64,000 nt of DNA from Diaphorobacter caeni (lineage in GTDB: Bacteria > Pseudomonadota > Gammaproteobacteria > Burkholderiales > Burkholderiaceae_C), in contig NZ_JADKYZ010000002.1 of assembly GCF_015354245.1 (NCBI RefSeq), positions 744,001 to 808,000 of the forward strand. Reading direction: 5' to 3'. The notes under the pieces are model-generated. The model was not told where the DNA came from and searched no databases. It worked only from the letters and a program-made list of their open reading frames with translations. Shown piece by piece: positions 1 to 64,000 of this stretch. Position 1 is the stretch's first letter, and each line of letters starts with the position of its first letter. A program made the translations under genes and the position numbers.

Positions 1-938
1 CGGATCGCGCGCAGCTCGGGCACGTCGCCCACGGGGGTCGATGTGCCGTGCGTGTTGATGTAGTCGATCGGGCCTTCCAGACCTTCGATGGCCTGACGCA
101 TGCAGGCGATCGCGCCGTCACCGGAGGGAGCGACCATGTCCTCGCCGTCGCTGGTCGCGCCGAAGCCGACCACTTCGCCGAGGATGTTCGCGCCGCGCGC
201 CAGTGCATGCTCGAGGCTTTCGAGCACCACGGCGCCGCCGCCGCCCGCGATCACGAAACCGTCACGGTTCGCGTCGTAGGCGCGCGAAGCCTTCTCGGGC
301 GTCGCGTTGTACTTGGCGGACATCGCGCCCATACCGTCGAACAGCAGGGCCATGCCCCAGGACAGCTCTTCGCCGCCGCCCGCGAACATCACGTCCTGCA
401 TGCCCCAGGCGATCTGCTGGGCAGCCGCGCCGATGCAATGCGCCGAGGTGCTGCAGGCCGAGGTGATCGAGTAGTTGATGCCCTTGATCGCGAAATTCGT
501 CGACAGGCAGGCGGAGACCGTGGAGCTCATGCAGCGCGTGACCTGATACGGCCCCACGCGGCGGATGCCCTTGCTGCGCAGCGTGTCGGCCGCTTCGATC
601 TGGTTGGCCGGCGAGCCGCCGCCCGAGCCCATGATCAGGCCGGTGCGCGGGTTCGACACCTGCTCGGGCGTCAGGCCCGACTGGGCAATCGCGTCGGTCA
701 GCGCGATGTGCGCGTAGGCCGCCGCATCGCCCATGAAACGCAGTTGCTTGCGGTCGATGCGCTCTTCCAGATTGATCTCGGGAATGCCCGCCACCTGACT
801 GCGCAGGCCCAGCTCGACAAACTCGGGCATGGCCTTGATGCCGGGACGGCTGGCGCGCAGCGAAGCCTCCACCGTGTCCAGGTCGTTGCCGATGCACGAG
901 ACGATGCCCGCGCCCGTGATCACCACGCGCTTTTTCAT
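1..938 (-). CDS. fabB: beta-ketoacyl-ACP synthase I (partial, C-terminus outside window)
   Basis: This is the condensing enzyme of type II fatty-acid synthesis; with FabA it commits chains to unsaturated fatty acids in the cytosol. The protein begins [19 protein letters not shown], the standard KAS N-terminus. It carries the nucleophile motif [11 protein letters not shown], with Cys near residue 163, and the glycine-rich GGGEELSW region. The reading frame runs off the left edge, just after the HGTSTPVGD segment that contains the first active-site His, so the C-terminal part is missing. The ATG overlaps the fabA stop in an ATGA arrangement, which indicates translational coupling in a fabA-fabB operon. 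The pairing with FabA supports FabB rather than FabF. Confidence 0.95.
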
Positions 939-1459
939 GCTGCAGTCCCTTGGCCGTTGCCTTCGCGCATGAACAAGCCTACACGCAGGTCATTGGCCAC
1001 GTAGATTTCCTTGCCGTCGGCGAGCAGACGTGCGTCGCCAATGGCCATATTGAGCTTGCGCTTGATGACACGCTTGATGTCAATTTCGTAAGTGACCAGT
1101 TTCACGTCGGGTCCGACCTCGCCGGTGAACTTGACCTCGCCCGCGCCAAGAGCGCGGCCACGGCCTGGCAATTGCAGCCAGGTCAGGTAGAAGCCGATCA
1201 GCTGCCACATGGCGTCGAGGCCGAGGCAGCCCGGCATCACCGGATCGCCTTGGAAATGGCAGTCGAAAAACCACAGGTCCGGCTTGACGTCGAGTTCCGC
1301 GACGATCTTTCCCAGACCATGCGCACCGCCATCGCTGTCGATGTGCGTGATGCGGTCAAACATCAGCATGGGTGGCAGGGGCAGGCGCCCGCTGTCCGGC
1401 GTGAACAACCGGCCCTCACCGGAGGCGATCAGTTGCTCATAGGAAAAGGAATCAGCCAT
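935..1459 (-). CDS. fabA: 3-hydroxydecanoyl-ACP dehydratase/isomerase
   Basis: FabA dehydrates 3-hydroxydecanoyl-ACP and isomerises the product to cis-3-decenoyl-ACP, the branch point to unsaturated fatty acids. The 174-aa product has the usual length. It contains the active-site signature [19 protein letters not shown], giving catalytic His68 and Asp82, equivalent to the E. coli His/Asp pair. The gene overlaps fabB by four bases. It is preceded by 168 bp without a gene, downstream of lnt, which probably holds its own promoter. Family assignment is secure. Confidence 0.97.
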
Positions 1460-1627
1460 TGTCAGTCATTCTCCAGACGGCCAAGCGCCATCTTCGTGGG
1501 ATGGCCGGAGTTGAATCCGACCATAAACATTCTTGCAAAAGGGCATCATTATCAAGGCTTGCAGTAGTCCAACCGCAACATGGGGCCAAGAAAATCATAC
1601 AAAACCCGGATAGTTCGCTGATTATCG

Positions 1628-3238
1628 TCAATGCACAACACCGACTCGGTGGCGATTTCCCCGGATTCCAAGCAGAACGGCAACCACCAACCCCAGCCCC
1701 CAGAGCGGCCAGAGCCCAAACCGCCCCACCCACCAGGCGAACGGCGTGACCGGCCCGGACACGCCCCGGACCTCTGCCTGCAGCACGCCGCGCTTGTCAT
1801 TTTCAAGGCGGTGCGTGACCTGGCCGCGATGGTCGATCACTGCGGTGGCGCCGGTGTTGGTCGCGCGCACCATGGGGCGCTCGAACTCCAGCGCGCGCAG
1901 CCGGCTGATCGCCAGATGCTGGTCAATCGCCACGGAATCGCCGAACCAGCCGATGTTGCTCAGATTCACCATGAAGGTCGGCGAACGGGCCGCATCGACG
2001 AAGCGCGCGCCCAGTTCCTCGCCGAACAAATCTTCGTAACAGATGTTCGGAGCGATGCGCTCGCCCTTCCAGTCGAACGAATCCTGTCCGATGTGGCCGC
2101 GGTTGAAGTCGCCGAGGGGGATGTTCATCATCTCGGTGAACCAGCGGAAGAACGGCGGGATGAATTCGCCGAACGGCACCAGATGGTGCTTGTCATATTG
2201 ATACGGCTTTTGCATGCCTGGCGCATAGCCGTAGACCGAGTTGGTATAGCCCTCGGTGAAATTGCCGAGCGGAATGCCCACGAGCAGCGCCTGCTCGCCG
2301 CCCGCCTTCACATAGCGCTCGGTGACGGCCTCGAGATAGCCGGTCGGCAGCTGCTTGGGCAGAAGCGGAATCGCCGTCTCGGGCGCGACCACCAACTGGG
2401 CCGTGGCCTCGCGCAGCCGTCCGCCGTACCAGTCAAGCGCCATCGGAATGCCGCTGCCCGGCAGGAATTTTTCATCTTGCGGAATCTGTCCCTGCATCAG
2501 GGCCAGCGTCATCGGCTTGGAGAGGTGGCTGGCATCCACCTTCCTGAGTTCGGTCTGGCGCTGGGAGGCAAGCCCGCCGAGCACCATGAGCACTCCGGCC
2601 ACGCCGATCCACCATTTCTGGTTGCTGGCGTCCTCCGAACGCATCATCGCGATCGAGGCCGCGATGAAGGCGGCTGCAAAGCCCATGCCGTACACGCCCA
2701 CATAGCGCGCAAGCCCTGCGAGCGGTCCTTCGACGTGCGCATAACCGATGGCGCCCCAAGGGAAGCCCGTCCACCACTGTCCACGCGCGAGTTCCGCCAG
2801 CAGCCACAGCGCAGCGAACAGGAAGGCGGCATGCAGACGGTTGTCCGGCAGGCGCTTGCGGAACCACCAGACGACCAGCGCGTAGTACCCACCCAGAAAC
2901 GCGGCCAGCCCCAGCACGGCGGCGACGGCCAGTGGCGCGGCGAGGCCGCCGTAGGTGTGCATGGAGATGTAGAGCCACCAGAACGTGCCGCAGAGCCATG
3001 CCGTGGCGAACAGCCAAGCCATGAAACCCGCGCGGCGCGGCGTCGCGCTCTGGAAAATTGCATGGACGAAGGCCGCCAGCGCCGCGATCTGCAGCCACCA
3101 CAGCGGTTGTCCGCCCCAGGGCCAGGCGAGCGACAGCGCCTGCGCCACCCCGGCCAACAAAACCAGTGGCCAGAGCCACCATGCGCCGCCCGCGTTGTGG
3201 GCGGCGGGATCAACTGGCACAACGCCGGACTGCTGCAT
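1628..3238 (-). CDS. lnt: apolipoprotein N-acyltransferase
   Basis: Lnt is an inner-membrane enzyme that transfers an acyl chain from phospholipid to the N-terminal cysteine of apolipoproteins, the last step of lipoprotein maturation. The roughly 200-residue N-terminal half is a run of membrane helices. The C-terminal half is a periplasmic nitrilase-fold domain with the expected triad: Glu near 287 (VVAPET), Lys near 350 (YDKHH) and Cys near 400 (NICYED). I chose the ATG at 3238, with AAGG just upstream, over an in-frame GTG at 3244. It follows corC by about 14 bp, the conserved corC-lnt arrangement, and is presumably cotranscribed with it. Confidence 0.95.
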   Translation of the reverse strand: MQQSGVVPVDPAAHNAGGAWWLWPLVLLAGVAQALSLAWPWGGQPLWWLQIAALAAFVHAIFQSATPRRAGFMAWLFATAWLCGTFWWLYISMHTYGGLAAPLAVAAVLGLAAFLGGYYALVVWWFRKRLPDNRLHAAFLFAALWLLAELARGQWWTGFPWGAIGYAHVEGPLAGLARYVGVYGMGFAAAFIAASIAMMRSEDASNQKWWIGVAGVLMVLGGLASQRQTELRKVDASHLSKPMTLALMQGQIPQDEKFLPGSGIPMALDWYGGRLREATAQLVVAPETAIPLLPKQLPTGYLEAVTERYVKAGGEQALLVGIPLGNFTEGYTNSVYGYAPGMQKPYQYDKHHLVPFGEFIPPFFRWFTEMMNIPLGDFNRGHIGQDSFDWKGERIAPNICYEDLFGEELGARFVDAARSPTFMVNLSNIGWFGDSVAIDQHLAISRLRALEFERPMVRATNTGATAVIDHRGQVTHRLENDKRGVLQAEVRGVSGPVTPFAWWVGRFGLWPLWGLGLVVAVLLGIRGNRHRVGVVH

Positions 3239-3252
3239 CGTCACCTTTGTCT

Positions 3253-4134
3253 TCAGGAATCGTCCGTGCCCGCATCCGCTGGAGCGGGCGAGACCTTGAA
3301 CCAGCGCACCGCCCCGCCCTTGCCATGCAGCACGACGAAGCGCAGGCCGCCAAGGTCGAAGTGCTCGCCCTTGCGCGGCACGCGACCGAGTTCATGGGTG
3401 ATCAGACCGCCGATGGTGTCAAAGGACTCGTCGGGGTCACTGCTTCTGAGCTCGACGTTGAACGTCTCCGCCACGCGCTCGACCGGGGTGTCCCCGCTCA
3501 CGCGGTAGGTCTGGTCGGCCAGGCCGAAGATGTCTCCCTCTTCCTCGGGAACGTCGAACTCGTCCTCGATCTCGCCGACGATTTCCTCGATCACGTCCTC
3601 GAAGGTCACCAGTCCCGCGATGCGGCCGAACTCGTCAATGACGATGGCCATGTGACTGCGCGAACTGCGAAATTCGGTGGAGAGGTCGTTCAGGCTCTTG
3701 CTCTCCGGCACGAAGAGCGCTGGACGCACCATGGTGCGGATGTTCAGATTCGGCGAGCGCGAGAGCTTGAGCAGGTCCTTGGCGAGCAGCACGCCGATGA
3801 TGTTGTCGCGCTCGCCCTGATAGACCGGAAAGCGCGAGTGCGCGGTGCGGATGACCTGAAGGATCAGCTCGTCGATGGGCTCGTCGATGTTCAGCAGGTC
3901 CATGCGCGTGGCAGGCACCATCACGTCGCTGGCGGTCATCTCGGCCATGCGCAGCACGCGCTCCAGCAGCACCCGGGTGTCGGCGTTGATGACGTCGCCA
4001 TCCTCGGCCTCGGCCATGGCCGCCACCAGCTCCTCGGTGGAATTGGGGCCCGGGTTGATGAATTCGATGACGCGCTGCAGAAGGCTGCGCTTGTCTTCCC
4101 TCTCGGAATTTCGCGCGGGATGGGGGTCTGACAC
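3253..4134 (-). CDS. corC: CorC/HlyC-family CBS-domain protein (CorC/YbeX-like)
   Basis: This is a CBS-pair protein of the CorC/YbeX type, linked by family to magnesium/cobalt homeostasis and, through the ybeX-lnt neighbourhood, to envelope or ribosome physiology. The 293-aa product has a short charged N-terminus, two CBS motifs over about residues 60-190 (the second with FGRIAGLVTFEDVIEEIVGE) and a C-terminal CorC/HlyC domain with DTIGGLITHELGRVPRKGE. There are no membrane helices. The frame is open further upstream, but homologous proteins begin near this GTG (VSDPHPARNSERED), so I start there. No good Shine-Dalgarno is visible. The name CorC is by family; transport activity is not shown by the sequence. 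Confidence 0.88.
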   Translation of the reverse strand: MSDPHPARNSEREDKRSLLQRVIEFINPGPNSTEELVAAMAEAEDGDVINADTRVLLERVLRMAEMTASDVMVPATRMDLLNIDEPIDELILQVIRTAHSRFPVYQGERDNIIGVLLAKDLLKLSRSPNLNIRTMVRPALFVPESKSLNDLSTEFRSSRSHMAIVIDEFGRIAGLVTFEDVIEEIVGEIEDEFDVPEEEGDIFGLADQTYRVSGDTPVERVAETFNVELRSSDPDESFDTIGGLITHELGRVPRKGEHFDLGGLRFVVLHGKGGAVRWFKVSPAPADAGTDDS

Positions 4135-4287
4135 GGTCTTGTATGCAGGACGTGCGGTAGTGAAACAGTCCTCTAGGATAGCGGATTGTTCAAATTCGCC
4201 CGCCAGCAGGGTCTGCGGCGGCGGGCAAAAGCGGCTCGTGCCGCCAGGCACGCCAAGGCAGCGCCATGCAGCCGATCGCTCGGCGGC

Positions 4288-4920
4288 TTACTCCGCAGCC
4301 TGGTGACGGCCTTCGCGCACGCCCTGTCGGATTTCCTGCAGCCCGCCGAGCATGCTCCAGAACTGCTTGGCCTGCTTCTTGAACTGGTAGTCCATTTCGC
4401 CGAACTTCACGGCCACCAGCTTGCTGACATGCGTGTCGAAGCTCGCGGGCGGCAGCTCGAGGTAAGCCTCGGACTCGGAGCCGTCGCGGTGCACGGTGGC
4501 GCCGGCGTTGCGCGCGATCTTGAGCATCGCGGTGTTTTCGGAGAGCGCGTGGATGAACATCATCTTCACGTCGCGGCTGCGCGCCAGCATCACGGCGCGG
4601 TCAAACAGCTGCGCACCGTAGCCACGGCCTCGCGCCTTGGAGAGCACAGACACGCCGAACTCGGCGCAGCTCTTGAACTCCTCGTGCTCGGCATAGGCCA
4701 CATGGGCCATGGCGATGAGTTCAAGGCGGCGGTTGAAGATGCCGATGACTTCGTCGCGCTCGAAATCGATGTGATCGACGTAGCGGCGCACCTGCGCGTC
4801 GCTGGCCGGATAGCCAAAGCGCAGGTAACGATCCTCGGGGCTGAGAGCCAACAGGTGGGCGGCAATGCGCTCGCGATGCTGGGCAGCCAGCGAACGGATG
4901 GGCACTGAAGCAGAAACCAT
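4288..4920 (-). CDS. GNAT-family N-acetyltransferase
   Basis: This is a GCN5-related acetyltransferase that would use acetyl-CoA to acetylate an amine; the substrate is unknown. The core has EFGVSVLSKARGRGYGAQLFD, the beta4-alpha3 acetyl-CoA pyrophosphate loop (R/Q-x-x-G-x-G/A type), followed by the IHALSENTAMLKIARNAGA segment typical of GNATs. I chose the ATG at 4920 because GAGGTG lies about ten bases upstream. An open frame allows a 37-residue N-terminal extension from 5031, but no ribosome-binding site is seen there. It is separated from corC by about 150 bp and seems to be its own unit. Confidence 0.85.
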   Translation of the reverse strand: MVSASVPIRSLAAQHRERIAAHLLALSPEDRYLRFGYPASDAQVRRYVDHIDFERDEVIGIFNRRLELIAMAHVAYAEHEEFKSCAEFGVSVLSKARGRGYGAQLFDRAVMLARSRDVKMMFIHALSENTAMLKIARNAGATVHRDGSESEAYLELPPASFDTHVSKLVAVKFGEMDYQFKKQAKQFWSMLGGLQEIRQGVREGRHQAAE

Positions 4921-5043
4921 TTTTGAAGCACCTCGTTGTGTCGGCGTAGTCTGATCGTCATTGGAGCCTGCGCCCCAGATGCGTCGACCCATGTCCCAGG
5001 AAGCGAGCAGCCAGTCTTTCGTCAATAGCATGATGCCGCCATT

Positions 5044-5059
5044 CTAGGGTTTTCCCTAG
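5044..5059. promoter_or_regulatory. small inverted repeat upstream of the acetyltransferase
   Basis: CTAGGG-TTTT-CCCTAG is a six-base inverted repeat with a T4 centre. It lies between the Lrp-type gene and the GNAT gene, about 125 bp before the chosen GNAT start. It could be an operator half-site pair or a small hairpin. No protein can be assigned to it from sequence alone. Confidence 0.35.
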
Positions 5060-5185
5060 GACTTTGCAGCGCCGATGTTGCAATGCAATATAAAAACCGG
5101 GGATGTTGGCGTTTGTTGTCAGTTGTCTGTTTCCGAAGCCAGGCGGCATCAGCGTTTGGCGCTCCTCATTGGAGAGCAGAGCAAA

Positions 5186-5692
5186 TCAGACGGGGACGGC
5201 CGTGGTTGCCTTGACACGGTCAAGTACGAAGCTGGTCTTGCAGTCCTGCACGCTCGGGTGCTTGAGCAGCGTGTCCATGATGAAGCGGCTGTAGTGCGCC
5301 ATGTCGGCCACGACCACGCGCAGAAGATAGTCCATCTCGCCGGTCAGAGCGGAGCACTCCACCACCTCGGGCCAGCTCTGCACGCTCGCACGGAACAGAT
5401 CCATGGGATTGCGCTTGTGGCTTTCGGTGTTCTTCTCGAGCCGCACGTTGATGTAGGCGGTCAGCCCCAGCCCCACGGCCTCGGGTTTGACCAGCGCGAC
5501 ATAGCGTTCGATGATGCTGGCATCCTCCAGCCGCTTGGCACGGCGCAGCACCGCACTTGGCGACAGGCCGACCCGCTCGCCGATCACGTCGTAGGTCTCG
5601 CGGCCATTGGCCTGCAGGCTGCGCAGGATGGCGCGATCCAGCTTGTCGAGCGACACGGAGGCGGTTTCGCCAGTGACTGAAGAAGTACTCAT
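5186..5692 (-). CDS. Lrp/AsnC-family transcriptional regulator
   Basis: This is a feast/famine regulator: an N-terminal helix-turn-helix (LDKLDRAILRSLQANGR, then GLSPSAVLRRAKRLED, about residues 15-60) and a C-terminal ligand-binding RAM domain (about 80-160, with ECSALTGEMDYLLRVV). Its 168-aa length is normal for the family. It is transcribed divergently from hppD across 257 bp. That arrangement suggests it controls hppD in response to an aromatic amino acid, as Lrp-type regulators often do for adjacent catabolic genes. The ligand and target are inferred from position only. Confidence 0.92.
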   Translation of the reverse strand: MSTSSVTGETASVSLDKLDRAILRSLQANGRETYDVIGERVGLSPSAVLRRAKRLEDASIIERYVALVKPEAVGLGLTAYINVRLEKNTESHKRNPMDLFRASVQSWPEVVECSALTGEMDYLLRVVVADMAHYSRFIMDTLLKHPSVQDCKTSFVLDRVKATTAVPV

Positions 5693-5949
5693 GGGATGCG
5701 ATTTTCAGCCACGGAAACGCACAAGTTAACCCGAGACTTCCCTAGCGCAAAATTACTGCCATTTGTTTGACAAATTCACATGAATAGTGCAACGAATGCG
5801 AAATCCATGGATGAAATAGGCGGAAAAAAGACCGTATAGCCAATTACATTCAACACTGCACAACCGCATGCTTTCGCCGCACGGCCCGGATCCGAAGACC
5901 CGCCGGACCGATCAGAACACACCCCCTATTCCCGCACTGGAGACCCGCC
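5693..5949. promoter_or_regulatory. divergent promoter region, Lrp-type regulator / hppD
   Basis: These 257 bp separate the divergent start codons. The segment around 5750-5860 is clearly richer in A+T than its surroundings, as expected for promoters and Lrp-type operators. A TTGACA hexamer occurs at about 5767-5772, but no convincing -10 element sits at the right distance. No open frame here looks like a gene. Confidence 0.5.
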
Positions 5950-7092
5950 ATGAACGCTCCCACCGCCGACAGGACAATCAACGACGCCGCTGCCGCCAGC
6001 GGTTCCGCCTGGGAGAACCCCATGGGCACCGACGGTTTCGAGTTCATCGAATATGCCGCCCCCGATCCGGTCGCCATGGGCAAGGCCTTCGTCGCCATGG
6101 GCTTCAAGCCCGTCGCGCGCCACCGCCACAAGAACGTGCTGCTGTACCGCCAGGGCGAGATCAACTTCATCATCAACGCGGAACCCGACAGCTTCGCCCA
6201 GCGCTTTGCGCGCCTGCACGGCCCGAGCGTCTGCGCGATCGCATTCCGCGTGCACGACGCCAAGGCCGCCTACGAGCGCGCGCTCAACCTCGGCGCGTGG
6301 GGCTATGCGGGCACGTCCGAGCCCGGCCAGCTCAACATCCCCGCGATCAAGGGCGTGGGCGACAGCCTGATCTATTTCGTGGACCGCTGGCGCGGCAAGA
6401 ACGGAGCGCGCCCCGGCGACATCGGCAACATCGGCTTCTTCGACGTGGACTTCGTGCCGCTGCCCGGCATCAGCACCGAGGAAATGCTGCACCCCAAGGG
6501 CGCCGGACTGACCTACGTGGACCACCTCACCCACAACGTGCACCGCGGCCGCATGGTCGAGTGGGCGGATTTCTACGAGCGCCTGTTCAACTTCCGCGAG
6601 ATCAAGTACTTCGACATCGAGGGCCAGGTCACCGGCGTCAAGAGCAAGGCGATGACCAGCCCCTGCGGCAAGATCCGCATTCCGATCAACGAGGAAGGCA
6701 AGGAAAAGCCGGGCCAGATCCAGGAATATCTGGACATGTACAAGGGCGAGGGCATCCAGCACATCGCCATGGGCTCGGACAACCTCTACGACACGGTCGA
6801 CGCCCTGCGCGCCAACGGCGTGCGCCTGCTCGACACCATCGACACCTACTATGAGCTGGTCGACAAGCGGATTCCCGGCCACGGCGAAAGCGTCGAAGAG
6901 CTGCAAAAGCGCAAGATCCTCATCGACGGCAAGCAGGACGCCGTGCTGCTGCAGATCTTCAGCGAGAACCAGCTCGGCCCGATCTTCTTCGAGTTCATCC
7001 AGCGCAAGGGCGACGACGGATTCGGCAACGGCAACTTCAAGGCGCTGTTCGAGAGCATCGAGCTTGATCAGATGCGCCGGGGCGTGCTCTGA
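5950..7092 (+). CDS. hppD: 4-hydroxyphenylpyruvate dioxygenase
   Basis: This Fe(II) enzyme converts 4-hydroxyphenylpyruvate to homogentisate, the second oxidative step of tyrosine breakdown. The 380-aa length is typical. The C-terminal vicinal-oxygen-chelate domain shows the three iron ligands: His192 in DHLTHNV, His271 in GIQHIAMGS, and Glu348 in GPIFFEFIQRKGDDGFG. A GGAG sequence sits seven bases before the ATG. Together with phhA downstream it would take phenylalanine via tyrosine to homogentisate; the tyrosine aminotransferase and homogentisate dioxygenase are not in this window. The stop codon lies in the first bases of a repeat-like sequence. Confidence 0.96.
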   Translation: MNAPTADRTINDAAAASGSAWENPMGTDGFEFIEYAAPDPVAMGKAFVAMGFKPVARHRHKNVLLYRQGEINFIINAEPDSFAQRFARLHGPSVCAIAFRVHDAKAAYERALNLGAWGYAGTSEPGQLNIPAIKGVGDSLIYFVDRWRGKNGARPGDIGNIGFFDVDFVPLPGISTEEMLHPKGAGLTYVDHLTHNVHRGRMVEWADFYERLFNFREIKYFDIEGQVTGVKSKAMTSPCGKIRIPINEEGKEKPGQIQEYLDMYKGEGIQHIAMGSDNLYDTVDALRANGVRLLDTIDTYYELVDKRIPGHGESVEELQKRKILIDGKQDAVLLQIFSENQLGPIFFEFIQRKGDDGFGNGNFKALFESIELDQMRRGVL

Positions 7093-7106
7093 GAACGTGT
7101 TGACGA
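7091..7106. repeat. half-copy of a dispersed palindromic repeat
   Basis: GAGAACGTGTTGACGA at the end of hppD matches the left arm of the palindromic elements at 10081 and 27082 (GAGAGCGTGTCGACGA). As at ttcA, the repeat begins within the TGA stop codon. The right arm is absent, so this is a remnant or a solo arm. Confidence 0.5.
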
Positions 7107-7209
7107 CCCCAGCGTCACAGTTTGCGATTGGGCATATGTGGTTAACAATGCTGCGCCGCAATAAATTGTAAATATACTGCGCAAATATTTACTTTTCAGA
7201 GGATCCGCC

Positions 7210-8178
7210 GTGCTCCGCGCTTCTTTTCTGCTCAGTGTTTTGCTCGCCGGCGTGCCCTTGGTCGCCATGGGCCAGAACGCCTCGGCGCCCATGACGCTGG
7301 TCGTCCCCTATCCCGCGGGCGGTCCGCTCGACACCTCCGCGCGCCTGATCGCGCAGGAGGCGAGCGGCCAGCTCGGCCACATCCAGGTGGAGAACAAGCC
7401 CGGCAAGGGCGGCGGCACCGGGGCGGAACTGGTGGCCAAATCGCCCCACACCTCCAACATGGTGCTGATGGGCGCAGTCGCCACGCACGCGGTGAATCCG
7501 TGGCTGCACAAGCAGCTCCCGTACGACCCGCTCAAGGACTTCAAGCCGCTGGTGCTCGTGGCACGCACGCCCAACGTGCTGGTGATGAACGCCGAGCTGG
7601 CGCAGGAGCTCAACATCCAGTCCACCTCCGATCTGGTGAAGTACCTCAAGGCCAACCCGGAGAGACTCAAGTACGGCTCCGGCGGCAACGGCAGCATCGG
7701 ACACATCGCGGCGGAGATGTTCAAGTCGCTGACCAACACCCGCATGGCGCATGTGCCGTTCCAGGGATCGAGCCCGGCCCTCAAGGCGCTCGAATCCAAG
7801 GAAGTGGCGCTGGTGTTCGACAACCTCGCTTCCTCGCTGCCGCTGATCCAGACCGGCCACCTGAAGGCGCTGGGCGTCACCTCGCTCGGCCGCGATGACT
7901 CGCTGCCCAAGGTGCCCAGCATCAACAGCGAGGTGCCCGGCTTCAACGTGGTGACCTGGTTCGGGCTGTTCGCCCCCGCCTCGCTGCCCGAAAACGACGC
8001 CCGCCGCTTCGCCGATGCCTTCCAGGCAGCGATGAAGAGCCGTCAAGGCACGGCGGGACTGAGGAAGATGGGCATTGCGCCCGAAGACGTCCGCCTCTCG
8101 AGCTTCCAGGAGTTCGTGGAGTCGGAAAACAACAAGTTCGGTTTTCTGATCAAGGCGGCCAAGATCCGCATCGAATGA
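7210..8178 (+). CDS. Bug-family (tripartite tricarboxylate transporter) solute-binding protein
   Basis: This is a periplasmic binding protein of the Bug/TctC family, which captures carboxylates or amino acids in Burkholderiales. The product is 322 aa with an N-terminal signal peptide (LLSVLLAGVPLVAMGQ). The family's ligand loop is visible as VVPYPAGGPLDTSAR, and the second conserved loop lies around GSGGNGSIGHIAAEMFK. The start is GTG, with AGAGGA upstream. No TctA/TctB membrane partners are nearby, as is usual for the many orphan Bug proteins. Its position between hppD and phhA suggests, but does not prove, an aromatic or aromatic-derived ligand. Confidence 0.92.
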   Translation: MLRASFLLSVLLAGVPLVAMGQNASAPMTLVVPYPAGGPLDTSARLIAQEASGQLGHIQVENKPGKGGGTGAELVAKSPHTSNMVLMGAVATHAVNPWLHKQLPYDPLKDFKPLVLVARTPNVLVMNAELAQELNIQSTSDLVKYLKANPERLKYGSGGNGSIGHIAAEMFKSLTNTRMAHVPFQGSSPALKALESKEVALVFDNLASSLPLIQTGHLKALGVTSLGRDDSLPKVPSINSEVPGFNVVTWFGLFAPASLPENDARRFADAFQAAMKSRQGTAGLRKMGIAPEDVRLSSFQEFVESENNKFGFLIKAAKIRIE

Positions 8179-8237
8179 GCAGCGGCCACGCACGGGGCTG
8201 ACAGGCCCGCATTGGCCGCGATGAAAAGGAGCACATC

Positions 8238-9077
8238 ATGGGACAAGCCCCTGTCGTCTATGGCCAATCGAGCCGTCCGCCACGCGGCGACTACAGCCGC
8301 GCGCACGAGGATTTCACCTGCGCGCAGGATTTCGACGCCTACACGGCGGCCGATCACGACACCTACCACCGGCTCTACGAACGCCAGTCCGCGCTGCTGC
8401 CGGGTCTGGCGAGCCAGGCCTTCATCGACGTGCTGCCCAAGCTCGGCGCCAAGGAGCGCATTCCGCGCTTCGACGACATCAACGAGCAGCTCTGGCGCGC
8501 CACGCGCTGGCAGATCGTCGCCGTGCCGGGGCTGATTCCCGAGCGCGCCTTCTTCTCGCTGCTCGCCAACCGGCAGTTTCCGGTGACCGACTGGATCCGC
8601 AAGCCCGAGGAGTTCGAATACATCGTTGAGCCCGACGTCTTCCACGACCTCTTCGGCCATGTGCCGCTGCTGTTCAACCCGGTGATCGCCGACTACATCC
8701 AGCGCTACGGCCAGGGCGGGCTCAAGGCCGAGGACCTGGGAGCCGGCGAGATGCTGGCGCGCCTGTACTGGTACACCATCGAATTCGGGCTGATCCGCGA
8801 ACCGGCGGGTCTGCGCGCGTATGGCGCGGGCATTCTGAGTTCCAGCGGCGAGCTGCAGTACAGCGTGCAAAGCCCCGAGCCCCGGCGCCTCCCGCTGGAA
8901 CTGGCGCGCACCATGCGCACCCGCTACAAGATCGACACCTACCAGCAGACCTATTTCGTGATCGACAGTTTCGAGCAACTGTTCGAGCTGACCGCGCCCG
9001 ACTTCACCCATCTCTACGAAGAACTGCGCCTGCTGCCCGAATTCGCCGCCGACAGCGCGCCGCTGATCAGCACCTGA
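8238..9077 (+). CDS. phhA: phenylalanine 4-monooxygenase
   Basis: This tetrahydropterin-dependent non-heme iron hydroxylase converts phenylalanine to tyrosine. The 279-aa single catalytic domain matches bacterial PhhA; the regulatory ACT domain of animal enzymes is absent. Iron ligands are His136 and His141 (FHDLFGHVPLLF) and Glu182 (YTIEFGLI). AAGGAG lies directly upstream of the ATG. No carbinolamine dehydratase (phhB) follows, although it often does in other bacteria; it must be elsewhere or absent. The 3' end overlaps the convergent hydrolase gene by 11 bp. Confidence 0.96.
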   Translation: MGQAPVVYGQSSRPPRGDYSRAHEDFTCAQDFDAYTAADHDTYHRLYERQSALLPGLASQAFIDVLPKLGAKERIPRFDDINEQLWRATRWQIVAVPGLIPERAFFSLLANRQFPVTDWIRKPEEFEYIVEPDVFHDLFGHVPLLFNPVIADYIQRYGQGGLKAEDLGAGEMLARLYWYTIEFGLIREPAGLRAYGAGILSSSGELQYSVQSPEPRRLPLELARTMRTRYKIDTYQQTYFVIDSFEQLFELTAPDFTHLYEELRLLPEFAADSAPLIST

Positions 9078-9996
9078 CGCGTGCCGCAAACGGCAGCTGC
9101 GACTCGATCAGCGCCCAGAGCCGGGGCGCGCCCAGCATCTGCACATGGGCGTATCCGGCCAGCAGATGGGGTTCGCCGTTCGCCAACTGCGAGGTGGATT
9201 CCGGGAAGACCACGTTGTCGCAGTCCGAAAAGACGCAATGCCAGCGCACTCGCGAGAACGCGCTGCCCGTTTCGGCCTCATCGCTGCGCAGCTGCGCGAG
9301 CCATGCGCTGCCGGGCCGCATCTCCTTGACGTTGGTCCCCAGCACGCACATCGCCAGCGGCGAGCCATGATGCGGAGTGCCGATGGTGATCGCCGCGTGC
9401 GGCACCAGCCCGCTGCCCGCAGGCAGGCTGCGCAGCCAGTCGCGCAGCACCAGCCCACCCATGCTGTGCCCGACCAGCAGCGGCGCCACGCCGGTGGCCT
9501 CATGCAGACGCCGCACGGCGGCCTCCACGGTGGGCCGTGCCGTCGCGATGCCGTGCAGCAGCATCGGCAGGCTCACCGCGACATAGGGAATGTTCTGCGC
9601 GCGCAACTGCAGCATGGTCTGCGTCCACACCGCGCGGTTGCACATCCATCCATGCACCAGCACCACGCCGCAGCGGCCTTGCGCATCCGGCGGCAGATGA
9701 TCGCCCACCTCCCACTCTCGCCACGGAATCTGCCAGGCGAACTGGTGCATGGACTCCTGCGTCTCGGCATTCCAGGCTCGAAGCACCGCGTCACGGCTCG
9801 CCACCGGCAGACCGAGCCGCCGCTTGAAAATCTGCATGACCCAGAACTGCAGCCCCAGCCACAGCCGCCCGGCCAGCATGAACAGCACGACGCCGACCAC
9901 CGCCAGCCACGCCGAACGCGGCCACGCCCAGGCGACCCAGGCGATCACGCAGAGCACGTTGAACAGACTGACGGCACGCAGCCACCAAGCAACCAT
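9067..9996 (-). CDS. membrane-anchored alpha/beta-fold hydrolase
   Basis: This is an alpha/beta hydrolase, probably an esterase or lipase. It has two N-terminal hydrophobic helices (about residues 5-55). The oxyanion region follows at VVLVHGWMCNRAVW, and the nucleophile elbow is GHSMGG with Ser178. A histidine for the triad lies near the C-terminus (HLLAGYAHVQM). The frame is open well upstream, but GAGAGG occurs about nine bases before the ATG at 9996, giving 309 aa. It is convergent with phhA and divergent from the MBL hydrolase. The substrate cannot be read from the sequence. Confidence 0.85.
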   Translation of the reverse strand: MVAWWLRAVSLFNVLCVIAWVAWAWPRSAWLAVVGVVLFMLAGRLWLGLQFWVMQIFKRRLGLPVASRDAVLRAWNAETQESMHQFAWQIPWREWEVGDHLPPDAQGRCGVVLVHGWMCNRAVWTQTMLQLRAQNIPYVAVSLPMLLHGIATARPTVEAAVRRLHEATGVAPLLVGHSMGGLVLRDWLRSLPAGSGLVPHAAITIGTPHHGSPLAMCVLGTNVKEMRPGSAWLAQLRSDEAETGSAFSRVRWHCVFSDCDNVVFPESTSQLANGEPHLLAGYAHVQMLGAPRLWALIESQLPFAARVRC

Positions 9997-10080
9997 GAAT
10001 TCCAGCCTCTCGAAGCCCAAGTCAGCAGCCATTGTGCATGTTGCGTCCCAAATTGCGCCTGACGGGCAGGCACAATGATT

Positions 10081-10154
10081 GAGAGCGTGTCGGCGATCTC
10101 CACACGGTCTTGCAGGCACCGCCTCGGGCTGAGATCGCGAACATGCTCCGAGAG
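10081..10154. repeat. short palindromic element (deletion form of the 27082 element)
   Basis: The left arm GAGAGCGTGTCGGCGATCTC (10081-10100) and the right arm GAGATCGCGAACATGCTC (10131-10148) are imperfect inverted repeats around a 30-bp GC-rich centre. The left arm and the start of the centre match the longer element at 27082-27251, whose inner hairpin is missing here. It lies in the divergent gap between the hydrolase and MBL genes. Confidence 0.65.
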
Positions 10155-10180
10155 ACAACCGCCACCACAAGATCAGAACC

Positions 10181-11107
10181 ATGACCCGCACCACGCCCGC
10201 CCTCCCCACTGACATCACCGTGCTGGAGCGCGGCTGGCTGTCCGCCAACAATGTGCTGTTTCAGGGCGAGCATGGAAGCGCGCTGGTCGACAGCGGCTAT
10301 TTCACCCACGCCGACCAGACCGTCGATCTGGTCGCCGCCACGCTCGGCGAGAAGCCGCTCGACCTGCTGATCAACACCCATCTGCACAGTGACCACTGCG
10401 GCGGCAACGCCGCCCTGCAGGCGCGCTGGCCGCAGCTTGCGACCCGCATTCCGCCGGGCCAGTTCGAGCAGGTGCGCCACTGGGACCCCGTCGCGCTGAC
10501 ATACGAGCCCACGGGCCAGCATTGCCCGCCGTTCCGCGCCGATGGCGTGCTCGTTCCGGGCGAACAGATCGCGCTGGGCGACCGGCACTGGCAGATCCAC
10601 GCCGCCCCCGGTCATGACGCGCATGCGGTCGTGCTGTTCGAACCCTCGTCGCGCGTGCTGATCTCGGGCGACGCGCTCTGGGAGAACGGCTTCGGAGTGG
10701 TGTTCCCCGAGCTTGAGGGAGAGGAAGGCTTTGCCGACGTCGGCGCGACGCTGGACCTCATCGAGCGCCTTGCGCCCGAAACCGTGATCCCCGGCCATGG
10801 CCCGGTGTTCGGCGACGTGCCGAGAGCGCTCGAGATCTCGCGCCGCCGCCTTGCGGGCTTTGTCGCCGCCCCGCTCAAGCACGCGCGCCATGCCGCCAAG
10901 GTATTGCTCAAGTACAAGCTGCTGGAATGGCAGCGCATTCCCTTGGAAGATGCACTGCGCTGGCTGGAAAGCACGCCCTATTTCCGCCTGCTGCACGAGC
11001 GCCATTTCGCGACCCTCGGCCTGCGCGAATGGGCCGAGGAGCTGGTGCGCGATCTCGTCGCCAGCGGCGCGGCGGCACGTCACGAAGCGCTGCTGCTCAA
11101 TGCCTGA
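10181..11107 (+). CDS. MBL-fold metallo-hydrolase
   Basis: This is a metallo-beta-lactamase-fold hydrolase. The dinuclear metal site motif HLHSDH is at residues 67-72, a second histidine lies in HAAPGHDAHAVVLF, a metal-bridging Asp in ISGDALWENG, and a last His in VIPGHGPVFGD. At 308 aa it carries a C-terminal helical extension after the MBL core (about 215-308) that may define substrate. The fold covers thioesterases, lactonases and glyoxalase II relatives; this sequence does not single one out. No strong ribosome-binding site is seen before the ATG. Confidence 0.88.
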   Translation: MTRTTPALPTDITVLERGWLSANNVLFQGEHGSALVDSGYFTHADQTVDLVAATLGEKPLDLLINTHLHSDHCGGNAALQARWPQLATRIPPGQFEQVRHWDPVALTYEPTGQHCPPFRADGVLVPGEQIALGDRHWQIHAAPGHDAHAVVLFEPSSRVLISGDALWENGFGVVFPELEGEEGFADVGATLDLIERLAPETVIPGHGPVFGDVPRALEISRRRLAGFVAAPLKHARHAAKVLLKYKLLEWQRIPLEDALRWLESTPYFRLLHERHFATLGLREWAEELVRDLVASGAAARHEALLLNA

Positions 11108-11295
11108 TGTCGGCCGTCAGCCGACTTTGAGCGACAGCGTTTTGCGGCTTGTGCATAAAACTCGCAAAAAGTTCCGTCGCATCCCCAAAAAAGCATAGCA
11201 AACGGCAACACCCTGTTGCCGAAGCGCCACATTTCACCCCAATTCCTCCCAGAAATTGCCGGAAATTGGGGTGACAAACATAACAAGCACGAGAA

Positions 11296-11310
11296 CGAGA
11301 GTGATTCTCA
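11296..11310. promoter_or_regulatory. candidate Fur box
   Basis: On the minus strand this reads TGAGAATCACTCTCG, matching the 7-1-7 Fur consensus TGATAATNATTATCA at about 10 of 14 fixed positions. It lies 38 bp before the ATG of the TonB-dependent receptor, close to where a promoter would be. Iron-repressed control of a siderophore receptor is the expected biology; the site itself is a pattern match. Confidence 0.6.
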
Positions 11311-11347
11311 ACAATAATTCACTCCAGTTAAACAGAGGGTATTTTTC

Positions 11348-13675
11348 ATGCAATCCAAACGTTCTTACGTTAAGAAGCCACGCAGCCTGCGCCTGGCTGA
11401 CAGCGTTGCAGCAGCCGTCGTTCTGCTGCCGCTGAGTGCTTTCGCTCAAACCACGGCCGCTCCCGCCGCCACTGAAGCCCTCCCCACCGTGACGGTGAAG
11501 GAACAGGCCATCGACCCGAACCCGAACGCCGAAGTCGGCGCGCCCTACAAGGCCAAGACTTCCGCCGATTCGCGCCACACCCGCCCGCTGGCCGAGACAC
11601 CGCAGACCATCTCGGTGATCACCAAGTCCGCCATCGACGACTCCGGCGCAACCGACTTGAAGCAGATCCTGTCGGCCCAGCCCGGCATCACACTGGGCAC
11701 CGGCGAAAACGGCAATGCCTTCGGTGACCGCTACATCATCCGTGGCCAGGAAGCCCGCTCCGACGTGTTCGTCGACGGCCTGCGCGACCCCGGCATGACC
11801 ACCCGCGAAAGCTTCGCGGCCGAACAAGTGGAAATCACCAAGGGCCCGAACTCCACGTTCGCAGGCCGTGGCTCCGCTGGCGGCGCGGTCAACGTGATCA
11901 CCAAGCAAGCCACGCTGGATTACGACTTCACGCGCTTCTCCGGCTCGGTCGGCACCGACAGCCACTACCGCCTGACGATGGACGCCAACAAGGCCATCAA
12001 CGACACCTTCGCGCTGCGCGTGAACGCGCTCGTGGGCTCGGAAGACGTGCCAGATCGCGGCCCGTCCGAGCGCAAGCGCAAGGGTCTGGCGCTGTCGGGC
12101 CTGTGGGAAATCAATCCTGACCTGAACGTCACCGTCGACTACTACGGCTTCCGCGGCAAGGACAATCAGCCCGACCTCGGCGGCTACCTCGTCGGCACCG
12201 CACCCGCCCGCTACCCCGCGAGCAACGTGCCCGTGTACGCACAGTCCAACGACTTCCTGAAGTCGGACGTCGACACGCTGACCGCACGCGTCAACTACCG
12301 CCTCACGCCCGACGTCAAGCTCAACAGCCTGACCCGCTACGGCACTTCGAGCAACGGCTACGCCACGACCGGCGCATCGAGCCGCACGGCCTACAACGCC
12401 GATGGCTCCACCTACACCACCGCCGGCCTCGACGGCGGTCACACCGGCTGGCAGGAAGTGCACTACTTCGCGCACCAGACCAACCTGCGCTGGGACACCC
12501 AGATCGGCGGCATGAAGCACGAGTTCATCACCGGCTTCGAGTACACCGACCACATGGTCAAGTCGGGCAACTACACCGTCGGCAACACCGGCGCCTACAA
12601 CTGCCGCACCAGCGCGACGGCCACAGCCAACAACGGCTGGTGCTTCACCAATGCAGCCGGCGCGAGCCTGGGCGACCCGACCACCATGGCCGGCCGCAAC
12701 TACTCACGCAACGGCTGGAACCGTGACTGGCAAGTGCGTACCTACGCCCTGTCGCTCATGGACACCGTAGATCTGACCGACAAGCTGACCGTGTTCGGCG
12801 GCGTGCGTGCCGACCACTACAAGCTGTCCATGCTGACCCGCAACGCCGCCACCGGCGCGCAGACCGGTGACTACGGCTTCAGCGACACGCTGTTCAACGG
12901 CCACCTGGGCGTGAGCTACAAGATCAACCCACAAGGCATCGTCTACGCTGGCTACGGCACATCGCAGGACATCAACGGCGGCGAGCCCGATGCGGGCACC
13001 AGCAGCGGCTACGGCGGCCTCGTGATCTACAACGGCAGCGCCGCAGGCGCCAAGCCCGAGCGTTCGCAGAACTTCGAACTCGGCACCAAGTGGAACATTC
13101 TGGACGACAAGCTGCTGGCGACCGCAGCCGTGTTCCAGACCACCAAGACCGACGTGATGGAAGGCGCGAACTACGACACGGCTGGCACGTTCAACACTGG
13201 CAAGAACCGCGTGCGCGGCGTCGAATTCGGTCTGGCCGGCAACGTGACCAAGGACTTCCAGGTGCAGGCCGGTGTGGCCATCATGAAGTCCAAGGTGCTG
13301 CGTTCCGCCACCGCCACCAACGTGGGCCGTCCGCTGTCCAACTTTGCTGACCGTTCGTTCGCTCTGCAAGGCAAGTACCAGCTGACCAAGGACCTCTCGA
13401 TCGGCGCCATCGCCCGTCACGAGAGCGACCGCTGCGGCGGCCAGCCTGACACCGCTGCCGGCTACACAGCCGCCGGCGTGTGCTCGCAGCCCGTGCCTTC
13501 GTTCACCGTGTATGACGCGTTCGCTTCGTATCGCATCAACAAGCACGCCGACGTGCGCCTGAACGTGCTGAACCTGACCAACAAGGACTACTACACTGCC
13601 GTGTACCGTTCGGGCGCGTTCCTGTACAAGGGCGACGCACGCGCCGTGCGCCTGACGCTGAACCTGGATCTGTAA
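11348..13675 (+). CDS. TonB-dependent siderophore receptor
   Basis: This is an outer-membrane receptor for ferric siderophore uptake, 775 aa. A long signal peptide ends near AFAQ (residue 34). The plug domain follows (about 75-185: PQTISVITKSAIDDSGATDLKQIL, then IIRGQEARSDVFVDGLRDPG and the conserved VEITKGPNSTFAGRGSAGGAVN). After it come the beta-barrel strands, ending VRLTLNLDL. The C-terminal residue is Leu rather than the usual Phe. The plug resembles catecholate receptors of the Fiu type, but ligand specificity is not readable. GAGGG precedes the start, and the promoter region has a candidate Fur box. The PKHD hydroxylase downstream is a common iron-starvation partner. Confidence 0.93.
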   Translation: MQSKRSYVKKPRSLRLADSVAAAVVLLPLSAFAQTTAAPAATEALPTVTVKEQAIDPNPNAEVGAPYKAKTSADSRHTRPLAETPQTISVITKSAIDDSGATDLKQILSAQPGITLGTGENGNAFGDRYIIRGQEARSDVFVDGLRDPGMTTRESFAAEQVEITKGPNSTFAGRGSAGGAVNVITKQATLDYDFTRFSGSVGTDSHYRLTMDANKAINDTFALRVNALVGSEDVPDRGPSERKRKGLALSGLWEINPDLNVTVDYYGFRGKDNQPDLGGYLVGTAPARYPASNVPVYAQSNDFLKSDVDTLTARVNYRLTPDVKLNSLTRYGTSSNGYATTGASSRTAYNADGSTYTTAGLDGGHTGWQEVHYFAHQTNLRWDTQIGGMKHEFITGFEYTDHMVKSGNYTVGNTGAYNCRTSATATANNGWCFTNAAGASLGDPTTMAGRNYSRNGWNRDWQVRTYALSLMDTVDLTDKLTVFGGVRADHYKLSMLTRNAATGAQTGDYGFSDTLFNGHLGVSYKINPQGIVYAGYGTSQDINGGEPDAGTSSGYGGLVIYNGSAAGAKPERSQNFELGTKWNILDDKLLATAAVFQTTKTDVMEGANYDTAGTFNTGKNRVRGVEFGLAGNVTKDFQVQAGVAIMKSKVLRSATATNVGRPLSNFADRSFALQGKYQLTKDLSIGAIARHESDRCGGQPDTAAGYTAAGVCSQPVPSFTVYDAFASYRINKHADVRLNVLNLTNKDYYTAVYRSGAFLYKGDARAVRLTLNLDL

Positions 13676-13690
13676 CTGGCCAGCCGAGCG

Positions 13691-13730
13691 ATCCGCAGCG
13701 CGTGAGAATTGACTCTCCGGCGCTGCGGAT
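13691..13730 (+). terminator. inverted repeat after the siderophore receptor
   Basis: ATCCGCAGCGC (13691-13701) and GCGCTGCGGAT (13720-13730) form a perfect 11-bp stem 16 bp after the receptor stop codon. The T-run after it is weak, so it may be an mRNA-stabilising hairpin as much as a terminator. Confidence 0.55.
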
Positions 13731-13768
13731 TGGTTCAGGTCTTGCATGACACAGATCAGTGACCATCG

Positions 13769-13794
13769 ATGCCGGGCCCCTGCCCGGCATTTGT
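13769..13794 (+). terminator. second hairpin after the siderophore receptor
   Basis: ATGCCGGGC-CCCT-GCCCGGCAT is a perfect 9-bp stem with a four-base loop, followed by TTGTGCTTG. It is a plausible Rho-independent terminator or attenuator between the receptor and the hydroxylase gene. Confidence 0.6.
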
Positions 13795-13849
13795 GCTTGT
13801 ATTTATCGGGTATTCATCGATTTCCGAACTTGAACAGGGAATCCAGATC

Positions 13850-14533
13850 ATGTTGATCACCATCGACAAGGTCCTGACCAAAGAGCAGGTCCTTCAATTC
13901 CGCCAGCAGCTCGACCACGCCGACTGGAGTGACGGCGCCGCCACCGCAGGCACGCTGGCCAAGAGCGTCAAGCGCAACCAGCAGCTCGACGACAACGGCG
14001 AGCTCTGCATCGCGCTCGGCAACCAGATCGTGCGCACGCTCTCGCAGACGCCGCTGTTCATCTCGGCCGCGCTGCCGCGCACCATCTATCCGCCCAAATT
14101 CAACCGCTATGCCGACGGCGGCACCTACGGCGCGCATGTGGACAGCGCGCTCATGTTCCTGCCCGGCAGCAGCCAGCAGATGCGCACCGACCTGTCGGCC
14201 ACGCTGTTTCTGGCCGAGCCCGACGAATACGACGGCGGCGAACTCGAGGTCGAAGGCCCGTTCGGCGTGCAATGCGTGAAGCTCGAAGCGGGCGACATGG
14301 TGCTCTATCCATCGAGCAGCCTGCACCGCGTCACGCCCGTCACGCGCGGCGCACGCGTGGCCTCGTTCTTCTGGATCGAGAGCCTCGTGGCCAACGAGAC
14401 CGAGCGCACGCTGCTGTTCGATCTGGACCAGTCCGTGCAGCACATGGCCCCTTCCTTCGCCCCCGACGACCAGCGCCTCGTGCAGCTCACCGGCGTCTAT
14501 CACAACCTGTTGCGACGCTGGGCCAAAACCTGA
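13850..14533 (+). CDS. PKHD-type Fe(II)/2-oxoglutarate hydroxylase (PiuC/YbiX family)
   Basis: This is a 227-aa Fe(II)- and 2-oxoglutarate-dependent dioxygenase of the PiuC/YbiX family, usually encoded beside TonB-dependent siderophore receptors and induced by iron limitation. The double-stranded beta-helix metal ligands are His96 and Asp98 ([10 protein letters not shown]) and His159 ([10 protein letters not shown]), with Arg169 as the likely 2-oxoglutarate anchor. I chose the ATG at 13850 ([10 protein letters not shown]), which matches the family start, although the frame is open upstream through the terminator hairpin. Its physiological substrate is not established. Confidence 0.93.
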
Positions 14534-14588
14534 CATCCACTGGATCGCAGAACGTTTTAAGATCCGTTTCCCTCTAGGAGTGCACCTC

Positions 14589-14861
14589 ATGAAAACCATC
14601 AAAACTGTCTTGTGCGCCGCCATCCTGACCATCGGAACAGGCAGCGCCTTCGCTCACGGCAACGTGACCTGCAAGGAATATCCCAAGAACGAATGGCGCC
14701 CGCACACCGAGCTGCAGCAGAAGCTCGAGAAGGAAGGCTGGGTCATCCGCCGCATGGAAAAGACCGCCACCTGCTACGAGGTCTACGCCAAGGACCCCAA
14801 GGGAAAGCGCATCGAAGCGTTCTTTGATCCCAAGACCTTCGAACGCGTTGAAGAAGAATAA
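14589..14861 (+). CDS. secreted PepSY-domain protein
   Basis: This is a small exported protein of 90 aa: a cleavable signal peptide (to about SAFAHG, residue 23) and one PepSY-like domain (about 30-88) with KLEKEGWVIRRMEK and CYEVYAKDPKGKRIEAFFDP. Two cysteines in the mature part (VTCKEY and TCYEV) may form a disulfide. AGGAG lies eight bases before the ATG. Its end overlaps the cytochrome b gene, and PepSY plus cytochrome b pairs recur near iron-uptake genes, where they may reduce ferric iron; that role is inferred. Confidence 0.85.
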   Translation: MKTIKTVLCAAILTIGTGSAFAHGNVTCKEYPKNEWRPHTELQQKLEKEGWVIRRMEKTATCYEVYAKDPKGKRIEAFFDPKTFERVEEE

Positions 14862-15423
14862 TCCGCTTGCTGAAAGCCAGACCGCGCCGCTGAAGGTGCG
14901 CGTCTGGGACTGGCCCGTGCGTTTGCTGCACTGGGGTCTGGTGGTCTGCATCGCGCTGTCCTGGTGGAGCCGCGAAGACCTCGGACCCTTGCACGAGCGC
15001 ACGGGCTATGTCGTCATCGGCATCCTGGCGGCACGCCTGCTGTGGGGTTTCGTGGGCACGCATTACGCGCGCTTCGCGCAGTTCGTGCGCGCACCCCGGG
15101 CCACCATCGCCTACGCGCGCGCCGCGCTCAAGGGCAAGGCGCCGCGCTACATAGGCCACAACCCGCTGGGCGGCTGGATGGTGGTGGCGCTGCTCGCCTG
15201 CCTGAGCCTGCTCACCTTCACGGGCTGGCTCTACACCACGGACATGTTCTGGGGCTACGGCTGGCTTGCCGAGCTGCACAAGTATCTGGCCTGGACCCTG
15301 CTCGGCCTCGTCGCCCTGCACATCGCCGGCATGCTCTGGACCTGCTGGGAGCACCGCGAAAATCTGGTGCGCGCGATGTTCACCGGAAAAAAAGCCACGC
15401 CATCCGCAGACGACGTGGCTTGA
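14848..15423 (+). CDS. cytochrome b561/b6-type diheme membrane protein
   Basis: This is an integral membrane cytochrome b of about 190 aa with four helices. Haem-ligand histidines are recognisable in WPVRLLHWGLV, TGYVVIGILAARLLWGFVG (in the conserved helix-two context, followed by THYARF), AELHKYLAWTLLG and LVALHIAGMLW. It would pass electrons through the inner membrane, perhaps with the PepSY protein. The start is uncertain: in-frame TTG codons occur at 14824 and 14848, both overlapping the PepSY gene, and no ATG is available. I use 14848, close to the hydrophilic N-terminus of relatives. Confidence 0.85.
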   Translation: MKKNNPLAESQTAPLKVRVWDWPVRLLHWGLVVCIALSWWSREDLGPLHERTGYVVIGILAARLLWGFVGTHYARFAQFVRAPRATIAYARAALKGKAPRYIGHNPLGGWMVVALLACLSLLTFTGWLYTTDMFWGYGWLAELHKYLAWTLLGLVALHIAGMLWTCWEHRENLVRAMFTGKKATPSADDVA

Positions 15424-15460
15424 TCGTTAGCAACGCTCAAGACTGGCGCGTCCCAAGCGA

Positions 15461-15563
15461 GTGACAGCCGAGCAAGGGCCGCTCCGCAGCGCCGGCCGTG
15501 TCCCCCTCCGCTGCGCAACGCGCAGCATCAGAGAGGGGGAAGGCGCGAAGCGACTCAGGGGGT
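15461..15563. repeat. dispersed hairpin element at the 3' end of the lytic transglycosylase gene (copy 1)
   Basis: The core is a two-tier hairpin: CCCCCTC (15502-15508) with GAGGGGG (15533-15539), enclosing GCTGCGC-AAC-GCGCAGC (15510-15526). It is followed by GAAGGCGCGAAGCGACTCAGGGGG. A second copy at 61769-61861 has the same flanks and the same AAC loop but different, still complementary, inner-stem bases. Both copies end about ten bases past a minus-strand stop codon, which suggests a transcription terminator or 3'-end-stabilising repeat. Confidence 0.75.
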
Positions 15564-15572
15564 GCCAGCCGT

Positions 15573-17555
15573 TTACGGCAGGTCTTTGTTCGGCTCGGGT
15601 TCCGCCGCGTTGCGCGGCCCCACTGTCCCCAATCGCGACTTGATCGACTGCGGCTGTCCCGTGAGGATGGCCGCATAGTTGGTCGTGTTCGCCAGCACGT
15701 TCTTCACGTAGGTGCGGGTCTCGGTGAACGGCACGTTCTCGGCCCAGATCGCCGCGTCGATCACCGGACCGTTGCGCCAGTTGCGCGGGCGACCGGGCCC
15801 GGCGTTGTAGGCGGCGGCGGCCAGCGCCATCGAGCCGTCGAAATCATCGAGCGCGAGCTTGAGATACGCGGTGCCGATGGTGATGTTGGTCTCGCGGTCA
15901 TAGATCATGTCGGGCGTGAAGTCGGTCATGCCGATCTTGCGGGCCGTCCACTTGGCGGTCGCAGGCATCACCTGCATGAGGCCCGAGGCCCCCACATGCG
16001 AGCGCGCGTCCATGATGAAGCGGCTTTCCTGACGGATCAGGCCATAGACATAGGCGGGATCAAGGCCGATGCCCTTCGAATGGTCCACCACCGAGCTGCG
16101 GAACGGCATCGGAAAGCGCTGCGTCGCGTCAATGAACGACTTGGTGCGCTCGCTGGTGTTGATGCAGCGGTCCCAGATCTCCTGCTTGCAGGCCAAGTCG
16201 GCAGCGGCCAGCAGCTCGCGGTCATTCAGGCCGCCGGGGTTGTGCAGATTGGTCGCGTAGTTCCATTCGCGCACACCCTCGCTGCGCAGACCGAGCAAGA
16301 TGGCATAGAGCCCGCGGTTGAGCCCCGGATTGGCGCGCGCGCCTGCGATCTCTTCGGGCGTGAGCGGCGAAGGTGCCGGTGGTGTGGTCAGCTTCTGGCC
16401 GAGTTCCTCGCGCGCCAGCTGCTCGTAGAAGCTGCTGGTGCCCGCGATCGACTCGAACAGACGCTTGGCATTGGCCTTGTCCTCGTCACCAGGACGGTTC
16501 GACAAATAGGCGCGGCCACGCCAGTACACCCAGGTGGGATCGGTGCGGCCCATCGCGCTCATCGCGTCGATGCTGCGCGAGACGACCTTCCACTGCCCGG
16601 CACGCATCGCGGCGCGCACGCGCCAGCCCAGCATGTCGTCGTTCAGGTCGGCGTCCCGCGTCACATTGTTGAAATAGCCCAGCGCATCGGGCGACAGCGA
16701 GTTGGCCGCCTGCTTGCCGATCAGCCCCCAGAGCCAGTTGCGCTCCTCGGCCGAGAGCTGCACGCCCCATTTGTTGTCGAGCATGTTCGCGGCCTGCGCC
16801 GGATCGCTCATGGCCATGCGGATCAACGCCAGCACGATGAATTCCTGCTTCATCTTGCCGCGCGCCGTGGCCCGGCCCGTCAGGTATTTCGTGGGCGAGT
16901 CGATGGCCTCGCGCAGACCGCCCGCCGCCTCGGGAGCGACAATCTGCACGGCCTTGGCCACCGCGCGCAGACGATTGGCCTCGGCCGCGAGCCGCGCCTT
17001 GCGCCAGACGTCGTTGGCCTTGATCTTCTTGTTGGCGTACAGCTCGGACGCCGCATAGGCGCAGCCGTCATCCAGCTCACGCTGTCCGTACCAGTTGCGA
17101 AGAATCAGCTCCGCGCCCTCTTCGGTCGCCTTGCCGAGCATCTGGTCAACATTGAGGGCGTAGCACTGCACCTCCTTGTCGTCGCGCATGCGGAACTTGA
17201 AGTGCATGTCCATGAACCGCTCCCAGTCGCGACGCTGACCCAGCAGCAGCAGCCAGTCGTTGCGCAGGCGGTCTTCCTGATAGCTGCCCGCGTAGCGTTG
17301 CAGGAAAGCATCAACCTCGTCCTGCGTCGCCTCCTCGATCCGCGCCTTGAGTTCCCAGTACGCAGCCCACGGCTCGAGCACGTGTCCACGCGCGCCGGGC
17401 AACAGTGCGGTGAGTTTTTGCTTGTCCTTCTGCCTGAACGCTTTTTGCATTTCAAGCAGCACATCATCGCCTCGGGTTTGTGCCGAAACGGGAGCAACCG
17501 TACTTGCCAGACTAGCTCCGAGCAGTAACGGTGTCAGAATCTTGAGCCATTGCAT
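15573..17555 (-). CDS. slt: soluble lytic murein transglycosylase
   Basis: This periplasmic enzyme cleaves the MurNAc-GlcNAc bond of peptidoglycan with 1,6-anhydro product formation. The 660-aa protein has a signal peptide (MQWLKILTPLLLGASL, cleavage near VSAQ) and a long alpha-helical superhelix. Its C-terminal GH23 domain has the catalytic Glu in LIRQESRFIM, then GASGLMQVMPATAKW and AAAYNAGPGRPRNW. I chose the ATG at 17555 because it puts the signal peptide at the N-terminus. That leaves only about 14 bp to the divergent cyclo-ligase start. Confidence 0.93.
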   Translation of the reverse strand: MQWLKILTPLLLGASLASTVAPVSAQTRGDDVLLEMQKAFRQKDKQKLTALLPGARGHVLEPWAAYWELKARIEEATQDEVDAFLQRYAGSYQEDRLRNDWLLLLGQRRDWERFMDMHFKFRMRDDKEVQCYALNVDQMLGKATEEGAELILRNWYGQRELDDGCAYAASELYANKKIKANDVWRKARLAAEANRLRAVAKAVQIVAPEAAGGLREAIDSPTKYLTGRATARGKMKQEFIVLALIRMAMSDPAQAANMLDNKWGVQLSAEERNWLWGLIGKQAANSLSPDALGYFNNVTRDADLNDDMLGWRVRAAMRAGQWKVVSRSIDAMSAMGRTDPTWVYWRGRAYLSNRPGDEDKANAKRLFESIAGTSSFYEQLAREELGQKLTTPPAPSPLTPEEIAGARANPGLNRGLYAILLGLRSEGVREWNYATNLHNPGGLNDRELLAAADLACKQEIWDRCINTSERTKSFIDATQRFPMPFRSSVVDHSKGIGLDPAYVYGLIRQESRFIMDARSHVGASGLMQVMPATAKWTARKIGMTDFTPDMIYDRETNITIGTAYLKLALDDFDGSMALAAAAYNAGPGRPRNWRNGPVIDAAIWAENVPFTETRTYVKNVLANTTNYAAILTGQPQSIKSRLGTVGPRNAAEPEPNKDLP

Positions 17556-17569
17556 TACTGGATTATGTG

Positions 17570-18145
17570 ATGGACAAAGCAGCCCTGCGTCGCGCACTGG
17601 TAGAACAACGACTGAATTTGCCCGACAGGTTGGTTCGCACCGACATGTTGCAGCGTGTCATGCGCATCTGGCTGGTCGATCGGCCCGACATCATCATCGG
17701 CGCCTACTGGCCCATCAAGGGCGAATTCGACCCGCTTCCGGCCTTGCACCGCTGGAAGGAAGACGGCGAGCTGCTCGACGAACCCCAGCGCCGCCGCATC
17801 GGCCTGCCGGTGGTCAACCGCGAACACAAGACCCTTACCTTCCACGCCTGGTACCCCGGCTGCCCGATGGAGGAGGACGCCTACGGCATCCCCAAGCCCA
17901 AGGACACCGAGCTGATCGTCCCCACCCTGCTCTTCGTGCCCTGCGTGGGCTACGGCGCGGGCGGCTACCGCCTCGGCTACGGCGGCGGCTTCTACGACCG
18001 CACGCTCGCCGCCCTCGAGCCCCGCCCGTTCACCGTGGGGCTGGGCTACACCAACGGCTATGTCGACGAGTTCGAGCCCGAAGCCCACGACCAGCCACTG
18101 GACGCCATCCTCAACGACAACGGCGTCGTCTGGCCGGTGGGCTGA
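17570..18145 (+). CDS. 5-formyltetrahydrofolate cyclo-ligase
   Basis: This ATP-dependent enzyme converts 5-formyl-THF to 5,10-methenyl-THF, recycling an inhibitory folate. It is a 191-aa protein. The N-terminus MDKAALRRALVEQR is typical, as are GAYWPIKGEFD for substrate binding and the C-terminal signature GYGAGGYRLGYGGGFYDRTL. GTG at 17567 immediately precedes the ATG and could also be used. No Shine-Dalgarno is evident. The start is about 14 bp from that of the divergent transglycosylase, so its promoter must lie within that gene. Confidence 0.93.
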   Translation: MDKAALRRALVEQRLNLPDRLVRTDMLQRVMRIWLVDRPDIIIGAYWPIKGEFDPLPALHRWKEDGELLDEPQRRRIGLPVVNREHKTLTFHAWYPGCPMEEDAYGIPKPKDTELIVPTLLFVPCVGYGAGGYRLGYGGGFYDRTLAALEPRPFTVGLGYTNGYVDEFEPEAHDQPLDAILNDNGVVWPVG

Positions 18146-18163
18146 ACGCTGAACGTGCCTGCG

Positions 18164-18193
18164 AAAGTCGTCAGTACATTTATTGACGACTTT
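18164..18193. terminator. bidirectional terminator between the cyclo-ligase gene and queC
   Basis: AAAGTCGTCA (18164-18173) pairs with TGACGACTTT (18184-18193) around a 10-base loop. The stem ends in A/T runs on both sides, so it can act as a Rho-independent terminator for both convergent genes. Confidence 0.8.
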
Positions 18194-18199
18194 TACCAT

Positions 18200-18949
18200 T
18201 CACGCACGCTGCGCCTGCCACTGCGCCCAACCGCGCGCACGCAGCTCGCACGCCGGACAGGTGCCGCAGCCGTATCCCCAATCGTTCAGGCGGTCGCGCA
18301 CGCCCTGATAGCAGGTGTGGGTGTCGCGCCGGATCAGCTCGACCAGCCGCGCCCCACCCAGCTCGAAGGCCAACTGCCAAGTCTGCGCCTTGTCGATCCA
18401 CATCAGCGGCGTCTCGATCAGCAGACGCCGCTCCAGGCCCAGATTGAGCGCCAGCTGCATCGCCTTCATCGTGTCGTCCCGGCAGTCGGGATAGCCCGAA
18501 AAATCGGTCTCGCAGACCCCGGTCACGATCACGCTGATGCCGCGCCGATAGGCCAGCGCCCCCGCCAGCGTCAGAAACAGCAGATTGCGCCCCGGCACAA
18601 AGGTGTTCGGCAACCCATCCGCCTGCATCGCGAACGCCACATCCTCGGTCAGTGAAGAGCCTCCGATTTGCGCCAGCACATCGAGCGAGAGCAGATGATC
18701 CTCCCCGAGCTTCGCGCCCCACTCAGGAAACGCCCCGCGCAACGCCTGCAGCGCCGTCTTTCGTACCTCCAGTTCCACGCTGTGCCGCTGACCGTAGTCA
18801 AACCCCAGCGTCTCCACCCGCTCATAGCGCGAAAGCGCCTGCGCGAGGCAGGTTGTGGAATCCTGACCGCCGGAGAAGAGGACGAGGGCGGTCTTATGGA
18901 TGGCGTTGGGAGCATTCGATAAGGACATGACTGAAGTGAGGACCGACAT
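18200..18949 (-). CDS. queC: 7-cyano-7-deazaguanine synthase
   Basis: QueC converts 7-carboxy-7-deazaguanine to preQ0 using ATP and ammonia, in queuosine biosynthesis. The 249-aa protein has the PP-loop [11 protein letters not shown] near residue 25, the conserved [14 protein letters not shown], and a C-terminal zinc site ([13 protein letters not shown] with a preceding Cys in [10 protein letters not shown]). Starts at 18949 and 18928 are both possible; neither has a clear ribosome-binding site. It is convergent with the cyclo-ligase gene and divergent from the GST gene. The other queuosine genes are not in the window. Confidence 0.95.
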
Positions 18950-19036
18950 GGGCCAGAATTAGAACACCGCACGTGCCTCATGCGCCGCGCGCATGTGCCT
19001 GCCCTCCTCACGCCACTCCCACGAACGAGGTTCACC

Positions 19037-19729
19037 ATGCTCCAACTCTTCATCGGCAACAAGAACTACTCCTCCTGGTCCATGCGCCCCTGGGTGCTGC
19101 TCAAGCAGGCGGGCATCCCGTTCGAGGAAGTACTGGTGCGCTTTGACAGCTTTTCCGAAGGCTCCAAGTTCAAGACCCAGATCGCGCAGGTATCCCCCAC
19201 CGGCAAGGTTCCCGCGCTGGTCGACGGTGACCTCGCCATCTGGGACACCCTCGCCATTGCCGAATATCTCGCAGAAAAATTCCCGGAAAAACGCCTCTGG
19301 CCGCAGGATGCGAAGGCCCGCGCCATCGCACGCAGCGTCTGCGCCGAGATGCACAGCGGCTTCACCGCGCTGCGCAGCCACTGCGGCATGAACATCGAAG
19401 CCGACCTCGCCGACATCGGCGCCTTGGTCTGGCGCGACAAACCCGCCGTGCAGGCCGATGTGAACCGCCTCATCGAGATGTGGACCCAACTGCTCGACAC
19501 CCACAAGGGTCCGATGCTGTTCGGCAAATTCAGCATTGCCGATGCTTACTACGCTCCGGTCTGTTCACGCATCACCACCTATGCGCTGCCCGTGCCTTCT
19601 CACATCCGCGCTTATGTGGAGCGGGTGATGGCGTTGCCTGGGGTCCAGGCGTGGGTTGAGGACGCGCTCGCGGAGCACGATTTTGTTCCGTTTGACGAGC
19701 CGTATCGGGTCAGGGGGAATGCCGTTTAA
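19037..19729 (+). CDS. glutathione S-transferase family protein
   Basis: This is a GST-fold protein of 230 aa. The N-terminal thioredoxin-like domain contains NKNYSSWSMRPWVLLKQAG, where the serines sit at the catalytic position, and the conserved VPALVDGDLAIWDTLAI cis-proline and glutathione-binding segment. An all-helical C-terminal domain follows (about 90-210). The SSWSMRPW pattern is typical of bacterial zeta/YfcF-like members of unknown substrate. The ATG at 19037 has CGAGG upstream; the frame is open a further 57 bp. Confidence 0.88.
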   Translation: MLQLFIGNKNYSSWSMRPWVLLKQAGIPFEEVLVRFDSFSEGSKFKTQIAQVSPTGKVPALVDGDLAIWDTLAIAEYLAEKFPEKRLWPQDAKARAIARSVCAEMHSGFTALRSHCGMNIEADLADIGALVWRDKPAVQADVNRLIEMWTQLLDTHKGPMLFGKFSIADAYYAPVCSRITTYALPVPSHIRAYVERVMALPGVQAWVEDALAEHDFVPFDEPYRVRGNAV

Positions 19730-19816
19730 CTATTGCCTATTGTCTATTGCCCTCGCGCTGGGTCGTGGGGAGATATTCGGCTTTTTGTTCTTGTTTTTGG
19801 TTTTTGTTTGAGGGTG

Positions 19817-20293
19817 GAGGCCGGGAGTTCCGCCCGGCGGCGGAGTCACTTTTTGCTTGCGCGCAAAAAGTAACCCAAAACGCGCTTTTCAATACCCGCG
19901 GCAGAACTCGCTTTGCGCTGCGCGCGCCGCTCGGGCAACCGCCGCGAGCTAGTGCTTAACTAAGAGGTGTGTTCGGCACGTCGCTGCGCTCGTGCTGCAT
20001 CTCGCGACTTCGCGAGATTCCGGGGACGGGCGCGGCGTCATTTGCGCGCGGCGGATCGGACATCAACGCTGAATAGCACAGTGGGCGAACACCACCCCAC
20101 CCAGCTTTGCAAGAGCCCCGGCACGAGCGAAGCAACGTGCCGCAAACTCCTCTTCAAAACTGATTTCCGGCGGTTGTTCGAGCGGCGCGCGCAGCGCAAA
20201 GCGAGTTCCGCCGGAGGACTTCCAAGCGCGCTTTTGGTGACTTTTCGCGCGCAAGCGAAAAGTTACTCGCCCGCCGGGGCGAGACCCGGCCTC
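19817..20293. repeat. ~480 bp palindromic element, copy A (upstream of cca)
   Basis: Left arm 19817-19995 and right arm 20121-20293 are long imperfect inverted repeats. Both contain GCGCAGCGCAAAGCGAGTTC or its complement, the GAGGCCGGG end and the GGCACG..GCTCGTGC inner end, around a ~125 bp centre. No credible protein is encoded; open frames inside are low-complexity Arg/Ala products. Copy B lies at 22180-22661. No transposase is present, so it may be a non-autonomous element or a large REP/BIME-like unit. It accounts for most of the 19730-20392 gap. Confidence 0.8.
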
Positions 20294-20392
20294 TGAACTC
20301 AAACACTACGAACCAAAGAAAAAACACCACAAAAAAGCCAACCCACAGGCCAAGCAGCCACACAGCTCAACACCCTGCCCTACACTTGCGCC

Positions 20393-21649
20393 ATGCAAAT
20401 CTATATGGTGGGCGGCGCGGTTCGCGACCGCCTCATGGGCCAACCGGTGAACGACCACGACTGGGTCGTCGTCGGTGCGCTGCCCGAAGAAATGACGCAG
20501 CTCGGCTACACCGCGGTAGGCCGCGACTTCCCCGTGTTTTTGCATCCGCAGACGCACGAGGAATACGCACTCGCGCGCACCGAGCGCAAGAGCGGTCGGG
20601 GCTATCGCGGCTTCGTGGTGCAGACCTCGCCGGATGTCACGCTCGAAGAAGACCTCTCGCGCCGCGATCTCACCGTCAACGCCATGGCCGCGCCGCTCGA
20701 CTGGAGCGGCAACGCCGACGCCGTGGTCGATCCCTACGATGGTCAGCGGGATCTGCGTGACAAGGTGCTGCGCCACGTGACCGACGCGTTTCGCGAAGAT
20801 CCGGTGCGCATTTTGCGCATTGCCCGCTTTGCAGCGCGTTTTGCCGATTTCAGCGTCGCGCCCGAGACCATCGCGCTCATGCGCGAGATGGTGGCCGAGG
20901 GCGAGGTCGATCACCTCGTGCCCGAGCGCGTCTGGCAGGAGCTCTCGCGTGGTCTCATGGAGCCGCGCCCCTCGCGCATGTTCGAGGTGCTGCGCGAATG
21001 CGGCGCGCTCAAGGTGCTGCTGCCCGAACTCGACCGCCTCTGGGGTGTGCCGCAACGCGCCGAATACCACCCCGAGGTCGACACCGGCGTGCACGTGATG
21101 ATGGTGGTGGACATGTCCGCCAGACTGCAGGCACCTGCCGGCGTGCGCCTGGCCTGCCTGATGCACGATCTCGGCAAGGGAACGACGCCCGCCGACATCC
21201 TGCCGCGCCATATCGAACACGAGGCGCGCAGCGTCGATCTGGTGAACGCCGTCTGCGACCGCTGGCGCGTGCCCAACGACCTGCACGAACTCGCCGTGCT
21301 GGTGGCGCGCGAACACGGCAACATCCATCGCAGCAAGGAGCTCGGCGCCAGCGCGTTGCTGCGCCTTTTTGAACGCTGCGACGCCATCCGCAAACCCGCA
21401 CGTTTTGAAGAAGCCCTGTTCGCCTGCGAATGCGATGCGCGCGGGCGGCTGGGTTTCGAGAACAATCCTTATCCACAGCGCGCGCGACTGACCCATGCCC
21501 TGCAAACCGTGCTCGACGTGAAAACCGGCCCCATCGCGGGGGCCGCAGCCAAACGCGGTCTCAAGGGCGAAGCCATCGGCGCGGCCGTCGCCGATGCAAG
21601 GCGCGAGGCCTTGCGCGCATGGCTGTCCAACGAAGCACCGACACCATGA
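20393..21649 (+). CDS. cca: multifunctional CCA-adding/repair tRNA nucleotidyltransferase
   Basis: This enzyme adds or repairs the 3'-CCA end of tRNAs. The 418-aa protein is a bacterial Cca with an extra HD domain. The N-terminus is MQIYMVGGAVRDRLMG with the nucleotidyltransferase DHDWVVVG (family motif GxVRD then DxD-like). The RRDLTVNAMA motif and the EDPVRILRIARFAARF segment follow. The HD phosphohydrolase domain has CLMHDLGKGTTP near residue 258 and REHGNIHRS. Its stop overlaps the next ATG (ATGA). The gene pair is flanked on both sides by copies of the palindromic element. Confidence 0.96.
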   Translation: MQIYMVGGAVRDRLMGQPVNDHDWVVVGALPEEMTQLGYTAVGRDFPVFLHPQTHEEYALARTERKSGRGYRGFVVQTSPDVTLEEDLSRRDLTVNAMAAPLDWSGNADAVVDPYDGQRDLRDKVLRHVTDAFREDPVRILRIARFAARFADFSVAPETIALMREMVAEGEVDHLVPERVWQELSRGLMEPRPSRMFEVLRECGALKVLLPELDRLWGVPQRAEYHPEVDTGVHVMMVVDMSARLQAPAGVRLACLMHDLGKGTTPADILPRHIEHEARSVDLVNAVCDRWRVPNDLHELAVLVAREHGNIHRSKELGASALLRLFERCDAIRKPARFEEALFACECDARGRLGFENNPYPQRARLTHALQTVLDVKTGPIAGAAAKRGLKGEAIGAAVADARREALRAWLSNEAPTP

Positions 21650-22056
21650 CCGAAGAAACCCCGTTGATCCAAACCACCGAGCAACTGCGCGAACTGGCAA
21701 ACCGTGGCCAATCCGGTGAAGGCTGCGACTGCCACCTGATCCAGTTCCAAGGCTGGGACAGCATCACCGACATGCGCTGGCCCGCCGCCCAGATGCAGCA
21801 GATCGCCGACCTGCGCGAGCCCGGCGTGGATGAGCCTACCTTCGAAGAATTCCACCCCCACCGCACCCGCTACGAAAGCCCCGAAGCGCCCATCGCGCTG
21901 GCCTACTTTCCGGTCAACCGCAGCACGGTCTGGCGCTGCAGGAAATGCGGCATTCAGGTCATGCGGTACACGGAGTTCGGGGGGTACTACGTGGATCAGC
22001 GTGTGCGGGTGTTGAATGCGGCGCTCGTTGTGGATGCGCCTGCACCGACGGTCTGA
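21646..22056 (+). CDS. conserved hypothetical protein with C-terminal zinc-ribbon-like motif
   Basis: This 136-aa protein is of unknown function. It is translationally coupled to cca by a four-base overlap. Visible features are an acidic N-terminus, a central CDCHLIQFQGWDSITDMRW, and a C-terminal VWRCRKCGIQVMRYTEFGGYY whose CxxC resembles half of a zinc ribbon; the earlier CDC pair could complete the site. There is no signal peptide or membrane helix. The context hints at RNA or tRNA metabolism but nothing in the sequence proves it. Confidence 0.8.
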   Translation: MTEETPLIQTTEQLRELANRGQSGEGCDCHLIQFQGWDSITDMRWPAAQMQQIADLREPGVDEPTFEEFHPHRTRYESPEAPIALAYFPVNRSTVWRCRKCGIQVMRYTEFGGYYVDQRVRVLNAALVVDAPAPTV

Positions 22057-22179
22057 GGGTCCGCTTATCCAATACGCCATGATGGAGAGGTGCTGTCCTC
22101 GTCTGCACGTGGGGGCTGGTATTGGATTTCTTATTTGTTTGCTTGCTTTTTGCTTCTGCTGTTGGCTGGTTTGGGGGCA

Positions 22180-22661
22180 GAGGCCGGGAGTTCCGCCCGG
22201 CGGCGGAGTAACTTTTTGGTCTTGCCCAAAAAGTCACCAAAAATGCGTTTTCAATACCCGCGGCAGAACTCGCTTTGCGCTGCGCGCGCCGCTCGGGCAA
22301 CCGCCGCGAGCTAGATGTTCACTCGGAGGTGTGTTCGGCACGTCGCTTCGCTCGTGCCGTGCATCTCGCGACTTCGCGAGATGCTGAGACGCCAGTGCTA
22401 CGCAATTTTTTAATTGCTCGCTGGATCAACTTCGTTCAAAAGAACAGCGGGCATGGGTTACCCAACCCAACTCCACCAACACCCCGGCACGAGCGCAGCG
22501 AAGTGCCGCAAACACCTCTTCAAAACTGATTTCCGGCGGTTGTCCGAGCGGAGTGACGAAGGAACGCAGCGAGTTCCGCCGGAGGTATTCAAAGCGCGTT
22601 TTTGATTACTTTTTGCGCGCAAGCAAAAAGTGATTGCCCCGCCGGGGGCAGTCCCGGCCTC
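22180..22661. repeat. ~480 bp palindromic element, copy B (downstream of cca)
   Basis: Left arm 22180-22357 and right arm 22487-22661 repeat the architecture and much of the sequence of copy A, including GCAGAACTCGCTTTGCGCTG and TTCAAAACTGATTTCCGGCG. The ~129-bp centre differs apart from a shared GCATCTCGCGACTTCGCGAG. No gene is supported between 22057 and 22714; the rest of that gap is a short A-rich tract with AAACGAGC repeats (22676-22700). Confidence 0.8.
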
Positions 22662-22714
22662 CGCCCTCAAACCAGCAAACGAGCAAACGAGCAACCAACA
22701 AAAGCACAAAAAAA

Positions 22715-23149
22715 TCAAATCAAAGACTCAACCCACCGAACAATCTCCCCGCTCGGCAAAGCCCCAGAAATCCGCCCCAACTCCACCCCCTCCCGAAACA
22801 CCGCCATCGTAGGAATGCTGCGAATCCCGAACGGAGCAGCCGTCTCGGGATGCGCCTCCGTATCCAGCTTCGCGAACTGCGCCCGAGTCTGCAAAGCCTG
22901 AGCAGCCTGTGCATAAGCAGGCGCCATCATCCGGCAAGGCCCGCACCAGGGTGCCCAGAAATCCACTACCACCGGCAATTGGCTGCGCCCGATGTGCTTG
23001 GGAAAGCTGACCGCATCCAGATTCACCGGCTCGCCCGTCAGCAATGGCTGATGACAGCTGCCGCAGTTGGCGGAGTCGCCCAGCTGGTCACGCGCGATGC
23101 GGTTGGTCTTGTGGCAATGGGGGCAGACAACATGCAGTGAATCGGACAT
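22715..23149 (-). CDS. trxC: thioredoxin 2 (zinc-ribbon thioredoxin)
   Basis: This is a disulfide reductase with an N-terminal zinc finger: CPHC (Cys9, Cys12) and CGSC (Cys29, Cys32). The thioredoxin fold after it has the active site WAPWCGPCRMM (Cys69, Cys72) and the cis-Pro segment IRSIPTMAVF. The 144-aa length is normal for TrxC. In other bacteria TrxC is induced by oxidative stress (OxyR); no operator was identified here. The chosen ATG begins MSDSLHVVCPHC. Upstream DNA (23160-23230) has irregular CAAACG repeats. Confidence 0.95.
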   Translation of the reverse strand: MSDSLHVVCPHCHKTNRIARDQLGDSANCGSCHQPLLTGEPVNLDAVSFPKHIGRSQLPVVVDFWAPWCGPCRMMAPAYAQAAQALQTRAQFAKLDTEAHPETAAPFGIRSIPTMAVFREGVELGRISGALPSGEIVRWVESLI

Positions 23150-23318
23150 GGCAGATCTCGTGAAGGGCAATGCGAACGTAGACGAACAAACGAACAAACG
23201 TGCAGACGTACAAGCGAAAAACAATCAAACGTGAGCATCATGTGGCGATCTCCCACGCTTTTTCAAGCGCTCGAGTACCCTGCGGCGTCATGGCCTACAA
23301 GGTCCGTCTTGCCGCTGT

Positions 23319-23513
23319 TCAGACGTAGCGTGCGATCAGGCTCAGCAGCCCGCTGAGCACCAGCGTGCTCGCAAGGGGAATGAACCAGTCGCGCCCGAAC
23401 AGGCGGAAGTGGAAATCGCCCGGCAGCCGCCCCAGCCCGAGCTTGCGCAGCCACGGGGTGATGCCGTTGATGAGGATGAGCGCCAGAAAGACGACGACGA
23501 CCCAGCGGATCAT
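23319..23513 (-). CDS. DUF2905 small membrane protein
   Basis: This 64-aa inner-membrane protein has two predicted helices: residues 2-20 (IRWVVVVFLALILING) and 45-62 (FIPLASTLVLSGLLSLIA). They flank a conserved loop, KLGLGRLPGDFHFRLFGRDW, whose LGRLPGDF pattern is the DUF2905 signature. Its function is unknown. It lies 12 bp after the MidA-like gene and is presumably cotranscribed with it. Confidence 0.9.
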   Translation of the reverse strand: MIRWVVVVFLALILINGITPWLRKLGLGRLPGDFHFRLFGRDWFIPLASTLVLSGLLSLIARYV

Positions 23514-23525
23514 GATGGTGTTGAC

Positions 23526-24641
23526 TCAGAGCCTGTGCGTTCGGTCGCCGTGCGAGAAGCCCATGGGAATCCATGGCTCGCCCACGCCCAGCATGATGAC
23601 CTTGAACAGCTCGCCCATCTCGTGCTCCATCACGAGCTTGGCGGCCTGCGAGCGCTGCTTCTGCTCGCGCGTCTCCATCTCCTTGGCGATGCCGCAGTTG
23701 AGCAGGAAATGCGCCTGGTTGGTGTAGCCGAGCACCTGCAGACCGGCGTCCTGCGCGGCCAGCGCCGTGCCGGTGAAGTTCACGTGCGCGGTGATGTCCT
23801 TGAGGCCCACGTCGACCAGCGGATCAAAATCCACCATGTGCGCGCGATGGCACACCAGCGTGCCCATGTGGCGCTGCGGATGGAAGAACTCGGTCTCGGG
23901 AAAGCCGTAGTCGATGAAGATGGCCGCGCCTTGCTTCAATCGGTCCGCGATCGTGCGGATGAAGGCCTCGCCCTGAGGCTGCAATTCGGTCAGATAGTCC
24001 TGCGGACCCGGCACCTCCACGGGCGGGCGCAGCTCGGTGGGGCGATCGTCAAAGGCAAAACTGCCGTCAGCCGCGATGACCACGCCGCGCTCGCTCCACA
24101 CGCCGTCCTGCTCGCCGCCCTTGCGGAAGACCAGCTTGACCGGCATGGCGTCCAGCACCTCGTTGCCGACGATCACGCCGTGAAGGTTGTCCGGCAACTG
24201 ATCCGCCCACGCCACCTGATCGCCGAATTTTTCCAGCGTCTGCTGCTGGCGCGCGCGCAGGCTGCCCGAGAGATCGACGATGGTGTAGCGCTTGACCCGG
24301 CTGCCCAGTGCCTCGAGCAGTTGCTTTGCCAAGGCACCCGTGCCCGCGCCGAATTCCCAGACCTCCTCCGTGCCCGAGGCATCGAGCGCCTCGCGCACCT
24401 GCTGCGCCAGCGCCCAGCCGAAGAGCGGCGAGAGTTCGGGGGCCGTCACGAAATCGCTGCCCGACTGCGGCATGGTGCCGAACTTCGCCGTGCCGTTGGC
24501 GTAATAGCCGAGGCCGGGCGTATACAGCGCCAGCTCCATGAAGCGGTCAAACGCCAGCCAGCCACCCGCCGCGCGAATGGCCTCTTCGATGTGCTGCTTG
24601 AGCGCCGTCGTTAAACTTGAGGAATCTATTGATGTGTTCAC
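23526..24641 (-). CDS. MidA/NDUFAF7-like SAM-dependent methyltransferase
   Basis: This is a class I methyltransferase of the MidA/NDUFAF7 (DUF185) family; the mitochondrial member methylates an arginine of complex I NDUFS2. The 371-aa protein shows the GYYANGTAKFG and SGSDFVTAPELSPLFG family motifs, the SAM loop EFGAGTGALAKQLLE (about residues 98-112), VDLSGSLRARQQ, and GNEVLDAMPV. The start appears to be GTG at 24641. It is only 18 bp from the divergent pteridine reductase start. The substrate in bacteria is not established. Confidence 0.88.
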   Translation of the reverse strand: MNTSIDSSSLTTALKQHIEEAIRAAGGWLAFDRFMELALYTPGLGYYANGTAKFGTMPQSGSDFVTAPELSPLFGWALAQQVREALDASGTEEVWEFGAGTGALAKQLLEALGSRVKRYTIVDLSGSLRARQQQTLEKFGDQVAWADQLPDNLHGVIVGNEVLDAMPVKLVFRKGGEQDGVWSERGVVIAADGSFAFDDRPTELRPPVEVPGPQDYLTELQPQGEAFIRTIADRLKQGAAIFIDYGFPETEFFHPQRHMGTLVCHRAHMVDFDPLVDVGLKDITAHVNFTGTALAAQDAGLQVLGYTNQAHFLLNCGIAKEMETREQKQRSQAAKLVMEHEMGELFKVIMLGVGEPWIPMGFSHGDRTHRL

Positions 24642-24659
24642 ACCCCCGATTGTCCCCCA

Positions 24660-25454
24660 ATGCCCCCGACCGCACGATCAGCACGACCTCGCACCGTTCT
24701 CGTGACCGGCGCCGCCAAGCGCCTGGGGCGTGAAATCGCGCTCGCGCTCGCGGAGGCCGGCTGGCGGGTGGCCGTGCACTATCGTTCGTCGGAAAGCGAC
24801 GCGATGGACACCGAAGCCCGCTGCGCGGCGCTCTCGGGCGACAGCGCGCGCTTCGCGGCGAACTTCGACGACGAGGCCGACGTGCGCGCCCTGATGCCGC
24901 GCGTGGTGGCGCGTTTCGGAGCGGTGGACGCGGTGGTCAACAGCGCTTCGCTGTTCGAGCACGACAGCGTCGACACCTTCAGCTTCGCCTCGCTCGGCGA
25001 GCACCTGCGCAGCAATACCGGCGCGCCCATCGTGCTCGCGCAGAGTCTGCACACGCATCTTCGGCAGCGCGCCGAGGCCGGCGAAGCCGATGTGCAGGGC
25101 GCCGTCGTCAATCTGCTCGACCAGAAGCTTTGGAACCAGAACCCCGATTTCCTGAGCTACACGCTCTCCAAAGCCGCGCTGGAAGCGGCGGGCACGATGC
25201 TCTCGCTCGCCCTCGCGCCGCTGGTGCGCGTAGTCGGCGTGGCGCCGGGGCTCACGCTCACCAGCCACATGCTCGAGACCGAAAAATTCGAGCAGCTGCA
25301 CCGCCTGAGCCCGCTCGGGCGCTCGTCCACACCCGCCGACGTGGCGGCCACCGTGCAATTCGCGCTCGCCAATCGCTCCATCACCGGCACCACGCTGCTG
25401 GTGGACGGCGGCCAGCACCTGATGCGCTTCGAGCGCGATTTTTCCCTGATGTGA
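24660..25454 (+). CDS. short-chain dehydrogenase, pteridine reductase-like (FolM/PTR1 type)
   Basis: This is a 264-aa SDR. The cofactor motif is TGAAKRLG, i.e. TGxxxRxG, the variant typical of PTR1/FolM pteridine reductases in place of the classical TGxxxGxG. NSASLFEHDS corresponds to NNAS, and the catalytic Tyr/Lys are in SYTLSKAALEAA. The following gene is folB, which supports a role in reducing dihydropterins, for example to tetrahydromonapterin, a plausible cofactor for the phhA product encoded in this window. The enzymatic assignment is by motif and context. Confidence 0.85.
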   Translation: MPPTARSARPRTVLVTGAAKRLGREIALALAEAGWRVAVHYRSSESDAMDTEARCAALSGDSARFAANFDDEADVRALMPRVVARFGAVDAVVNSASLFEHDSVDTFSFASLGEHLRSNTGAPIVLAQSLHTHLRQRAEAGEADVQGAVVNLLDQKLWNQNPDFLSYTLSKAALEAAGTMLSLALAPLVRVVGVAPGLTLTSHMLETEKFEQLHRLSPLGRSSTPADVAATVQFALANRSITGTTLLVDGGQHLMRFERDFSLM

Positions 25455-25504
25455 GCGCCCCGCGCGTTGGCATCACCCCTTTTTTCTCTTTTGCCTTTTC
25501 AGCC

Positions 25505-25876
25505 ATGCACAATGCCGCTGGTACCCAGATCCTGACGCTCACGGGCTTGCGCTTCGACGCCAACCTCGGCATCCTCGCCCACGAAAAAACCGCCCCCCAG
25601 CCCATTCAGGTCGACGCCGAACTCAACCTCGGCACCCAGCCGCTGCGCCCAAGCGACGACGACATCCTGCATGTGCTCGACTACCGCAAGGTCCGCCAGA
25701 TCATCATCGACGAATGCCGCGCCGAACACGTGAACCTGCTCGAGAGCCTGATCGGCAAGCTCGCCCAGCGCCTGATGCAGCTGCCCGGCGTGCTCGGCGT
25801 GCGCGTGAAGATCGCCAAACTGGAAATCTTTGACGACTGCGAGGTGGCGATCCGGGTCGAAACCGGGCAGTGGTAA
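25505..25876 (+). CDS. folB: dihydroneopterin aldolase
   Basis: FolB cleaves dihydroneopterin to 6-hydroxymethyl-dihydropterin and glycolaldehyde in folate synthesis. The 123-aa protein has the T-fold pattern: LTGLRFDANLGILAHEK at the start, DYRKVRQII, the catalytic-pocket Glu in HVNLLESLIGKLA, and VRVKIAKLEIFDDCEVAI. The ATG at 25505 has no strong ribosome-binding site and lies 50 bp past the reductase stop, so the two genes are likely one unit. Confidence 0.92.
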   Translation: MHNAAGTQILTLTGLRFDANLGILAHEKTAPQPIQVDAELNLGTQPLRPSDDDILHVLDYRKVRQIIIDECRAEHVNLLESLIGKLAQRLMQLPGVLGVRVKIAKLEIFDDCEVAIRVETGQW

Positions 25877-26016
25877 GGCTCCGGGAGCCGTAGGCACGCC
25901 AGAAACAAGCCCTTCGAAAGCGATTTCGCGCCTTGCATGCGACAATTGCCGTTTGGCGCGTCCGCGAAACCTGTCCTCCGAAAATCCATCGGTATGCAGT
26001 TCGCCTGACGCGCTTT

Positions 26017-26036
26017 CTGGCCTTGCGGCCAGTTTG
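26017..26036 (+). terminator. weak terminator-like hairpin between folB and ttcA
   Basis: CTGGCC-TTGC-GGCCAG followed by TTTGT lies about 140 bp after folB. The rest of 25877-26121 shows no gene. The T-tract is short, so termination strength is uncertain. Confidence 0.45.
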
Positions 26037-26121
26037 TACACAAACCCCGATTGACGACGGAAGCACGCGAAACGCAAGGCAATGCGGTTTTCGCGCGACG
26101 ACCGGACAGTGGTGAACCGCC

Positions 26122-27084
26122 ATGAACGCTATTACTGACAACCCGTGGATCGCCGACGCTGCAGCCGATGAGGCCGGCGCCGAAGCCGCTGCCCAACCCG
26201 GCAAGATCAAGATCGAACGCGAGCAGATCAAGCTCGAGAAGCGCCTGTGCCGCGAGGTCGGCCGCGCGATCACCGACTTCAACATGATCGAAGAGGGCGA
26301 CCGCGTGATGGTCTGCATGTCCGGTGGCAAGGACAGCTACACGATGCTCGACATTCTGCGCAAGCTGCAAAAGCGCGCTCCGGTGAAGTTCGAGCTGGTC
26401 GCCGTCAACCTCGACCAGAAGCAGCCGGGCTTTCCCGACCACATCCTGCCCGAATATTTCAAGAGCATCGGCGTGGAGTACCACATCGAGACGCAGGACA
26501 CCTACAGCGTCGTCAAGCGCGTGATTCCCGAGGGCAAGACCACCTGCGGCCTGTGCTCGCGCCTGCGCCGCGCGATTCTGTACTCGGTGGCCGACAAGCT
26601 GGGCTGCACCAAGGTGGCGCTCGGCCACCACCGTGACGACATCGTGCAGACGCTGATGCTCAACATGTTCTACGGCGGCCGCATGAAGGGCATGCCGCCG
26701 AAGCTGGTGAGCGACGACGGCAAGCACGTGGTGATCCGCCCCATGGCCTATGTGCCCGAGAAGGACACGATCCGCTGGTCGCAGTACCAGCAGTTCCCGA
26801 TCATCCCCTGCAACCTCTGCGGCAGCCAGGACGGCCTGCAGCGCGTGGCCGTGGGCGAGATGCTGCGCGAGTGGGACAAGAAGTTCCCCGGCCGCATCGA
26901 GAGCATGTTCCGCGCCATGGGCAACATCGTGACGACACACATGATGGACCCCGAACTGCACGACTTCAAGAACGCCAAGGCCACCGGCATTGCCGATCCG
27001 AACGGCGACATGGCCTTTGACCACGAAGAGCTGCCCACTACACCCACCTTGCCGGGCGGCGTGCAGGTTGTTCAGCTTTCCTGA
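26122..27084 (+). CDS. ttcA: tRNA 2-thiocytidine(32) synthetase
   Basis: TtcA thiolates cytidine 32 of certain tRNAs using ATP and an Fe-S cluster. The 320-aa protein carries the PP-loop [12 protein letters not shown] (SGGKDS at 67-72) and two CxxC pairs that bind the cluster, [11 protein letters not shown] and [33 protein letters not shown] is the family signature. It has an N-terminal Ala/Glu-rich extension of about 25 residues. Its TGA stop forms the first bases of the palindromic element that follows. Confidence 0.96.
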
Positions 27085-27251
27085 GAGCGTGTCGACGATC
27101 TCCACTCGGTCTTGCAAGCGCGGCCTCGGGCGGTCTGCCGCGTTGCAAATCCTCGCAATAGCACGAGCTATTGCTGCGGTTTGCGCCTTGCAGCCCATCC
27201 CGATCCGCATCTCGCAAGCCTCGCGCCGAGATCCTCAACACACTCTGAGAA
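27082..27251. repeat. ~170 bp nested palindromic element
   Basis: Outer arms GAGAGCGTGTCGACGATCTC (27083-27102) and GAGATCCTCAACACACTCTG (27228-27247) are inverted repeats. An inner hairpin pairs GCAAATCCTCGCAATAGC (27145-27162) with GCTATTGCTGCGGTTTGC (27167-27184). It starts in the ttcA stop codon and fills most of the 27085-27357 gap. Related short and half copies occur at 10081-10154 and 7091-7106. It looks like a non-coding REP/BIME or MITE-type repeat. Confidence 0.75.
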
Positions 27252-27357
27252 CTTGACAGAACTTCGGTAATCCAACAGTCTACGCATTGTTGAGATTGGT
27301 TCTCAATTGATGACCCATCTCCCGGGCCCCCAGCCCCGACTGTCCGGATTACCTGTC

Positions 27358-28098
27358 ATGACCCATCTGCCCCGACGCTTTCATCTCTCGATCTTTCTCG
27401 GGCTCTTCGCGGCCCTGCTGCTTTCGGGCTGTTCCACCACGCGCCAGGTGGAAAGCAACGTCAACAGCTATTCCACGCTGGCCTCGCTGCCCAGCCCTCC
27501 CACCTACCGCCTCGAACGGCTGCCCTCGCAGAACGCCAACGCGGTGCGCTTTGACGCCATCGAATCCCAGGCCCAGCAGGCTCTGGCGACCGTCGGTCTG
27601 CAGCGTGACGACCGCAGCGCCAGCCTCGTGCTGCAGATCGGTGCCGAAGCCGGCTTCGTGCCAAATCCCTATTGGAATGCCTACGGATATGGCTACCCCG
27701 GCTACGGTCCCTCGCCCTTCTACGGCAGCTTCGGGTTCGGCTTTGGCCGCGGCTGGGGCATTGGCCTTGGCATGGGCGGTGGCTGGATGATGGACCGGCC
27801 CACACCACTGCACCACCGCAAGGTCAGCCTGATCCTGCGCGACGCCAGGTCGCAGAAGATCGTCTACGAAACCTCGGCCGTCTTCGAGGATGTCTGGACC
27901 GACGACCCCGCCATCTACGGCGTGCTGTTCCGTCAGGCGCTCGCCGGGTTCCCGACCCCGCCGCAAGGCACGCGCATGGTCAGAACACTGGTCGACCGCA
28001 GCACCACCGTGCCCGTTCCGGACGCAGCGGCCGTTGCCCCCGCCCCTGTCCCTGCTCCCACCAAGGTTGAATCAGCACCTGCGCCCGCTGCGCGTTGA
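27358..28098 (+). CDS. DUF4136-type lipoprotein
   Basis: This 246-aa exported lipoprotein has a signal peptide ending in LLLSGC with lipidated Cys25. The mature part has the DUF4136-like pattern (YSTLASLPSPPTYRLERLPSQ, later DDRSASLVLQIGAEAG), a Gly/Tyr/Phe-rich tract of repeated GYGYPGYG and GFGFGRGWG type (about residues 103-145), and KVSLILRDARSQKIVYETSA. The C-terminus is Pro/Ala/Val-rich. Another ATG at 27310 gives a 16-residue longer product with a misplaced signal, so 27358 is preferred. Its role is unknown; outer-membrane association is likely. Confidence 0.85.
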   Translation: MTHLPRRFHLSIFLGLFAALLLSGCSTTRQVESNVNSYSTLASLPSPPTYRLERLPSQNANAVRFDAIESQAQQALATVGLQRDDRSASLVLQIGAEAGFVPNPYWNAYGYGYPGYGPSPFYGSFGFGFGRGWGIGLGMGGGWMMDRPTPLHHRKVSLILRDARSQKIVYETSAVFEDVWTDDPAIYGVLFRQALAGFPTPPQGTRMVRTLVDRSTTVPVPDAAAVAPAPVPAPTKVESAPAPAAR

Positions 28099-28281
28099 AC
28101 ACGGCGGGATCACACATCCCGCTACACCTCGCGCGCGGCGATTTTGCAAAGATCCACATTTGCGTGCAAATCATCGTGCTAAGGTCAAGGCACGAAGACC
28201 AGCACAGCTGGCGCGAGCTACCGCTCACTCACTCTTTTTCTGCAAAGACCACCGCTCCAATCGTTTCGAAAAGGATCCGAC

Positions 28282-28803
28282 ATGAAGAACAAAAACCAGA
28301 ACAACGGCACGAACCGCATCGCCACCTCCGCACTCCTGTGCGCACTGATGCTCGGCGGGGCCGTCGCCGCACAGGCAGCCGGCCTGGGTGACGCGCTGCG
28401 CGACAAGGTGGGCAGCGGCAGCAGCAGCGGAGCGACGGGAAGCGGCGGTTCCGGCTCCATGCTCTCCGGCGCGCTGGGCGGTGGAGGCGACTCCTCGTCC
28501 GCAGCCCTGTCCGCCATGGGCCTGTCCGGCTCCGGTTCTGCAAGCAACGCGGCCGGCGTCATCACCTATTGCATGAAGAACAACTACCTCAACGCCGACA
28601 AGGCCGCTGCCGTCAAGGACCAGCTCCTCGGCAAGGTCGGCCTCGGCCCGAAGGAAGAGCCCAAGGATGAAGGTTTCCTCAGCGGCGCCACAGGCATGAT
28701 CACCGGCAAGGACGGCAAGAGTTTCAGCCTCGACAAGGTCAAGGGCAGCGTCAAGGAAAAGGCCTGCGATCTCGTGCTGGACAACGCCAAGTCCCTCCTC
28801 TGA
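28282..28803 (+). CDS. DUF2501 (YjjA-like) exported protein
   Basis: This small secreted or periplasmic protein of 173 aa has a signal peptide to about AAQAAG (residue 33). A low-complexity Gly/Ser segment follows (about 45-90), then the conserved NAAGVITYCMKNNYLNADKA and a C-terminal VKEKACDLVLDNAKSLL. Two cysteines, one in each conserved block, could be disulfide-linked. Function is unknown. Upstream (28160-28176) lies ATTTGCGTGCAAAT, a small palindrome near the likely promoter. Confidence 0.85.
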   Translation: MKNKNQNNGTNRIATSALLCALMLGGAVAAQAAGLGDALRDKVGSGSSSGATGSGGSGSMLSGALGGGGDSSSAALSAMGLSGSGSASNAAGVITYCMKNNYLNADKAAAVKDQLLGKVGLGPKEEPKDEGFLSGATGMITGKDGKSFSLDKVKGSVKEKACDLVLDNAKSLL

Positions 28804-28826
28804 CAAAAGAAGCAACCCGAATCTCA

Positions 28827-28859
28827 AGCCGATGCGCCCCGTGGTCCATCGGCTTTTTT
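28827..28859 (+). terminator. Rho-independent terminator after the DUF2501 gene
   Basis: AGCCGATG (28827-28834) pairs with CATCGGCT (28847-28854), followed by six T residues. The remaining 28860-29134 holds no gene I can support, only a short CTCCCATTGG direct repeat near 28930-28950 and presumably the promoter of the next gene. Confidence 0.85.
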
Positions 28860-29134
28860 CACTCCGTTGTCCTCTCTCCGCATCAGAGCGTGCTGGCGAA
28901 GCGACCATGCCAACGCCGCTCCGATCGCCGCTCCCATTGGCACTCCCATTGGCGCATTGCGGATCCCCCGCAAAAAAGGCAAAAGACAAACAACCGGGGA
29001 CGCAAACACCCGCCCTCTGGCGGAAGCCCTGATTGCGGGACAATGAAACGCGCAGTGAAAATACTCACGTCTCCGCACATTCTTTCCAGAAAACCCGTGT
29101 CGGCCCGTTCAGCCGCCTCAACGCTCCAACCCGC

Positions 29135-29782
29135 ATGCACGTCACCCGCATCATTGCCATACGCCACGGCGAAACCGCCTGGAACGTGGACACCCGCATC
29201 CAGGGCCACCTCGACATCCCCCTCAACGACATCGGCGAATGGCAGGCCCGGCAGGCCGCCGGCGCTCTGGCCAACGAAAGCATCGACGCGATCTACAGCA
29301 GCGACCTCAAGCGTGCCTTCGCCACCGCCGAAGCCATCGCCGCAGCCACTCAGGCTCCGCTGATCGCCAACCCGCAACTGCGCGAGCGCAGCTTCGGGGA
29401 TTTTCAGGGCCGCACCTTCACGCAGATCGAGGCCGAGTCGCCCGAGGACGCGATGCGCTGGCGCAAGCGCGACCCCGATTTCGTGCCCGCAGGCGGCGGT
29501 GAATCGCTGACCATGCTGCGCTCGCGCATCGACGCTGCGGTCAACGACATCGCCTCGAAGCACCCCGGCGAACAAATCGTGCTCGTCGCGCACGGTGGCG
29601 TGATGGATGTGCTCTACCGCCTCGCCACCAAGCTCGACCTGCAGGCGCCGCGCACCTGGCAGCTCACCAACGCTGCCATCAACCGGCTGCTCTGGACGCC
29701 CGACAGCGGCCTCACCCTCGTCGGCTGGGCCGACACCCAACATCTGAACCAGCAACAAAGCCGCGATGAAATCCATTCCTGA
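29135..29782 (+). CDS. histidine phosphatase family protein (phosphoglycerate mutase-like)
   Basis: This is a branch-1 histidine phosphatase of 215 aa. The phospho-accepting His is in IIAIRHGETAWN (RHG near residue 10). RIQGHLDIPLNDIGEWQA follows, then the acid in LRERSFGDFQGRTF and the second catalytic His in VLVAHGGVMDVLYR. This layout fits cobalamin phosphatase (CobC) or general phosphoglycerate-mutase-like phosphatases; the substrate is not determined. The 3' end overlaps the DSD1-type gene by 17 bp, suggesting coupled expression. Confidence 0.9.
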   Translation: MHVTRIIAIRHGETAWNVDTRIQGHLDIPLNDIGEWQARQAAGALANESIDAIYSSDLKRAFATAEAIAAATQAPLIANPQLRERSFGDFQGRTFTQIEAESPEDAMRWRKRDPDFVPAGGGESLTMLRSRIDAAVNDIASKHPGEQIVLVAHGGVMDVLYRLATKLDLQAPRTWQLTNAAINRLLWTPDSGLTLVGWADTQHLNQQQSRDEIHS

Positions 29783-30965
29783 CCATCTGCTCCAGCTGCT
29801 GGGCAAATCCGTGGACCAGATCGAGACGCCCGCGCTGGTCATCGACCTCGACGCCATGGACCGCAACATCCAGCGCATGGCCGACTTCACGCGCAAGCAC
29901 CGCGTGCGCTGGCGTCCCCACGCCAAGCTGCACAAGAGCGCCGACATCGCTCTGCTGCTCGAGCAGGCGGGCGCCATTGGCCACTGCGTGCAAAAGCTCT
30001 CCGAGGCCGAGATCCTCGCGGCGCACGGCGTGAACAACCTCTACATCAGCAACGAGATCATCGCGCCCACCAAGCTGCGGCGCGTCGCCCAGCTCGCGCA
30101 GGACCTCGATGCGCGCGGCGGTCGCCTCGCCATCGCCGTGGATTCGGAAGTCGGCATCGAGCTGCTCGCGCGCGCGCTGCGCGAGGTGACCAGCCCCGGC
30201 ATCATCGACGTGTTCGTCGAGCTCGACGTCGGCCAGGGCCGCTGCGGTGTGCCGCCCGGAGAGGCTGCCGTCGCGCTGGCGCAGGCCGTTGCCGAGCACC
30301 CGCCGCTGCGCTTTGCGGGTCTGCAGGCCTACCATGGCCGCGCCCAGCATTTCCGCACGGGCGCCGAACGCCGCCAGGCCATCGCGCAGGTCATCGAAGA
30401 AGTCACGCACACGCGCGATCTGATCGTCGCCGCGGGTCTGCCGGTGCACCTCATCACCGGCTCGGGCACCGGCACGCTGATCCATGAGGCCGCGAGCGGC
30501 GTCTACGGCGAGCTGCAGGCGGGATCGTTCCTGTTCATGGATGCGGACTATGCGCGCAACGAGCGCGACCCCGCCCAGCCCGCGTTCGAGCACGCGCTGT
30601 TCATCAAGTCGCAGGTCACCTCCGCCAACGACAAGCACGCCGTCTGCGACGCGGGCCACAAGTCCCACGCCATCGAATCGGGCCTGCCGACGGTGCACAG
30701 CCTCAACGGCGAAAGCAATGAGGCAGAGGCAGCGGACGAGGCAAGCACGCTGCGCTTTGCCAACGGCGGGGACGAGCACGGCATCCTGCACCCCGGCAGC
30801 ACCGGCGGCTGGCTGCCCGCGCTGGGCTCCACCATCTGGCTGATTCCGGGCCACTGCGATCCCACGATCAATCTGCACGACCACATGATCGGCGTGCGCG
30901 GCGGGCTCGAAGGCGGTACGGTCGAGAGCATCGTGCGCGTGGATGCGCGCGGCGCGCTGCGCTGA
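29766..30965 (+). CDS. DSD1-family PLP-dependent enzyme (D-threonine aldolase/D-serine dehydratase-like)
   Basis: This is a fold-type III PLP enzyme of 399 aa, related to D-threonine aldolase and eukaryotic D-serine dehydratase. The PLP lysine is Lys54 in VRWRPHAKLHKSAD. The alanine-racemase-like barrel contains LDVGQGRCGVPPGE and LITGSGTGTLIHEA. The C-terminal metal site is PGHCDPTINLHDHMIG, where His/Cys bind a divalent cation in the family. It acts on a D-hydroxyamino acid by family; the exact substrate is open. Confidence 0.9.
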   Translation: MKSIPDHLLQLLGKSVDQIETPALVIDLDAMDRNIQRMADFTRKHRVRWRPHAKLHKSADIALLLEQAGAIGHCVQKLSEAEILAAHGVNNLYISNEIIAPTKLRRVAQLAQDLDARGGRLAIAVDSEVGIELLARALREVTSPGIIDVFVELDVGQGRCGVPPGEAAVALAQAVAEHPPLRFAGLQAYHGRAQHFRTGAERRQAIAQVIEEVTHTRDLIVAAGLPVHLITGSGTGTLIHEAASGVYGELQAGSFLFMDADYARNERDPAQPAFEHALFIKSQVTSANDKHAVCDAGHKSHAIESGLPTVHSLNGESNEAEAADEASTLRFANGGDEHGILHPGSTGGWLPALGSTIWLIPGHCDPTINLHDHMIGVRGGLEGGTVESIVRVDARGALR

Positions 30966-30997
30966 AGCAGACGACTCTCACGGCACACTTCCCAAAC

Positions 30998-31027
30998 GAC
31001 ATCGGCCCGCTGCAGCGGGCCGATGTC
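30998..31027. terminator. bidirectional terminator
   Basis: GACATCGGCCCGC-TGCA-GCGGGCCGATGTC is a perfect 13-bp stem with a four-base loop. It lies between the convergent DSD1-type and surface-protein genes, so it likely terminates both. Confidence 0.85.
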
Positions 31028-31048
31028 ATTCATTCAGCTCATCCGATT

Positions 31049-33370
31049 TCAGCGCTGCGACTCGCTGCCGCCTTTCGCGGACACCGCGCGCTTGCGGCGT
31101 GCCAGCACGCCGCCCAAGCCGCCGAGCAGCCCCGTTCCAAGCAGCCACGCGGGCAGGCCCCAGACCGGCACCGGCACAGCCGATGCGCCAGGGCCCGTCG
31201 GTTGCGTCACGTTGGAGTCCGTCTGCAGCGCGATCACCTGCGGCACTGCGGTCGCCGGGCTCCAGATCGAATCACCCGCCTGCGACGCGGTGATGCCGCA
31301 ACTGCCCAGACTCAGCATCGTCACCGTCGCGCCGCTGATCGTGCAGACCGCCGGCGTGGTCGATGCATAGCTCACCGGCAGACCGCTGGATGCCGTGGCG
31401 GGCGATGGCAATGCGAACGTGCCGCCCTGCGTGAACTTCTGAGGAGGCTGCGCGCCGAACGTGATGGTCTGCGCCTGCAGCGGCACGTTCTTGGACTGCA
31501 GATACCAGTTGTTGCCCACCTGGGCAAGCGAATAGAGGAAGTTGCCCGCGCGCGGCGCGCTCGTGAGCACGAAGGCGTTCGGTGCCGAAGCCCCCACCAC
31601 GCTGACCACCTCGATGCCATTGCCCGTGGTGGCCGCGCCTGCGCCGTTGATGTTGTGCACATCGATGCGGGTCGGGCCGCTGCCGAGCACGGAATCGCCC
31701 TGCACCACCAGCTTGTCGGTGGGCGCCGCGTCACTGCCCAGCGCCGTGCCCAGCACCAGCATGCCGTCGTTGCTGGTGTAGTTGCCTGCAACCGTCATCA
31801 CCACGCCGGGCTGCCCGGGTGCCGCCTTCTGGATCGACTTCCCGCGAGCCCCCGACTTGGGCAAGGCCGCCGTGTTCGGCAGATTGACGATGCCTCCATT
31901 CACGAGGCTCAGAAGGGTCTGATCGAAGCCGTCGGCATCCAGCATGCCACCGCCCGATACCGTGTGGGCCGACCTGAAGCTGAACGCGTCCGCCGCGCCC
32001 GCAACCAGACGCCCGGCACTCACCAACGTGGCGCCGTCATAGTCGTGCCCCTGGGCGAGCGTGGTGGCACCCGAATTCATCTGCTTGACGGTCGCCAGGC
32101 CGCGAATGAGAGGCGAAAAGGTGATGTCGTCGGTGTGATTGAAATTCACGAAACCCAGGGCCGTGTTGGAGCCGATGAAGTCGGCCTGCAATGTGCCGGA
32201 GGCTCCCCCGGTTCCCACATTGATCTCGACCGTATTCGCCGGGCTGTTGGGCACCACCACGTTGCGCCCCATCAGCACGCGGCCTGCCACCGTCATCGTC
32301 GCGCCATCAGCGACGCTCAGGACGGCGTTGGTGGGCAGATCCGTCCCTGAGAGGGTGGGATCGATCTCGGCGGCCCCGAACAGCGCCATGAGCACATCGC
32401 CGGTCACCGTGACGGATGTTCCCGTCCCCGTGACGTTCATCGTGCCGTCGGCATTGAACGGCATCGTCATGTTGTTGGCGCCATTCAGATTGAAAGAGAA
32501 ACCGCCGATGTTCAATCCACTGCCGGCGTAGATGCCCAGCGGCGTCTGGGATGCCGGTGGCGTGGGCGCAAACGTGGCGCTGGCGCCGCCGCTGACCGTC
32601 AGGACGCCCTTGCCCTGCAACCCGACGATCGTGTCGCCCGCGACCAACCGCGTGCCCGCGCCGTCCACCGTCATCACGCCAGAGCCATCAAGCTGCAGGA
32701 GACTGGTGCCGGCCTGATTCGCGGTCGAACCAGAAAATCCACCGATGATCAGAACACTGTCGGAGGTGACCTGCGCTCCGGCCTTCACATCCATCACACC
32801 CGGAGTGATGCCGCCCACCGACAGGATGCCCGCCGCAAGCGAGCTTCCCGCATCGGTGATCGTCGCGCTGCCTCCCGAGCCGGCCGGCGTGGAGTCATCC
32901 GTGCGGCCATTGCCGATGGAGAATTGCAGGGTCTTGACGGTCGCTCCTTTTTCCACCTGCGCGCGGGCATGGCCCAGCACCCCCACCGAAATGGCGGAAA
33001 CATACGGTTCGGAGCTCACATCCAGAGAGGCGGCAGCGCCGGTCACGGTCAGAGACGCCACATCGCCCACCTCTGGAGCCATGCCCAGATACCAAGCCTT
33101 TGCGGCACCCGTGACCATCACCGGCCCGGTGCTGGTCTGGATGAAGACCGGATCCTGATCACCAGGCGACAGCGTGGGCGCATGTGCACCGCCCGTCTGG
33201 ATCTCCCAGTTGCCCGGAATGTCCCAGCTTTGCGAAACCGTTCCCTTCCAGAAAACATTGTCCCTGGCCGCATGCGCCGACAGCGGCATCGCGACGCACA
33301 GCGCAACCCCGGACAGGGCCCGCACCAGCGGATGCACGACAAAGTGGATGGAAGGCTTCACTGGACGCAT
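31049..33370 (-). CDS. large surface protein: autotransporter-like passenger plus Ig-like domain and CTERM-like anchor
   Basis: This predicted exported protein of 773 aa has a signal peptide ending near SAHAA (residue 35). About residues 40-470 are beta-helix-like repeats rich in G/T/V/S (SLTVTGAAASLDVSS, GVLTVSGGASATF, ATLVSAGRLVAGAADAF). Residues ~520-635 resemble the C-terminal part of pertactin-type passengers (DKLVVQGDSVLG, NGIEVVSVVGAS, NWYLQSKN). The autotransporter beta-barrel expected next is absent. Instead come an Ig-like segment (~640-715: SGLPVSYASTTPAVCTISGA) and a short C-terminus, VPVWGLPAWLLGTGLLGGL then ARRKR. That is one helix plus basic tail, like PEP/IPTL-CTERM sorting signals. 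ATG 33370 has AAGGA six bases upstream. Confidence 0.75.
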   Translation of the reverse strand: MRPVKPSIHFVVHPLVRALSGVALCVAMPLSAHAARDNVFWKGTVSQSWDIPGNWEIQTGGAHAPTLSPGDQDPVFIQTSTGPVMVTGAAKAWYLGMAPEVGDVASLTVTGAAASLDVSSEPYVSAISVGVLGHARAQVEKGATVKTLQFSIGNGRTDDSTPAGSGGSATITDAGSSLAAGILSVGGITPGVMDVKAGAQVTSDSVLIIGGFSGSTANQAGTSLLQLDGSGVMTVDGAGTRLVAGDTIVGLQGKGVLTVSGGASATFAPTPPASQTPLGIYAGSGLNIGGFSFNLNGANNMTMPFNADGTMNVTGTGTSVTVTGDVLMALFGAAEIDPTLSGTDLPTNAVLSVADGATMTVAGRVLMGRNVVVPNSPANTVEINVGTGGASGTLQADFIGSNTALGFVNFNHTDDITFSPLIRGLATVKQMNSGATTLAQGHDYDGATLVSAGRLVAGAADAFSFRSAHTVSGGGMLDADGFDQTLLSLVNGGIVNLPNTAALPKSGARGKSIQKAAPGQPGVVMTVAGNYTSNDGMLVLGTALGSDAAPTDKLVVQGDSVLGSGPTRIDVHNINGAGAATTGNGIEVVSVVGASAPNAFVLTSAPRAGNFLYSLAQVGNNWYLQSKNVPLQAQTITFGAQPPQKFTQGGTFALPSPATASSGLPVSYASTTPAVCTISGATVTMLSLGSCGITASQAGDSIWSPATAVPQVIALQTDSNVTQPTGPGASAVPVPVWGLPAWLLGTGLLGGLGGVLARRKRAVSAKGGSESQR

Positions 33371-33449
33371 GTTCATTCCTTGCAGGCTCGATCACGGGGA
33401 GGGGAATGCAGAGTCATCGGTAGTGAAACTGCATTAATGGGTATTTCTA

Positions 33450-33477
33450 ATAGTAACTTGTGAATAGTTAATGTCAA
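33450..33477 (-). promoter_or_regulatory. sigma70-type promoter for the surface-protein gene
   Basis: Read on the minus strand, a perfect -35 hexamer TTGACA (33472-33477) is followed after 16 bp by TACTAT (33450-33455). It lies in a markedly AT-rich patch (about 33420-33520). The remaining 33520-33681 contains no supportable gene; a short stretch near 33590-33640 resembles the 3' end of the DSD1-type gene. Confidence 0.6.
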
Positions 33478-33681
33478 TTAAAAATATTCATTGATGCTTT
33501 TTTAATTAAAACCGTCTGGCATCCACTGGCATCTCATGGAGCCAGGCGCGGGTCAGTTGGTTTGACGAGACAACAATGGAGTGCGAAAAGGCACGGAGGG
33601 CATCGCGCGGGTGAATGCGCGTGGACGCGCCGGGCGCGCTGCGCCCGATCGCACACAACCTCCACTCAGCGTGGAGTCACG

Positions 33682-34200
33682 CTATGCAGCGGCGCACTTG
33701 CGCACGGTATCCAGCGTCCGCGTCGTGATCTGCTTGCCGAACGTTTTTTCGAGCAATGCCATGAACACCGGCCCCTTCTCGTGAGGCACGTAGGCACAGA
33801 ACGCTTCCGTACCCTCCAGCTTGAGAATCGCGGCCTGCTCATGCTCCAGTGGAAGCATGAGTTCCTCCCCGGCATAGGGTCGGAGCAGAAAAGTCACGAC
33901 CGGCTTCGCATTGGCCGGCAGCGCAAACTCCGAGAAGGGCGCACGCTCCACCAAAGACTGCAGAAACGACGAGGGCCGGACAATCGTCATGAACCGCTTT
34001 CCGAGATGCTTCTCCATGGCCTCTTCCGCGATCCGCTCCAGCGCGGGAACCGCCTGCGGCTCCGCCGAAAACGCCACGTTGCCGCTGGACAAAAGCGTTT
34101 TCACGTCCACAAACCCCGCAGCCTCGAAGCAGCGCTTGAGTTCCGGCATCTTGCAGTTCATGGGGCTCACGCCCCTGAGGAAGGCCACATAGCGTTGCAT
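33682..34200 (-). CDS. DUF1697 domain-containing protein
   Basis: This 172-aa cytosolic protein of the DUF1697 family begins MQRYVAFLRGVSPMNCKMP, close to the family's start. It continues LKRCFEAAGFVDVKTLLSSGNVAF and ends with TRTLDTVRKCAAA, matching the conserved TxRNWxTVxKL-like C-terminus. The function of the family is unknown. GGGAG lies upstream of the ATG at 34200. The frame is open for another 126 bp upstream, but that extension overlaps nothing conserved and is unlikely. Confidence 0.88.
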   Translation of the reverse strand: MQRYVAFLRGVSPMNCKMPELKRCFEAAGFVDVKTLLSSGNVAFSAEPQAVPALERIAEEAMEKHLGKRFMTIVRPSSFLQSLVERAPFSEFALPANAKPVVTFLLRPYAGEELMLPLEHEQAAILKLEGTEAFCAYVPHEKGPVFMALLEKTFGKQITTRTLDTVRKCAAA

Positions 34201-34234
34201 GGATACTCCCGGTTGTCTCGGTCGCAACCGAGGT

Positions 34235-34684
34235 TCACGCCTGCCAACTGCCGCTGCCATCATCCCACCACGGACAGTTTTCCAGATCCTCGACAACCTC
34301 GTATTCAACGGCTTGCCCGGACTCAAAGCTCACGATGATCACGGCGTCGTTGGCGACCTCGGCCGCAGTGTTGAACTGCAACTCCAGCGCCCGATTCGGC
34401 CTGAAAATGAAGCTGCAGGAATCCGGATCGACCCGAGGTGCGCCACATGCCTGCAAGTGCTCCAAAGCATGAGTCAGATGCGTCTGGCTACTTTTCATCA
34501 CGTCTCGAAAAAACGCTTCTTCTTCCGCATCTGGCATCTCGCCCACTGGCCAGAATCCGAAGTACGACGACTCGCCGCGGGCCTCGAAACACCACTCATC
34601 GCCCAGTTCGTTGACAACAACGCCTGCGCCGAAGATATCCTGCAACCGGATCACACAAGAGGAGCGAACATGGTCGTCGGTCAT
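34235..34684 (-). CDS. hypothetical protein
   Basis: I do not recognise this 149-aa protein. It is acidic, with no signal peptide or membrane helix, and is rich in aromatic residues (SSYFGFWPVGEM, NCPWWDDGSGSW at the end). Composition and a good start (MTDDHVRSSCVIRL) suggest a real gene. It lies 34 bp upstream of the DUF1697 gene on the same strand and just downstream of the VWA gene, but it does not share the operon's domain themes. It may be cotranscribed with either. Confidence 0.65.
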   Translation of the reverse strand: MTDDHVRSSCVIRLQDIFGAGVVVNELGDEWCFEARGESSYFGFWPVGEMPDAEEEAFFRDVMKSSQTHLTHALEHLQACGAPRVDPDSCSFIFRPNRALELQFNTAAEVANDAVIIVSFESGQAVEYEVVEDLENCPWWDDGSGSWQA

Positions 34685-34724
34685 GCATTTCTTTCCGTCA
34701 CGCGCGCCTTTTCGGACACCGCCC

Positions 34725-35951
34725 TCAGCGGCTGGTCTTCATCCCCTGCGCCGCCGCCCAGGCGCTGATGTCGTCGCGCCGGATCGCCGCCGCCATGAGC
34801 TGCGGGAAGGCGTCCGGCGTGCAGGCGAACGACGGCACGCCAAGCGCGGCGAGCTTGCTCGCGAGCTGGGCGTCGTAAGCCGGAGCACCCTCGTCGCTGA
34901 GCGCGAGCAGCGTGATGAACTGCACGCCCGATTCCACGAGCTCATGCGCACGGCGCAGCAGACCCGCCTCGACGCCGCCTTCATAGAGGTCGGAGATCAG
35001 CACCAGAATCGTGTTGCGCGGCTCGCGGATCAGGCTCTGGCAGTAGCCGACGGCACCGTTGATGTCGGTGCCCCCGCCGAGCTGCACGCCGAACAGCACG
35101 TCGACCGGATCATCGAGCTTCTCGGTCATGTCGACCACGGCGGTGTCAAACACCACCATCTTCGTGTCGACCGCAGGCAGGCTCGCCATCACCGCGCCGA
35201 AGATGCTGGAGTAGACGACCGAGTTCGCCATCGAGCCGCTCTGGTCGATGCACAGCACCACCTCGCGCTGCGGCTTGCGGGCCTTGCGGCCGTAGCCGAT
35301 CAGCGTCTCGGGCACGATGGTGCGGTAGTCGGGCTGCCAGTGGCGCAGGTTGGCGCGGATGGTGCGGTTCCAGTCGATCTCGGCATGCCTCGGCCGGCGG
35401 TTGCGCTGGCTGCGGTCGAGCGCGCCGCTGATCGCGCCGCGCATCGGCTCCTCGAGCTTGCGCATGAGTTCATCGACCACCTTCTGCACCACGGCGCGCG
35501 CCGTGGCCTTGGTGCTCTGCGGGATCACGCTGGACAGCGAAATCAGATCGGCCACCAGATGCACGTCGGCCTGCACGCTCTCCAGCATCTCGGGCTGCAG
35601 CATGAGCTGGCGCAGGTTGAGCCGCTCCATCGCATCACGCTGCATGACCTGCACGACCGAGCTTGGGAAATAGCGGCGGATGTCGCCCAGCCAGCGGCTG
35701 ACGTTGGGCGACGAATTGCCGAGGCCGCCGCGACGCGGACCGTCCTCGCGCTTGTGCTGTTCGTAGAGCGCCGCAAGCGCCTGATCGACATCGCCGATGC
35801 CACCGGACAGCGCGCCGCAGCTCGCGTCCGCGGGCTCGCCGAGCACGAGCCGCCAGCGCTGCAGCCGGTCGGTGGGCGGCAGGTCTTCGAGCGTGGTGAC
35901 GGGCGCTGCCGCAGCGGCGTTTGCGTTCGGGGTGTTCTTGGTACGTGCCAT
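34725..35951 (-). CDS. VWA-domain protein of the MoxR/DUF5682 cluster
   Basis: This 408-aa protein has an N-terminal helical region (about 1-225) and a C-terminal von Willebrand A domain (about 228-400). The MIDAS motif VVLCIDQSGSMANSV (DxSxS, residues 236-240) is intact, with MVVFDTAVVDMTE and LVLISDLYEGG supplying the later metal-site residues. VWA proteins are the standard partners of MoxR ATPases (RavA-ViaA, NorQ-NorD, CbbQ-CbbO), binding both the ATPase and the client. It is the last gene of the seven-gene operon, 20 bp after the DUF5682 gene. No signal peptide is seen, so it is cytosolic. Confidence 0.9.
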   Translation of the reverse strand: MARTKNTPNANAAAAAPVTTLEDLPPTDRLQRWRLVLGEPADASCGALSGGIGDVDQALAALYEQHKREDGPRRGGLGNSSPNVSRWLGDIRRYFPSSVVQVMQRDAMERLNLRQLMLQPEMLESVQADVHLVADLISLSSVIPQSTKATARAVVQKVVDELMRKLEEPMRGAISGALDRSQRNRRPRHAEIDWNRTIRANLRHWQPDYRTIVPETLIGYGRKARKPQREVVLCIDQSGSMANSVVYSSIFGAVMASLPAVDTKMVVFDTAVVDMTEKLDDPVDVLFGVQLGGGTDINGAVGYCQSLIREPRNTILVLISDLYEGGVEAGLLRRAHELVESGVQFITLLALSDEGAPAYDAQLASKLAALGVPSFACTPDAFPQLMAAAIRRDDISAWAAAQGMKTSR

Positions 35952-35971
35952 GTTGATTTTTCCTCAGGCTC

Positions 35972-38407
35972 TCAGGTCTGGATTGGAGCCAGGCCCCAGA
36001 GCGTGCGCAGCGCGGGCAGCACCAGCGCCGCGCGTTCCGCATCGAGATCGTCCGCCGTTGCGGCCCCGTGGGATGGCGTCGCCTGCGCGCCGTGCTTTGG
36101 CCCACGCACCGCGCGCGAGCCGAGCTGCTGGCGCTCGGCGCGGCTGAATTCCGCAAAGCTGCGGCGCACCAAAGGCAGCACCTGGATGAACTGCGCTTCG
36201 CCAAGCTGCGCAAGCCAGGCGTCGACCGCACCCCAGATCGCATCGTCGTGCAGCAGCACCAGCGCCTGGCCGTTGAGAAAACCATCGAGCCACGCGGCGG
36301 CGTCGACCGGCACGACGCCGAGCGACAGGTTGTGCGCGAACTGCAGGCCGATCTTTTCCTCGTCCCAGATCTTCGCATCGAGCAGCAGCCGCGTCGCCAT
36401 GCCGCGCAGCAGCGCCGCGCAGGTGTCGGCCTCGGCCATCACCACCAGCGCGCGGTGCCACGCGGTGGTGGTCTCCTCGGCATCGCGCAGGCGGATCGCC
36501 TCGTCGGCCTGCAGCGCGAGCGTCTTCACGCCGCGCGCGGCCTCTTCATCGAGCGACAGACAGGCGTTCGGCAGACCGATGGCCGCGCGCAGCACGAGCT
36601 GATCGATCACGCCCGCCAGCAGCTTGCTGTCGGTCTGGCGCACGCTGCCGTAGCGGTAGACGTTGGCGAGCGCGGGCAAGGCGCGCAGCAGTTGCTGCAC
36701 ATCGCCGGTGATGGCCGCGCGCGCAGAGACCTCGTTCATCAGCCGCTCCACCAGCTGCGGCAGCTGTGCGAGCAGCGCATCGTCGATGGCCTCGGCGATC
36801 TCGGGCAGCGCGGTCTGAGGAGTGAGCGACTGCAGCACGCGCTTGACGGCGGCGGTCTCGACGGTCGATCCGAAGCGGCTCGCCTCGATGAGTTTGACCA
36901 CGAGTTCGGGCCGCCATTGCAGATCCCAGCTCTCGCGGAAGGTGCCGCGATTGCGCTGCTGGTCCGACGCGCGGCGCCCCCAGTGAAGGTCCAGCAGCCG
37001 CAGGCGATGCAGCAAATGGCTGCGCGCCAGATCGGTGTCCTTGCGCAGGTCGAGCGCAACGATCTTCGAGCCCGCCTCGGGCTTGAGCCGCAGCGTTTTC
37101 TGCTGTTGCTCCAGATCGCGCTGCAGCGGCACCAGCGGCACATCGGCAGGCACGCTGCCAAGCACATCGCCCACCACCAGCGCATCATGGATCAGCTTGA
37201 GCGGAGCGGACTCGCCCATGCAGACCACCGTGCGCACGGCCTCGTGCAGCTCGGGCAGGCCGGGCTCGGTCTGACCGCGCAGCGCCGCCAGACCCTCGGC
37301 CAAACGGGTGGCCTCGATGATGTGCGCGCTCGAACAGTCGAGGTCATGGTTGCGCAGCAGTTGCGCCACGCGCGAGAGCCAGCCTGCCGCGCGGCTCGGC
37401 TGGATGAAGCGCGGCGATGGCTCTGCGGCGGCGTTGTGGTCGGCGGCCGCATCGGTGCGCCACAGGTGCGCATACCAGCCCGGCGCATCCACGCCCGCGC
37501 CATAGCCGCTGCCACTCGCGAGATTGCGGTGCGTCCACGGTGCCCATGTCGCCTGCACCTTGATTTTCGGGAGACCCTTGAGCGTGGCGGCATCGGCCTT
37601 GGCCGTCATCTTCGTCGTCGATATCGCCTTCAGCGCGGGCACATGCCATGCGCCGCAGATCACCGCGATGCGCTGATGCCCGGCCTTCTGCGCCTCGCGC
37701 ATGGTCTGGCGCATCGTGGCCTCGCGGCGCTCCTCGCGCAGCGCGTAGGCCTCGCCGCGCAAGGTGTTGGGCAGCTCTTCGCGCAGCGCCGTCATCGCCT
37801 CGGCCACCGCGTCGAACACCGCGCCGTCGCCCCCGCGTTCCTCGACCAGTCGATTCCACCAGGTCTCGCCGTCGGCGTAACCCGCCGCCTCCGCGAGCGC
37901 ATCGAGCGGGTCGCGTGCAAAGCGCTGGTCGGGATGCGGCTTTTCGAGTTCGCGTTCGGCCTCGACAGCGCTGTCGGCATCCGCCGCTTCGGGCTCCTCG
38001 GAAGCATCCGATGCTGGCTCGCTCTCCGCCTGCTTCGCCAGTTCCTCTGCCTTGCGCTCTCGCGCCTCCTCGGCCTCCTTGTCGAGCGCCATTTCGGTGG
38101 CCTGCGGCAGGTCCATGAATCGCACCGGCACGCCATGCTTCACGGCCCATTGCAGGGCCACCCATTCGGGCGAAAACTCGGCGAGCGGAAAAAACGACGC
38201 GCGGCTCGGCTCGTCCTGGCCATAGACCAGCATGGCGACCGGCGGGCGCAGTTCCTCGTTGGCGACGGCCGGCAGCAGCGCCTCGCACTCGGCCGGGCCT
38301 TCGATCAGCACGGCGTCGGGCTGCAGGGCCTCCAGCGCCTTGAGCAGGCTGCGCGCGCTGCCCGGCCCGTGGTGGCGAATGCCAAAGAAGTGCAATGCTG
38401 AATCCAT
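35972..38407 (-). CDS. DUF5682 protein with TraB/TIKI-like motifs
   Basis: This 811-aa cytosolic protein's N-terminal part shows FGIRHHGPGSARSL (8-21), DAVLIEGP (31-38) and, after a charged insert (about 108-155), REATMRQTMREA followed by VICGAWHVPAL (His255). The order G-x-x-H, E-G, R-x-x-M and G-x-x-H-v-p resembles the TraB/TIKI/Gumn superfamily of putative metal-dependent hydrolases or proteases. That link is my inference from motifs. The long C-terminal region (about 280-811) is helical and Leu/Ala-rich, repeat-like. It follows the TPR-like gene by 46 bp. Confidence 0.85.
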   Translation of the reverse strand: MDSALHFFGIRHHGPGSARSLLKALEALQPDAVLIEGPAECEALLPAVANEELRPPVAMLVYGQDEPSRASFFPLAEFSPEWVALQWAVKHGVPVRFMDLPQATEMALDKEAEEARERKAEELAKQAESEPASDASEEPEAADADSAVEAERELEKPHPDQRFARDPLDALAEAAGYADGETWWNRLVEERGGDGAVFDAVAEAMTALREELPNTLRGEAYALREERREATMRQTMREAQKAGHQRIAVICGAWHVPALKAISTTKMTAKADAATLKGLPKIKVQATWAPWTHRNLASGSGYGAGVDAPGWYAHLWRTDAAADHNAAAEPSPRFIQPSRAAGWLSRVAQLLRNHDLDCSSAHIIEATRLAEGLAALRGQTEPGLPELHEAVRTVVCMGESAPLKLIHDALVVGDVLGSVPADVPLVPLQRDLEQQQKTLRLKPEAGSKIVALDLRKDTDLARSHLLHRLRLLDLHWGRRASDQQRNRGTFRESWDLQWRPELVVKLIEASRFGSTVETAAVKRVLQSLTPQTALPEIAEAIDDALLAQLPQLVERLMNEVSARAAITGDVQQLLRALPALANVYRYGSVRQTDSKLLAGVIDQLVLRAAIGLPNACLSLDEEAARGVKTLALQADEAIRLRDAEETTTAWHRALVVMAEADTCAALLRGMATRLLLDAKIWDEEKIGLQFAHNLSLGVVPVDAAAWLDGFLNGQALVLLHDDAIWGAVDAWLAQLGEAQFIQVLPLVRRSFAEFSRAERQQLGSRAVRGPKHGAQATPSHGAATADDLDAERAALVLPALRTLWGLAPIQT

Positions 38408-38453
38408 GTTTCCCGTTCTTCTTCAATTCATCCAATGACCGATGGGCGACAGA

Positions 38454-40778
38454 TCAGAGCCCGTAACGCTCTTCCATCGCCTCGTGCCGCTCGGTCGATT
38501 CGCCCGCGTCGCGCGCCAGATCGCTCCAGCACAGCGTCATGCCCTTGGTGAGCGCCGCAAGCTTCGCGGAGATCACGCGCGGCGGCACATCGGCCGGTGC
38601 CGTCACCGCCAGATAGATGCCGGGCAGGCCGGCGTCTTCGTCACCATCCTCGTCGTCTTCGTCCGACTGGTCATCGTCATCGGAATCGACCACGCGGTAG
38701 CTGTCGCTGCTGTACTGCCATGTGCTCCAGCCCTCTTCCTCCAGCGCATCGCGGATCGCGCGGATCTGCTCCTCGCCGGGATGCAAGCCGTCGACCATGT
38801 AGCTCGGGCCATGGCCACCCTTTTCCAGCACATGCAGCGGTTCGCTGTAGATGCGGATGTAGTGCTCCTGCTCTTCCTCGTCTTCCGGCGGCTGCTCGGC
38901 GAGGCTGGGCACGAACACCACCCAGTCGTTCATGCCCTGATCCATTCCGCGCTGCGCGGGCTGAACGATGCGCGCCGTGGCCGGTCCGGTGCGGCGTGCC
39001 ATCACGTCACGCGTGCGGCCGTCCTCTTCATGGCGCAGATAGATCAGGCCCCAGTCCTCCTCCAACGGCGCGTCTTCGGAATCGACGGGGTCGAGCTCCA
39101 TGTCAAGAGCGATGGCCTGCCTGCGCACCTCGGCCCATTGCTGCGCGGCGCTCGCGGCGATCAGCAGGTCCCAGCGCTGGCGCACTTCGGGGTGCTCTTC
39201 GCTCTCCAGCACGATGCGGCGCTGCTCGACCGCCGTGTCGAAATCCTTGAGTTCCATCGCCGCATCGGCCCACAGCCCGCGTGTGGCGACGGCAGCGGGG
39301 TCGTGCGCAATCACCTGCTCGACCAGCGGACCGACCTGAGCAAAACGCGACTCGCGGAAAGCCACGCGGGCCCGGTACCAGGCCGCCTGCGCGGGCAGCG
39401 TGGCCGCGATGCGCGCGGCCTGCTCCTCGACCGCCGCGTGGTCCTCGGCCTTCATGCACACGCCGAACCAGCGGTTCTGCAGCGCGATCGAGTCCGGTGC
39501 CGCCTCCACCATGGCACGCAGCCTGGTGCGCGCCAGATCATGGCAGCCAAAGTTGGAGAGCGCCGTGGCCAGCGTCGTCACCACATCCTCGTCCTGCGGC
39601 AGCGCGCGGTGCGCCTGCTCCAGCCACTGGATCACCGCCTCGTTGTCGAGCCCGCTCGCCGCATCGGAATTCAGCCATTCGACCAGCTCCTCGGGCGGAC
39701 ATGGCGCGGCGATGCCGCCCGCGTTCGCCAATGCATCGCTCGCGGTGTCGAGCTTGGCGGCTGCGCCGAGGTCCAGGCGCAGCATCGGCAAATGTTCGCG
39801 TGCGCGGGCCATCGCGCCTTCCGCAAGCCAGGGCACTTGGCGCGCGAGCGACAGTTCGACCTGCGCGAGCGTCAGGTCGATCAGCACGCGGTGATTGCCC
39901 ACGGTGTGCAGGTGCTCGATGGTGCTCCAGATCGCGTGGCCGAGCGAGGCGGTGTTGAAGTCCGGCTGAACGCGCGCAATCGCCAACGCGGCGCGGCACC
40001 ACATCAAGTAGTCCTCAAGCTCGATGTCGTCGAAGTCGGGCAGCAGCTCGATGGCCGCCGCCGCATCGCCCGCCATCGCCAGCGCACGCGTGCGCAGGAA
40101 CAGTCGCGTCGCCTGTTCGCGGCGGTCGTCGTCATCCGAGTCCTCCTCGGACTCTTCGAGCAGCTTGAGCGCGGTCTGCGGCTCGCCGAGCGCGAGCCAC
40201 TGATCGACCTCGGTGCTCACGAACAGCGTGGTCACCTCCTCGCCCGCACGGCGCTGCTCGTCGCGCTGGCGCTTCAGATAAAGCACCGCTTCACGTGGCT
40301 GGCCCTGGTCATGCAGCGCATTGGCGCGCTCGATGCTGATGCAGCCAAAACACGACCAACTCGGGTCGATGCGCGCCAGCGTCTCGTCGCAGGCCGCAAG
40401 GCGTTCTTCGGACCATCCTGGCCCGTCCACGTTGGCGTAGGTGGCCACCAGATCCTGCGTGATGCACACGCTCTGCGGGCAGGCGTGGGTGCGCTCCTGG
40501 TGCGCGCTTTCGTACGATGCGACCACCTCGCCGAGCTGCGTCTCGCCATGGTGGCGTGCAATGCGCGAGGCGTTGAGCCAGTGCTTGAAATAGATGTCGA
40601 GCCACGGAATCTCAAGGCTGCGCGCGGCCGCCAGCGCCTCGGGCACCAGCGCCTCCACGAGCGCATGGTTGCCGCGATACTGCTGATACGGCACGTCGTG
40701 GATGAGATAGGCAAGGCGCTGCTGCCCCTGCTCTTCCAGCTGTTCGGCAAGGTCGTTGACCCAGGCAAAACTGTCCAT
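38454..40778 (-). CDS. large TPR-like repeat protein with acidic linker
   Basis: This 774-aa cytosolic protein has about 560 N-terminal residues of helix-rich repeats reminiscent of tetratricopeptide repeats (ERANALHDQGQPREAVLYLK, ALANAGG, EDVVTTLATALSNFGCHDLA, ATRGLWADAAMELKDFDTAV). The C-terminal domain starts near EDWGLIYLRHEEDGR and contains an acidic run of Asp/Glu (about residues 695-715), then IYLAVTAPADVPPRV. GGAG precedes the ATG at 40778. It lies directly after the HSP90 gene. TPR proteins are classical HSP90 co-chaperones, so a physical partnership is a reasonable guess, not evidence. Confidence 0.8.
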   Translation of the reverse strand: MDSFAWVNDLAEQLEEQGQQRLAYLIHDVPYQQYRGNHALVEALVPEALAAARSLEIPWLDIYFKHWLNASRIARHHGETQLGEVVASYESAHQERTHACPQSVCITQDLVATYANVDGPGWSEERLAACDETLARIDPSWSCFGCISIERANALHDQGQPREAVLYLKRQRDEQRRAGEEVTTLFVSTEVDQWLALGEPQTALKLLEESEEDSDDDDRREQATRLFLRTRALAMAGDAAAAIELLPDFDDIELEDYLMWCRAALAIARVQPDFNTASLGHAIWSTIEHLHTVGNHRVLIDLTLAQVELSLARQVPWLAEGAMARAREHLPMLRLDLGAAAKLDTASDALANAGGIAAPCPPEELVEWLNSDAASGLDNEAVIQWLEQAHRALPQDEDVVTTLATALSNFGCHDLARTRLRAMVEAAPDSIALQNRWFGVCMKAEDHAAVEEQAARIAATLPAQAAWYRARVAFRESRFAQVGPLVEQVIAHDPAAVATRGLWADAAMELKDFDTAVEQRRIVLESEEHPEVRQRWDLLIAASAAQQWAEVRRQAIALDMELDPVDSEDAPLEEDWGLIYLRHEEDGRTRDVMARRTGPATARIVQPAQRGMDQGMNDWVVFVPSLAEQPPEDEEEQEHYIRIYSEPLHVLEKGGHGPSYMVDGLHPGEEQIRAIRDALEEEGWSTWQYSSDSYRVVDSDDDDQSDEDDEDGDEDAGLPGIYLAVTAPADVPPRVISAKLAALTKGMTLCWSDLARDAGESTERHEAMEERYGL

Positions 40779-40809
40779 GTGGCTTGCTCCTGAAATTGGC
40801 TTGTGGGGT

Positions 40810-42675
40810 TCAGTTCCGAGTCGTCGGCGCGCACAGCGCCGCCACCGCTCCATTGAAGTCATTGAGCAGATCAACGAGCGGCGGCTGGCCTTCAAGCTCC
40901 TCGCCGCCAGGCGCCATGATGACCTTGAAGCTGCGCAGCAGCGCCACCGCGTGCGCGGGCACGGCGCGACCCTCTCGATGGCTCTGCAGCAGCGCTTGAA
41001 TCGCGGGATTGTCGAGATTGATGTAGAGCCGCGCGGACACGCTCGCGTCGATGCGCTTGGTGAACGCGCGCGCCAGACTCAGCGCCGCGCCCGCCATGCG
41101 CTTGCTCGCATCATCGGCCTCGAGCCGCGCCTTGAGCTGGGCCTCGCGGTCGGGCACGGCGATCAGCGGCAGCTCGGGCGAGACGAAGCGCGCGGGCACC
41201 ACCAGCTCGCCCCAGGCCAGTTGCGTGCGCAGCCAGGCGATCTCGCTCTCGGGCAGATCGGCCGCGCGGAACATGCGCGCATTGCCCGTGGCCGTGCCGA
41301 TCTCGACCAGCAGCACGCCACGGTCGCGCACGTACTCGCGCAGAAATCCCGCCACAGCGTAGCGATCACCACGCGCAACCGGCACCTGCAGCGCGCGGAA
41401 CAGCACGTCCTCGAAGCCACCGCTCTGCCCCAGACTCAGGTGAATGCGCCCGTCGCGAACGAGGCTGCGCACCGGAAGGTCGCCCTGGCTCGTGGAAATG
41501 CGCACGGCGTCCTGGAGCATCGCGAACAGTTCATCCTCGCAAAGCGCCGCGCCGAGCAGCGCCTCGTTGTGGCGCGTGAGCAGTCGGCTCCATGCGGGCG
41601 CCTGCTCCTGGGCGAGGCTCGCGAGGCCCTTGATCAGCGCGCTTTTGAGATGCGCGCGCACCGCCGTATAGGCATCGTCGCGCTGCAGATCCTCACGGCT
41701 CGCGGTGGGCGTGAGCGCGTTCGATTCGATCACGCCGCCGATGAAACCGGCCCACACGGGAATCAGGTCGCGCGCCTCGTCGTCCAGCAGCATGCCGCGC
41801 ACGTAGACGCTCAGATGCCGGTTGTCGCTCGTGCCGTAGGTCGCTCCGTCCTGCACCCACAGGAGGCCGCGCGCATCGCTGTCGCCCTCGGGCTCGATGG
41901 GGATCACGCAGATCGGCTCGAAGTGGCGCTCCATGCGCGTCGCGAACGCCATGCGCTGGCGCTGCAGCACGGCGGGATGAACGACCACGCCGTCCTGCGT
42001 GGCGCGCCACGGCGGCGGATCGGCGTTGACGCATTCATCGTCGAACCACAGCGGCTCGCGCAGCAGCGCGCAGTAGCGCCCCAGCACTTTCTTGAGCACG
42101 CCGCCCGAGCACAGATGGTTGAAGTCGTTGCGCATCGCCAGATGGATCTCGGTACCTACCGGCCGCGCGGGAATCGGCTGCACCGCATAGCGCCTGCCGT
42201 CCGTTGAAAGATAGCGCCAGCCCTCGCCCGTCGACTGGTACGAGGTGGTGTTCACCAGCACCTGCTCGGCCACGACGAAGGCCGAGAGAAAGCCGAGGCC
42301 GAACAGCCCGATCAGTTCCTCGCTGCCCTCCTGTCCCGTCGCGCGCAGCTGGCGGGTGTAGCCATTGCCCAGCGTCGCGAGAAATCTGTGCAGCTCCTGT
42401 TCAGTGAGGCCCGAGCCGTTGTCGCGGATGATGAGAGTCTGCGCGGCATCGTCGGCGATCACGTCGATGCGGCCGGGCTCGGTGAAGCCCGGATCCTCGA
42501 GCCTGCGACGCGAGATCGAGTCGTGCGCATTCTGGATCAGCTCGCGGATCGCGACGACCGGCGTCGAATACAAGTGTTTGGCGAGCACGTCGAACAGCCC
42601 GTCCAGATGCACCTGCGTGGTCTGCAGGGCCGGTGCCGTTCCATCGTCGAAGTCGTTGCTGCTGTTTTCGGTCAT
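40810..42675 (-). CDS. HSP90-family ATPase (HtpG paralogue of the MoxR cluster)
   Basis: This 621-aa HSP90-type protein's N-terminal GHKL ATPase domain has IRELIQNAHDSISRR with the Mg-binding Asn49, RDNGSGLTEQE (ATP-binding Asp85) and GLFGLGFLSAF in the lid/G2 box. The middle domain has the ASREDLQRDD arginine loop (compare SRE-LQ of HtpG) that contacts ATP phosphate. The C-terminal dimerisation region is divergent. Compared with canonical HtpG, many conserved middle-domain residues differ, so this looks like a specialised paralogue. It sits 29 bp after the MoxR gene. The ATG at 42675 is chosen from MTENSSNDF. Confidence 0.92.
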   Translation of the reverse strand: MTENSSNDFDDGTAPALQTTQVHLDGLFDVLAKHLYSTPVVAIRELIQNAHDSISRRRLEDPGFTEPGRIDVIADDAAQTLIIRDNGSGLTEQELHRFLATLGNGYTRQLRATGQEGSEELIGLFGLGFLSAFVVAEQVLVNTTSYQSTGEGWRYLSTDGRRYAVQPIPARPVGTEIHLAMRNDFNHLCSGGVLKKVLGRYCALLREPLWFDDECVNADPPPWRATQDGVVVHPAVLQRQRMAFATRMERHFEPICVIPIEPEGDSDARGLLWVQDGATYGTSDNRHLSVYVRGMLLDDEARDLIPVWAGFIGGVIESNALTPTASREDLQRDDAYTAVRAHLKSALIKGLASLAQEQAPAWSRLLTRHNEALLGAALCEDELFAMLQDAVRISTSQGDLPVRSLVRDGRIHLSLGQSGGFEDVLFRALQVPVARGDRYAVAGFLREYVRDRGVLLVEIGTATGNARMFRAADLPESEIAWLRTQLAWGELVVPARFVSPELPLIAVPDREAQLKARLEADDASKRMAGAALSLARAFTKRIDASVSARLYINLDNPAIQALLQSHREGRAVPAHAVALLRSFKVIMAPGGEELEGQPPLVDLLNDFNGAVAALCAPTTRN

Positions 42676-42704
42676 GCGGTGGTCGTCTTCTGTCCAATGG
42701 CGTC

Positions 42705-43787
42705 TCAGAGCTGCTCGCGGCAGGCGCGGTACAGGTCCTTCCAGTCCGAGCGCTCCTTCACCACGGTCTCGAGGTATTCCTTCCACACCACCGTGTCCTG
42801 CACCGGATCCTTGATGACCGCGCCGAGCAGGCCCGAGGCCACGTCCGCCGCGCGCAGCACGCCGTCGCCGAAGTGCCCGGCCAGCGCCATGCCGCTGTTG
42901 ATCACGGAGATCGCCTCGGCCGTGGACAGCGTGGACGTGGGCGACTTGATGCGCACGCTCTTGCCGTCTTCGGTCTGGCCGTTGCGCAGCTCACGGAAGA
43001 TCTGCACCACGCGCTTGATTTCCTCCAGCGCCGGAGGCTCGGCCGGCAGCGCAAGCGCGCGGCCCATCTCGCCGACGCGCTTCATCACGATCTGCACCTC
43101 GTCCGCTTCGCTGGCCGGCACCGGCAGCACCACGGTGTTGAAGCGGCGCTTGAGCGCGCTCGACAGCTCGTTGACGCCCTTGTCGCGGTTGTTGGCCGTG
43201 GCGATCACCGAGAAGCCCTGCACCGCCTGCACCTCGCTCTCCAGCTCGGGCACCGGCAGCGTCTTTTCGGAGAGCACGGTGATCAGCGTGTCCTGCACAT
43301 CGGCGGGAATGCGCGTGAGTTCCTCGATGCGCGCGATCTTGCCGCGCTTCATCGCGTTGACCATCGGGCTCGGAATCAGCGCCTTCTCCGACGGGCCGTG
43401 CGCGAGCAGCTGGGCGTAGTTCCAGCCGTAGCGCAACTGCTCCTCGCTGGTGCCCGCCGTGCCCTGCACGAGCAGCGTGGAATCACCGCTCACGGCGGCG
43501 GCCAGATGCTCCGACACCCACGACTTCGCCGTGCCCGGCACGCCGTACAGCAGCAGCGCGCGGTCGGTCGCGAGCGTGGTCACCGCGATCTCCATGAGGC
43601 GCGCATTGCCGATGTACTTGGGCGAAATCTCCACCCCGTTCTTGAGCGTACCGCCCATCAGGTACTGCAGCACGGCCCAGGGCGAGAGCTTCCAGTTGGG
43701 CGGACGCGCGCGGTCATCGACCTGCGACAGCGCGTCCAGTTCGTGCGCGAATTGTTGCTCTGCATGTTGACGAAGAACCTGGCTCAT
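42705..43787 (-). CDS. MoxR-family AAA+ ATPase
   Basis: This 360-aa AAA+ ATPase carries Walker A YGVPGTAKSW (81-90), sensor 1 VIATANNRD (195-203) and the arginine-finger region SALKRRFNTVV (~210-220). The Walker B segment reads IARIEELTR (151-159): the usual Asp-Glu pair is Glu-Glu, an atypical substitution also unlike classical MoxR DE. It belongs to the MoxR branch that acts with VWA proteins as a metal-insertion or chaperone machine. It lies 38 bp after the DUF5691 gene in the seven-gene operon. The start ATG (MSQVLRQHAEQQ) has no long open extension that is conserved. Confidence 0.93.
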   Translation of the reverse strand: MSQVLRQHAEQQFAHELDALSQVDDRARPPNWKLSPWAVLQYLMGGTLKNGVEISPKYIGNARLMEIAVTTLATDRALLLYGVPGTAKSWVSEHLAAAVSGDSTLLVQGTAGTSEEQLRYGWNYAQLLAHGPSEKALIPSPMVNAMKRGKIARIEELTRIPADVQDTLITVLSEKTLPVPELESEVQAVQGFSVIATANNRDKGVNELSSALKRRFNTVVLPVPASEADEVQIVMKRVGEMGRALALPAEPPALEEIKRVVQIFRELRNGQTEDGKSVRIKSPTSTLSTAEAISVINSGMALAGHFGDGVLRAADVASGLLGAVIKDPVQDTVVWKEYLETVVKERSDWKDLYRACREQL

Positions 43788-43825
43788 GGTGTGAAGCTCT
43801 CTGTTGGCAAGAAGATTGAAAAAGA

Positions 43826-45469
43826 TCAGGATGACGCGGCCACGGCCACAGGCTCCGCGACCCGTGTCAGCGTCTGGCGGATGTCCGCGATGCGGTGCAC
43901 GTGCTGCCATGACTCGTCGACGTTTCCCTGCTCGGCGCCTGCGGCGCTGGCCTTGTCGATCACCGCCAGCAGCTCGGGCAGCGCCGCCGGATCGAGCCAC
44001 AGCGCGGCGCTTCCGAGCGCCTGCGACAGGTCGTGGCGCACGCTCCAGTTCGTGCTCGCGCCGTCCGCCGCCAGGGCATATTGCGACAGCGCCGAGACGA
44101 TCTGCGCGGACAGCTGCGGCGAGAGCTGCTCGCCGGGCTCCATCAGCTCGCCGATGCGGATCAGCACGACCACCAGCCTCGGCGCGGCCTTGACGCGGCT
44201 GCTCCAGTAGGCCTCGCGCTCGGGCAACGGCATGGCGGCCAGCAAGGAGTTCAGGCTCTGCAGCGCGAGGCGGCTTTCCTGCATCGAGGTCAACAGCCCC
44301 AGCCACTCCCGGCTGGGCGCGCGCGCCGCCGCTTCGAGCAGGCCGTCCCACAGCGAGCGCTTCCACTCGGTCTTGCCCGCCCACGCGAACAGCGCCTCGG
44401 GCATCATCCCGAGATGCGCGAGCCACCACGCGGGCGGCGTCATGCGCACGAGTTGGTAGAGCCACCAGGCGCGCTCGCCGCCCTTGAAGAAACCGCTGGG
44501 CTTGATGGCGATGCCGTCGCGCGGCCAGTCGGCGTTTTCCTTTTCGGGCGGCTCGATGGTCCATGTGTCCCCATCGCCATTAAGCTTGAGCAGCGGCATG
44601 ATCCACGCGACCACGCGCTGCGAATGCGCGCTGTCCGGCAGCGTCGACAGCAGTTCCGCCGCCAGCTGCTTGATCTCGCCGCTGCGGTCGGTCAGCAGGC
44701 GCTCAAGGAGCGGCTCGTCGTCCATCGACAGCTTCGCGCTCAGCACCTCCAGCATCGCCAGACGCTCCTTGGCGTTGAGCTCCTTGATCGCGGCCTCGAA
44801 GCGCTCGCGTGCCGCGCGTGGATCGCTGCCCCGCTCGCTGCGCAGCACGGCCACGCGCTGCTCGAAGCTGCCTTCGCTCCACAGCTGTTCGACATCGGCC
44901 TGCTGATCGGTGCCCACCGCGTACTTCCACGCGGGATTGAGCTGCGCCAGCCACAGGCCGCGCGCGCCCAGCACGCCAAGCAGATCCGCTCGCAGCGCCG
45001 AGTTGCGCGCGCCCGCGTCGAGCGCCGTCGGCAGCGTCTGCTGCGGCAGCCGCATCCCGGCGCGCGCAAGCACATGCCAGCTCTGGCGGATCAGGCTTTC
45101 AGGCCCGTCGCGCAAGGCGGCGTTGAGCGCGCGCATCACCGCCTCGTCGGTCGGCATCGGCTGCACGTCATCGGGCGCGGCGGACAGGGCCAGCGGCGGA
45201 TCGACGGCAGCCGGCACATGGCCCGCGCGCTGCCACAGGGCAGCCGCACCCGCCGCACGCAACAGCTTGATCGAGCCCGCGTGCGCATCACCTGCCGACG
45301 GCAGCGCGGCATTCGCGTCGCGCACCAGCGCCTGCAGCGCGATGGGCCACTGCGCATCATCGACCGCGTCCATTCGCTGCGTGCCGACCAGCGCCTGCTG
45401 CATCAGCCCCTGCCAAAGCGAAGAATTCATGGGCGCACCGCCCGTCAATCCACCCGTTGATCCGCTCAT
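43826..45469 (-). CDS. DUF5691 family protein
   Basis: This 547-aa protein of unknown function is all-helical by composition (Leu/Ala/Arg/Trp-rich) and HEAT-repeat-like, with no catalytic motif that I recognise. A conserved-looking block is AIKELNAKERLAMLEVLSAKLSMDDEPLLERLL, given here only as its position at about residues 255-290. GGGAGAGG precedes the ATG at 45469, which overlaps the SWIM stop codon (ATGA), so translation is coupled. A shorter start at 45430 is possible. DUF5691 is known mainly from neighbourhoods with SWIM, MoxR, DUF5682 and VWA genes. Confidence 0.85.
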   Translation of the reverse strand: MSGSTGGLTGGAPMNSSLWQGLMQQALVGTQRMDAVDDAQWPIALQALVRDANAALPSAGDAHAGSIKLLRAAGAAALWQRAGHVPAAVDPPLALSAAPDDVQPMPTDEAVMRALNAALRDGPESLIRQSWHVLARAGMRLPQQTLPTALDAGARNSALRADLLGVLGARGLWLAQLNPAWKYAVGTDQQADVEQLWSEGSFEQRVAVLRSERGSDPRAARERFEAAIKELNAKERLAMLEVLSAKLSMDDEPLLERLLTDRSGEIKQLAAELLSTLPDSAHSQRVVAWIMPLLKLNGDGDTWTIEPPEKENADWPRDGIAIKPSGFFKGGERAWWLYQLVRMTPPAWWLAHLGMMPEALFAWAGKTEWKRSLWDGLLEAAARAPSREWLGLLTSMQESRLALQSLNSLLAAMPLPEREAYWSSRVKAAPRLVVVLIRIGELMEPGEQLSPQLSAQIVSALSQYALAADGASTNWSVRHDLSQALGSAALWLDPAALPELLAVIDKASAAGAEQGNVDESWQHVHRIADIRQTLTRVAEPVAVAASS

Positions 45470-46869
45470 TGCACCTCTCCCGAAAGCGCCCAGATGAGCT
45501 GCGCCCCGTCGTCGCCCACCAAGCTCCACGCGCTGAGCAAGCGCCAGCGCTCATCGCTCCACTCGCCCATCGCCAGCACCGGATGTCCGCCGCTCGCCGC
45601 AAGCAGGCTCCACGCCTGTTCATCCGGCAGATCGAGCTGCAGCACGCGCTGCTCGCCGTCAGTGCCTTCGTGAGCGGCATCGGTCACCACCGCCTGCCAG
45701 CCAGCGCCCTCGGCGCGATGCAGATGCACGCCCTGCAGCATCAGCGGCTGCAGCGGCTGAAACGGATTGCCCGCAAGCCGCTCCGCCAGATCTCGCCAGC
45801 TCCGCTGCGCCTGGCTGTGCGCGAGCAACGACGGCGACGCGTCGCCCTGCTCGTCGAGCAGGCTGCTCGCATCTGCGGCGATGGCACGCATCGGCGCGCC
45901 GCCCGGATAGAAATGCAGACTCGCCGCGTAGCTGCGCCCCACCAGCCATGCGCGCTCATAGCCACGGCCGCCGTGCGCGTAGTCCTGCAGCAGCGCGATG
46001 CGCCGCGTCCGCTCGCCGAGCAGCCACATGCGCCGCTCCACGAGTCGGCCCTGCCCCTCGATCTGGCAGCCGCCCAGCACCCGCCAGGTGTCCGCCACGG
46101 CGGGCGAGGTGGCCAGCAGTTCGGCCTTGTCCTGATTGAAACCGAGCGCGCCCATCACATCGTCGAGCATCGCGGGCGGCAGCTGATCGCGGCGCGCCGC
46201 GGCGTCGAGCAGCAGCTGCCACTGACCCAGATGGCTGAGCAGCACGGCCGGCCAGTCGCCACGCGCGCTCGCCACGTCGTACAGCTGGGTGACGCGCGCG
46301 GCCATGCCGGGCGCCTGTGCATCCACCAGCCGCGCGGCCATGTTCCGCCACGCCTGATGGGTGCTTGCGTCGTCAAGCTGCTGCGAGGCCAGCCCTTGGC
46401 GCAGCATGTCCTGCATCCACAGCGAGAGTTCGGCCAGACCGCCGTCCACGCGGCTCCAGCGTTTGGCTTCACGCTTGGCGGAGGCCTCTGGGTCGGGCGG
46501 CGCGGCGGCCACTGCGGCGGCCTTGGCCTCCTTCTTCTCGGCGCGGTCACGGCGCGAGTCGAGCCATTCGCTGACCCAGAGCGGGCGCGTGTCGGAAGCA
46601 GCCACCTGCCCTGCCGTACGCAGGAGCAGCAGCGCCAGCCCATGCTTGCACGGGAACTTGCGGCTCGGGCAACTGCATTTGAACGAGGGACCGCTCAGAT
46701 CGACCTGCGTCTGATAGGGCTTGCTGCCGCTGCCCTGACACTCGCCCCAGACTGCCGCCTCATCGCTGCCGAGGGTCGGCCATTTGCCGGGAGACTTCAG
46801 GCCCTGCGCGGCCTTGGTTGAGGAAGCATCCGGGGACAGCCCCAAAACTTCTGCTTCGCTGGTTAGCAC
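45466..46869 (-). CDS. SWIM zinc-finger protein
   Basis: This 467-aa protein is probably the first gene of the cluster. The N-terminal SWIM finger is FKCSCPSRKFPCKHGLALLL (CxCx(n)CxH), which binds zinc and usually nucleic acid or protein. An Ala/Glu/Lys-rich linker follows (about residues 110-135), then a long region with LWMQDMLRQGLA and a C-terminus rich in Trp (SEWSDERWRLLSAWSLVGDDG). The start is GTG at 46869, with AGAAGG six bases upstream. A longer frame reaches 47046, but the added residues look non-coding. It would provide target recognition for the machine; this is inference. Confidence 0.88.
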   Translation of the reverse strand: MLTSEAEVLGLSPDASSTKAAQGLKSPGKWPTLGSDEAAVWGECQGSGSKPYQTQVDLSGPSFKCSCPSRKFPCKHGLALLLLRTAGQVAASDTRPLWVSEWLDSRRDRAEKKEAKAAAVAAAPPDPEASAKREAKRWSRVDGGLAELSLWMQDMLRQGLASQQLDDASTHQAWRNMAARLVDAQAPGMAARVTQLYDVASARGDWPAVLLSHLGQWQLLLDAAARRDQLPPAMLDDVMGALGFNQDKAELLATSPAVADTWRVLGGCQIEGQGRLVERRMWLLGERTRRIALLQDYAHGGRGYERAWLVGRSYAASLHFYPGGAPMRAIAADASSLLDEQGDASPSLLAHSQAQRSWRDLAERLAGNPFQPLQPLMLQGVHLHRAEGAGWQAVVTDAAHEGTDGEQRVLQLDLPDEQAWSLLAASGGHPVLAMGEWSDERWRLLSAWSLVGDDGAQLIWALSGEVQ

Positions 46870-47054
46870 GTGCTGCCTTCTCCATCCCGCCTGTGATAGC
46901 GAACAAGTATTAGTCTTGCCAGATTTATACCAAAGTCCCGATGTCAATCTGGCGAAGCCCTGCCGGGAGTTTGTGAACTTGTGCATCGGCGCCACATGGC
47001 GATTCAGGGTAGACGCCAGTAGCGGCCCCGTCGGCGCCGCAGACAATCTCCGCC

Positions 47055-48818
47055 ATGCTCTCTCCCAGCCAGGTCATCGTCATCGCCACGCCGGTGTTCT
47101 TTTTGCTGATCGCCGTCGAATGGCTGGTCAGCATGCGCCGACAGAAATACAAGTACCGGCTGGCCGACGCGTTCAGCTCGATGAGCCTCGGACTCATGAG
47201 TCAGACCAGCGCGGTCTTCACCAAGCTGCTCACCGTGGGCATCTACACCGCCGTGTTCGAGCATGTGGCGCTGGTGCGCGCGGACGCGTTCTGGCTCAGC
47301 GTGCCCGGCTGGCTGATTGCGCTCGTGCTCTACGATTTTCTCTACTACTGGAACCACCGCATGGGCCACGAGGTGGGCGTGCTCTGGGCCGCGCATGTGG
47401 TGCACCACCAGAGCCAGCAGTACAACCTGTCGACCGCCCTGCGCCAGCCCAGCACCTATGCGCTGCTGTCGTGGCTGTTCTATCTGCCGATGGCCCTGGT
47501 CGGCGTGCCGCCGCTCGTGTTCGTCGTCGTCGGCCTCATCGATCTGCTCTACCAGTTCTGGGTGCACACCGAGCAGGTGCGCCGCCTCGGCTGGTTCGAC
47601 CGCTGGTTCTGCGCGCCCAGCAACCACCGCGTGCACCACGCCGTCAACGACCAGTACATCGACAAGAACTACGGCGGCATCCTCATCCTCTGGGACCGAC
47701 TCTTCGGCACCTTCAAGCAGGAAGACGACCGCGAACCCTGCGTCTACGGCACGCGCGGCCTGCTCAAGAGCTGGGACCCGCTCTGGGCCAACCTCTCCAT
47801 CTACAACCAGCTCGCGCACGACAGCTGGCACGCGCGCAGCCTGAGTGACAAGCTGCGCGTCTGGCTCAAGCCGCCGGGCTGGCGCCCCGCCGACGTGGCC
47901 GAGCGATTTCCCAGACCGGCCTTCGTGCTCGACGAGCACCGCGTACTGTTCGATCCGCCCCTGAGCCGCGCCGCCAGAGGCTTTGCGGCGATGCAGTTCG
48001 TCGCGCTGATGACCGCAGCGGCGCTGTTTCTCTGGAACGCCGACCAGGCCCCGCTCGCGCACAACCTCATCTGGTTCGCCTCCATCAGCGCCGCGCAATG
48101 GACCCTCGGTGCCGTGCTCCAGGGCCGCATCAGCGTGTGGCTCGCGCTGATGCTCGACGCCGGCGTGCTCGCGGCCGCCACCGGCGCACTCGGGCTGATG
48201 GAGTGGCACATGGTCTTCAAGCCGGCCGCCATGCTGCTGGCCTGCGCGCAGGTGTTCAGCGCGCAGCGCCACGCCCCCGTGGACAGCAAGGGCCGCACCC
48301 ACCCGTACTCGCTGCGCTGGATGCTGCTGGCACTGCAGTGGTCCTTCATCGGCGACGTCTGTCTGATGCTGCCCGCCAGCGGCATGTTCGTGCCCGGCCT
48401 CGTGAGCTTTCTGCTCGCCCACCTGTGCTACATCGTGGTGATGAAGCGCGGCATGCCCTGGTTCGCCGACCGCCGCGCGCTCGTCATAGCGCTGCTGCTC
48501 GGCGCGGGCATGTACGCCTTCCTCTGGACCGGCGGCCTGCCCGCCGATCTGCGCATCCCCGTCGCGGTCTACGTCGCCGTCATCGCGCTGATGACCGCGC
48601 AGGCCTGGGGCCGCTGGCGCGTCATGCGGTCGGCCAACGCGCTGCAGGTGGCGCTCGGCGCGAGCCTGTTCATGCTGAGCGACGCCATCCTCGCGCTGGA
48701 CCGCTTCGTGCAGCCGGTTCCCTATGCGCTGTTCTGGGTGCTGATCGCCTACTTCGGCGCGCAGGCGCTGATCGTCTGGGGCTTGACCGGAAAGCCAGCA
48801 GCCAGCCGTCAACCGTGA
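47055..48818 (+). CDS. fused sterol-desaturase/alkylglycerol-monooxygenase-like and YhhN lysoplasmalogenase-like membrane protein
   Basis: This 587-aa polytopic membrane protein has an N-terminal half (about 1-260) in the fatty-acid-hydroxylase superfamily. Its diiron histidine boxes are NHRMGHE (His101, His105), HVVHHQ (114-118) and NHRVHH (~199-204), in the spacing seen in alkylglycerol monooxygenase. After a linker, residues ~345-580 form eight hydrophobic helices with the YhhN/TMEM86 pattern (SFIGDVCLMLP, HLCYIVVM, ASLFMLSDAILALDRF). Both parts belong to ether-lipid breakdown in animals, which makes the fusion coherent. It is divergent from the SWIM gene over 185 bp. Confidence 0.88.
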   Translation: MLSPSQVIVIATPVFFLLIAVEWLVSMRRQKYKYRLADAFSSMSLGLMSQTSAVFTKLLTVGIYTAVFEHVALVRADAFWLSVPGWLIALVLYDFLYYWNHRMGHEVGVLWAAHVVHHQSQQYNLSTALRQPSTYALLSWLFYLPMALVGVPPLVFVVVGLIDLLYQFWVHTEQVRRLGWFDRWFCAPSNHRVHHAVNDQYIDKNYGGILILWDRLFGTFKQEDDREPCVYGTRGLLKSWDPLWANLSIYNQLAHDSWHARSLSDKLRVWLKPPGWRPADVAERFPRPAFVLDEHRVLFDPPLSRAARGFAAMQFVALMTAAALFLWNADQAPLAHNLIWFASISAAQWTLGAVLQGRISVWLALMLDAGVLAAATGALGLMEWHMVFKPAAMLLACAQVFSAQRHAPVDSKGRTHPYSLRWMLLALQWSFIGDVCLMLPASGMFVPGLVSFLLAHLCYIVVMKRGMPWFADRRALVIALLLGAGMYAFLWTGGLPADLRIPVAVYVAVIALMTAQAWGRWRVMRSANALQVALGASLFMLSDAILALDRFVQPVPYALFWVLIAYFGAQALIVWGLTGKPAASRQP

Positions 48819-48832
48819 AATCCCGACAGCGA

Positions 48833-48862
48833 TTGACCGATATATCACCCAAAGGCGATAAT
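48833..48862 (+). promoter_or_regulatory. sigma70-type promoter upstream of the mgtC leader
   Basis: TTGACC (48833-48838), an 18-bp spacer and GATAAT (48857-48862) make a good sigma70 promoter, starting 15 bp after the fused membrane protein gene. Transcription would begin near 48869 and run through the small ORFs and hairpins to mgtC. Confidence 0.65.
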
Positions 48863-48891
48863 TGAAGGATCGCCATTTCAGGAGTCCCCAC

Positions 48892-48957
48892 GTGGACAGT
48901 GCCAGTTCAACCAGTGATTTATCGCGCGCCGCAATGGCAGCGTTGCTGGCCGACTGA
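48892..48957 (+). CDS. candidate 21-codon leader ORF
   Basis: A GTG start with AGGAG seven bases upstream opens a 21-residue frame (begins MDSASSTSDL, ends ALLAD) right after the predicted promoter. It is too short to call by composition. Its value is positional: it sits at the head of a long untranslated leader ending at mgtC and just before a nested hairpin, as expected for a translated regulatory ORF. There are no proline runs. Confidence 0.35.
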   Translation: MDSASSTSDLSRAAMAALLAD

Positions 48958-48970
48958 CTGGACTCCCCGC

Positions 48971-49008
48971 TTGAACGGGAGCCGGTCACCGGCACCAGAA
49001 CCGTTCAA
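48971..49008 (+). promoter_or_regulatory. nested hairpin in the mgtC leader
   Basis: TTGAACGG (48971-48978) pairs perfectly with CCGTTCAA (49001-49008) and encloses GCCGG-TCA-CCGGC (48981-48993). More hairpins follow, such as CGACATGCGTGTCG near 49046. The structure begins 13 bases after the 21-codon ORF stop, so ribosomes on that ORF could influence its folding. Confidence 0.5.
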
Positions 49009-49180
49009 TGCATTGCGGCGCGACTGAGCGCTCGCCTCAGGCTCGACATGCGTGTCGGCCTCTCCTGCGCCCACCTTTCGAATCATGGAAGCACTTCGGA
49101 GTCGATCGACGCCGGAGCGTTTGACGCGTACCGTTTCCGCGTGGCCCTTCTTCATTCTTGCCTCACCGAAGGAGAACGCC

Positions 49181-49381
49181 ATGAAGACCTTTTTCTTTCG
49201 CACCGCCCGCATGACGTCTCGCAACCGCAGCTGCACCACAGAGACGAGCAGCGCCGCCGCATCGACCGCATCGCCCTCCCAGCCGCTGCAGGACCAGCTG
49301 CGCGAGCTCGACACTCTCACCCGCTGGCCCACGCACCGCATCCGCAGCTTTCTTGCGACCCAGTCGCGCCGTGCGCGCTGA
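49181..49381 (+). CDS. small hypothetical protein (66 aa) in the mgtC leader
   Basis: An ATG preceded by AAGGAGAAC with ideal spacing opens a 66-codon frame (MKTFFFRTARMTSRNRSC...FLATQSRRAR). The product is basic and Ser/Thr/Arg-rich, without a membrane helix. I do not recognise it. The strong ribosome-binding site argues that it is translated. It lies between the promoter and mgtC, so it may be a regulatory ORF or simply a small cotranscribed gene. Confidence 0.55.
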   Translation: MKTFFFRTARMTSRNRSCTTETSSAAASTASPSQPLQDQLRELDTLTRWPTHRIRSFLATQSRRAR

Positions 49382-49440
49382 GACGCTGGCCCGTCACGCC
49401 CCCGCAGCGTCCTGAGCGCAAACTCAGCAATTGCCAAGGC

Positions 49441-49575
49441 GTGGACGGCGAACTCGCGAACCCGCCACGGCCCTGGAGCGCGCAAGATCCAGAGTGGTTC
49501 ATCGTCATATGGCTCTGCTACGCTGTCGTGACGACGCTGCTCGGGCGCTTTCACATGAAGCGCCGAGGCTGGTGA
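49441..49575 (+). CDS. small single-helix membrane protein candidate (44 aa)
   Basis: A GTG start (AAGG just upstream) gives 44 residues: a Pro-rich N-terminus, ELANPPRPWSAQDPE, then one membrane helix, WFIVIWLCYAVVTTLLG, and a basic tail, RFHMKRRGW. The positive-inside tail and clean helix look like a genuine small membrane protein. It ends 52 bp before mgtC. In enterobacteria MgtC is controlled by a small membrane peptide (MgtR), so a functional link is conceivable; no sequence similarity is claimed. Confidence 0.5.
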   Translation: MDGELANPPRPWSAQDPEWFIVIWLCYAVVTTLLGRFHMKRRGW

Positions 49576-49627
49576 CAACAAAGCGCGCAGCACGCACCAA
49601 GACAACCACATCAGGACCGCGCATCGC

Positions 49628-50344
49628 ATGCAAGCTCTCCACAACCTCAATGCGCAAGCAGCGCTCAACACGCTGGTCAGCCTGTTCTTCGCCTTCATCT
49701 TCGGCAGCGTCATCGGCCTCGAACGCCAGATCCGCCAACGCACGGCGGGCCTGCGCACCAACACGCTGGTGGCGGTCGGCGCGGCGGTGTTCGTGGATCT
49801 GGCCATGCGGCTGAGCGACGCGGACGGCGCCACGCGCGTGATCGCCTACGTGGTCTCGGGCGTGGGCTTTCTCGGCGCCGGATCGATCATGAAGGAAGGC
49901 GCCACCGTCACCGGCCTGAACACCGCCGCCACTCTGTGGGGGTCCGCCGCCGTGGGTGCCTGCTGCGGCGCGAGCATGATTCTCGAGGCCTTCATGGCGA
50001 CCCTGTTCGTGCTCGCCTCCAACACCCTGCTGCGCCCGGTGGTCAACACCATCAACCGCCGCCCCGTGAACGAAGAAGCGGGCGAGGCGATCTACTACGT
50101 CTACGCGATCTGCACGAGCAGCGTTCAGGCGGCGGTGCGCGAACGGATGCTCGAGTTGCTCGATGCCGCGACCTACCCGGCGCGCTCAGTGGAAAAACAT
50201 GCGTTCGGGCCGAGCGACACGGAGATCGAGGTCGTGCTGCACGCAACGTCCGTGGACGCGGATGAGCTCGACGGTGTCGTCAAGCAGATTGAGGCCTTGC
50301 CCGGCGTCCTCCAGGCGTTCTGGAACTCCAGCACGGAGGAGTGA
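49628..50344 (+). CDS. mgtC: MgtC/SapB family protein
   Basis: This inner-membrane protein of 238 aa has four to five N-terminal helices carrying the MgtC signature: FGSVIGLERQIRQRTAGLRTNTLVAVGAAVF, given here as residues ~26-56, and VVSGVGFLGAGSIMKEG. A C-terminal cytoplasmic ACT-like domain follows (about 150-236, AIYYVYAICTSS, EIEVVLHATSVDADE). MgtC proteins are induced in low magnesium and help survival inside macrophages or in magnesium limitation, partly by inhibiting F-ATP synthase in Salmonella. AGGA lies eleven bases before the ATG. A long structured leader precedes it. Confidence 0.93.
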   Translation: MQALHNLNAQAALNTLVSLFFAFIFGSVIGLERQIRQRTAGLRTNTLVAVGAAVFVDLAMRLSDADGATRVIAYVVSGVGFLGAGSIMKEGATVTGLNTAATLWGSAAVGACCGASMILEAFMATLFVLASNTLLRPVVNTINRRPVNEEAGEAIYYVYAICTSSVQAAVRERMLELLDAATYPARSVEKHAFGPSDTEIEVVLHATSVDADELDGVVKQIEALPGVLQAFWNSSTEE

Positions 50345-50392
50345 GGGGGCGGGGAATTCGTTCCCATCCGCTCCTGCCGGGACGCCCCGGCC

Positions 50393-50557
50393 TCAACTGG
50401 CCGCAGCCACGATGGTGTTGAGAATCAGCACCACCAGTCCGAACACGCCGATGACCATGCAGACGTCCGCTCCCTTGCGTTCACGCATCGCGTAGCCTCC
50501 CACCAGCAGCAACATGGCCACGCTCCCCGCGATGATGTTGAAGTCGAACAGTTCCAT
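50393..50557 (-). CDS. small two-helix membrane protein (54 aa)
   Basis: This is a 54-aa protein with two hydrophobic segments (NIIAGSVAMLLLVGGYA and VCMVIGVFGLVVLILNTIVAA) joined by a short charged turn, RERKGAD. It is convergent with mgtC, with 48 bp between stops. The frame is open upstream to 50812 but without membrane-protein character, so the ATG at 50557 is preferred. Not recognised; the clean hairpin topology suggests a real small inner-membrane protein. Confidence 0.6.
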   Translation of the reverse strand: MELFDFNIIAGSVAMLLLVGGYAMRERKGADVCMVIGVFGLVVLILNTIVAAAS

Positions 50558-50930
50558 GCTTGATCCATCGTTGTGCGCTGTCGAAAGAGGTTGACGACGA
50601 CGAAGGTCCTCGAAGTCCGGCAGCGTGTGAGTTATGTATGACGTAAGACGTGAGACACTTTTTCTTACTAACGATTGTCGGAACTCCATGCCCGACATCA
50701 CTTGACTTACCTCAAGACACCTCGCAACCCGCCCCAGCGACCTGCTTGCATATTCCCAACCGCAGCAAAACCTGCATATCCATATCGCGAAAAGTACTAA
50801 CAACTGCGCCACAATGGACTGGTTGCTTTCAGCCAGACTCTTGTCCGGCGTCCTTTCCCGTTTTCTTTCCCGTTTTCTTTCTCGTTTTCATCCCGTTCCG
50901 ATTCATCCCCTGTAGCTGGAGACTTCTTTC
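50558..50930. promoter_or_regulatory. regulatory gap upstream of cysK with pyrimidine tandem repeat
   Basis: These 373 bp hold no gene. Bases 50858-50896 contain about three tandem copies of a 12-bp pyrimidine-rich unit (CCCGTTTTCTTT-like). An A/T-richer stretch around 50640-50680 and near 50790 may carry promoters for the divergent genes. No CysB site can be named with confidence. Confidence 0.5.
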
Positions 50931-51848
<918 letters not shown>

Positions 51849-51893
51849 GCTCGTCGTCCTGCATATCCACTGCCCACCTGCCGTGGATACCCC

Positions 51894-51932
51894 AGCCCCG
51901 AACTGCGGTCGCGTGCCGTGGTGGGGCTTTTT
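51894..51932 (+). terminator. Rho-independent terminator after cysK
   Basis: AGCCCC (51894-51899) pairs with GGGGCT (51923-51928), with further pairing inside, followed by TTTTTC. The rest of the 51849-52186 gap contains no gene; its AT-richer part (52010-52070) probably holds the promoter of the next gene. Confidence 0.8.
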
Positions 51933-52186
51933 CATGCCCGGCACTCATGCCTTGCACGTTTGCGAGCCATTCCATCCGAACCTTCTTCACGACATCAAAT
52001 TGACAGCAACAGCGGAAAAGCATTGGCTATCATGTTGATGCATTGATCCCATTCATCAATTAAAAACACTCGGTCAGCGTGACTGGATCGAGAGGGCTCA
52101 CCATATCGATGCCGCACAGCGTGGCACCCCAACCCGCGCGTTCAATCGTGCACCGCACACCGGCTCGTGCTGCTGACCAGACCACC

Positions 52187-52915
52187 ATGTCTTCACTCAC
52201 CACTCGACGCGAACACCTGCGCTGCCTGCTGGCTCTGACAGCGCTGACGACGGCAGGCTGCAGCGCTGCCGCCTCTCCGCACTCCACGCCGTGGGCTCCT
52301 TGGAATCCCCAAACGCCGAAGCCCTCCAACATGTCACCCGACAAAGCCTACGCCCTCTTTCTGGCCTGGAAGGCCTTTGTCGGCCCGGTGCGCAAGGCGT
52401 CGTTCACCGGCATCGAGCAGCGGCCCAACGGCAGCTTCAAGGCGATCCATGGCGGTGCCGATTTCGACTACGACATCGATACCCGAACGCTGATGGTGAT
52501 GCGCCTGCTGACCGAAGGCGCGAACCCGCTGATCCGCGACGACCACCCCGGCGTGGTGGCCAACCGGAAGCTGGCGCTGCAGGAGCCGTTCACCATGGGC
52601 GGTGCGCAGTTCTTCATCAATCCGCGTCCGTGGTTGACGGATCTGCATCGTGCTCGCTCGCCGGGCATGAATGCCTACATGCTGCGGCGGGACTTCAACG
52701 ATGCGGACATTCCGAAGGAAAGCTTCGTGCTCGACGTGCGATGGCTTCTCTTTTGGGGGTTCTACTGGTATCCGCACGGCGGCAATCTGGTCGGAGTGGA
52801 AGAGCCCGGATTCAAGCGCGCCTTCCGTCCACAGGACTATCTGGAGCGCACGCGTCCGGCGCTCGAGAAATGGGCCAACGCACTGCTGGCAAAGGGTGAG
52901 CCTCCGGATCTCTGA
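52187..52915 (+). CDS. hypothetical exported lipoprotein
   Basis: This 242-aa protein has a twin-Arg-containing signal peptide (TTRREHLRCLLALTAL) ending in the lipobox TTAGC with Cys25. The mature protein is rich in Trp, Pro and Tyr (STPWAPWNPQTPKPSNMSPD, RWLLFWGFYWYPHGGNL). I do not recognise a domain. The chosen ATG gives the only frame position with a proper N-terminal signal; the longer frame to 52079 buries it. It stands alone between cysK and the FAD oxidoreductase gene. Confidence 0.75.
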   Translation: MSSLTTRREHLRCLLALTALTTAGCSAAASPHSTPWAPWNPQTPKPSNMSPDKAYALFLAWKAFVGPVRKASFTGIEQRPNGSFKAIHGGADFDYDIDTRTLMVMRLLTEGANPLIRDDHPGVVANRKLALQEPFTMGGAQFFINPRPWLTDLHRARSPGMNAYMLRRDFNDADIPKESFVLDVRWLLFWGFYWYPHGGNLVGVEEPGFKRAFRPQDYLERTRPALEKWANALLAKGEPPDL

Positions 52916-53026
52916 GCACAAACGGGCCCCTGCGGAGCTGGACTGCCGGCAAGGGACATGGCGTTTCGCTATGATTTCGTCCCCTGATTGAACTGCTCTC
53001 GCCCGATCACCACGGGCCAGCCCCAC

Positions 53027-54778
53027 ATGCTCCGCATCTCCGAAATCAAGCTGCCGCTTTCCGCGTTGCCAGCGGGCGAATTCGACGCCGACACCCATCC
53101 CGAGGCCGCCCTGCGCGCACAGATCGCGCAGACGCTGGCCATCGACGCAAGCGCCCTCGCCTCCCTGCATGTGCACAAGCGCAGCTTCGACGCGCGCAAG
53201 GTCGAGTTGATGGCGGTGTACATCGTCGACGTGACGCTGGCCGACGCGGCGCAGGAGGCCGCGCTGCTCGCGGCGCACGAGAAGAATCCGCATGTCAACG
53301 CCACGCCGGACATGGCGTGGAAGCCGGTGGGGCAGGCCCCTCACGACCTGGCGGAGCGCCCGGTCGTCATCGGCTTCGGGCCCTGCGGGATCTTTGCCGC
53401 GCTGGTGCTGGCGCAGATGGGATTCAAGCCCATCGTGCTGGAGCGCGGTCGCGAGGTGCGCCAGCGCACCAAGGACACCTGGGGCCTGTGGCGCAAGCGC
53501 GTGCTGACGCCCGAGTCGAACGTGCAGTTCGGCGAAGGCGGCGCGGGCACGTTCTCGGACGGCAAGCTCTACAGCCAGATCAAGGATCCGCGCCACCTGG
53601 GCCGCAAGGTGATGGAGGAGTTCGTGCAGGCCGGTGCGCCCGCTGAAATCCTGTACACCGCACATCCGCACATCGGCACGTTCAAGCTCGTGAAGGTCGT
53701 GGAGACGCTGCGCGAGCAGATCATCGCGATGGGTGGCGAAGTGCGTTTCGGGCAACGCGTGAGCGATGTGCAGGTGCAGACGGATGCCGACGGCACGCGC
53801 CGCGTCACCGGGCTCACGGTGGTCAATCTGGCCACCGGCAAAGAGCAACCGCTGCCCGCCACGCAGGTGGTGATGGCGCTTGGCCACAGCTCGCGCGACA
53901 CGTTCGCGATGCTCTACGAGCGCGGTGTGGCGATGGAGGCCAAGCCGTTTTCCATCGGCGTGCGCATCGAGCATCCGCAAAGCGTGATCGACCGTGCACG
54001 CTGGGGCAAGCATGCGGGCCATCCGCTGCTTGGCGCTGCCGATTACAAGCTGGTCCATCACGCGAAGAACGGCCGCGCGGTCTACAGCTTCTGCATGTGC
54101 CCAGGCGGCACCGTGGTCGCTGCAACGAGCGAGCCGGAGCGCGTGGTGACCAACGGCATGAGCCAGTATTCGCGCAACGAGCGCAATGCGAACGCGGGCA
54201 TGGTGGTGGCCGTGGATGAAAGCGATTTTCCGAGCGACGTGGCCTCGTTCGAGCAGCATCTCGGCAAGAGCTACGGCGTCGAGAACTACCAGACGGGCAC
54301 GACGCATCCGCTCGCGGGCATCGTGCTGCAGCGCCAGCTCGAATCGAATGCCTACGTGGTGGGCGGCAGCAACTACAGCGCGCCGGGTCAGCTCGTGGGA
54401 GATTTTCTGGCCAGACGCGACTCCACCGCATTCGGCGACGTGCAGCCCTCATACAAGCCTGGTGTGCACCTGACCAGCATCGACAAGGCCCTCCCCGCGT
54501 TTGCCACCGAGGCGATGCGCGAGGCGCTGCCGGTGTTCGGCCGCAAGATCCGTGGCTACGACATGGCCGACGCGGTGATGACCGGCGTGGAGACGCGCAC
54601 CTCCGCGCCGCTGCGCATCGGCCGTGGAGCCGACTTCCAGAGCCTGAACACGCAGGGCCTCTATCCTGCGGGTGAAGGAGCCGGTTACGCGGGCGGCATT
54701 CTGTCGGCGGGCGTGGACGGCATCAAGGTCGGCGAGTCCTTGGCGCGTCAGATGCTCGGCTTGGCCGACGCCGCGTAA
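53027..54778 (+). CDS. NAD(P)/FAD-dependent oxidoreductase
   Basis: This 583-aa flavoprotein has an N-terminal ~100-residue domain (RSFDARKVELMAVYIVDV) preceding the FAD-binding Rossmann motif VVIGFGPCGIFAALVLAQMG near residue 115. NVQFGEGGAGTFSDGKLYSQ follows, with a C-terminal FAD segment GLYPAGEGAGYAGGILSAG. The arrangement matches the large family of putative FAD dehydrogenases (COG2509 type) whose substrate is unknown. The stop overlaps the convergent AMP-ligase gene by 31 bp. The ATG at 53027 (MLRISEIKLPL) matches the family start. Confidence 0.88.
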   Translation: MLRISEIKLPLSALPAGEFDADTHPEAALRAQIAQTLAIDASALASLHVHKRSFDARKVELMAVYIVDVTLADAAQEAALLAAHEKNPHVNATPDMAWKPVGQAPHDLAERPVVIGFGPCGIFAALVLAQMGFKPIVLERGREVRQRTKDTWGLWRKRVLTPESNVQFGEGGAGTFSDGKLYSQIKDPRHLGRKVMEEFVQAGAPAEILYTAHPHIGTFKLVKVVETLREQIIAMGGEVRFGQRVSDVQVQTDADGTRRVTGLTVVNLATGKEQPLPATQVVMALGHSSRDTFAMLYERGVAMEAKPFSIGVRIEHPQSVIDRARWGKHAGHPLLGAADYKLVHHAKNGRAVYSFCMCPGGTVVAATSEPERVVTNGMSQYSRNERNANAGMVVAVDESDFPSDVASFEQHLGKSYGVENYQTGTTHPLAGIVLQRQLESNAYVVGGSNYSAPGQLVGDFLARRDSTAFGDVQPSYKPGVHLTSIDKALPAFATEAMREALPVFGRKIRGYDMADAVMTGVETRTSAPLRIGRGADFQSLNTQGLYPAGEGAGYAGGILSAGVDGIKVGESLARQMLGLADAA

Positions 54779-56328
54779 GCCTCGCGCAGATCGCGCTTTA
54801 GCACCTTGCCGATAGCGCTGCGCGGCAGCTCGTCGACCAGCACCAGATCGGCCAGGCGCTGGGTCTTTCCCGCCATCGCGTTGAACCACTGCCTGATCTC
54901 GTCGGCCGTATCCAGCGCGCCCTTGCGCCGCACGACGTAGGCCACCGGGGTTTCGCCCCACAGCTGCGAAGCGACACCCACCACAGCCACGTCCTCGACC
55001 GCAGGGTGCGCACGCATCTGCGCCTCAAGGTCGCTCGGGTAGATGTTGAAGCCGCCGCTGATGATCATGTCCTTGCGGCGATCCATCAGCGTCAGAAATC
55101 CGTCCTCATCGAATCGCCCGACATCACCCGTGCGGATGAATCGCTTGCCCGTCGGATCGAACCATTCGGCCTCGCGCGTCTTCTCGGGTTGGCCGTGGTA
55201 GCCGGTCATCATGCCGGTGGAGTGGCCGACGACCTCGCCGATTTCGCCCTGCGGCACCTCGTTTCCCGCTTCGTCGATCAGGCGGATGTCGCTGTTGGCG
55301 GCCGGCCGGCCGACGGTGTGCAGCTTGTGCGGAAAAAGGTGCGCATCGAGGATGCAGGTGCCGCCGCCTTCGGTCATGCCGTAGTACTCGGTGAGCGTAC
55401 CGGGCCAGCGCGCCAGCACGTCGGCCTTGAGGTCGGCACGGAACGGCGCGCTGGTGCAGAACTTGAAGCGGAACGCGGAAAGATCATGCGCGTCGAAGTC
55501 GGCCAGCGCCATGATGCGCTGGTACTGCACCGGCACGAGAATGGCGTGCGTCACGCGCTGCTGTTCGGCCAGACGCAGATAGCGCGCCGCGTCGAATTTC
55601 TTCATGAGCACCACGCTGCCACCGTAGGCGAGCGAGGGAATGAAGATCACCAGCGTGGTGTTGGAGTACAGCGGCGTCGCGAGCAGCGTGACCGACTCGG
55701 GCCCGTAGCCGTTGGCTGCGCCGCGCTGCACATGCGCCCACCTCATGCCGTGCGACTGCACGATGCCCTTGGGCGTGCCGGTGGTGCCCGATGAGTAGAT
55801 GATGTTGAACGCGTCGCTGGGCACCACGTCGACATGCTGCGGCTTGCTGCCCGCCGCAACCAGCCAGGGATCGAACATACGTCCGTGCGCGATGCCGTCC
55901 AGCGAGATGCACGACAGACTGGAGTCGAGCGCGGAGACATCGGCCGACGCATCCGCGAACCACAGCCTGGCGCCGGAGTCGCGCAGCATGGCGGCAAGCG
56001 TGTCGCTGGTCGATGAAGGTGCGAGCGGAGCCACTGCCGCACCGGCTCGCAACGCACCAAGAAACACCGCGCCGCAGCGCACCGAGTTCAGCGCGCAGAT
56101 GCCCACCACATCGCCCCTGCACACGCCGTCGCGCTGCAACGACGCGGAGATGCGGTCCACCAGCGCGTCCAGCTCGCCGTAGCTCAGCGCCTCGGTTTCG
56201 TCGCGCAGCGCGGGATGCCCGGGCCGCGTCTGGGCGTGCAGGCGCAGGAGGTCGGAGACGGAGTGGAACGGCGCTGCGGCAAGCGGATGGGACGTGGTGG
56301 TCATGGGAGAGAGATGGATGTCGCGCAT
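54748..56328 (-). CDS. class I adenylate-forming acyl-CoA synthetase
   Basis: This AMP-binding enzyme activates a carboxylic acid to its acyl-CoA via an acyl-AMP. It is 526 aa from the start used here. Motifs: P-loop NIIYSSGTTGTPKGIV, LTEYYGMTEGGGTCIL, TGDVGRFDEDGFLTLMDRRKD, and the C-terminal catalytic Lys in SAIGKVLKRDLRE. The ATG at 56328 overlaps the stop of the nitronate monooxygenase gene (TGATG), suggesting coupling; a second ATG at 56304 is equally free of a ribosome-binding site. The acid is unknown, but the neighbouring CaiB-type CoA-transferase suggests a CoA-dependent catabolic route. Confidence 0.9.
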   Translation of the reverse strand: MRDIHLSPMTTTSHPLAAAPFHSVSDLLRLHAQTRPGHPALRDETEALSYGELDALVDRISASLQRDGVCRGDVVGICALNSVRCGAVFLGALRAGAAVAPLAPSSTSDTLAAMLRDSGARLWFADASADVSALDSSLSCISLDGIAHGRMFDPWLVAAGSKPQHVDVVPSDAFNIIYSSGTTGTPKGIVQSHGMRWAHVQRGAANGYGPESVTLLATPLYSNTTLVIFIPSLAYGGSVVLMKKFDAARYLRLAEQQRVTHAILVPVQYQRIMALADFDAHDLSAFRFKFCTSAPFRADLKADVLARWPGTLTEYYGMTEGGGTCILDAHLFPHKLHTVGRPAANSDIRLIDEAGNEVPQGEIGEVVGHSTGMMTGYHGQPEKTREAEWFDPTGKRFIRTGDVGRFDEDGFLTLMDRRKDMIISGGFNIYPSDLEAQMRAHPAVEDVAVVGVASQLWGETPVAYVVRRKGALDTADEIRQWFNAMAGKTQRLADLVLVDELPRSAIGKVLKRDLREAYAASAKPSI

Positions 56329-57305
56329 CAGGCGGCGGAGATGCCAGCGAGCCGCTGGTCGATGAGTGCGTGGGCCTCGCCCATGATGCGGTCGATGAGC
56401 TGCTGCACGGTCGGCACATCGTGGATCAGGCCGACGACCATGCCGCAGGACCAGACGCCGCTTTGCATGTCGCCCTGCTGCATGATGCGCGGATAGGCAC
56501 CGGCCAGCTCGGGCGCGATGTCTTCGAAGCGGATGCGGCTGCCGAGTTCGCGCTCCTTGCGCAGCACCTCTTCGGTGGCGGCGTTGGCGAACACGCGCTC
56601 GGTGTTGCGCAGCGGTCGCATGACGATGCGCGTGTCCAGCTCGCTCGCCTGCACGATGGCCTGCTTCACGTTGTCGTGGATCGGCGCTTCCACCGTCGCC
56701 ATGAAGCGCGTGCCCATGTTCATGCCGTCCGCGCCGAGCGCCAGGGCGGCCACGAGCGAGCGCCCGTCGGCCATGCCGCCCGATGCGACGAAGGGAATCT
56801 TCAGCTCCTCGGCCGCGCGCGGCAGCAGGATGAAGTTGGGCACGTCGTCCTCGCCGGGATGCCCGCCGCACTCGAAGCCGTCCACGCTGATCGCGTCGCA
56901 GCCGATGGATTCGGCCTTGAGCGCATGGCGCACCGACGTGCATTTGTGGATCACCTTGATGCCCGCGTCCTTCATCATCGGCAGCCACTTCTGCGGGTTG
57001 TTGCCCGCCGTCTCGACGACCTTCACGCCGCCGTCGATGATGGCGCGGATGTAGCCCGCGTAGTCAGGCGGATTCACCGCCGGAAGAAAGCTCAGGTTCA
57101 CGCCGAAAGGCTTGCTCGTCATCTCGCGGCAGCGTGCGATTTCGTTGGCGAGCAGTTCCGGCGTGCGCTGCGTGAGCCCGGTGATGATGCCAAGCCCACC
57201 CGCGTTGGAAACCGCCGAGGCCAGCTCGGCAAACCCCACGTAGTGCATGCCACCCTGGATGATGGGATGCTCGATGCCAAAGAGTTCGGTGATGCGCGTC
57301 TTCAT
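56328..57305 (-). CDS. nitronate monooxygenase-like FMN protein
   Basis: This 325-aa FMN-dependent TIM-barrel protein belongs to the nitronate monooxygenase / FabK-like family. Signatures are EHPIIQGGMHYVG, the phosphate-binding VASGGMADGRSLVAALALGADG with NMGTRFMAT, and DGFECGGHPGEDD near the active site. The family oxidises alkyl nitronates or acts on enoyl thioesters, so either nitro-compound detoxification or a CoA-ester reduction is possible. GAAGGA lies eight bases before the ATG at 57305. It is grouped with the acyl-CoA synthetase and Bug-protein genes. Confidence 0.88.
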   Translation of the reverse strand: MKTRITELFGIEHPIIQGGMHYVGFAELASAVSNAGGLGIITGLTQRTPELLANEIARCREMTSKPFGVNLSFLPAVNPPDYAGYIRAIIDGGVKVVETAGNNPQKWLPMMKDAGIKVIHKCTSVRHALKAESIGCDAISVDGFECGGHPGEDDVPNFILLPRAAEELKIPFVASGGMADGRSLVAALALGADGMNMGTRFMATVEAPIHDNVKQAIVQASELDTRIVMRPLRNTERVFANAATEEVLRKERELGSRIRFEDIAPELAGAYPRIMQQGDMQSGVWSCGMVVGLIHDVPTVQQLIDRIMGEAHALIDQRLAGISAA

Positions 57306-57335
57306 GCGTGTTGTCCTTCTTTCCAAAAACAGATT

Positions 57336-58352
57336 TCAGTCGAGCCTGGCCCCTGCCGTCTCCACCAGCGCCTTCCAGACCGGCATGTCGCGCTGGTAGT
57401 TCTCGCGGAACTGCTCGGGCGAGCTCATCAGCGGCGCGAAGCCCGCGCCCGTGATGCGCTCCTGCACCTTGGGGTCCTTGGCGACCTCGAGCAGATGCGC
57501 GTAGAGCTGCGCGATGATGTCGCGCGGCACGCCAGCAGGCGCGCCCATCGCGATCCAGCCGACCAGCGAGAACGCATCATCGAGCACGCCCTGCTCATGG
57601 ATCGTGGGCACGTCGGGCATCACCACCATGCGCTGGCGGCCCGTCACCGCAATCGCCTTGATGCGTCCCGTATCGGCATGCGGCTTGACGTTCTGCGCGC
57701 TCAGAAAACCGAACTGGTACTGCCCGCTGATGAGCTCCTGGATCGCCTGGCTCTCGCCCTTGTAGGCCGCGTGGTTCATGTCGGAGTTGGTGATCTTGCT
57801 GATGTAGGCGCCCGCCAGATGCGCGTACGAACCCACGCCGTAGGAGCCGTAGCTCATCTGGCCGCGATGCGCCTTGGCGTACGCCAGCAGTTCCTTCATG
57901 TTCTTGACCGGCACCGACGGATGCACCGCGAGCACGACCGGCGCGGTGCTCACCTGCGAGACCAGTGCAAGGTCCTTGATCGGGTGATACGGCAGCTTGG
58001 AATAGAGATACTGGTTGACCAGCATCGACGAGCTCAGCGACATCAGCAGCGTGTGGCCGTCAGGCACGGCCTTGGCCACCGCGTCCGTGCCGACGATGCC
58101 CGACGCGCCGGGCCGGTTGTCGACCACCACCGGCTGGCCCACGCGCTTGGACAGCCCCTCGCCGAACGCACGCGCGAGAATGTCGGTCGCGCCGCCCGCG
58201 TTGTACGGCACGATGAGCCTGATCGGCTTGCTGGGCCAGTGGTCCCGGCCCGTCTGCGCCTGCGCGCCCGACACCAGATGGACACCGGCAAATGCCGCCG
58301 CGCCCTGCAGCAGGGTGCGGCGCTGGATCATCGACACGTCATTGAAGCTCAT
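57336..58352 (-). CDS. Bug-family solute-binding protein (twin-arginine signal)
   Basis: This 338-aa periplasmic binding protein has a signal peptide with twin arginine (MIQRRTLLQGAAAFAG) ending near GAQAQ, suggesting Tat export. Ligand loops are IVPYNAGGATDILARAFG and YGSYGVGSYAHLAGAYI. GGAG is seven bases before the ATG at 58352. It lies 30 bp upstream of the nitronate monooxygenase gene in one transcript and may capture the substrate of this catabolic cluster. Confidence 0.92.
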   Translation of the reverse strand: MSFNDVSMIQRRTLLQGAAAFAGVHLVSGAQAQTGRDHWPSKPIRLIVPYNAGGATDILARAFGEGLSKRVGQPVVVDNRPGASGIVGTDAVAKAVPDGHTLLMSLSSSMLVNQYLYSKLPYHPIKDLALVSQVSTAPVVLAVHPSVPVKNMKELLAYAKAHRGQMSYGSYGVGSYAHLAGAYISKITNSDMNHAAYKGESQAIQELISGQYQFGFLSAQNVKPHADTGRIKAIAVTGRQRMVVMPDVPTIHEQGVLDDAFSLVGWIAMGAPAGVPRDIIAQLYAHLLEVAKDPKVQERITGAGFAPLMSSPEQFRENYQRDMPVWKALVETAGARLD

Positions 58353-58479
58353 TCGCTCGTCTCCTTGAATCATTCAATCGGCAGGCTGCACTCGGCAGCG
58401 GCGCCATCACACAGAGAATGCGGAACACGGACTATGCGGAACACGGACTGACAGAAAAACAGGGAAAGATCCGGAACAC

Positions 58480-59712
58480 TCACTCGGGCAGCGTCAGCAC
58501 GCCCTTGTCGCGCAGCTCCGCGAGCCGTTCGTCGCTCAGCGAGAGCAGACCACGCAGCACTTCGCGCGTGCCCTCGCCGAGCGTGGGCGGCGCGCTGCGG
58601 ATCGGCAGGCGCTGCCCGTTCATGCGCACTGGCGGCGCAAACACTGGTGTTGTGCCGACCACCGGATGCGGCATGTCCTGCACCAGCCCGCTGCGCCGCG
58701 TGCGTTCGCTGTGCAGCGCCTCGTGCAGGCCCAGCACCTCGCCGCAGGGAATGCCCGCCTTGCGCAAGCGATCGAGCAGCACATCGCGCTTGATCGCACG
58801 GATCAGCTCCTTGAGCATCGGCGTGAGCGCGAGCCGGTTCTTGGCGCGGTTGACGTTGCTGGCGAAGCGCTCGTCATCGACGATGTCGGGACGCTCGAGC
58901 ACCACGCGGCAGAATTTCTCGAACTGCGCATTCGTGCCGACCGTGATGATCAGCGGCCCGTCCGCCGCCTCGTACATGCCGTAGGGCACGATGGACGGAT
59001 GCGCATTGCCGTAGCGCTCGGGGTCGTGACCGAGCTCGAGCGCGTCGAGCCCGTAGTACCCCGTGATCATGACGCCGCAGTCGTAGAGCGCCATCTCGAT
59101 GAAGCGGCCCTGCCCCGTGCGCTCCCGCTTGAACAGCGCCGCGAGCACGGCCTGCGCGGCCGTCATGCCGGTCATGAGGTCGACCACCGCCACGCCGAAC
59201 TTGAGCGGCGGCTGCTCCTTCTCGCCGTTCAGCGCCATCAGGCCCGCCTCGCCCTGGATCACCAGGTCGTAGCCCGGCCGCTGCGCCTCCGGCCCGCTGC
59301 TGTCGTAGCCCGCGACGGCCACGTAGACGACGTCGGGCTTGATCGCCTTGAGCTGCTCGTAGCCGAGCCCGAGCTTCTCCGCGCCACCCGCCTTGAAGTT
59401 GTGGATCACCACGTCCGACTGCCGCAGCAGATCGTGGATGATGGCGATGGCCTCGGGCGTCTGCAGGTCCAGCGTGACCGAACGCTTGTTGCGGTTCATG
59501 CTGTTGTAGTAAGTGGTCTCGGTCTTGCCGATGCGCATGCCCCAGTCGCGCGTGTCGTCGCCGCGCCCGGGATGCTCGACCTTGATGACCTCCGCGCCGA
59601 AGTCGGCCAGCACCTGCCCGCACAGCGGGCCTGCAAACACGCGCGAGAGGTCCAGCACGCGCACGCCCGCCAGCGGCAGATCGGGCTCCTGATCGGCAAC
59701 GTTCGCAGCCAT
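58480..59712 (-). CDS. CaiB/BaiF family CoA-transferase
   Basis: This 410-aa family III CoA-transferase moves CoA between carboxylic acids. The N-terminal LPLAGVRVLDLSRVFAGP is typical. The catalytic Asp is probably Asp149 in RPGYDLVIQGEAG, equivalent to formyl-CoA transferase Asp169. LADFGAEVIKVEHPGRGDDTR binds CoA. The start ATG at 59712 has AGGAG about nine bases upstream, but that site is buried in a perfect inverted repeat (59716-59742). An in-frame ATG at 59742 is a possible alternative start. It lies 127 bp before the Bug gene. Confidence 0.9.
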   Translation of the reverse strand: MAANVADQEPDLPLAGVRVLDLSRVFAGPLCGQVLADFGAEVIKVEHPGRGDDTRDWGMRIGKTETTYYNSMNRNKRSVTLDLQTPEAIAIIHDLLRQSDVVIHNFKAGGAEKLGLGYEQLKAIKPDVVYVAVAGYDSSGPEAQRPGYDLVIQGEAGLMALNGEKEQPPLKFGVAVVDLMTGMTAAQAVLAALFKRERTGQGRFIEMALYDCGVMITGYYGLDALELGHDPERYGNAHPSIVPYGMYEAADGPLIITVGTNAQFEKFCRVVLERPDIVDDERFASNVNRAKNRLALTPMLKELIRAIKRDVLLDRLRKAGIPCGEVLGLHEALHSERTRRSGLVQDMPHPVVGTTPVFAPPVRMNGQRLPIRSAPPTLGEGTREVLRGLLSLSDERLAELRDKGVLTLPE

Positions 59713-59715
59713 GAG

Positions 59716-59742
59716 ATGGGTCTCCTTTTGGAAGAGACCCAT
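59716..59742 (-). promoter_or_regulatory. hairpin that would sequester the CoA-transferase ribosome-binding site
   Basis: ATGGGTCTC and GAGACCCAT form a perfect 9-bp inverted repeat with a nine-base loop. On the mRNA the Shine-Dalgarno AGGAG runs from the loop into the 3' arm, which would hide it just before the start codon. This is the geometry of a translational switch; no ligand or temperature role can be read from it. Confidence 0.55.
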
Positions 59743-59833
59743 TGTGTTTCCCATGGCACGGAATGGGCTATTGCAAAATGCTGAACCTCTGGTTTTCCCC
59801 AGCGCGAATTTCAGCAATTGCGCATAGTGATCG

Positions 59834-61024
59834 TTATGTGCTCGCGTTTTCCAGATGCTGAGTGAGGCGTGCCAGCATCGCGTCGCAGCCCTCCAGCTGA
59901 GCGACGCTGACGAACTCGTCCGGCTTGTGGCCCTGGTCCATGCTGCCGGGTCCGCAGACGATCGAGGGGATGCCCGACTGCATGTAGAGCCCGCCCTCGG
60001 TGCCGTAGGCGACGGTGCCGAAGTCCGTCGATCCGCTGAGCCAGCCAAGCAGCTTGGCGGCATCGCTGTCCTGCGGGGTGACTAGGCCGGGATAGGCGCT
60101 GAGTTCCTCGAACGCGATTCCGGTGTCCGGCTTCACCGCCTGCATGCGGGGCAGCAGTTCGTCCGTGGCGAAGGTCTGCAGCGCGCTCACTACCTCGCCT
60201 GCGTCGTAGCCCGGCAGCGCACGCACTTCGAAGTCGAACTCGCATTCGGCGGGCACGATGTTGAGCGCGCGTCCGCCCTTGATCACACCCGTCTGCACGG
60301 TCGAATACGGCGGGTCGAAGCGCGCGTCGTGCAGCGCCGGTTGTGCCAGCTCCGCACCGATGTCGCCGAGCTTGCCGATCATGCGCGCGGCGTATTCGAT
60401 GGCGTTCACTCCATACGGCGCATAGGCGGAATGGCAGGCCGCACCCTTCACGCAGCAGCGCATCGCGAGCTTGCCCTTGTGGCCAAGCACCGGCTTGAGT
60501 TCCGTGGGCTCGCCGATCAGGCACAGGCGCGGCTTGATCGGGCGCTTGGCCAGCTCGGCCAGCATGGGGCGCACGCCGAGACAGCCGATCTCCTCGTCAT
60601 ACGAGAAGGCCAGATGCACCGGTTGCTTGAGCTGCGCACGGGTAAAGCCCGGAACGGCCGCAAGTACGCTCGCGATGAAGCCTTTCATGTCGGCCGTGCC
60701 GCGTCCGTAGAGACGGCCATCACGCTCGAGCAGCTGGAACGGGTCGACCGTCCACGCCTGCCCATCGACCGGCACCACATCGGTATGGCCCGAGAGCGCG
60801 ATGCCCGCGCGGTCGGTCGGTCCGATGGTGGCGAACAGGCTGGCCTTGTTGCGCTCGGCGTTGTAGAACAGCTCGGCCTTCACGCCATGCTGCGCGAGGT
60901 AGTCGCGGATGAAGACGATCAGCTCGAGATTCGAGTTGCGGCTCACCGTGGGGAACGCGACGAGCTGCGCGAGCATCGCGCGGCTGGACATGTCGGTGGC
61001 GCGGTATTTTTCTGCGTCACTCAT
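59834..61024 (-). CDS. M20 family acetylornithine deacetylase-like peptidase
   Basis: This 396-aa metal-dependent deacylase of the ArgE/DapE branch has metal ligands in LSGHTDVVPVDG and GRGTADMKGF, and the catalytic Glu in FSYDEEIGCLG. AYGTEGGLYMQSGIPSIVCGPGS is the ArgE-like C-terminal segment. It would hydrolyse an N-acyl amino acid. Its ATG overlaps the DUF1028 stop by eight bases. Its place in a catabolic cluster with DUF1028 and RidA suggests N-acyl amino acid use rather than arginine synthesis, although argE function is not excluded. Confidence 0.9.
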   Translation of the reverse strand: MSDAEKYRATDMSSRAMLAQLVAFPTVSRNSNLELIVFIRDYLAQHGVKAELFYNAERNKASLFATIGPTDRAGIALSGHTDVVPVDGQAWTVDPFQLLERDGRLYGRGTADMKGFIASVLAAVPGFTRAQLKQPVHLAFSYDEEIGCLGVRPMLAELAKRPIKPRLCLIGEPTELKPVLGHKGKLAMRCCVKGAACHSAYAPYGVNAIEYAARMIGKLGDIGAELAQPALHDARFDPPYSTVQTGVIKGGRALNIVPAECEFDFEVRALPGYDAGEVVSALQTFATDELLPRMQAVKPDTGIAFEELSAYPGLVTPQDSDAAKLLGWLSGSTDFGTVAYGTEGGLYMQSGIPSIVCGPGSMDQGHKPDEFVSVAQLEGCDAMLARLTQHLENAST

Positions 61025-61694
61025 CGCCGGGCACTCCGTAGCTCGGCGCGGCCGTGGGGTTGAGCGCGCGCGTCTGGTAGTCCTGCATCTGCGGCTGGTA
61101 GGCGGTCCAGAGCTTCTGCAGCTCGCCGATGGGGTCGTGCTCGGCCCAGTCCACGCGCAGATCGGCGATGGGCCAGACATGCTCGCCCGCGATCTTGAGC
61201 GCCGCCGAATGCACCGGACCCGCCTCGCCACCGGCCGCCATGGCGGCCTGCATCGCGATGAGCAGGCGCTCTGCGAGCGGCTTGCCCGCGCTGTTCTCGA
61301 ACGCGGGAATCATGGCCTCGATCACGCCCTTGCTCGCAAGCATGTTGCCCGCGGCCACGCATTGCTTGCCCATCGCGCTGGTGAAGATGCCGAGCGCCTC
61401 GGTGCCGCTGAACACGCCGGTGCGGCCCTGTGCATCGACCACCGTCACCTGCCGGTACTGCGGCCAGCTCTTGTCGTCGAGCGCCTGCTGCAAAGCCGCA
61501 TCGGGCGCGGCACCCTGCTCCAGCAGATCAAGCACGCGCGGACCCAGCCCCGGCAGCGTGACGTTCTGCGTGGACACCACGCCCACGCCCGCGCGCACCC
61601 ACGGGCAGCGCGCGCCCACGGCAATGCTCGACGAGCTGATGGCAACGCCGAGTTGCCCGGTCTGGTCACAACGACCAACGATTGAGAACGTCAT
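61017..61694 (-). CDS. DUF1028 (Ntn-hydrolase-like) protein
   Basis: This 225-aa protein of the DUF1028 family resembles N-terminal-nucleophile hydrolases. Hallmarks are MTFSIVGRCDQTGQLGVAIS, VGARCPWVRAGVGVVSTQN and NMLASKGVIEAMIPAFE. It typically sits beside M20 deacylases and RidA proteins in amino-acid or amide degradation clusters, as here. The ATG at 61694 opens at the conserved family start. Function is unassigned experimentally as far as I know. Confidence 0.9.
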   Translation of the reverse strand: MTFSIVGRCDQTGQLGVAISSSSIAVGARCPWVRAGVGVVSTQNVTLPGLGPRVLDLLEQGAAPDAALQQALDDKSWPQYRQVTVVDAQGRTGVFSGTEALGIFTSAMGKQCVAAGNMLASKGVIEAMIPAFENSAGKPLAERLLIAMQAAMAAGGEAGPVHSAALKIAGEHVWPIADLRVDWAEHDPIGELQKLWTAYQPQMQDYQTRALNPTAAPSYGVPGDE

Positions 61695-61768
61695 ACCAAT
61701 ATCTCCAGATTCAGTGATTCAGGACTGGTCGCATAAAACTGGCGCGGCCCAGGCCAGCAGCAGCCGCG

Positions 61769-61861
61769 CAAGGGCCGCCCCGCCGCGCTGGCTGCGTCCC
61801 CCTGCCCGCATTGCAACGCAATGCGTAGAGCGGGGGGAAGGCGCGAAGCGACTCAGGGGGG
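61769..61861. repeat. dispersed hairpin element at the 3' end of the ridA-like gene (copy 2)
   Basis: Inner stem GCATTGC-AAC-GCAATGC (61808-61824) lies inside CCCCC (61798-61802) and GGGGG (61832-61836), followed by GAAGGCGCGAAGCGACTCAGGGGG as in copy 1 (15461-15563). The inner stem differs from copy 1 by changes on both sides that keep pairing. It ends a few bases past the stop codon of the minus-strand gene. Confidence 0.75.
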
Positions 61862-61866
61862 ACAGC

Positions 61867-62289
61867 CTATTTTTTCCAGTCGTCGGGGATGACCGCGATG
61901 ACGTCGATTTCCATGAGCCACTGCGGCTGACCGAGCGCCGAGATGCACAGACCCGTCGAGATCGGGAACACGCCCTTGAGCCACTTGCCCACTTCGCGGT
62001 ACACCGGCTCGCGGTAGCGCGGGTCGATGATGTAGGTGGTCGTCTTGACGATGTGCGAGAGGTCGCTTCCGGCCTCTTCGAGCAGTTGCTTGACGTTTTT
62101 CATCGCCTGCTCGGCCTGCTTTTGCGGATCACCTAAGCCGACGAGGTTGCCCTCGAAGTCCGTGCCGATCTGGCCGCGCACGTAGACCGTGTTGCCTGCT
62201 CGGACAGCCTGGCACAGGTCATTGTCCAAGCTCTGGTTCGGATAAGTGTCCTTCGTGTTGAACATCCGAATGCGTGTATGTGTTGGCAT
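61867..62289 (-). CDS. RidA family protein (reactive intermediate/imine deaminase-like)
   Basis: This 140-aa YjgF/YER057c/UK114-type protein hydrolyses reactive enamines or imines. The fold is recognised from YVRGQIGTDFEGNLVGLGDP, QAEQAMKNVKQLLEEAGSDLS, and IVKTTTYIIDPRYREPVYRE, where Arg is the usual substrate-binding residue. The ATG at 62289 has TAGGAAC six bases upstream. In this cluster it may detoxify imines from amine oxidation by the upstream flavin enzyme. It is a divergent member, not the standard housekeeping RidA. Confidence 0.88.
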   Translation of the reverse strand: MPTHTRIRMFNTKDTYPNQSLDNDLCQAVRAGNTVYVRGQIGTDFEGNLVGLGDPQKQAEQAMKNVKQLLEEAGSDLSHIVKTTTYIIDPRYREPVYREVGKWLKGVFPISTGLCISALGQPQWLMEIDVIAVIPDDWKK

Positions 62290-62351
62290 ATCTGTTCCTA
62301 CCTCGGGTTTTACGAAGCCTTTCGGCTTCGATGGTTGGTCGTTTGGTGGCG

Positions 62352-62440
62352 TCAAGACAGCCCTTGATGCTTTGTTGCGCAGCCTTGCCGTACATGAGTA
62401 CTGTCTGCGTCTGCGCGTCGCGCCTCAAGGGCTGCCTTGT
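62352..62440. repeat. inverted repeat between the RidA and flavin-monooxygenase genes
   Basis: TCAAGACAGCCCTTGA (62352-62367) and TCAAGGGCTGCCTTGT (62425-62440) pair over 16 bp with few mismatches around a ~57-base loop, in the 230-bp gap between two minus-strand genes. It could be a terminator-like or 5'-leader structure. No gene lies in the gap. Confidence 0.5.
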
Positions 62441-62519
62441 CGTTGTGGTGGTTGATCGGGACTCGCTTGCGCTTCGGAGGCTGCTGTGGCGAGGTTGTGG
62501 ATCGTTGTGTGGTTGGCCT

Positions 62520-63797
62520 TTACTTGCTGCTGTTCTTCTTTTGCGCTGCCGCGTGGTAGTCCGTGTAGCGGCGCTGCTTGGCGATGTGGTCGGCCACATG
62601 CTTGGCGTCGTGCCACACGCCCCAGATGAACGACGAGCCGCGGCGCGAGAGCCAGGGGAGGCCGAGGAAGTAGACGCCGGGTTCGTTCGACACGCCGCGG
62701 TGGTGCTGCGGCTTGCCGGTGGCGTCGAAGGTGTTGACCTGCAGCCAGCTGAAGTCGGTCTTGTAGCCCGTGGCCCAGATGATGCTGGTGATGCCGGCTG
62801 CGGCGAGGTCGAGTTCCTTGAGCGGGTGGGTGACGCACTCGGGATCGGACAGGCGCTTGCGGGCTTCGGGTTCTTCGGGCAGGTCGATGCCGTTGCGTTG
62901 GATGAATTCATCGGCCGCGTCGAGCATGCCCAGATAGTTCGCGTCGCCGTTGGCGATGTTTTCCGCGAGATCGCCCTTGAACTTCACCTTGCCGTCGGCA
63001 AACGATTCCGTCAGGCCGACGAGCGTGATGCCCTGGTGGCCGAGCGCGCGGAAGTCGACCGTGTGGCCGCCGCGTGCGCCGCTCACGGCGATGGTCACGT
63101 GTTCGCGTCCGGGCTTGGCGATGGCCGCGTCCCACTCGCCGAGCACGCCAAGCCACCAGCAGAAGTCACGGCCACGGTAGGCGCGTGGCGGGCGGTCGTG
63201 CGCGCCGACCGAGAGAAACACCTTTCGGCCCGCGCGCTGCAGTTCGTCGGCGATCTGCACGCCCGACGAACCCGCGCCCACCACCAGCACCGCGCCTGCG
63301 GGCAGCTGCTCGGGGTTGTAGTACTGAGCGGAATGGATCTGCTCGATGCGCTCGTCCTTGGGCGCGATGGGCGGAATCACCGGCACCTGGAACGGGCCGG
63401 TCGCGGCGATCACGCTGTTGGCGTGGATCACGCCGTCCGAGGTCTCGACGGTGAAGCCCGGCCTACCCTGATTGCGCGTGACCTTCTTCACCTCGACGCC
63501 GGTGCGCACGGGCGCCTTGATCTGCCGGACGTAGTCCTCGAAGTAGTCGGCCACCTCGTCCTTGCCGGGAAAGCCGTCCGCATCGCTCTTGAACTCCATG
63601 CCCGGAAAGCGGTCATGCCACGCGGGGCCGTTGGCGACCAGCGAGTCCCAGCGCCCGGTGCGCCAGGCCTGGGCGATGCGGTTGCGCTCCAGCACCAGAT
63701 GCGGAACGCCGAGTTGGCTCAGGTGTTCGCTGGCGGCGATTCCGGCCTGTCCGGCACCGACCACGAGCGTATCGATTGTTTGGATGTCTGCTGTCAT
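62520..63797 (-). CDS. flavin-containing monooxygenase-like NAD(P)/FAD protein
   Basis: This 425-aa protein has two Rossmann motifs: FAD-binding VVGAGQAGIAASEHL near residue 12 and NAD(P)-binding VVGAGSSGVQIADEL near 170. The YLGLPWLSRRGSSFIWG region near the C-terminus is typical of FMO-like enzymes (YUC/CzcO type). The FMO fingerprint region around EQIHSAQYYNP corresponds to FxGxxxHxxxY in relaxed form. It would N- or C-hydroxylate a small substrate. Leading the cluster's minus-strand run, it could supply oxidised nitrogen intermediates for RidA or the nitronate monooxygenase. Substrate unknown. Confidence 0.87.
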   Translation of the reverse strand: MTADIQTIDTLVVGAGQAGIAASEHLSQLGVPHLVLERNRIAQAWRTGRWDSLVANGPAWHDRFPGMEFKSDADGFPGKDEVADYFEDYVRQIKAPVRTGVEVKKVTRNQGRPGFTVETSDGVIHANSVIAATGPFQVPVIPPIAPKDERIEQIHSAQYYNPEQLPAGAVLVVGAGSSGVQIADELQRAGRKVFLSVGAHDRPPRAYRGRDFCWWLGVLGEWDAAIAKPGREHVTIAVSGARGGHTVDFRALGHQGITLVGLTESFADGKVKFKGDLAENIANGDANYLGMLDAADEFIQRNGIDLPEEPEARKRLSDPECVTHPLKELDLAAAGITSIIWATGYKTDFSWLQVNTFDATGKPQHHRGVSNEPGVYFLGLPWLSRRGSSFIWGVWHDAKHVADHIAKQRRYTDYHAAAQKKNSSK

Positions 63798-63909
63798 GGC
63801 GTCTACTCTCAGAAAAATGGGGCGTGAGTCCGTCCTGCATCGGCGGTCTGCCGACGTTGGCGGTGGGGATCAATCGGATGAAAAGTCGGTTGAAATGCGG
63901 CGTGTATGG

Positions 63910-64000
63910 CTACAGGTACAGGTGCTTGACCACGTCGTTGTTGAGCAGCTCCTTGGCCGTGCCCGAGGCCACCAGCTGGCCCTTGAGCAGCAGATATCCG
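63910..64000 (-). CDS. Liv-type ABC transporter ATP-binding protein (C-terminal 29 codons only)
   Basis: The last 29 codons read GYLLLKGQLVASGTAKELLN, then NDVVKHLYL and stop. The G-x-L-v-a-x-G-t-a-x-E-L-l pattern followed by V-K-x-x-Y-L is the C-terminus of branched-chain amino-acid (LivF/LivG)-type ABC ATPases. The rest lies outside the window. It suggests that the catabolic cluster continues with an importer for amino acids or amides. Confidence 0.65.
   Translation of the reverse strand, partial: GYLLLKGQLVASGTAKELLNNDVVKHLYL

Follow-up and report, generated by a model that had tools for sequence, protein, structure and literature searches.

Seven intact open reading frames lie on the minus strand at positions 34725–46869 of the window, the 64,000-nucleotide stretch of Diaphorobacter caeni DNA that was analysed. 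From first gene to last, they are:

45466..46869, minus strand: SWIM zinc-finger protein, first gene; GTG start, upstream ATG 46986 possible; Pfam SWIM, 1.1e-05
43826..45430, minus strand: DUF5691 protein; alternative ATG 45469; Pfam DUF5691, 1.7e-110
42705..43787, minus strand: MoxR-type AAA+ ATPase, YehL homologue; Pfam AAA_5, 1.6e-37
40810..42675, minus strand: HSP90 paralogue, not HtpG, inserted module; Pfam HSP90, 4.5e-10, and HATPase_c_3, 2.4e-08
38454..40778, minus strand: TPR protein, HSP90 partner gene, with a conserved C-terminal region; Pfam TPR_19, 6.8e-07 (30 bits against a cut-off of 25)
35972..38407, minus strand: DUF5682 protein, YehM homologue; Pfam DUF5682, 4.5e-253
34725..35951, minus strand: VWA (CoxE-type) protein with an intact MIDAS, YehP homologue, last gene; Pfam VWA_CoxE, 1.3e-51

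Recomputed coordinates and spacings agreed with the preliminary description, which had reported seven minus-strand genes that overlap or are separated by 20–46 bp. The intergenic gaps with the favoured starts are 35, 38, 29, 31, 46 and 20 bp; starting the DUF5691 gene at ATG 45469 instead gives a 4 bp overlap with the SWIM gene. Within the genus, dN/dS was 0.03–0.32 for all seven genes (two genome pairs for HSP90 and TPR, three for the core genes). DUF5691 was the fastest evolving, with 72% identity to its counterpart in genome G005 vs 98% for MoxR.

The SWIM, DUF5691, MoxR, DUF5682 and VWA genes constitute an old, patchily distributed and uncharacterised operon core that is found in at least four phyla. 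Of 77 DUF5682 loci, 71 had a MoxR gene within 12 kb (the other six had none), 66 a VWA gene and 47 a SWIM gene; the partner that stays constant alongside MoxR and VWA is DUF5682. DUF5691 was present at 43 of these loci and DUF4132 at 16, with no locus having both; there are thus two core subtypes, one with DUF5691 and one with DUF4132 in its place, the latter exemplified by E. coli K-12 yehL/M/P/Q. The idea that DUF5691 is a diverged DUF4132 was not supported (hhalign probability 3%). Of 100 relatives, 11 have DUF5682, as do 16 of 397 Pseudomonadota genomes; both counts include the window genome. DUF5682 also matched 18 plasmid-collection records. A literature search found no paper on DUF5682. 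For two or more of yehL/M/P/Q together, the literature found consisted of genome reports, and a wider search gave, among the matches listed, mostly apparent author-name matches.

That the core includes the E. coli yeh genes went unrecognised in the preliminary description. As in the window, the E. coli MoxR, DUF5682, VWA and SWIM genes (yehL-yehM-yehP-yehQ) form a single same-strand run, and YehL, YehM and YehP are 40, 26 and 36% identical to the window MoxR, DUF5682 and VWA proteins. yehQ is the adjacent SWIM gene by annotation, and yehI (DUF4132) and yehK precede yehL. Unlike the window, the E. coli run has DUF4132 for DUF5691, its SWIM gene is last rather than first, and it has no HSP90 or TPR gene. 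The window locus thus shows yehLMPQ-type clustering of homologous MoxR, DUF5682 and VWA genes, with HSP90 and TPR genes intervening. By blastp the window SWIM protein did not match YehQ, and profile comparison with the subtype-B SWIM proteins gave nothing significant.

The MIDAS, Walker A, GHKL and SWIM motifs, which had been described as intact, proved to be conserved across family alignments. The MIDAS residues D, S, S and the later D were present in 66/66 VWA family members and T in 62/66; the window VWA protein (408 aa) has its CoxE-type domain at 171–383 and no further Pfam domain. The SWIM motif CxC...CxH was invariant across six aligned rows. The MoxR Walker A was intact in 72/72 sequences, and the Walker B was E-E instead of the usual D-E in 71/72. 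The window MoxR has Walker A, Walker B (E-E), sensor 1 and an arginine finger of the AAA_5 type, and would be expected to form an AAA+ hexamer; its best match among solved structures was midasin (1.2e-14), with NorQ at 2e-05.

In DUF5682, two H residues, an E and a GxxH are invariant in 77/77 proteins, and the first G is present in 64/77. The TraB/EreA/ChaN superfamily has the motif set GxxH...E...GxxH, and the order of motifs in the DUF5682 N-terminal part matches this set, as it does by eye in E. coli YbaP. Pfam TraB hit two of six N-terminal parts scanned (0.0038 and 0.2), both below cut-off, and the hhalign comparison with YbaP was not significant (E 0.065). The AF2 model of DUF5682, which has a helical C-terminal part, was of moderate quality (pLDDT 68.7, pTM 0.45), as was that of the SWIM protein (66.8, 0.47); neither had a Foldseek match at E≤0.001. 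The possible hydrolase role proposed earlier for DUF5682 is one that the invariant motifs suggest, the activity itself being a prediction from sequence.

The window HSP90 is distinct from HtpG. A separate htpG gene lies elsewhere in the genome (G000:C1:212098), and the HSP90 tree places an HtpG clade (eight proteins) apart from the window clade, each with support 1.000, the deeper order being unresolved. GHKL ATPase residues E45, N49, D85, G87, G89, G123, G126 and G128 and the middle-domain arginine R327 were conserved in 25/25 non-HtpG HSP90s compared. Against the NF010683 family the window protein scored 270.8 bits, below the 455-bit cut-off, making it a relative rather than a member. The HSP90 at locus L043, a candidate for another instance of the arrangement, was rejected as an ordinary HtpG (30% identical to the window protein over 339 aa, and in the HtpG clade). 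A window-like HSP90 was found in 1 of 249 cyanobacterial genomes at E≤1e-44, with no core protein in the surrounding 20 kb. Cyanobacterial relatives of the window HSP90 bear a C-terminal TIR domain; at one cyanobacterial locus (L153), the ORF preceding the HSP90 gene had no TPR match.

The HSP90 and TPR genes make up a module of their own, which sits as an insertion between MoxR and DUF5682. They lie inside the core at 3 of the 77 DUF5682 loci, in three species of one genus, and another genome of that genus (G001) has the core without them and a short MoxR-DUF5682 junction. In searches of the 397 Pseudomonadota genomes run with identical settings, the TPR protein was found in five, and co-occurred with DUF5682 only in the window genome. 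The pair occurs on its own in records of X. vasicola and P. aeruginosa and in four other genomes, with no core gene within the flanking stretches examined. Full-length homologues of the window TPR protein adjoin HSP90 in the Xanthomonas and Pseudomonas records; around a Nonomuraea homologue, about 10 kb of sequence contained no HSP90 gene like that of the window. No relative of the HSP90 or TPR protein was confirmed in viral contigs.

The core can do without the pair, since the two are joined in a single genus. With the pair at 3/77 DUF5682 loci, and the TPR protein and DUF5682 together in 1/397 genomes, a machine of seven parts is not widely conserved. The preliminary description was right to see a MoxR-VWA cluster to which HSP90 and TPR had been added. 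Its proposal of a single seven-gene machine is only partly supported: the operon is composite, and the neighbourhood survey it had called for found conserved co-occurrence of HSP90 and TPR with the core to be largely absent. Against pure chance, however, gene order persists under purifying selection in three species, and one actinobacterial locus has a MoxR-like AAA-VWA-HSP90-TPR run of its own. The seven genes as a conserved whole were accordingly rejected.

The two P. aeruginosa genes, which we take from gene order to be PA1068 and PA1069, are adjacent and in the same order as in the window, and encode proteins 54% (HSP90) and 36% (TPR) identical to the window pair. Unlike the window pair, they lie between unrelated genes, with no MoxR/VWA core in the stretch examined. 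The PA1069 gene is described as apparently operonic with an Hsp90 gene (PMC4053335).

The pairing of HSP90 with a TPR partner, which the preliminary description had invoked, is sensible. A TPR match directly follows the non-HtpG, NF010683-family HSP90 in 12/12 such loci (about five lineages in the tree; 4/12 matches reach the Pfam curated cut-off) and 0/11 HtpG loci, the latter a weak control in which only 3/21 ORFs match any Pfam family. Twenty pieces of 1.5-kb HSP90 flank, in which genes were cut and several loci misoriented, gave no TPR match. One of the 12 loci, L131, has an AAA(MoxR-like)-VWA_CoxE-HSP90-TPR run that is independent of the window; its AAA and VWA proteins are distant from those of the window (28% over 207 aa and 30% over 97 aa). 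Although the actinomycetotal NF010683 (PRK14083) HSP90s resemble the window HSP90 in being non-HtpG and having a TPR match next to them, they are 23–26% identical to it, and blastp did not match the TPR protein of L131 to that of the window. In Actinomycetota, nine of the ten genomes with an NF010683 HSP90 are among the 21 with DUF5682. This co-occurrence probably reflects shared ancestry, and the two genes are on other contigs or at least about 100 kb apart; it was therefore discounted as evidence.

Known MoxR-VWA pairs include RavA-ViaA, NorQ-NorD and CbbQ-CbbO. These share a MoxR AAA+ protein and a VWA partner with the window, whose family differs in its E-E Walker B and its extra DUF5682, SWIM and DUF5691 genes. 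The MoxR-vWA ternary systems of Kaur et al. 2020 also combine MoxR and vWA with a constant third gene; in the window the third gene is DUF5682, and the VWA protein has no variable effector domain. The Pfam matches of the window's seven proteins included none of the VMAP, iSTAND, FtsH or beta-propeller third components, and bpMoxR scored 20.1 bits, below its 27-bit cut-off. The terms SWIM and HSP90 are absent from the available part of that paper's text (PMC7159879).

We tentatively favour a composite operon, in which a core MoxR/VWA motor acts on DUF5682, and an HSP90 with a dedicated TPR co-chaperone was added in the genus. The old core would be a client-remodelling machine: MoxR, with the CoxE-type VWA protein, would act on DUF5682, its large target, whose N-terminal part has TraB/EreA/ChaN-like HH...E...GxxH motifs, and SWIM plus DUF5691 (DUF4132 in the E. 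coli subtype) would be the recognition or adaptor part. NorQD offers a precedent, as a MoxR-VWA pair that remodels a linked target (PMC13036017). The separately inserted HSP90 may hold a large client of the core machine or help it to mature. The simplest candidate for this client is DUF5682, and the TPR protein would be the co-chaperone dedicated to this HSP90. In this proposal the genes would be co-transcribed, and we infer the physical contacts and the order of action, as well as the identity of the client and any enzymatic activity of DUF5682.

The HSP90-TPR pair might instead have landed in the operon and be merely co-transcribed, with clients of its own and no link to the core. This is rather less likely: its restriction to three loci in one genus, its stand-alone occurrence in other taxa and the short MoxR-DUF5682 junction in G001 are as it predicts, whereas order retained under purifying selection in three species and the independent L131 cluster argue against it. 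A MoxR-vWA ternary conflict or defence system, in which DUF5682 would be the effector and SWIM/DUF5691 the sensor, is an unlikely reading of the locus. MoxR-vWA pairs do power predicted conflict systems (PMC7159879), DUF5682 is patchily distributed, and the cyanobacterial HSP90 relatives bear TIR domains. However, PADLOC gave only short or partial matches in ATPase regions (HSP90 to TmtA, MoxR to IetA), the window VWA protein lacks an effector domain, the core proteins are conserved between phyla, and four of five flanking ORFs scanned belong to metabolic or transport families, the fifth having no match. The defence role raised in the preliminary description gained no support from the locus beyond patchy distribution. 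Less probable still is maturation of one metalloenzyme encoded elsewhere, with MoxR-VWA and the chaperones inserting its cofactor by NorQD or CoxDE logic. The window VWA protein is CoxE-type, and NorQD is reported to drive metal insertion (PMC13036017); a weak objection is that MoxR and VWA here have DUF5682 as their constant partner.

The core places the unstudied E. coli yeh genes in a conserved setting and suggests roles for them that can be tested. Bacterial HSP90 is said to have no known co-chaperones, and the HSP90-TPR pairing is worth testing for that reason; the TPR genes adjoining non-HtpG HSP90s in several phyla are concrete candidates for the missing co-chaperone class. It is possible, if some way from assured, that bacteria have HSP90-TPR chaperone/co-chaperone pairs apart from HtpG that have been wired into MoxR-VWA machines in at least two lineages, giving a two-motor remodelling complex, and that the cyanobacterial TIR-bearing HSP90 branch may serve defence.

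The seven-gene operon (minus strand, 34725-46869) is real and composite. ORF and Pfam analysis gave the minus-strand order SWIM, DUF5691, MoxR, HSP90, TPR, DUF5682 and VWA, with intergenic gaps of 35, 38, 29, 31, 46 and 20 bp when gene starts were picked near those of homologues. GC3 is 0.81-0.91 across all seven genes, so that HSP90 and TPR bear no sign of being recent foreign DNA. The Walker B motif of MoxR (42705-43787) is E-E, not D-E, in 71 of 72 family members. Pfam names could be given to four of the five flanking ORFs scanned:

Flanking ORFs (Pfam): fatty-acid hydroxylase/YhhN; D-serine dehydratase-like; MgtC; PALP

These are metabolic or transport families, and the neighbourhood has little resemblance to a defence island. 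For the operon proteins, PADLOC returned partial matches alone (HSP90 to TmtA, 6e-07 over about 110-130 residues; MoxR to IetA, 0.005). MoxR-vWA ternary conflict systems, as presented in available passages of PMC7159879, have VMAP, iSTAND, FtsH or beta-propeller partners plus variable effectors, whereas the window has neither such partners nor such effectors.

The core of the operon is old, though unnamed. E. coli K-12 has yehI (DUF4132), yehK, then yehL (MoxR), yehM, yehP (VWA) and yehQ (SWIM) in a row, and the window proteins are 40%, 36% and 26% identical to YehL, YehP and YehM, respectively. The DUF5682 search, which also detected E. coli (a positive control), found the gene in 11 of 100 relatives, 16/397 Pseudomonadota, 21/246 Actinomycetota, 7/198 Bacteroidota and 8/146 Cyanobacteriota genomes (one of the eight below cut-off); every count takes in the genome at the search centre, and the first two sets may share genomes.

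We annotated 77 loci with one DUF5682 gene each (E. coli, 33 loci L032-L064, 42 loci L077-L118 and the window), using profiles built for this analysis and excluding before counting two sub-cut-off matches, a 230-base fragment, duplicate loci and 18 plasmid records. Within 12 kb of DUF5682 lay MoxR at 71 loci, VWA at 66, SWIM at 47, DUF5691 at 43 and DUF4132 at 16; MoxR, VWA, SWIM and DUF5691 were all present at 40. MoxR was absent from six loci and VWA from 11, contig ends accounting for some; L109, L115, L117 and L118 have neither. Six divergent actinobacterial MoxR-DUF5682-VWA loci (L094-L096, L098-L100) have far longer DUF5682 open frames (1243-1645 aa). DUF5691 and DUF4132 never occurred together and profile comparison found no homology between them, so they look like alternative parts of the core. 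The core operon is a conserved kind, unstudied so far: available passages of PMC10910872, PMC8195603 and PMC7824862 do not describe the cluster, and no description was found in titles, abstract openings and passages on DUF5682, the yeh genes or MoxR/SWIM/vWA/HSP90, a literature with few subscription journals or preprints.

The addition of HSP90 and TPR, which the preliminary description had singled out, held at three of the 77 loci (the window, G003 and G005) and did not extend beyond their one genus; the seven-gene combination is a variant specific to one lineage. Four of six genomes examined in this genus have the TPR gene, including fragmented G004, with TPR and a partial HSP90 on one 3.4-kb contig; in G001 the core lacks the pair and MoxR and DUF5682 meet at a short junction, and G002 has neither core nor pair. 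A fourth candidate, L043 from another genus of the family, was rejected: its HSP90 (13609-15699) is an ordinary HtpG, encoded directly upstream of a SWIM-led operon. Elsewhere the MoxR-DUF5682 gap holds unrelated ORFs (L032, L036, L061, L063, L088; DUF4241, methyltransferase and DUF6414 among the three scanned, L032, L036 and L063), and the gap may thus tolerate insertions.

Full-length TPR homologues are rare (5/397 Pseudomonadota, window counted; three plasmid-collection records). Both X. vasicola and P. aeruginosa have the TPR gene directly after HSP90, as do genome G072 and three genomes from a single further genus; these HSP90s are 54-58% identical to that of the window. No core genes were found in the stretches fetched around these pairs, up to about 10 kb per side, and the search at the G193 pair was limited by a contig end 1.3 kb upstream. 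No window-like HSP90 was found beside the Nonomuraea homologue. From the adjoining liv and flg genes, we take the P. aeruginosa pair to be PA1068/PA1069. In the portions available, PA1069 is apparently operonic with an Hsp90 gene (PMC4053335), is tabulated in a section on BatR interaction (PMC13411936), and at elevated temperature has a negative fold change versus a positive one for htpG (PMC4957987, table); the pair is therefore probably not a heat-shock chaperone. 'PA1068' in PMC9995270 was rejected as the gene, being a strain name in the part available.

Pairing extends to NCBIfam NF010683, a related non-HtpG HSP90 family to which the window protein, at 270.8 bits against a cut-off of 455, does not belong. 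This family occurred in 10 of 236 Actinomycetota genomes, at 12 loci from about five lineages. With up to 20 kb taken around each, all 12 had a TPR match (E≤0.01) in an open frame after HSP90, the weakest being L131 (0.0048); four (L134, L137, L138, L140) passed Pfam's curated cut-off, and at L135 the frame starts about 1.2 kb past HSP90, with another intervening. S. globosus and Listeria records also show the pairing, and a Pseudanabaena plasmid has the two one gene apart. The ORF preceding HSP90 at cyanobacterial L153 lacked a TPR match, as did 20 short flank pieces, several on the wrong strand and with genes cut at 1.5 kb. Downstream of 11 ordinary HtpG genes, none of 21 ORFs had a TPR match, a weak control: five of the 11 come from the window's genus, and just three ORFs had a Pfam family, which means that many of them may be spurious. 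Titles and abstract openings on HtpG with TPR or co-chaperones, and passages of PMC7926864, yielded no bacterial TPR partner, again with few subscription journals or preprints.

The HtpG and window-type clades separated, each with full support, in the tree built from 33 HSP90s, the deeper order being unresolved; ATPase residues are kept in all 25 non-HtpG members. Two cyanobacterial HSP90s carry a C-terminal TIR domain (PF10137, CAP12/Pycsar): L153 10371-13007 (1.8e-05, barely above cut-off), with trypsin-like and protein kinase genes upstream, and L069 9929-12562 (0.001, below it). One of the 12 NF010683 loci, L131 (genome G703), is linked to MoxR-VWA: close-set, same-strand genes at 7522-13775 encode an AAA_5 MoxR-like protein, VWA_CoxE (2.3e-53), HSP90 and TPR. 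Its AAA and VWA proteins resemble the window's only distantly, so this association probably arose separately.

What the analysis establishes for the operon is conservation of its gene sets, integrity of its motifs, selection on its genes and exchange of modules. Two histidines, a glutamate and GxxH are kept in all 77 DUF5682 proteins, an order shared by TraB/EreA/ChaN proteins and seen by eye in YbaP; the profile link was not significant. The AF2 model, of moderate confidence, has an alpha/beta N-terminal and a helical C-terminal part. Known MoxR-VWA pairs act by remodelling a target: a finger of the VWA protein inserts into the AAA+ pore, and force is transmitted to a linker (NorQD; available part of PMC13036017). 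MoxR and VWA would form such a motor, with DUF5682, as the constant neighbour of its genes, a putative partner or client; SWIM and DUF5691 (or DUF4132) may select targets, and HSP90 with the TPR protein could aid the maturing or holding of a large member. Among these results, it is the pairing of HSP90 with TPR in bacteria that most deserves follow-up.
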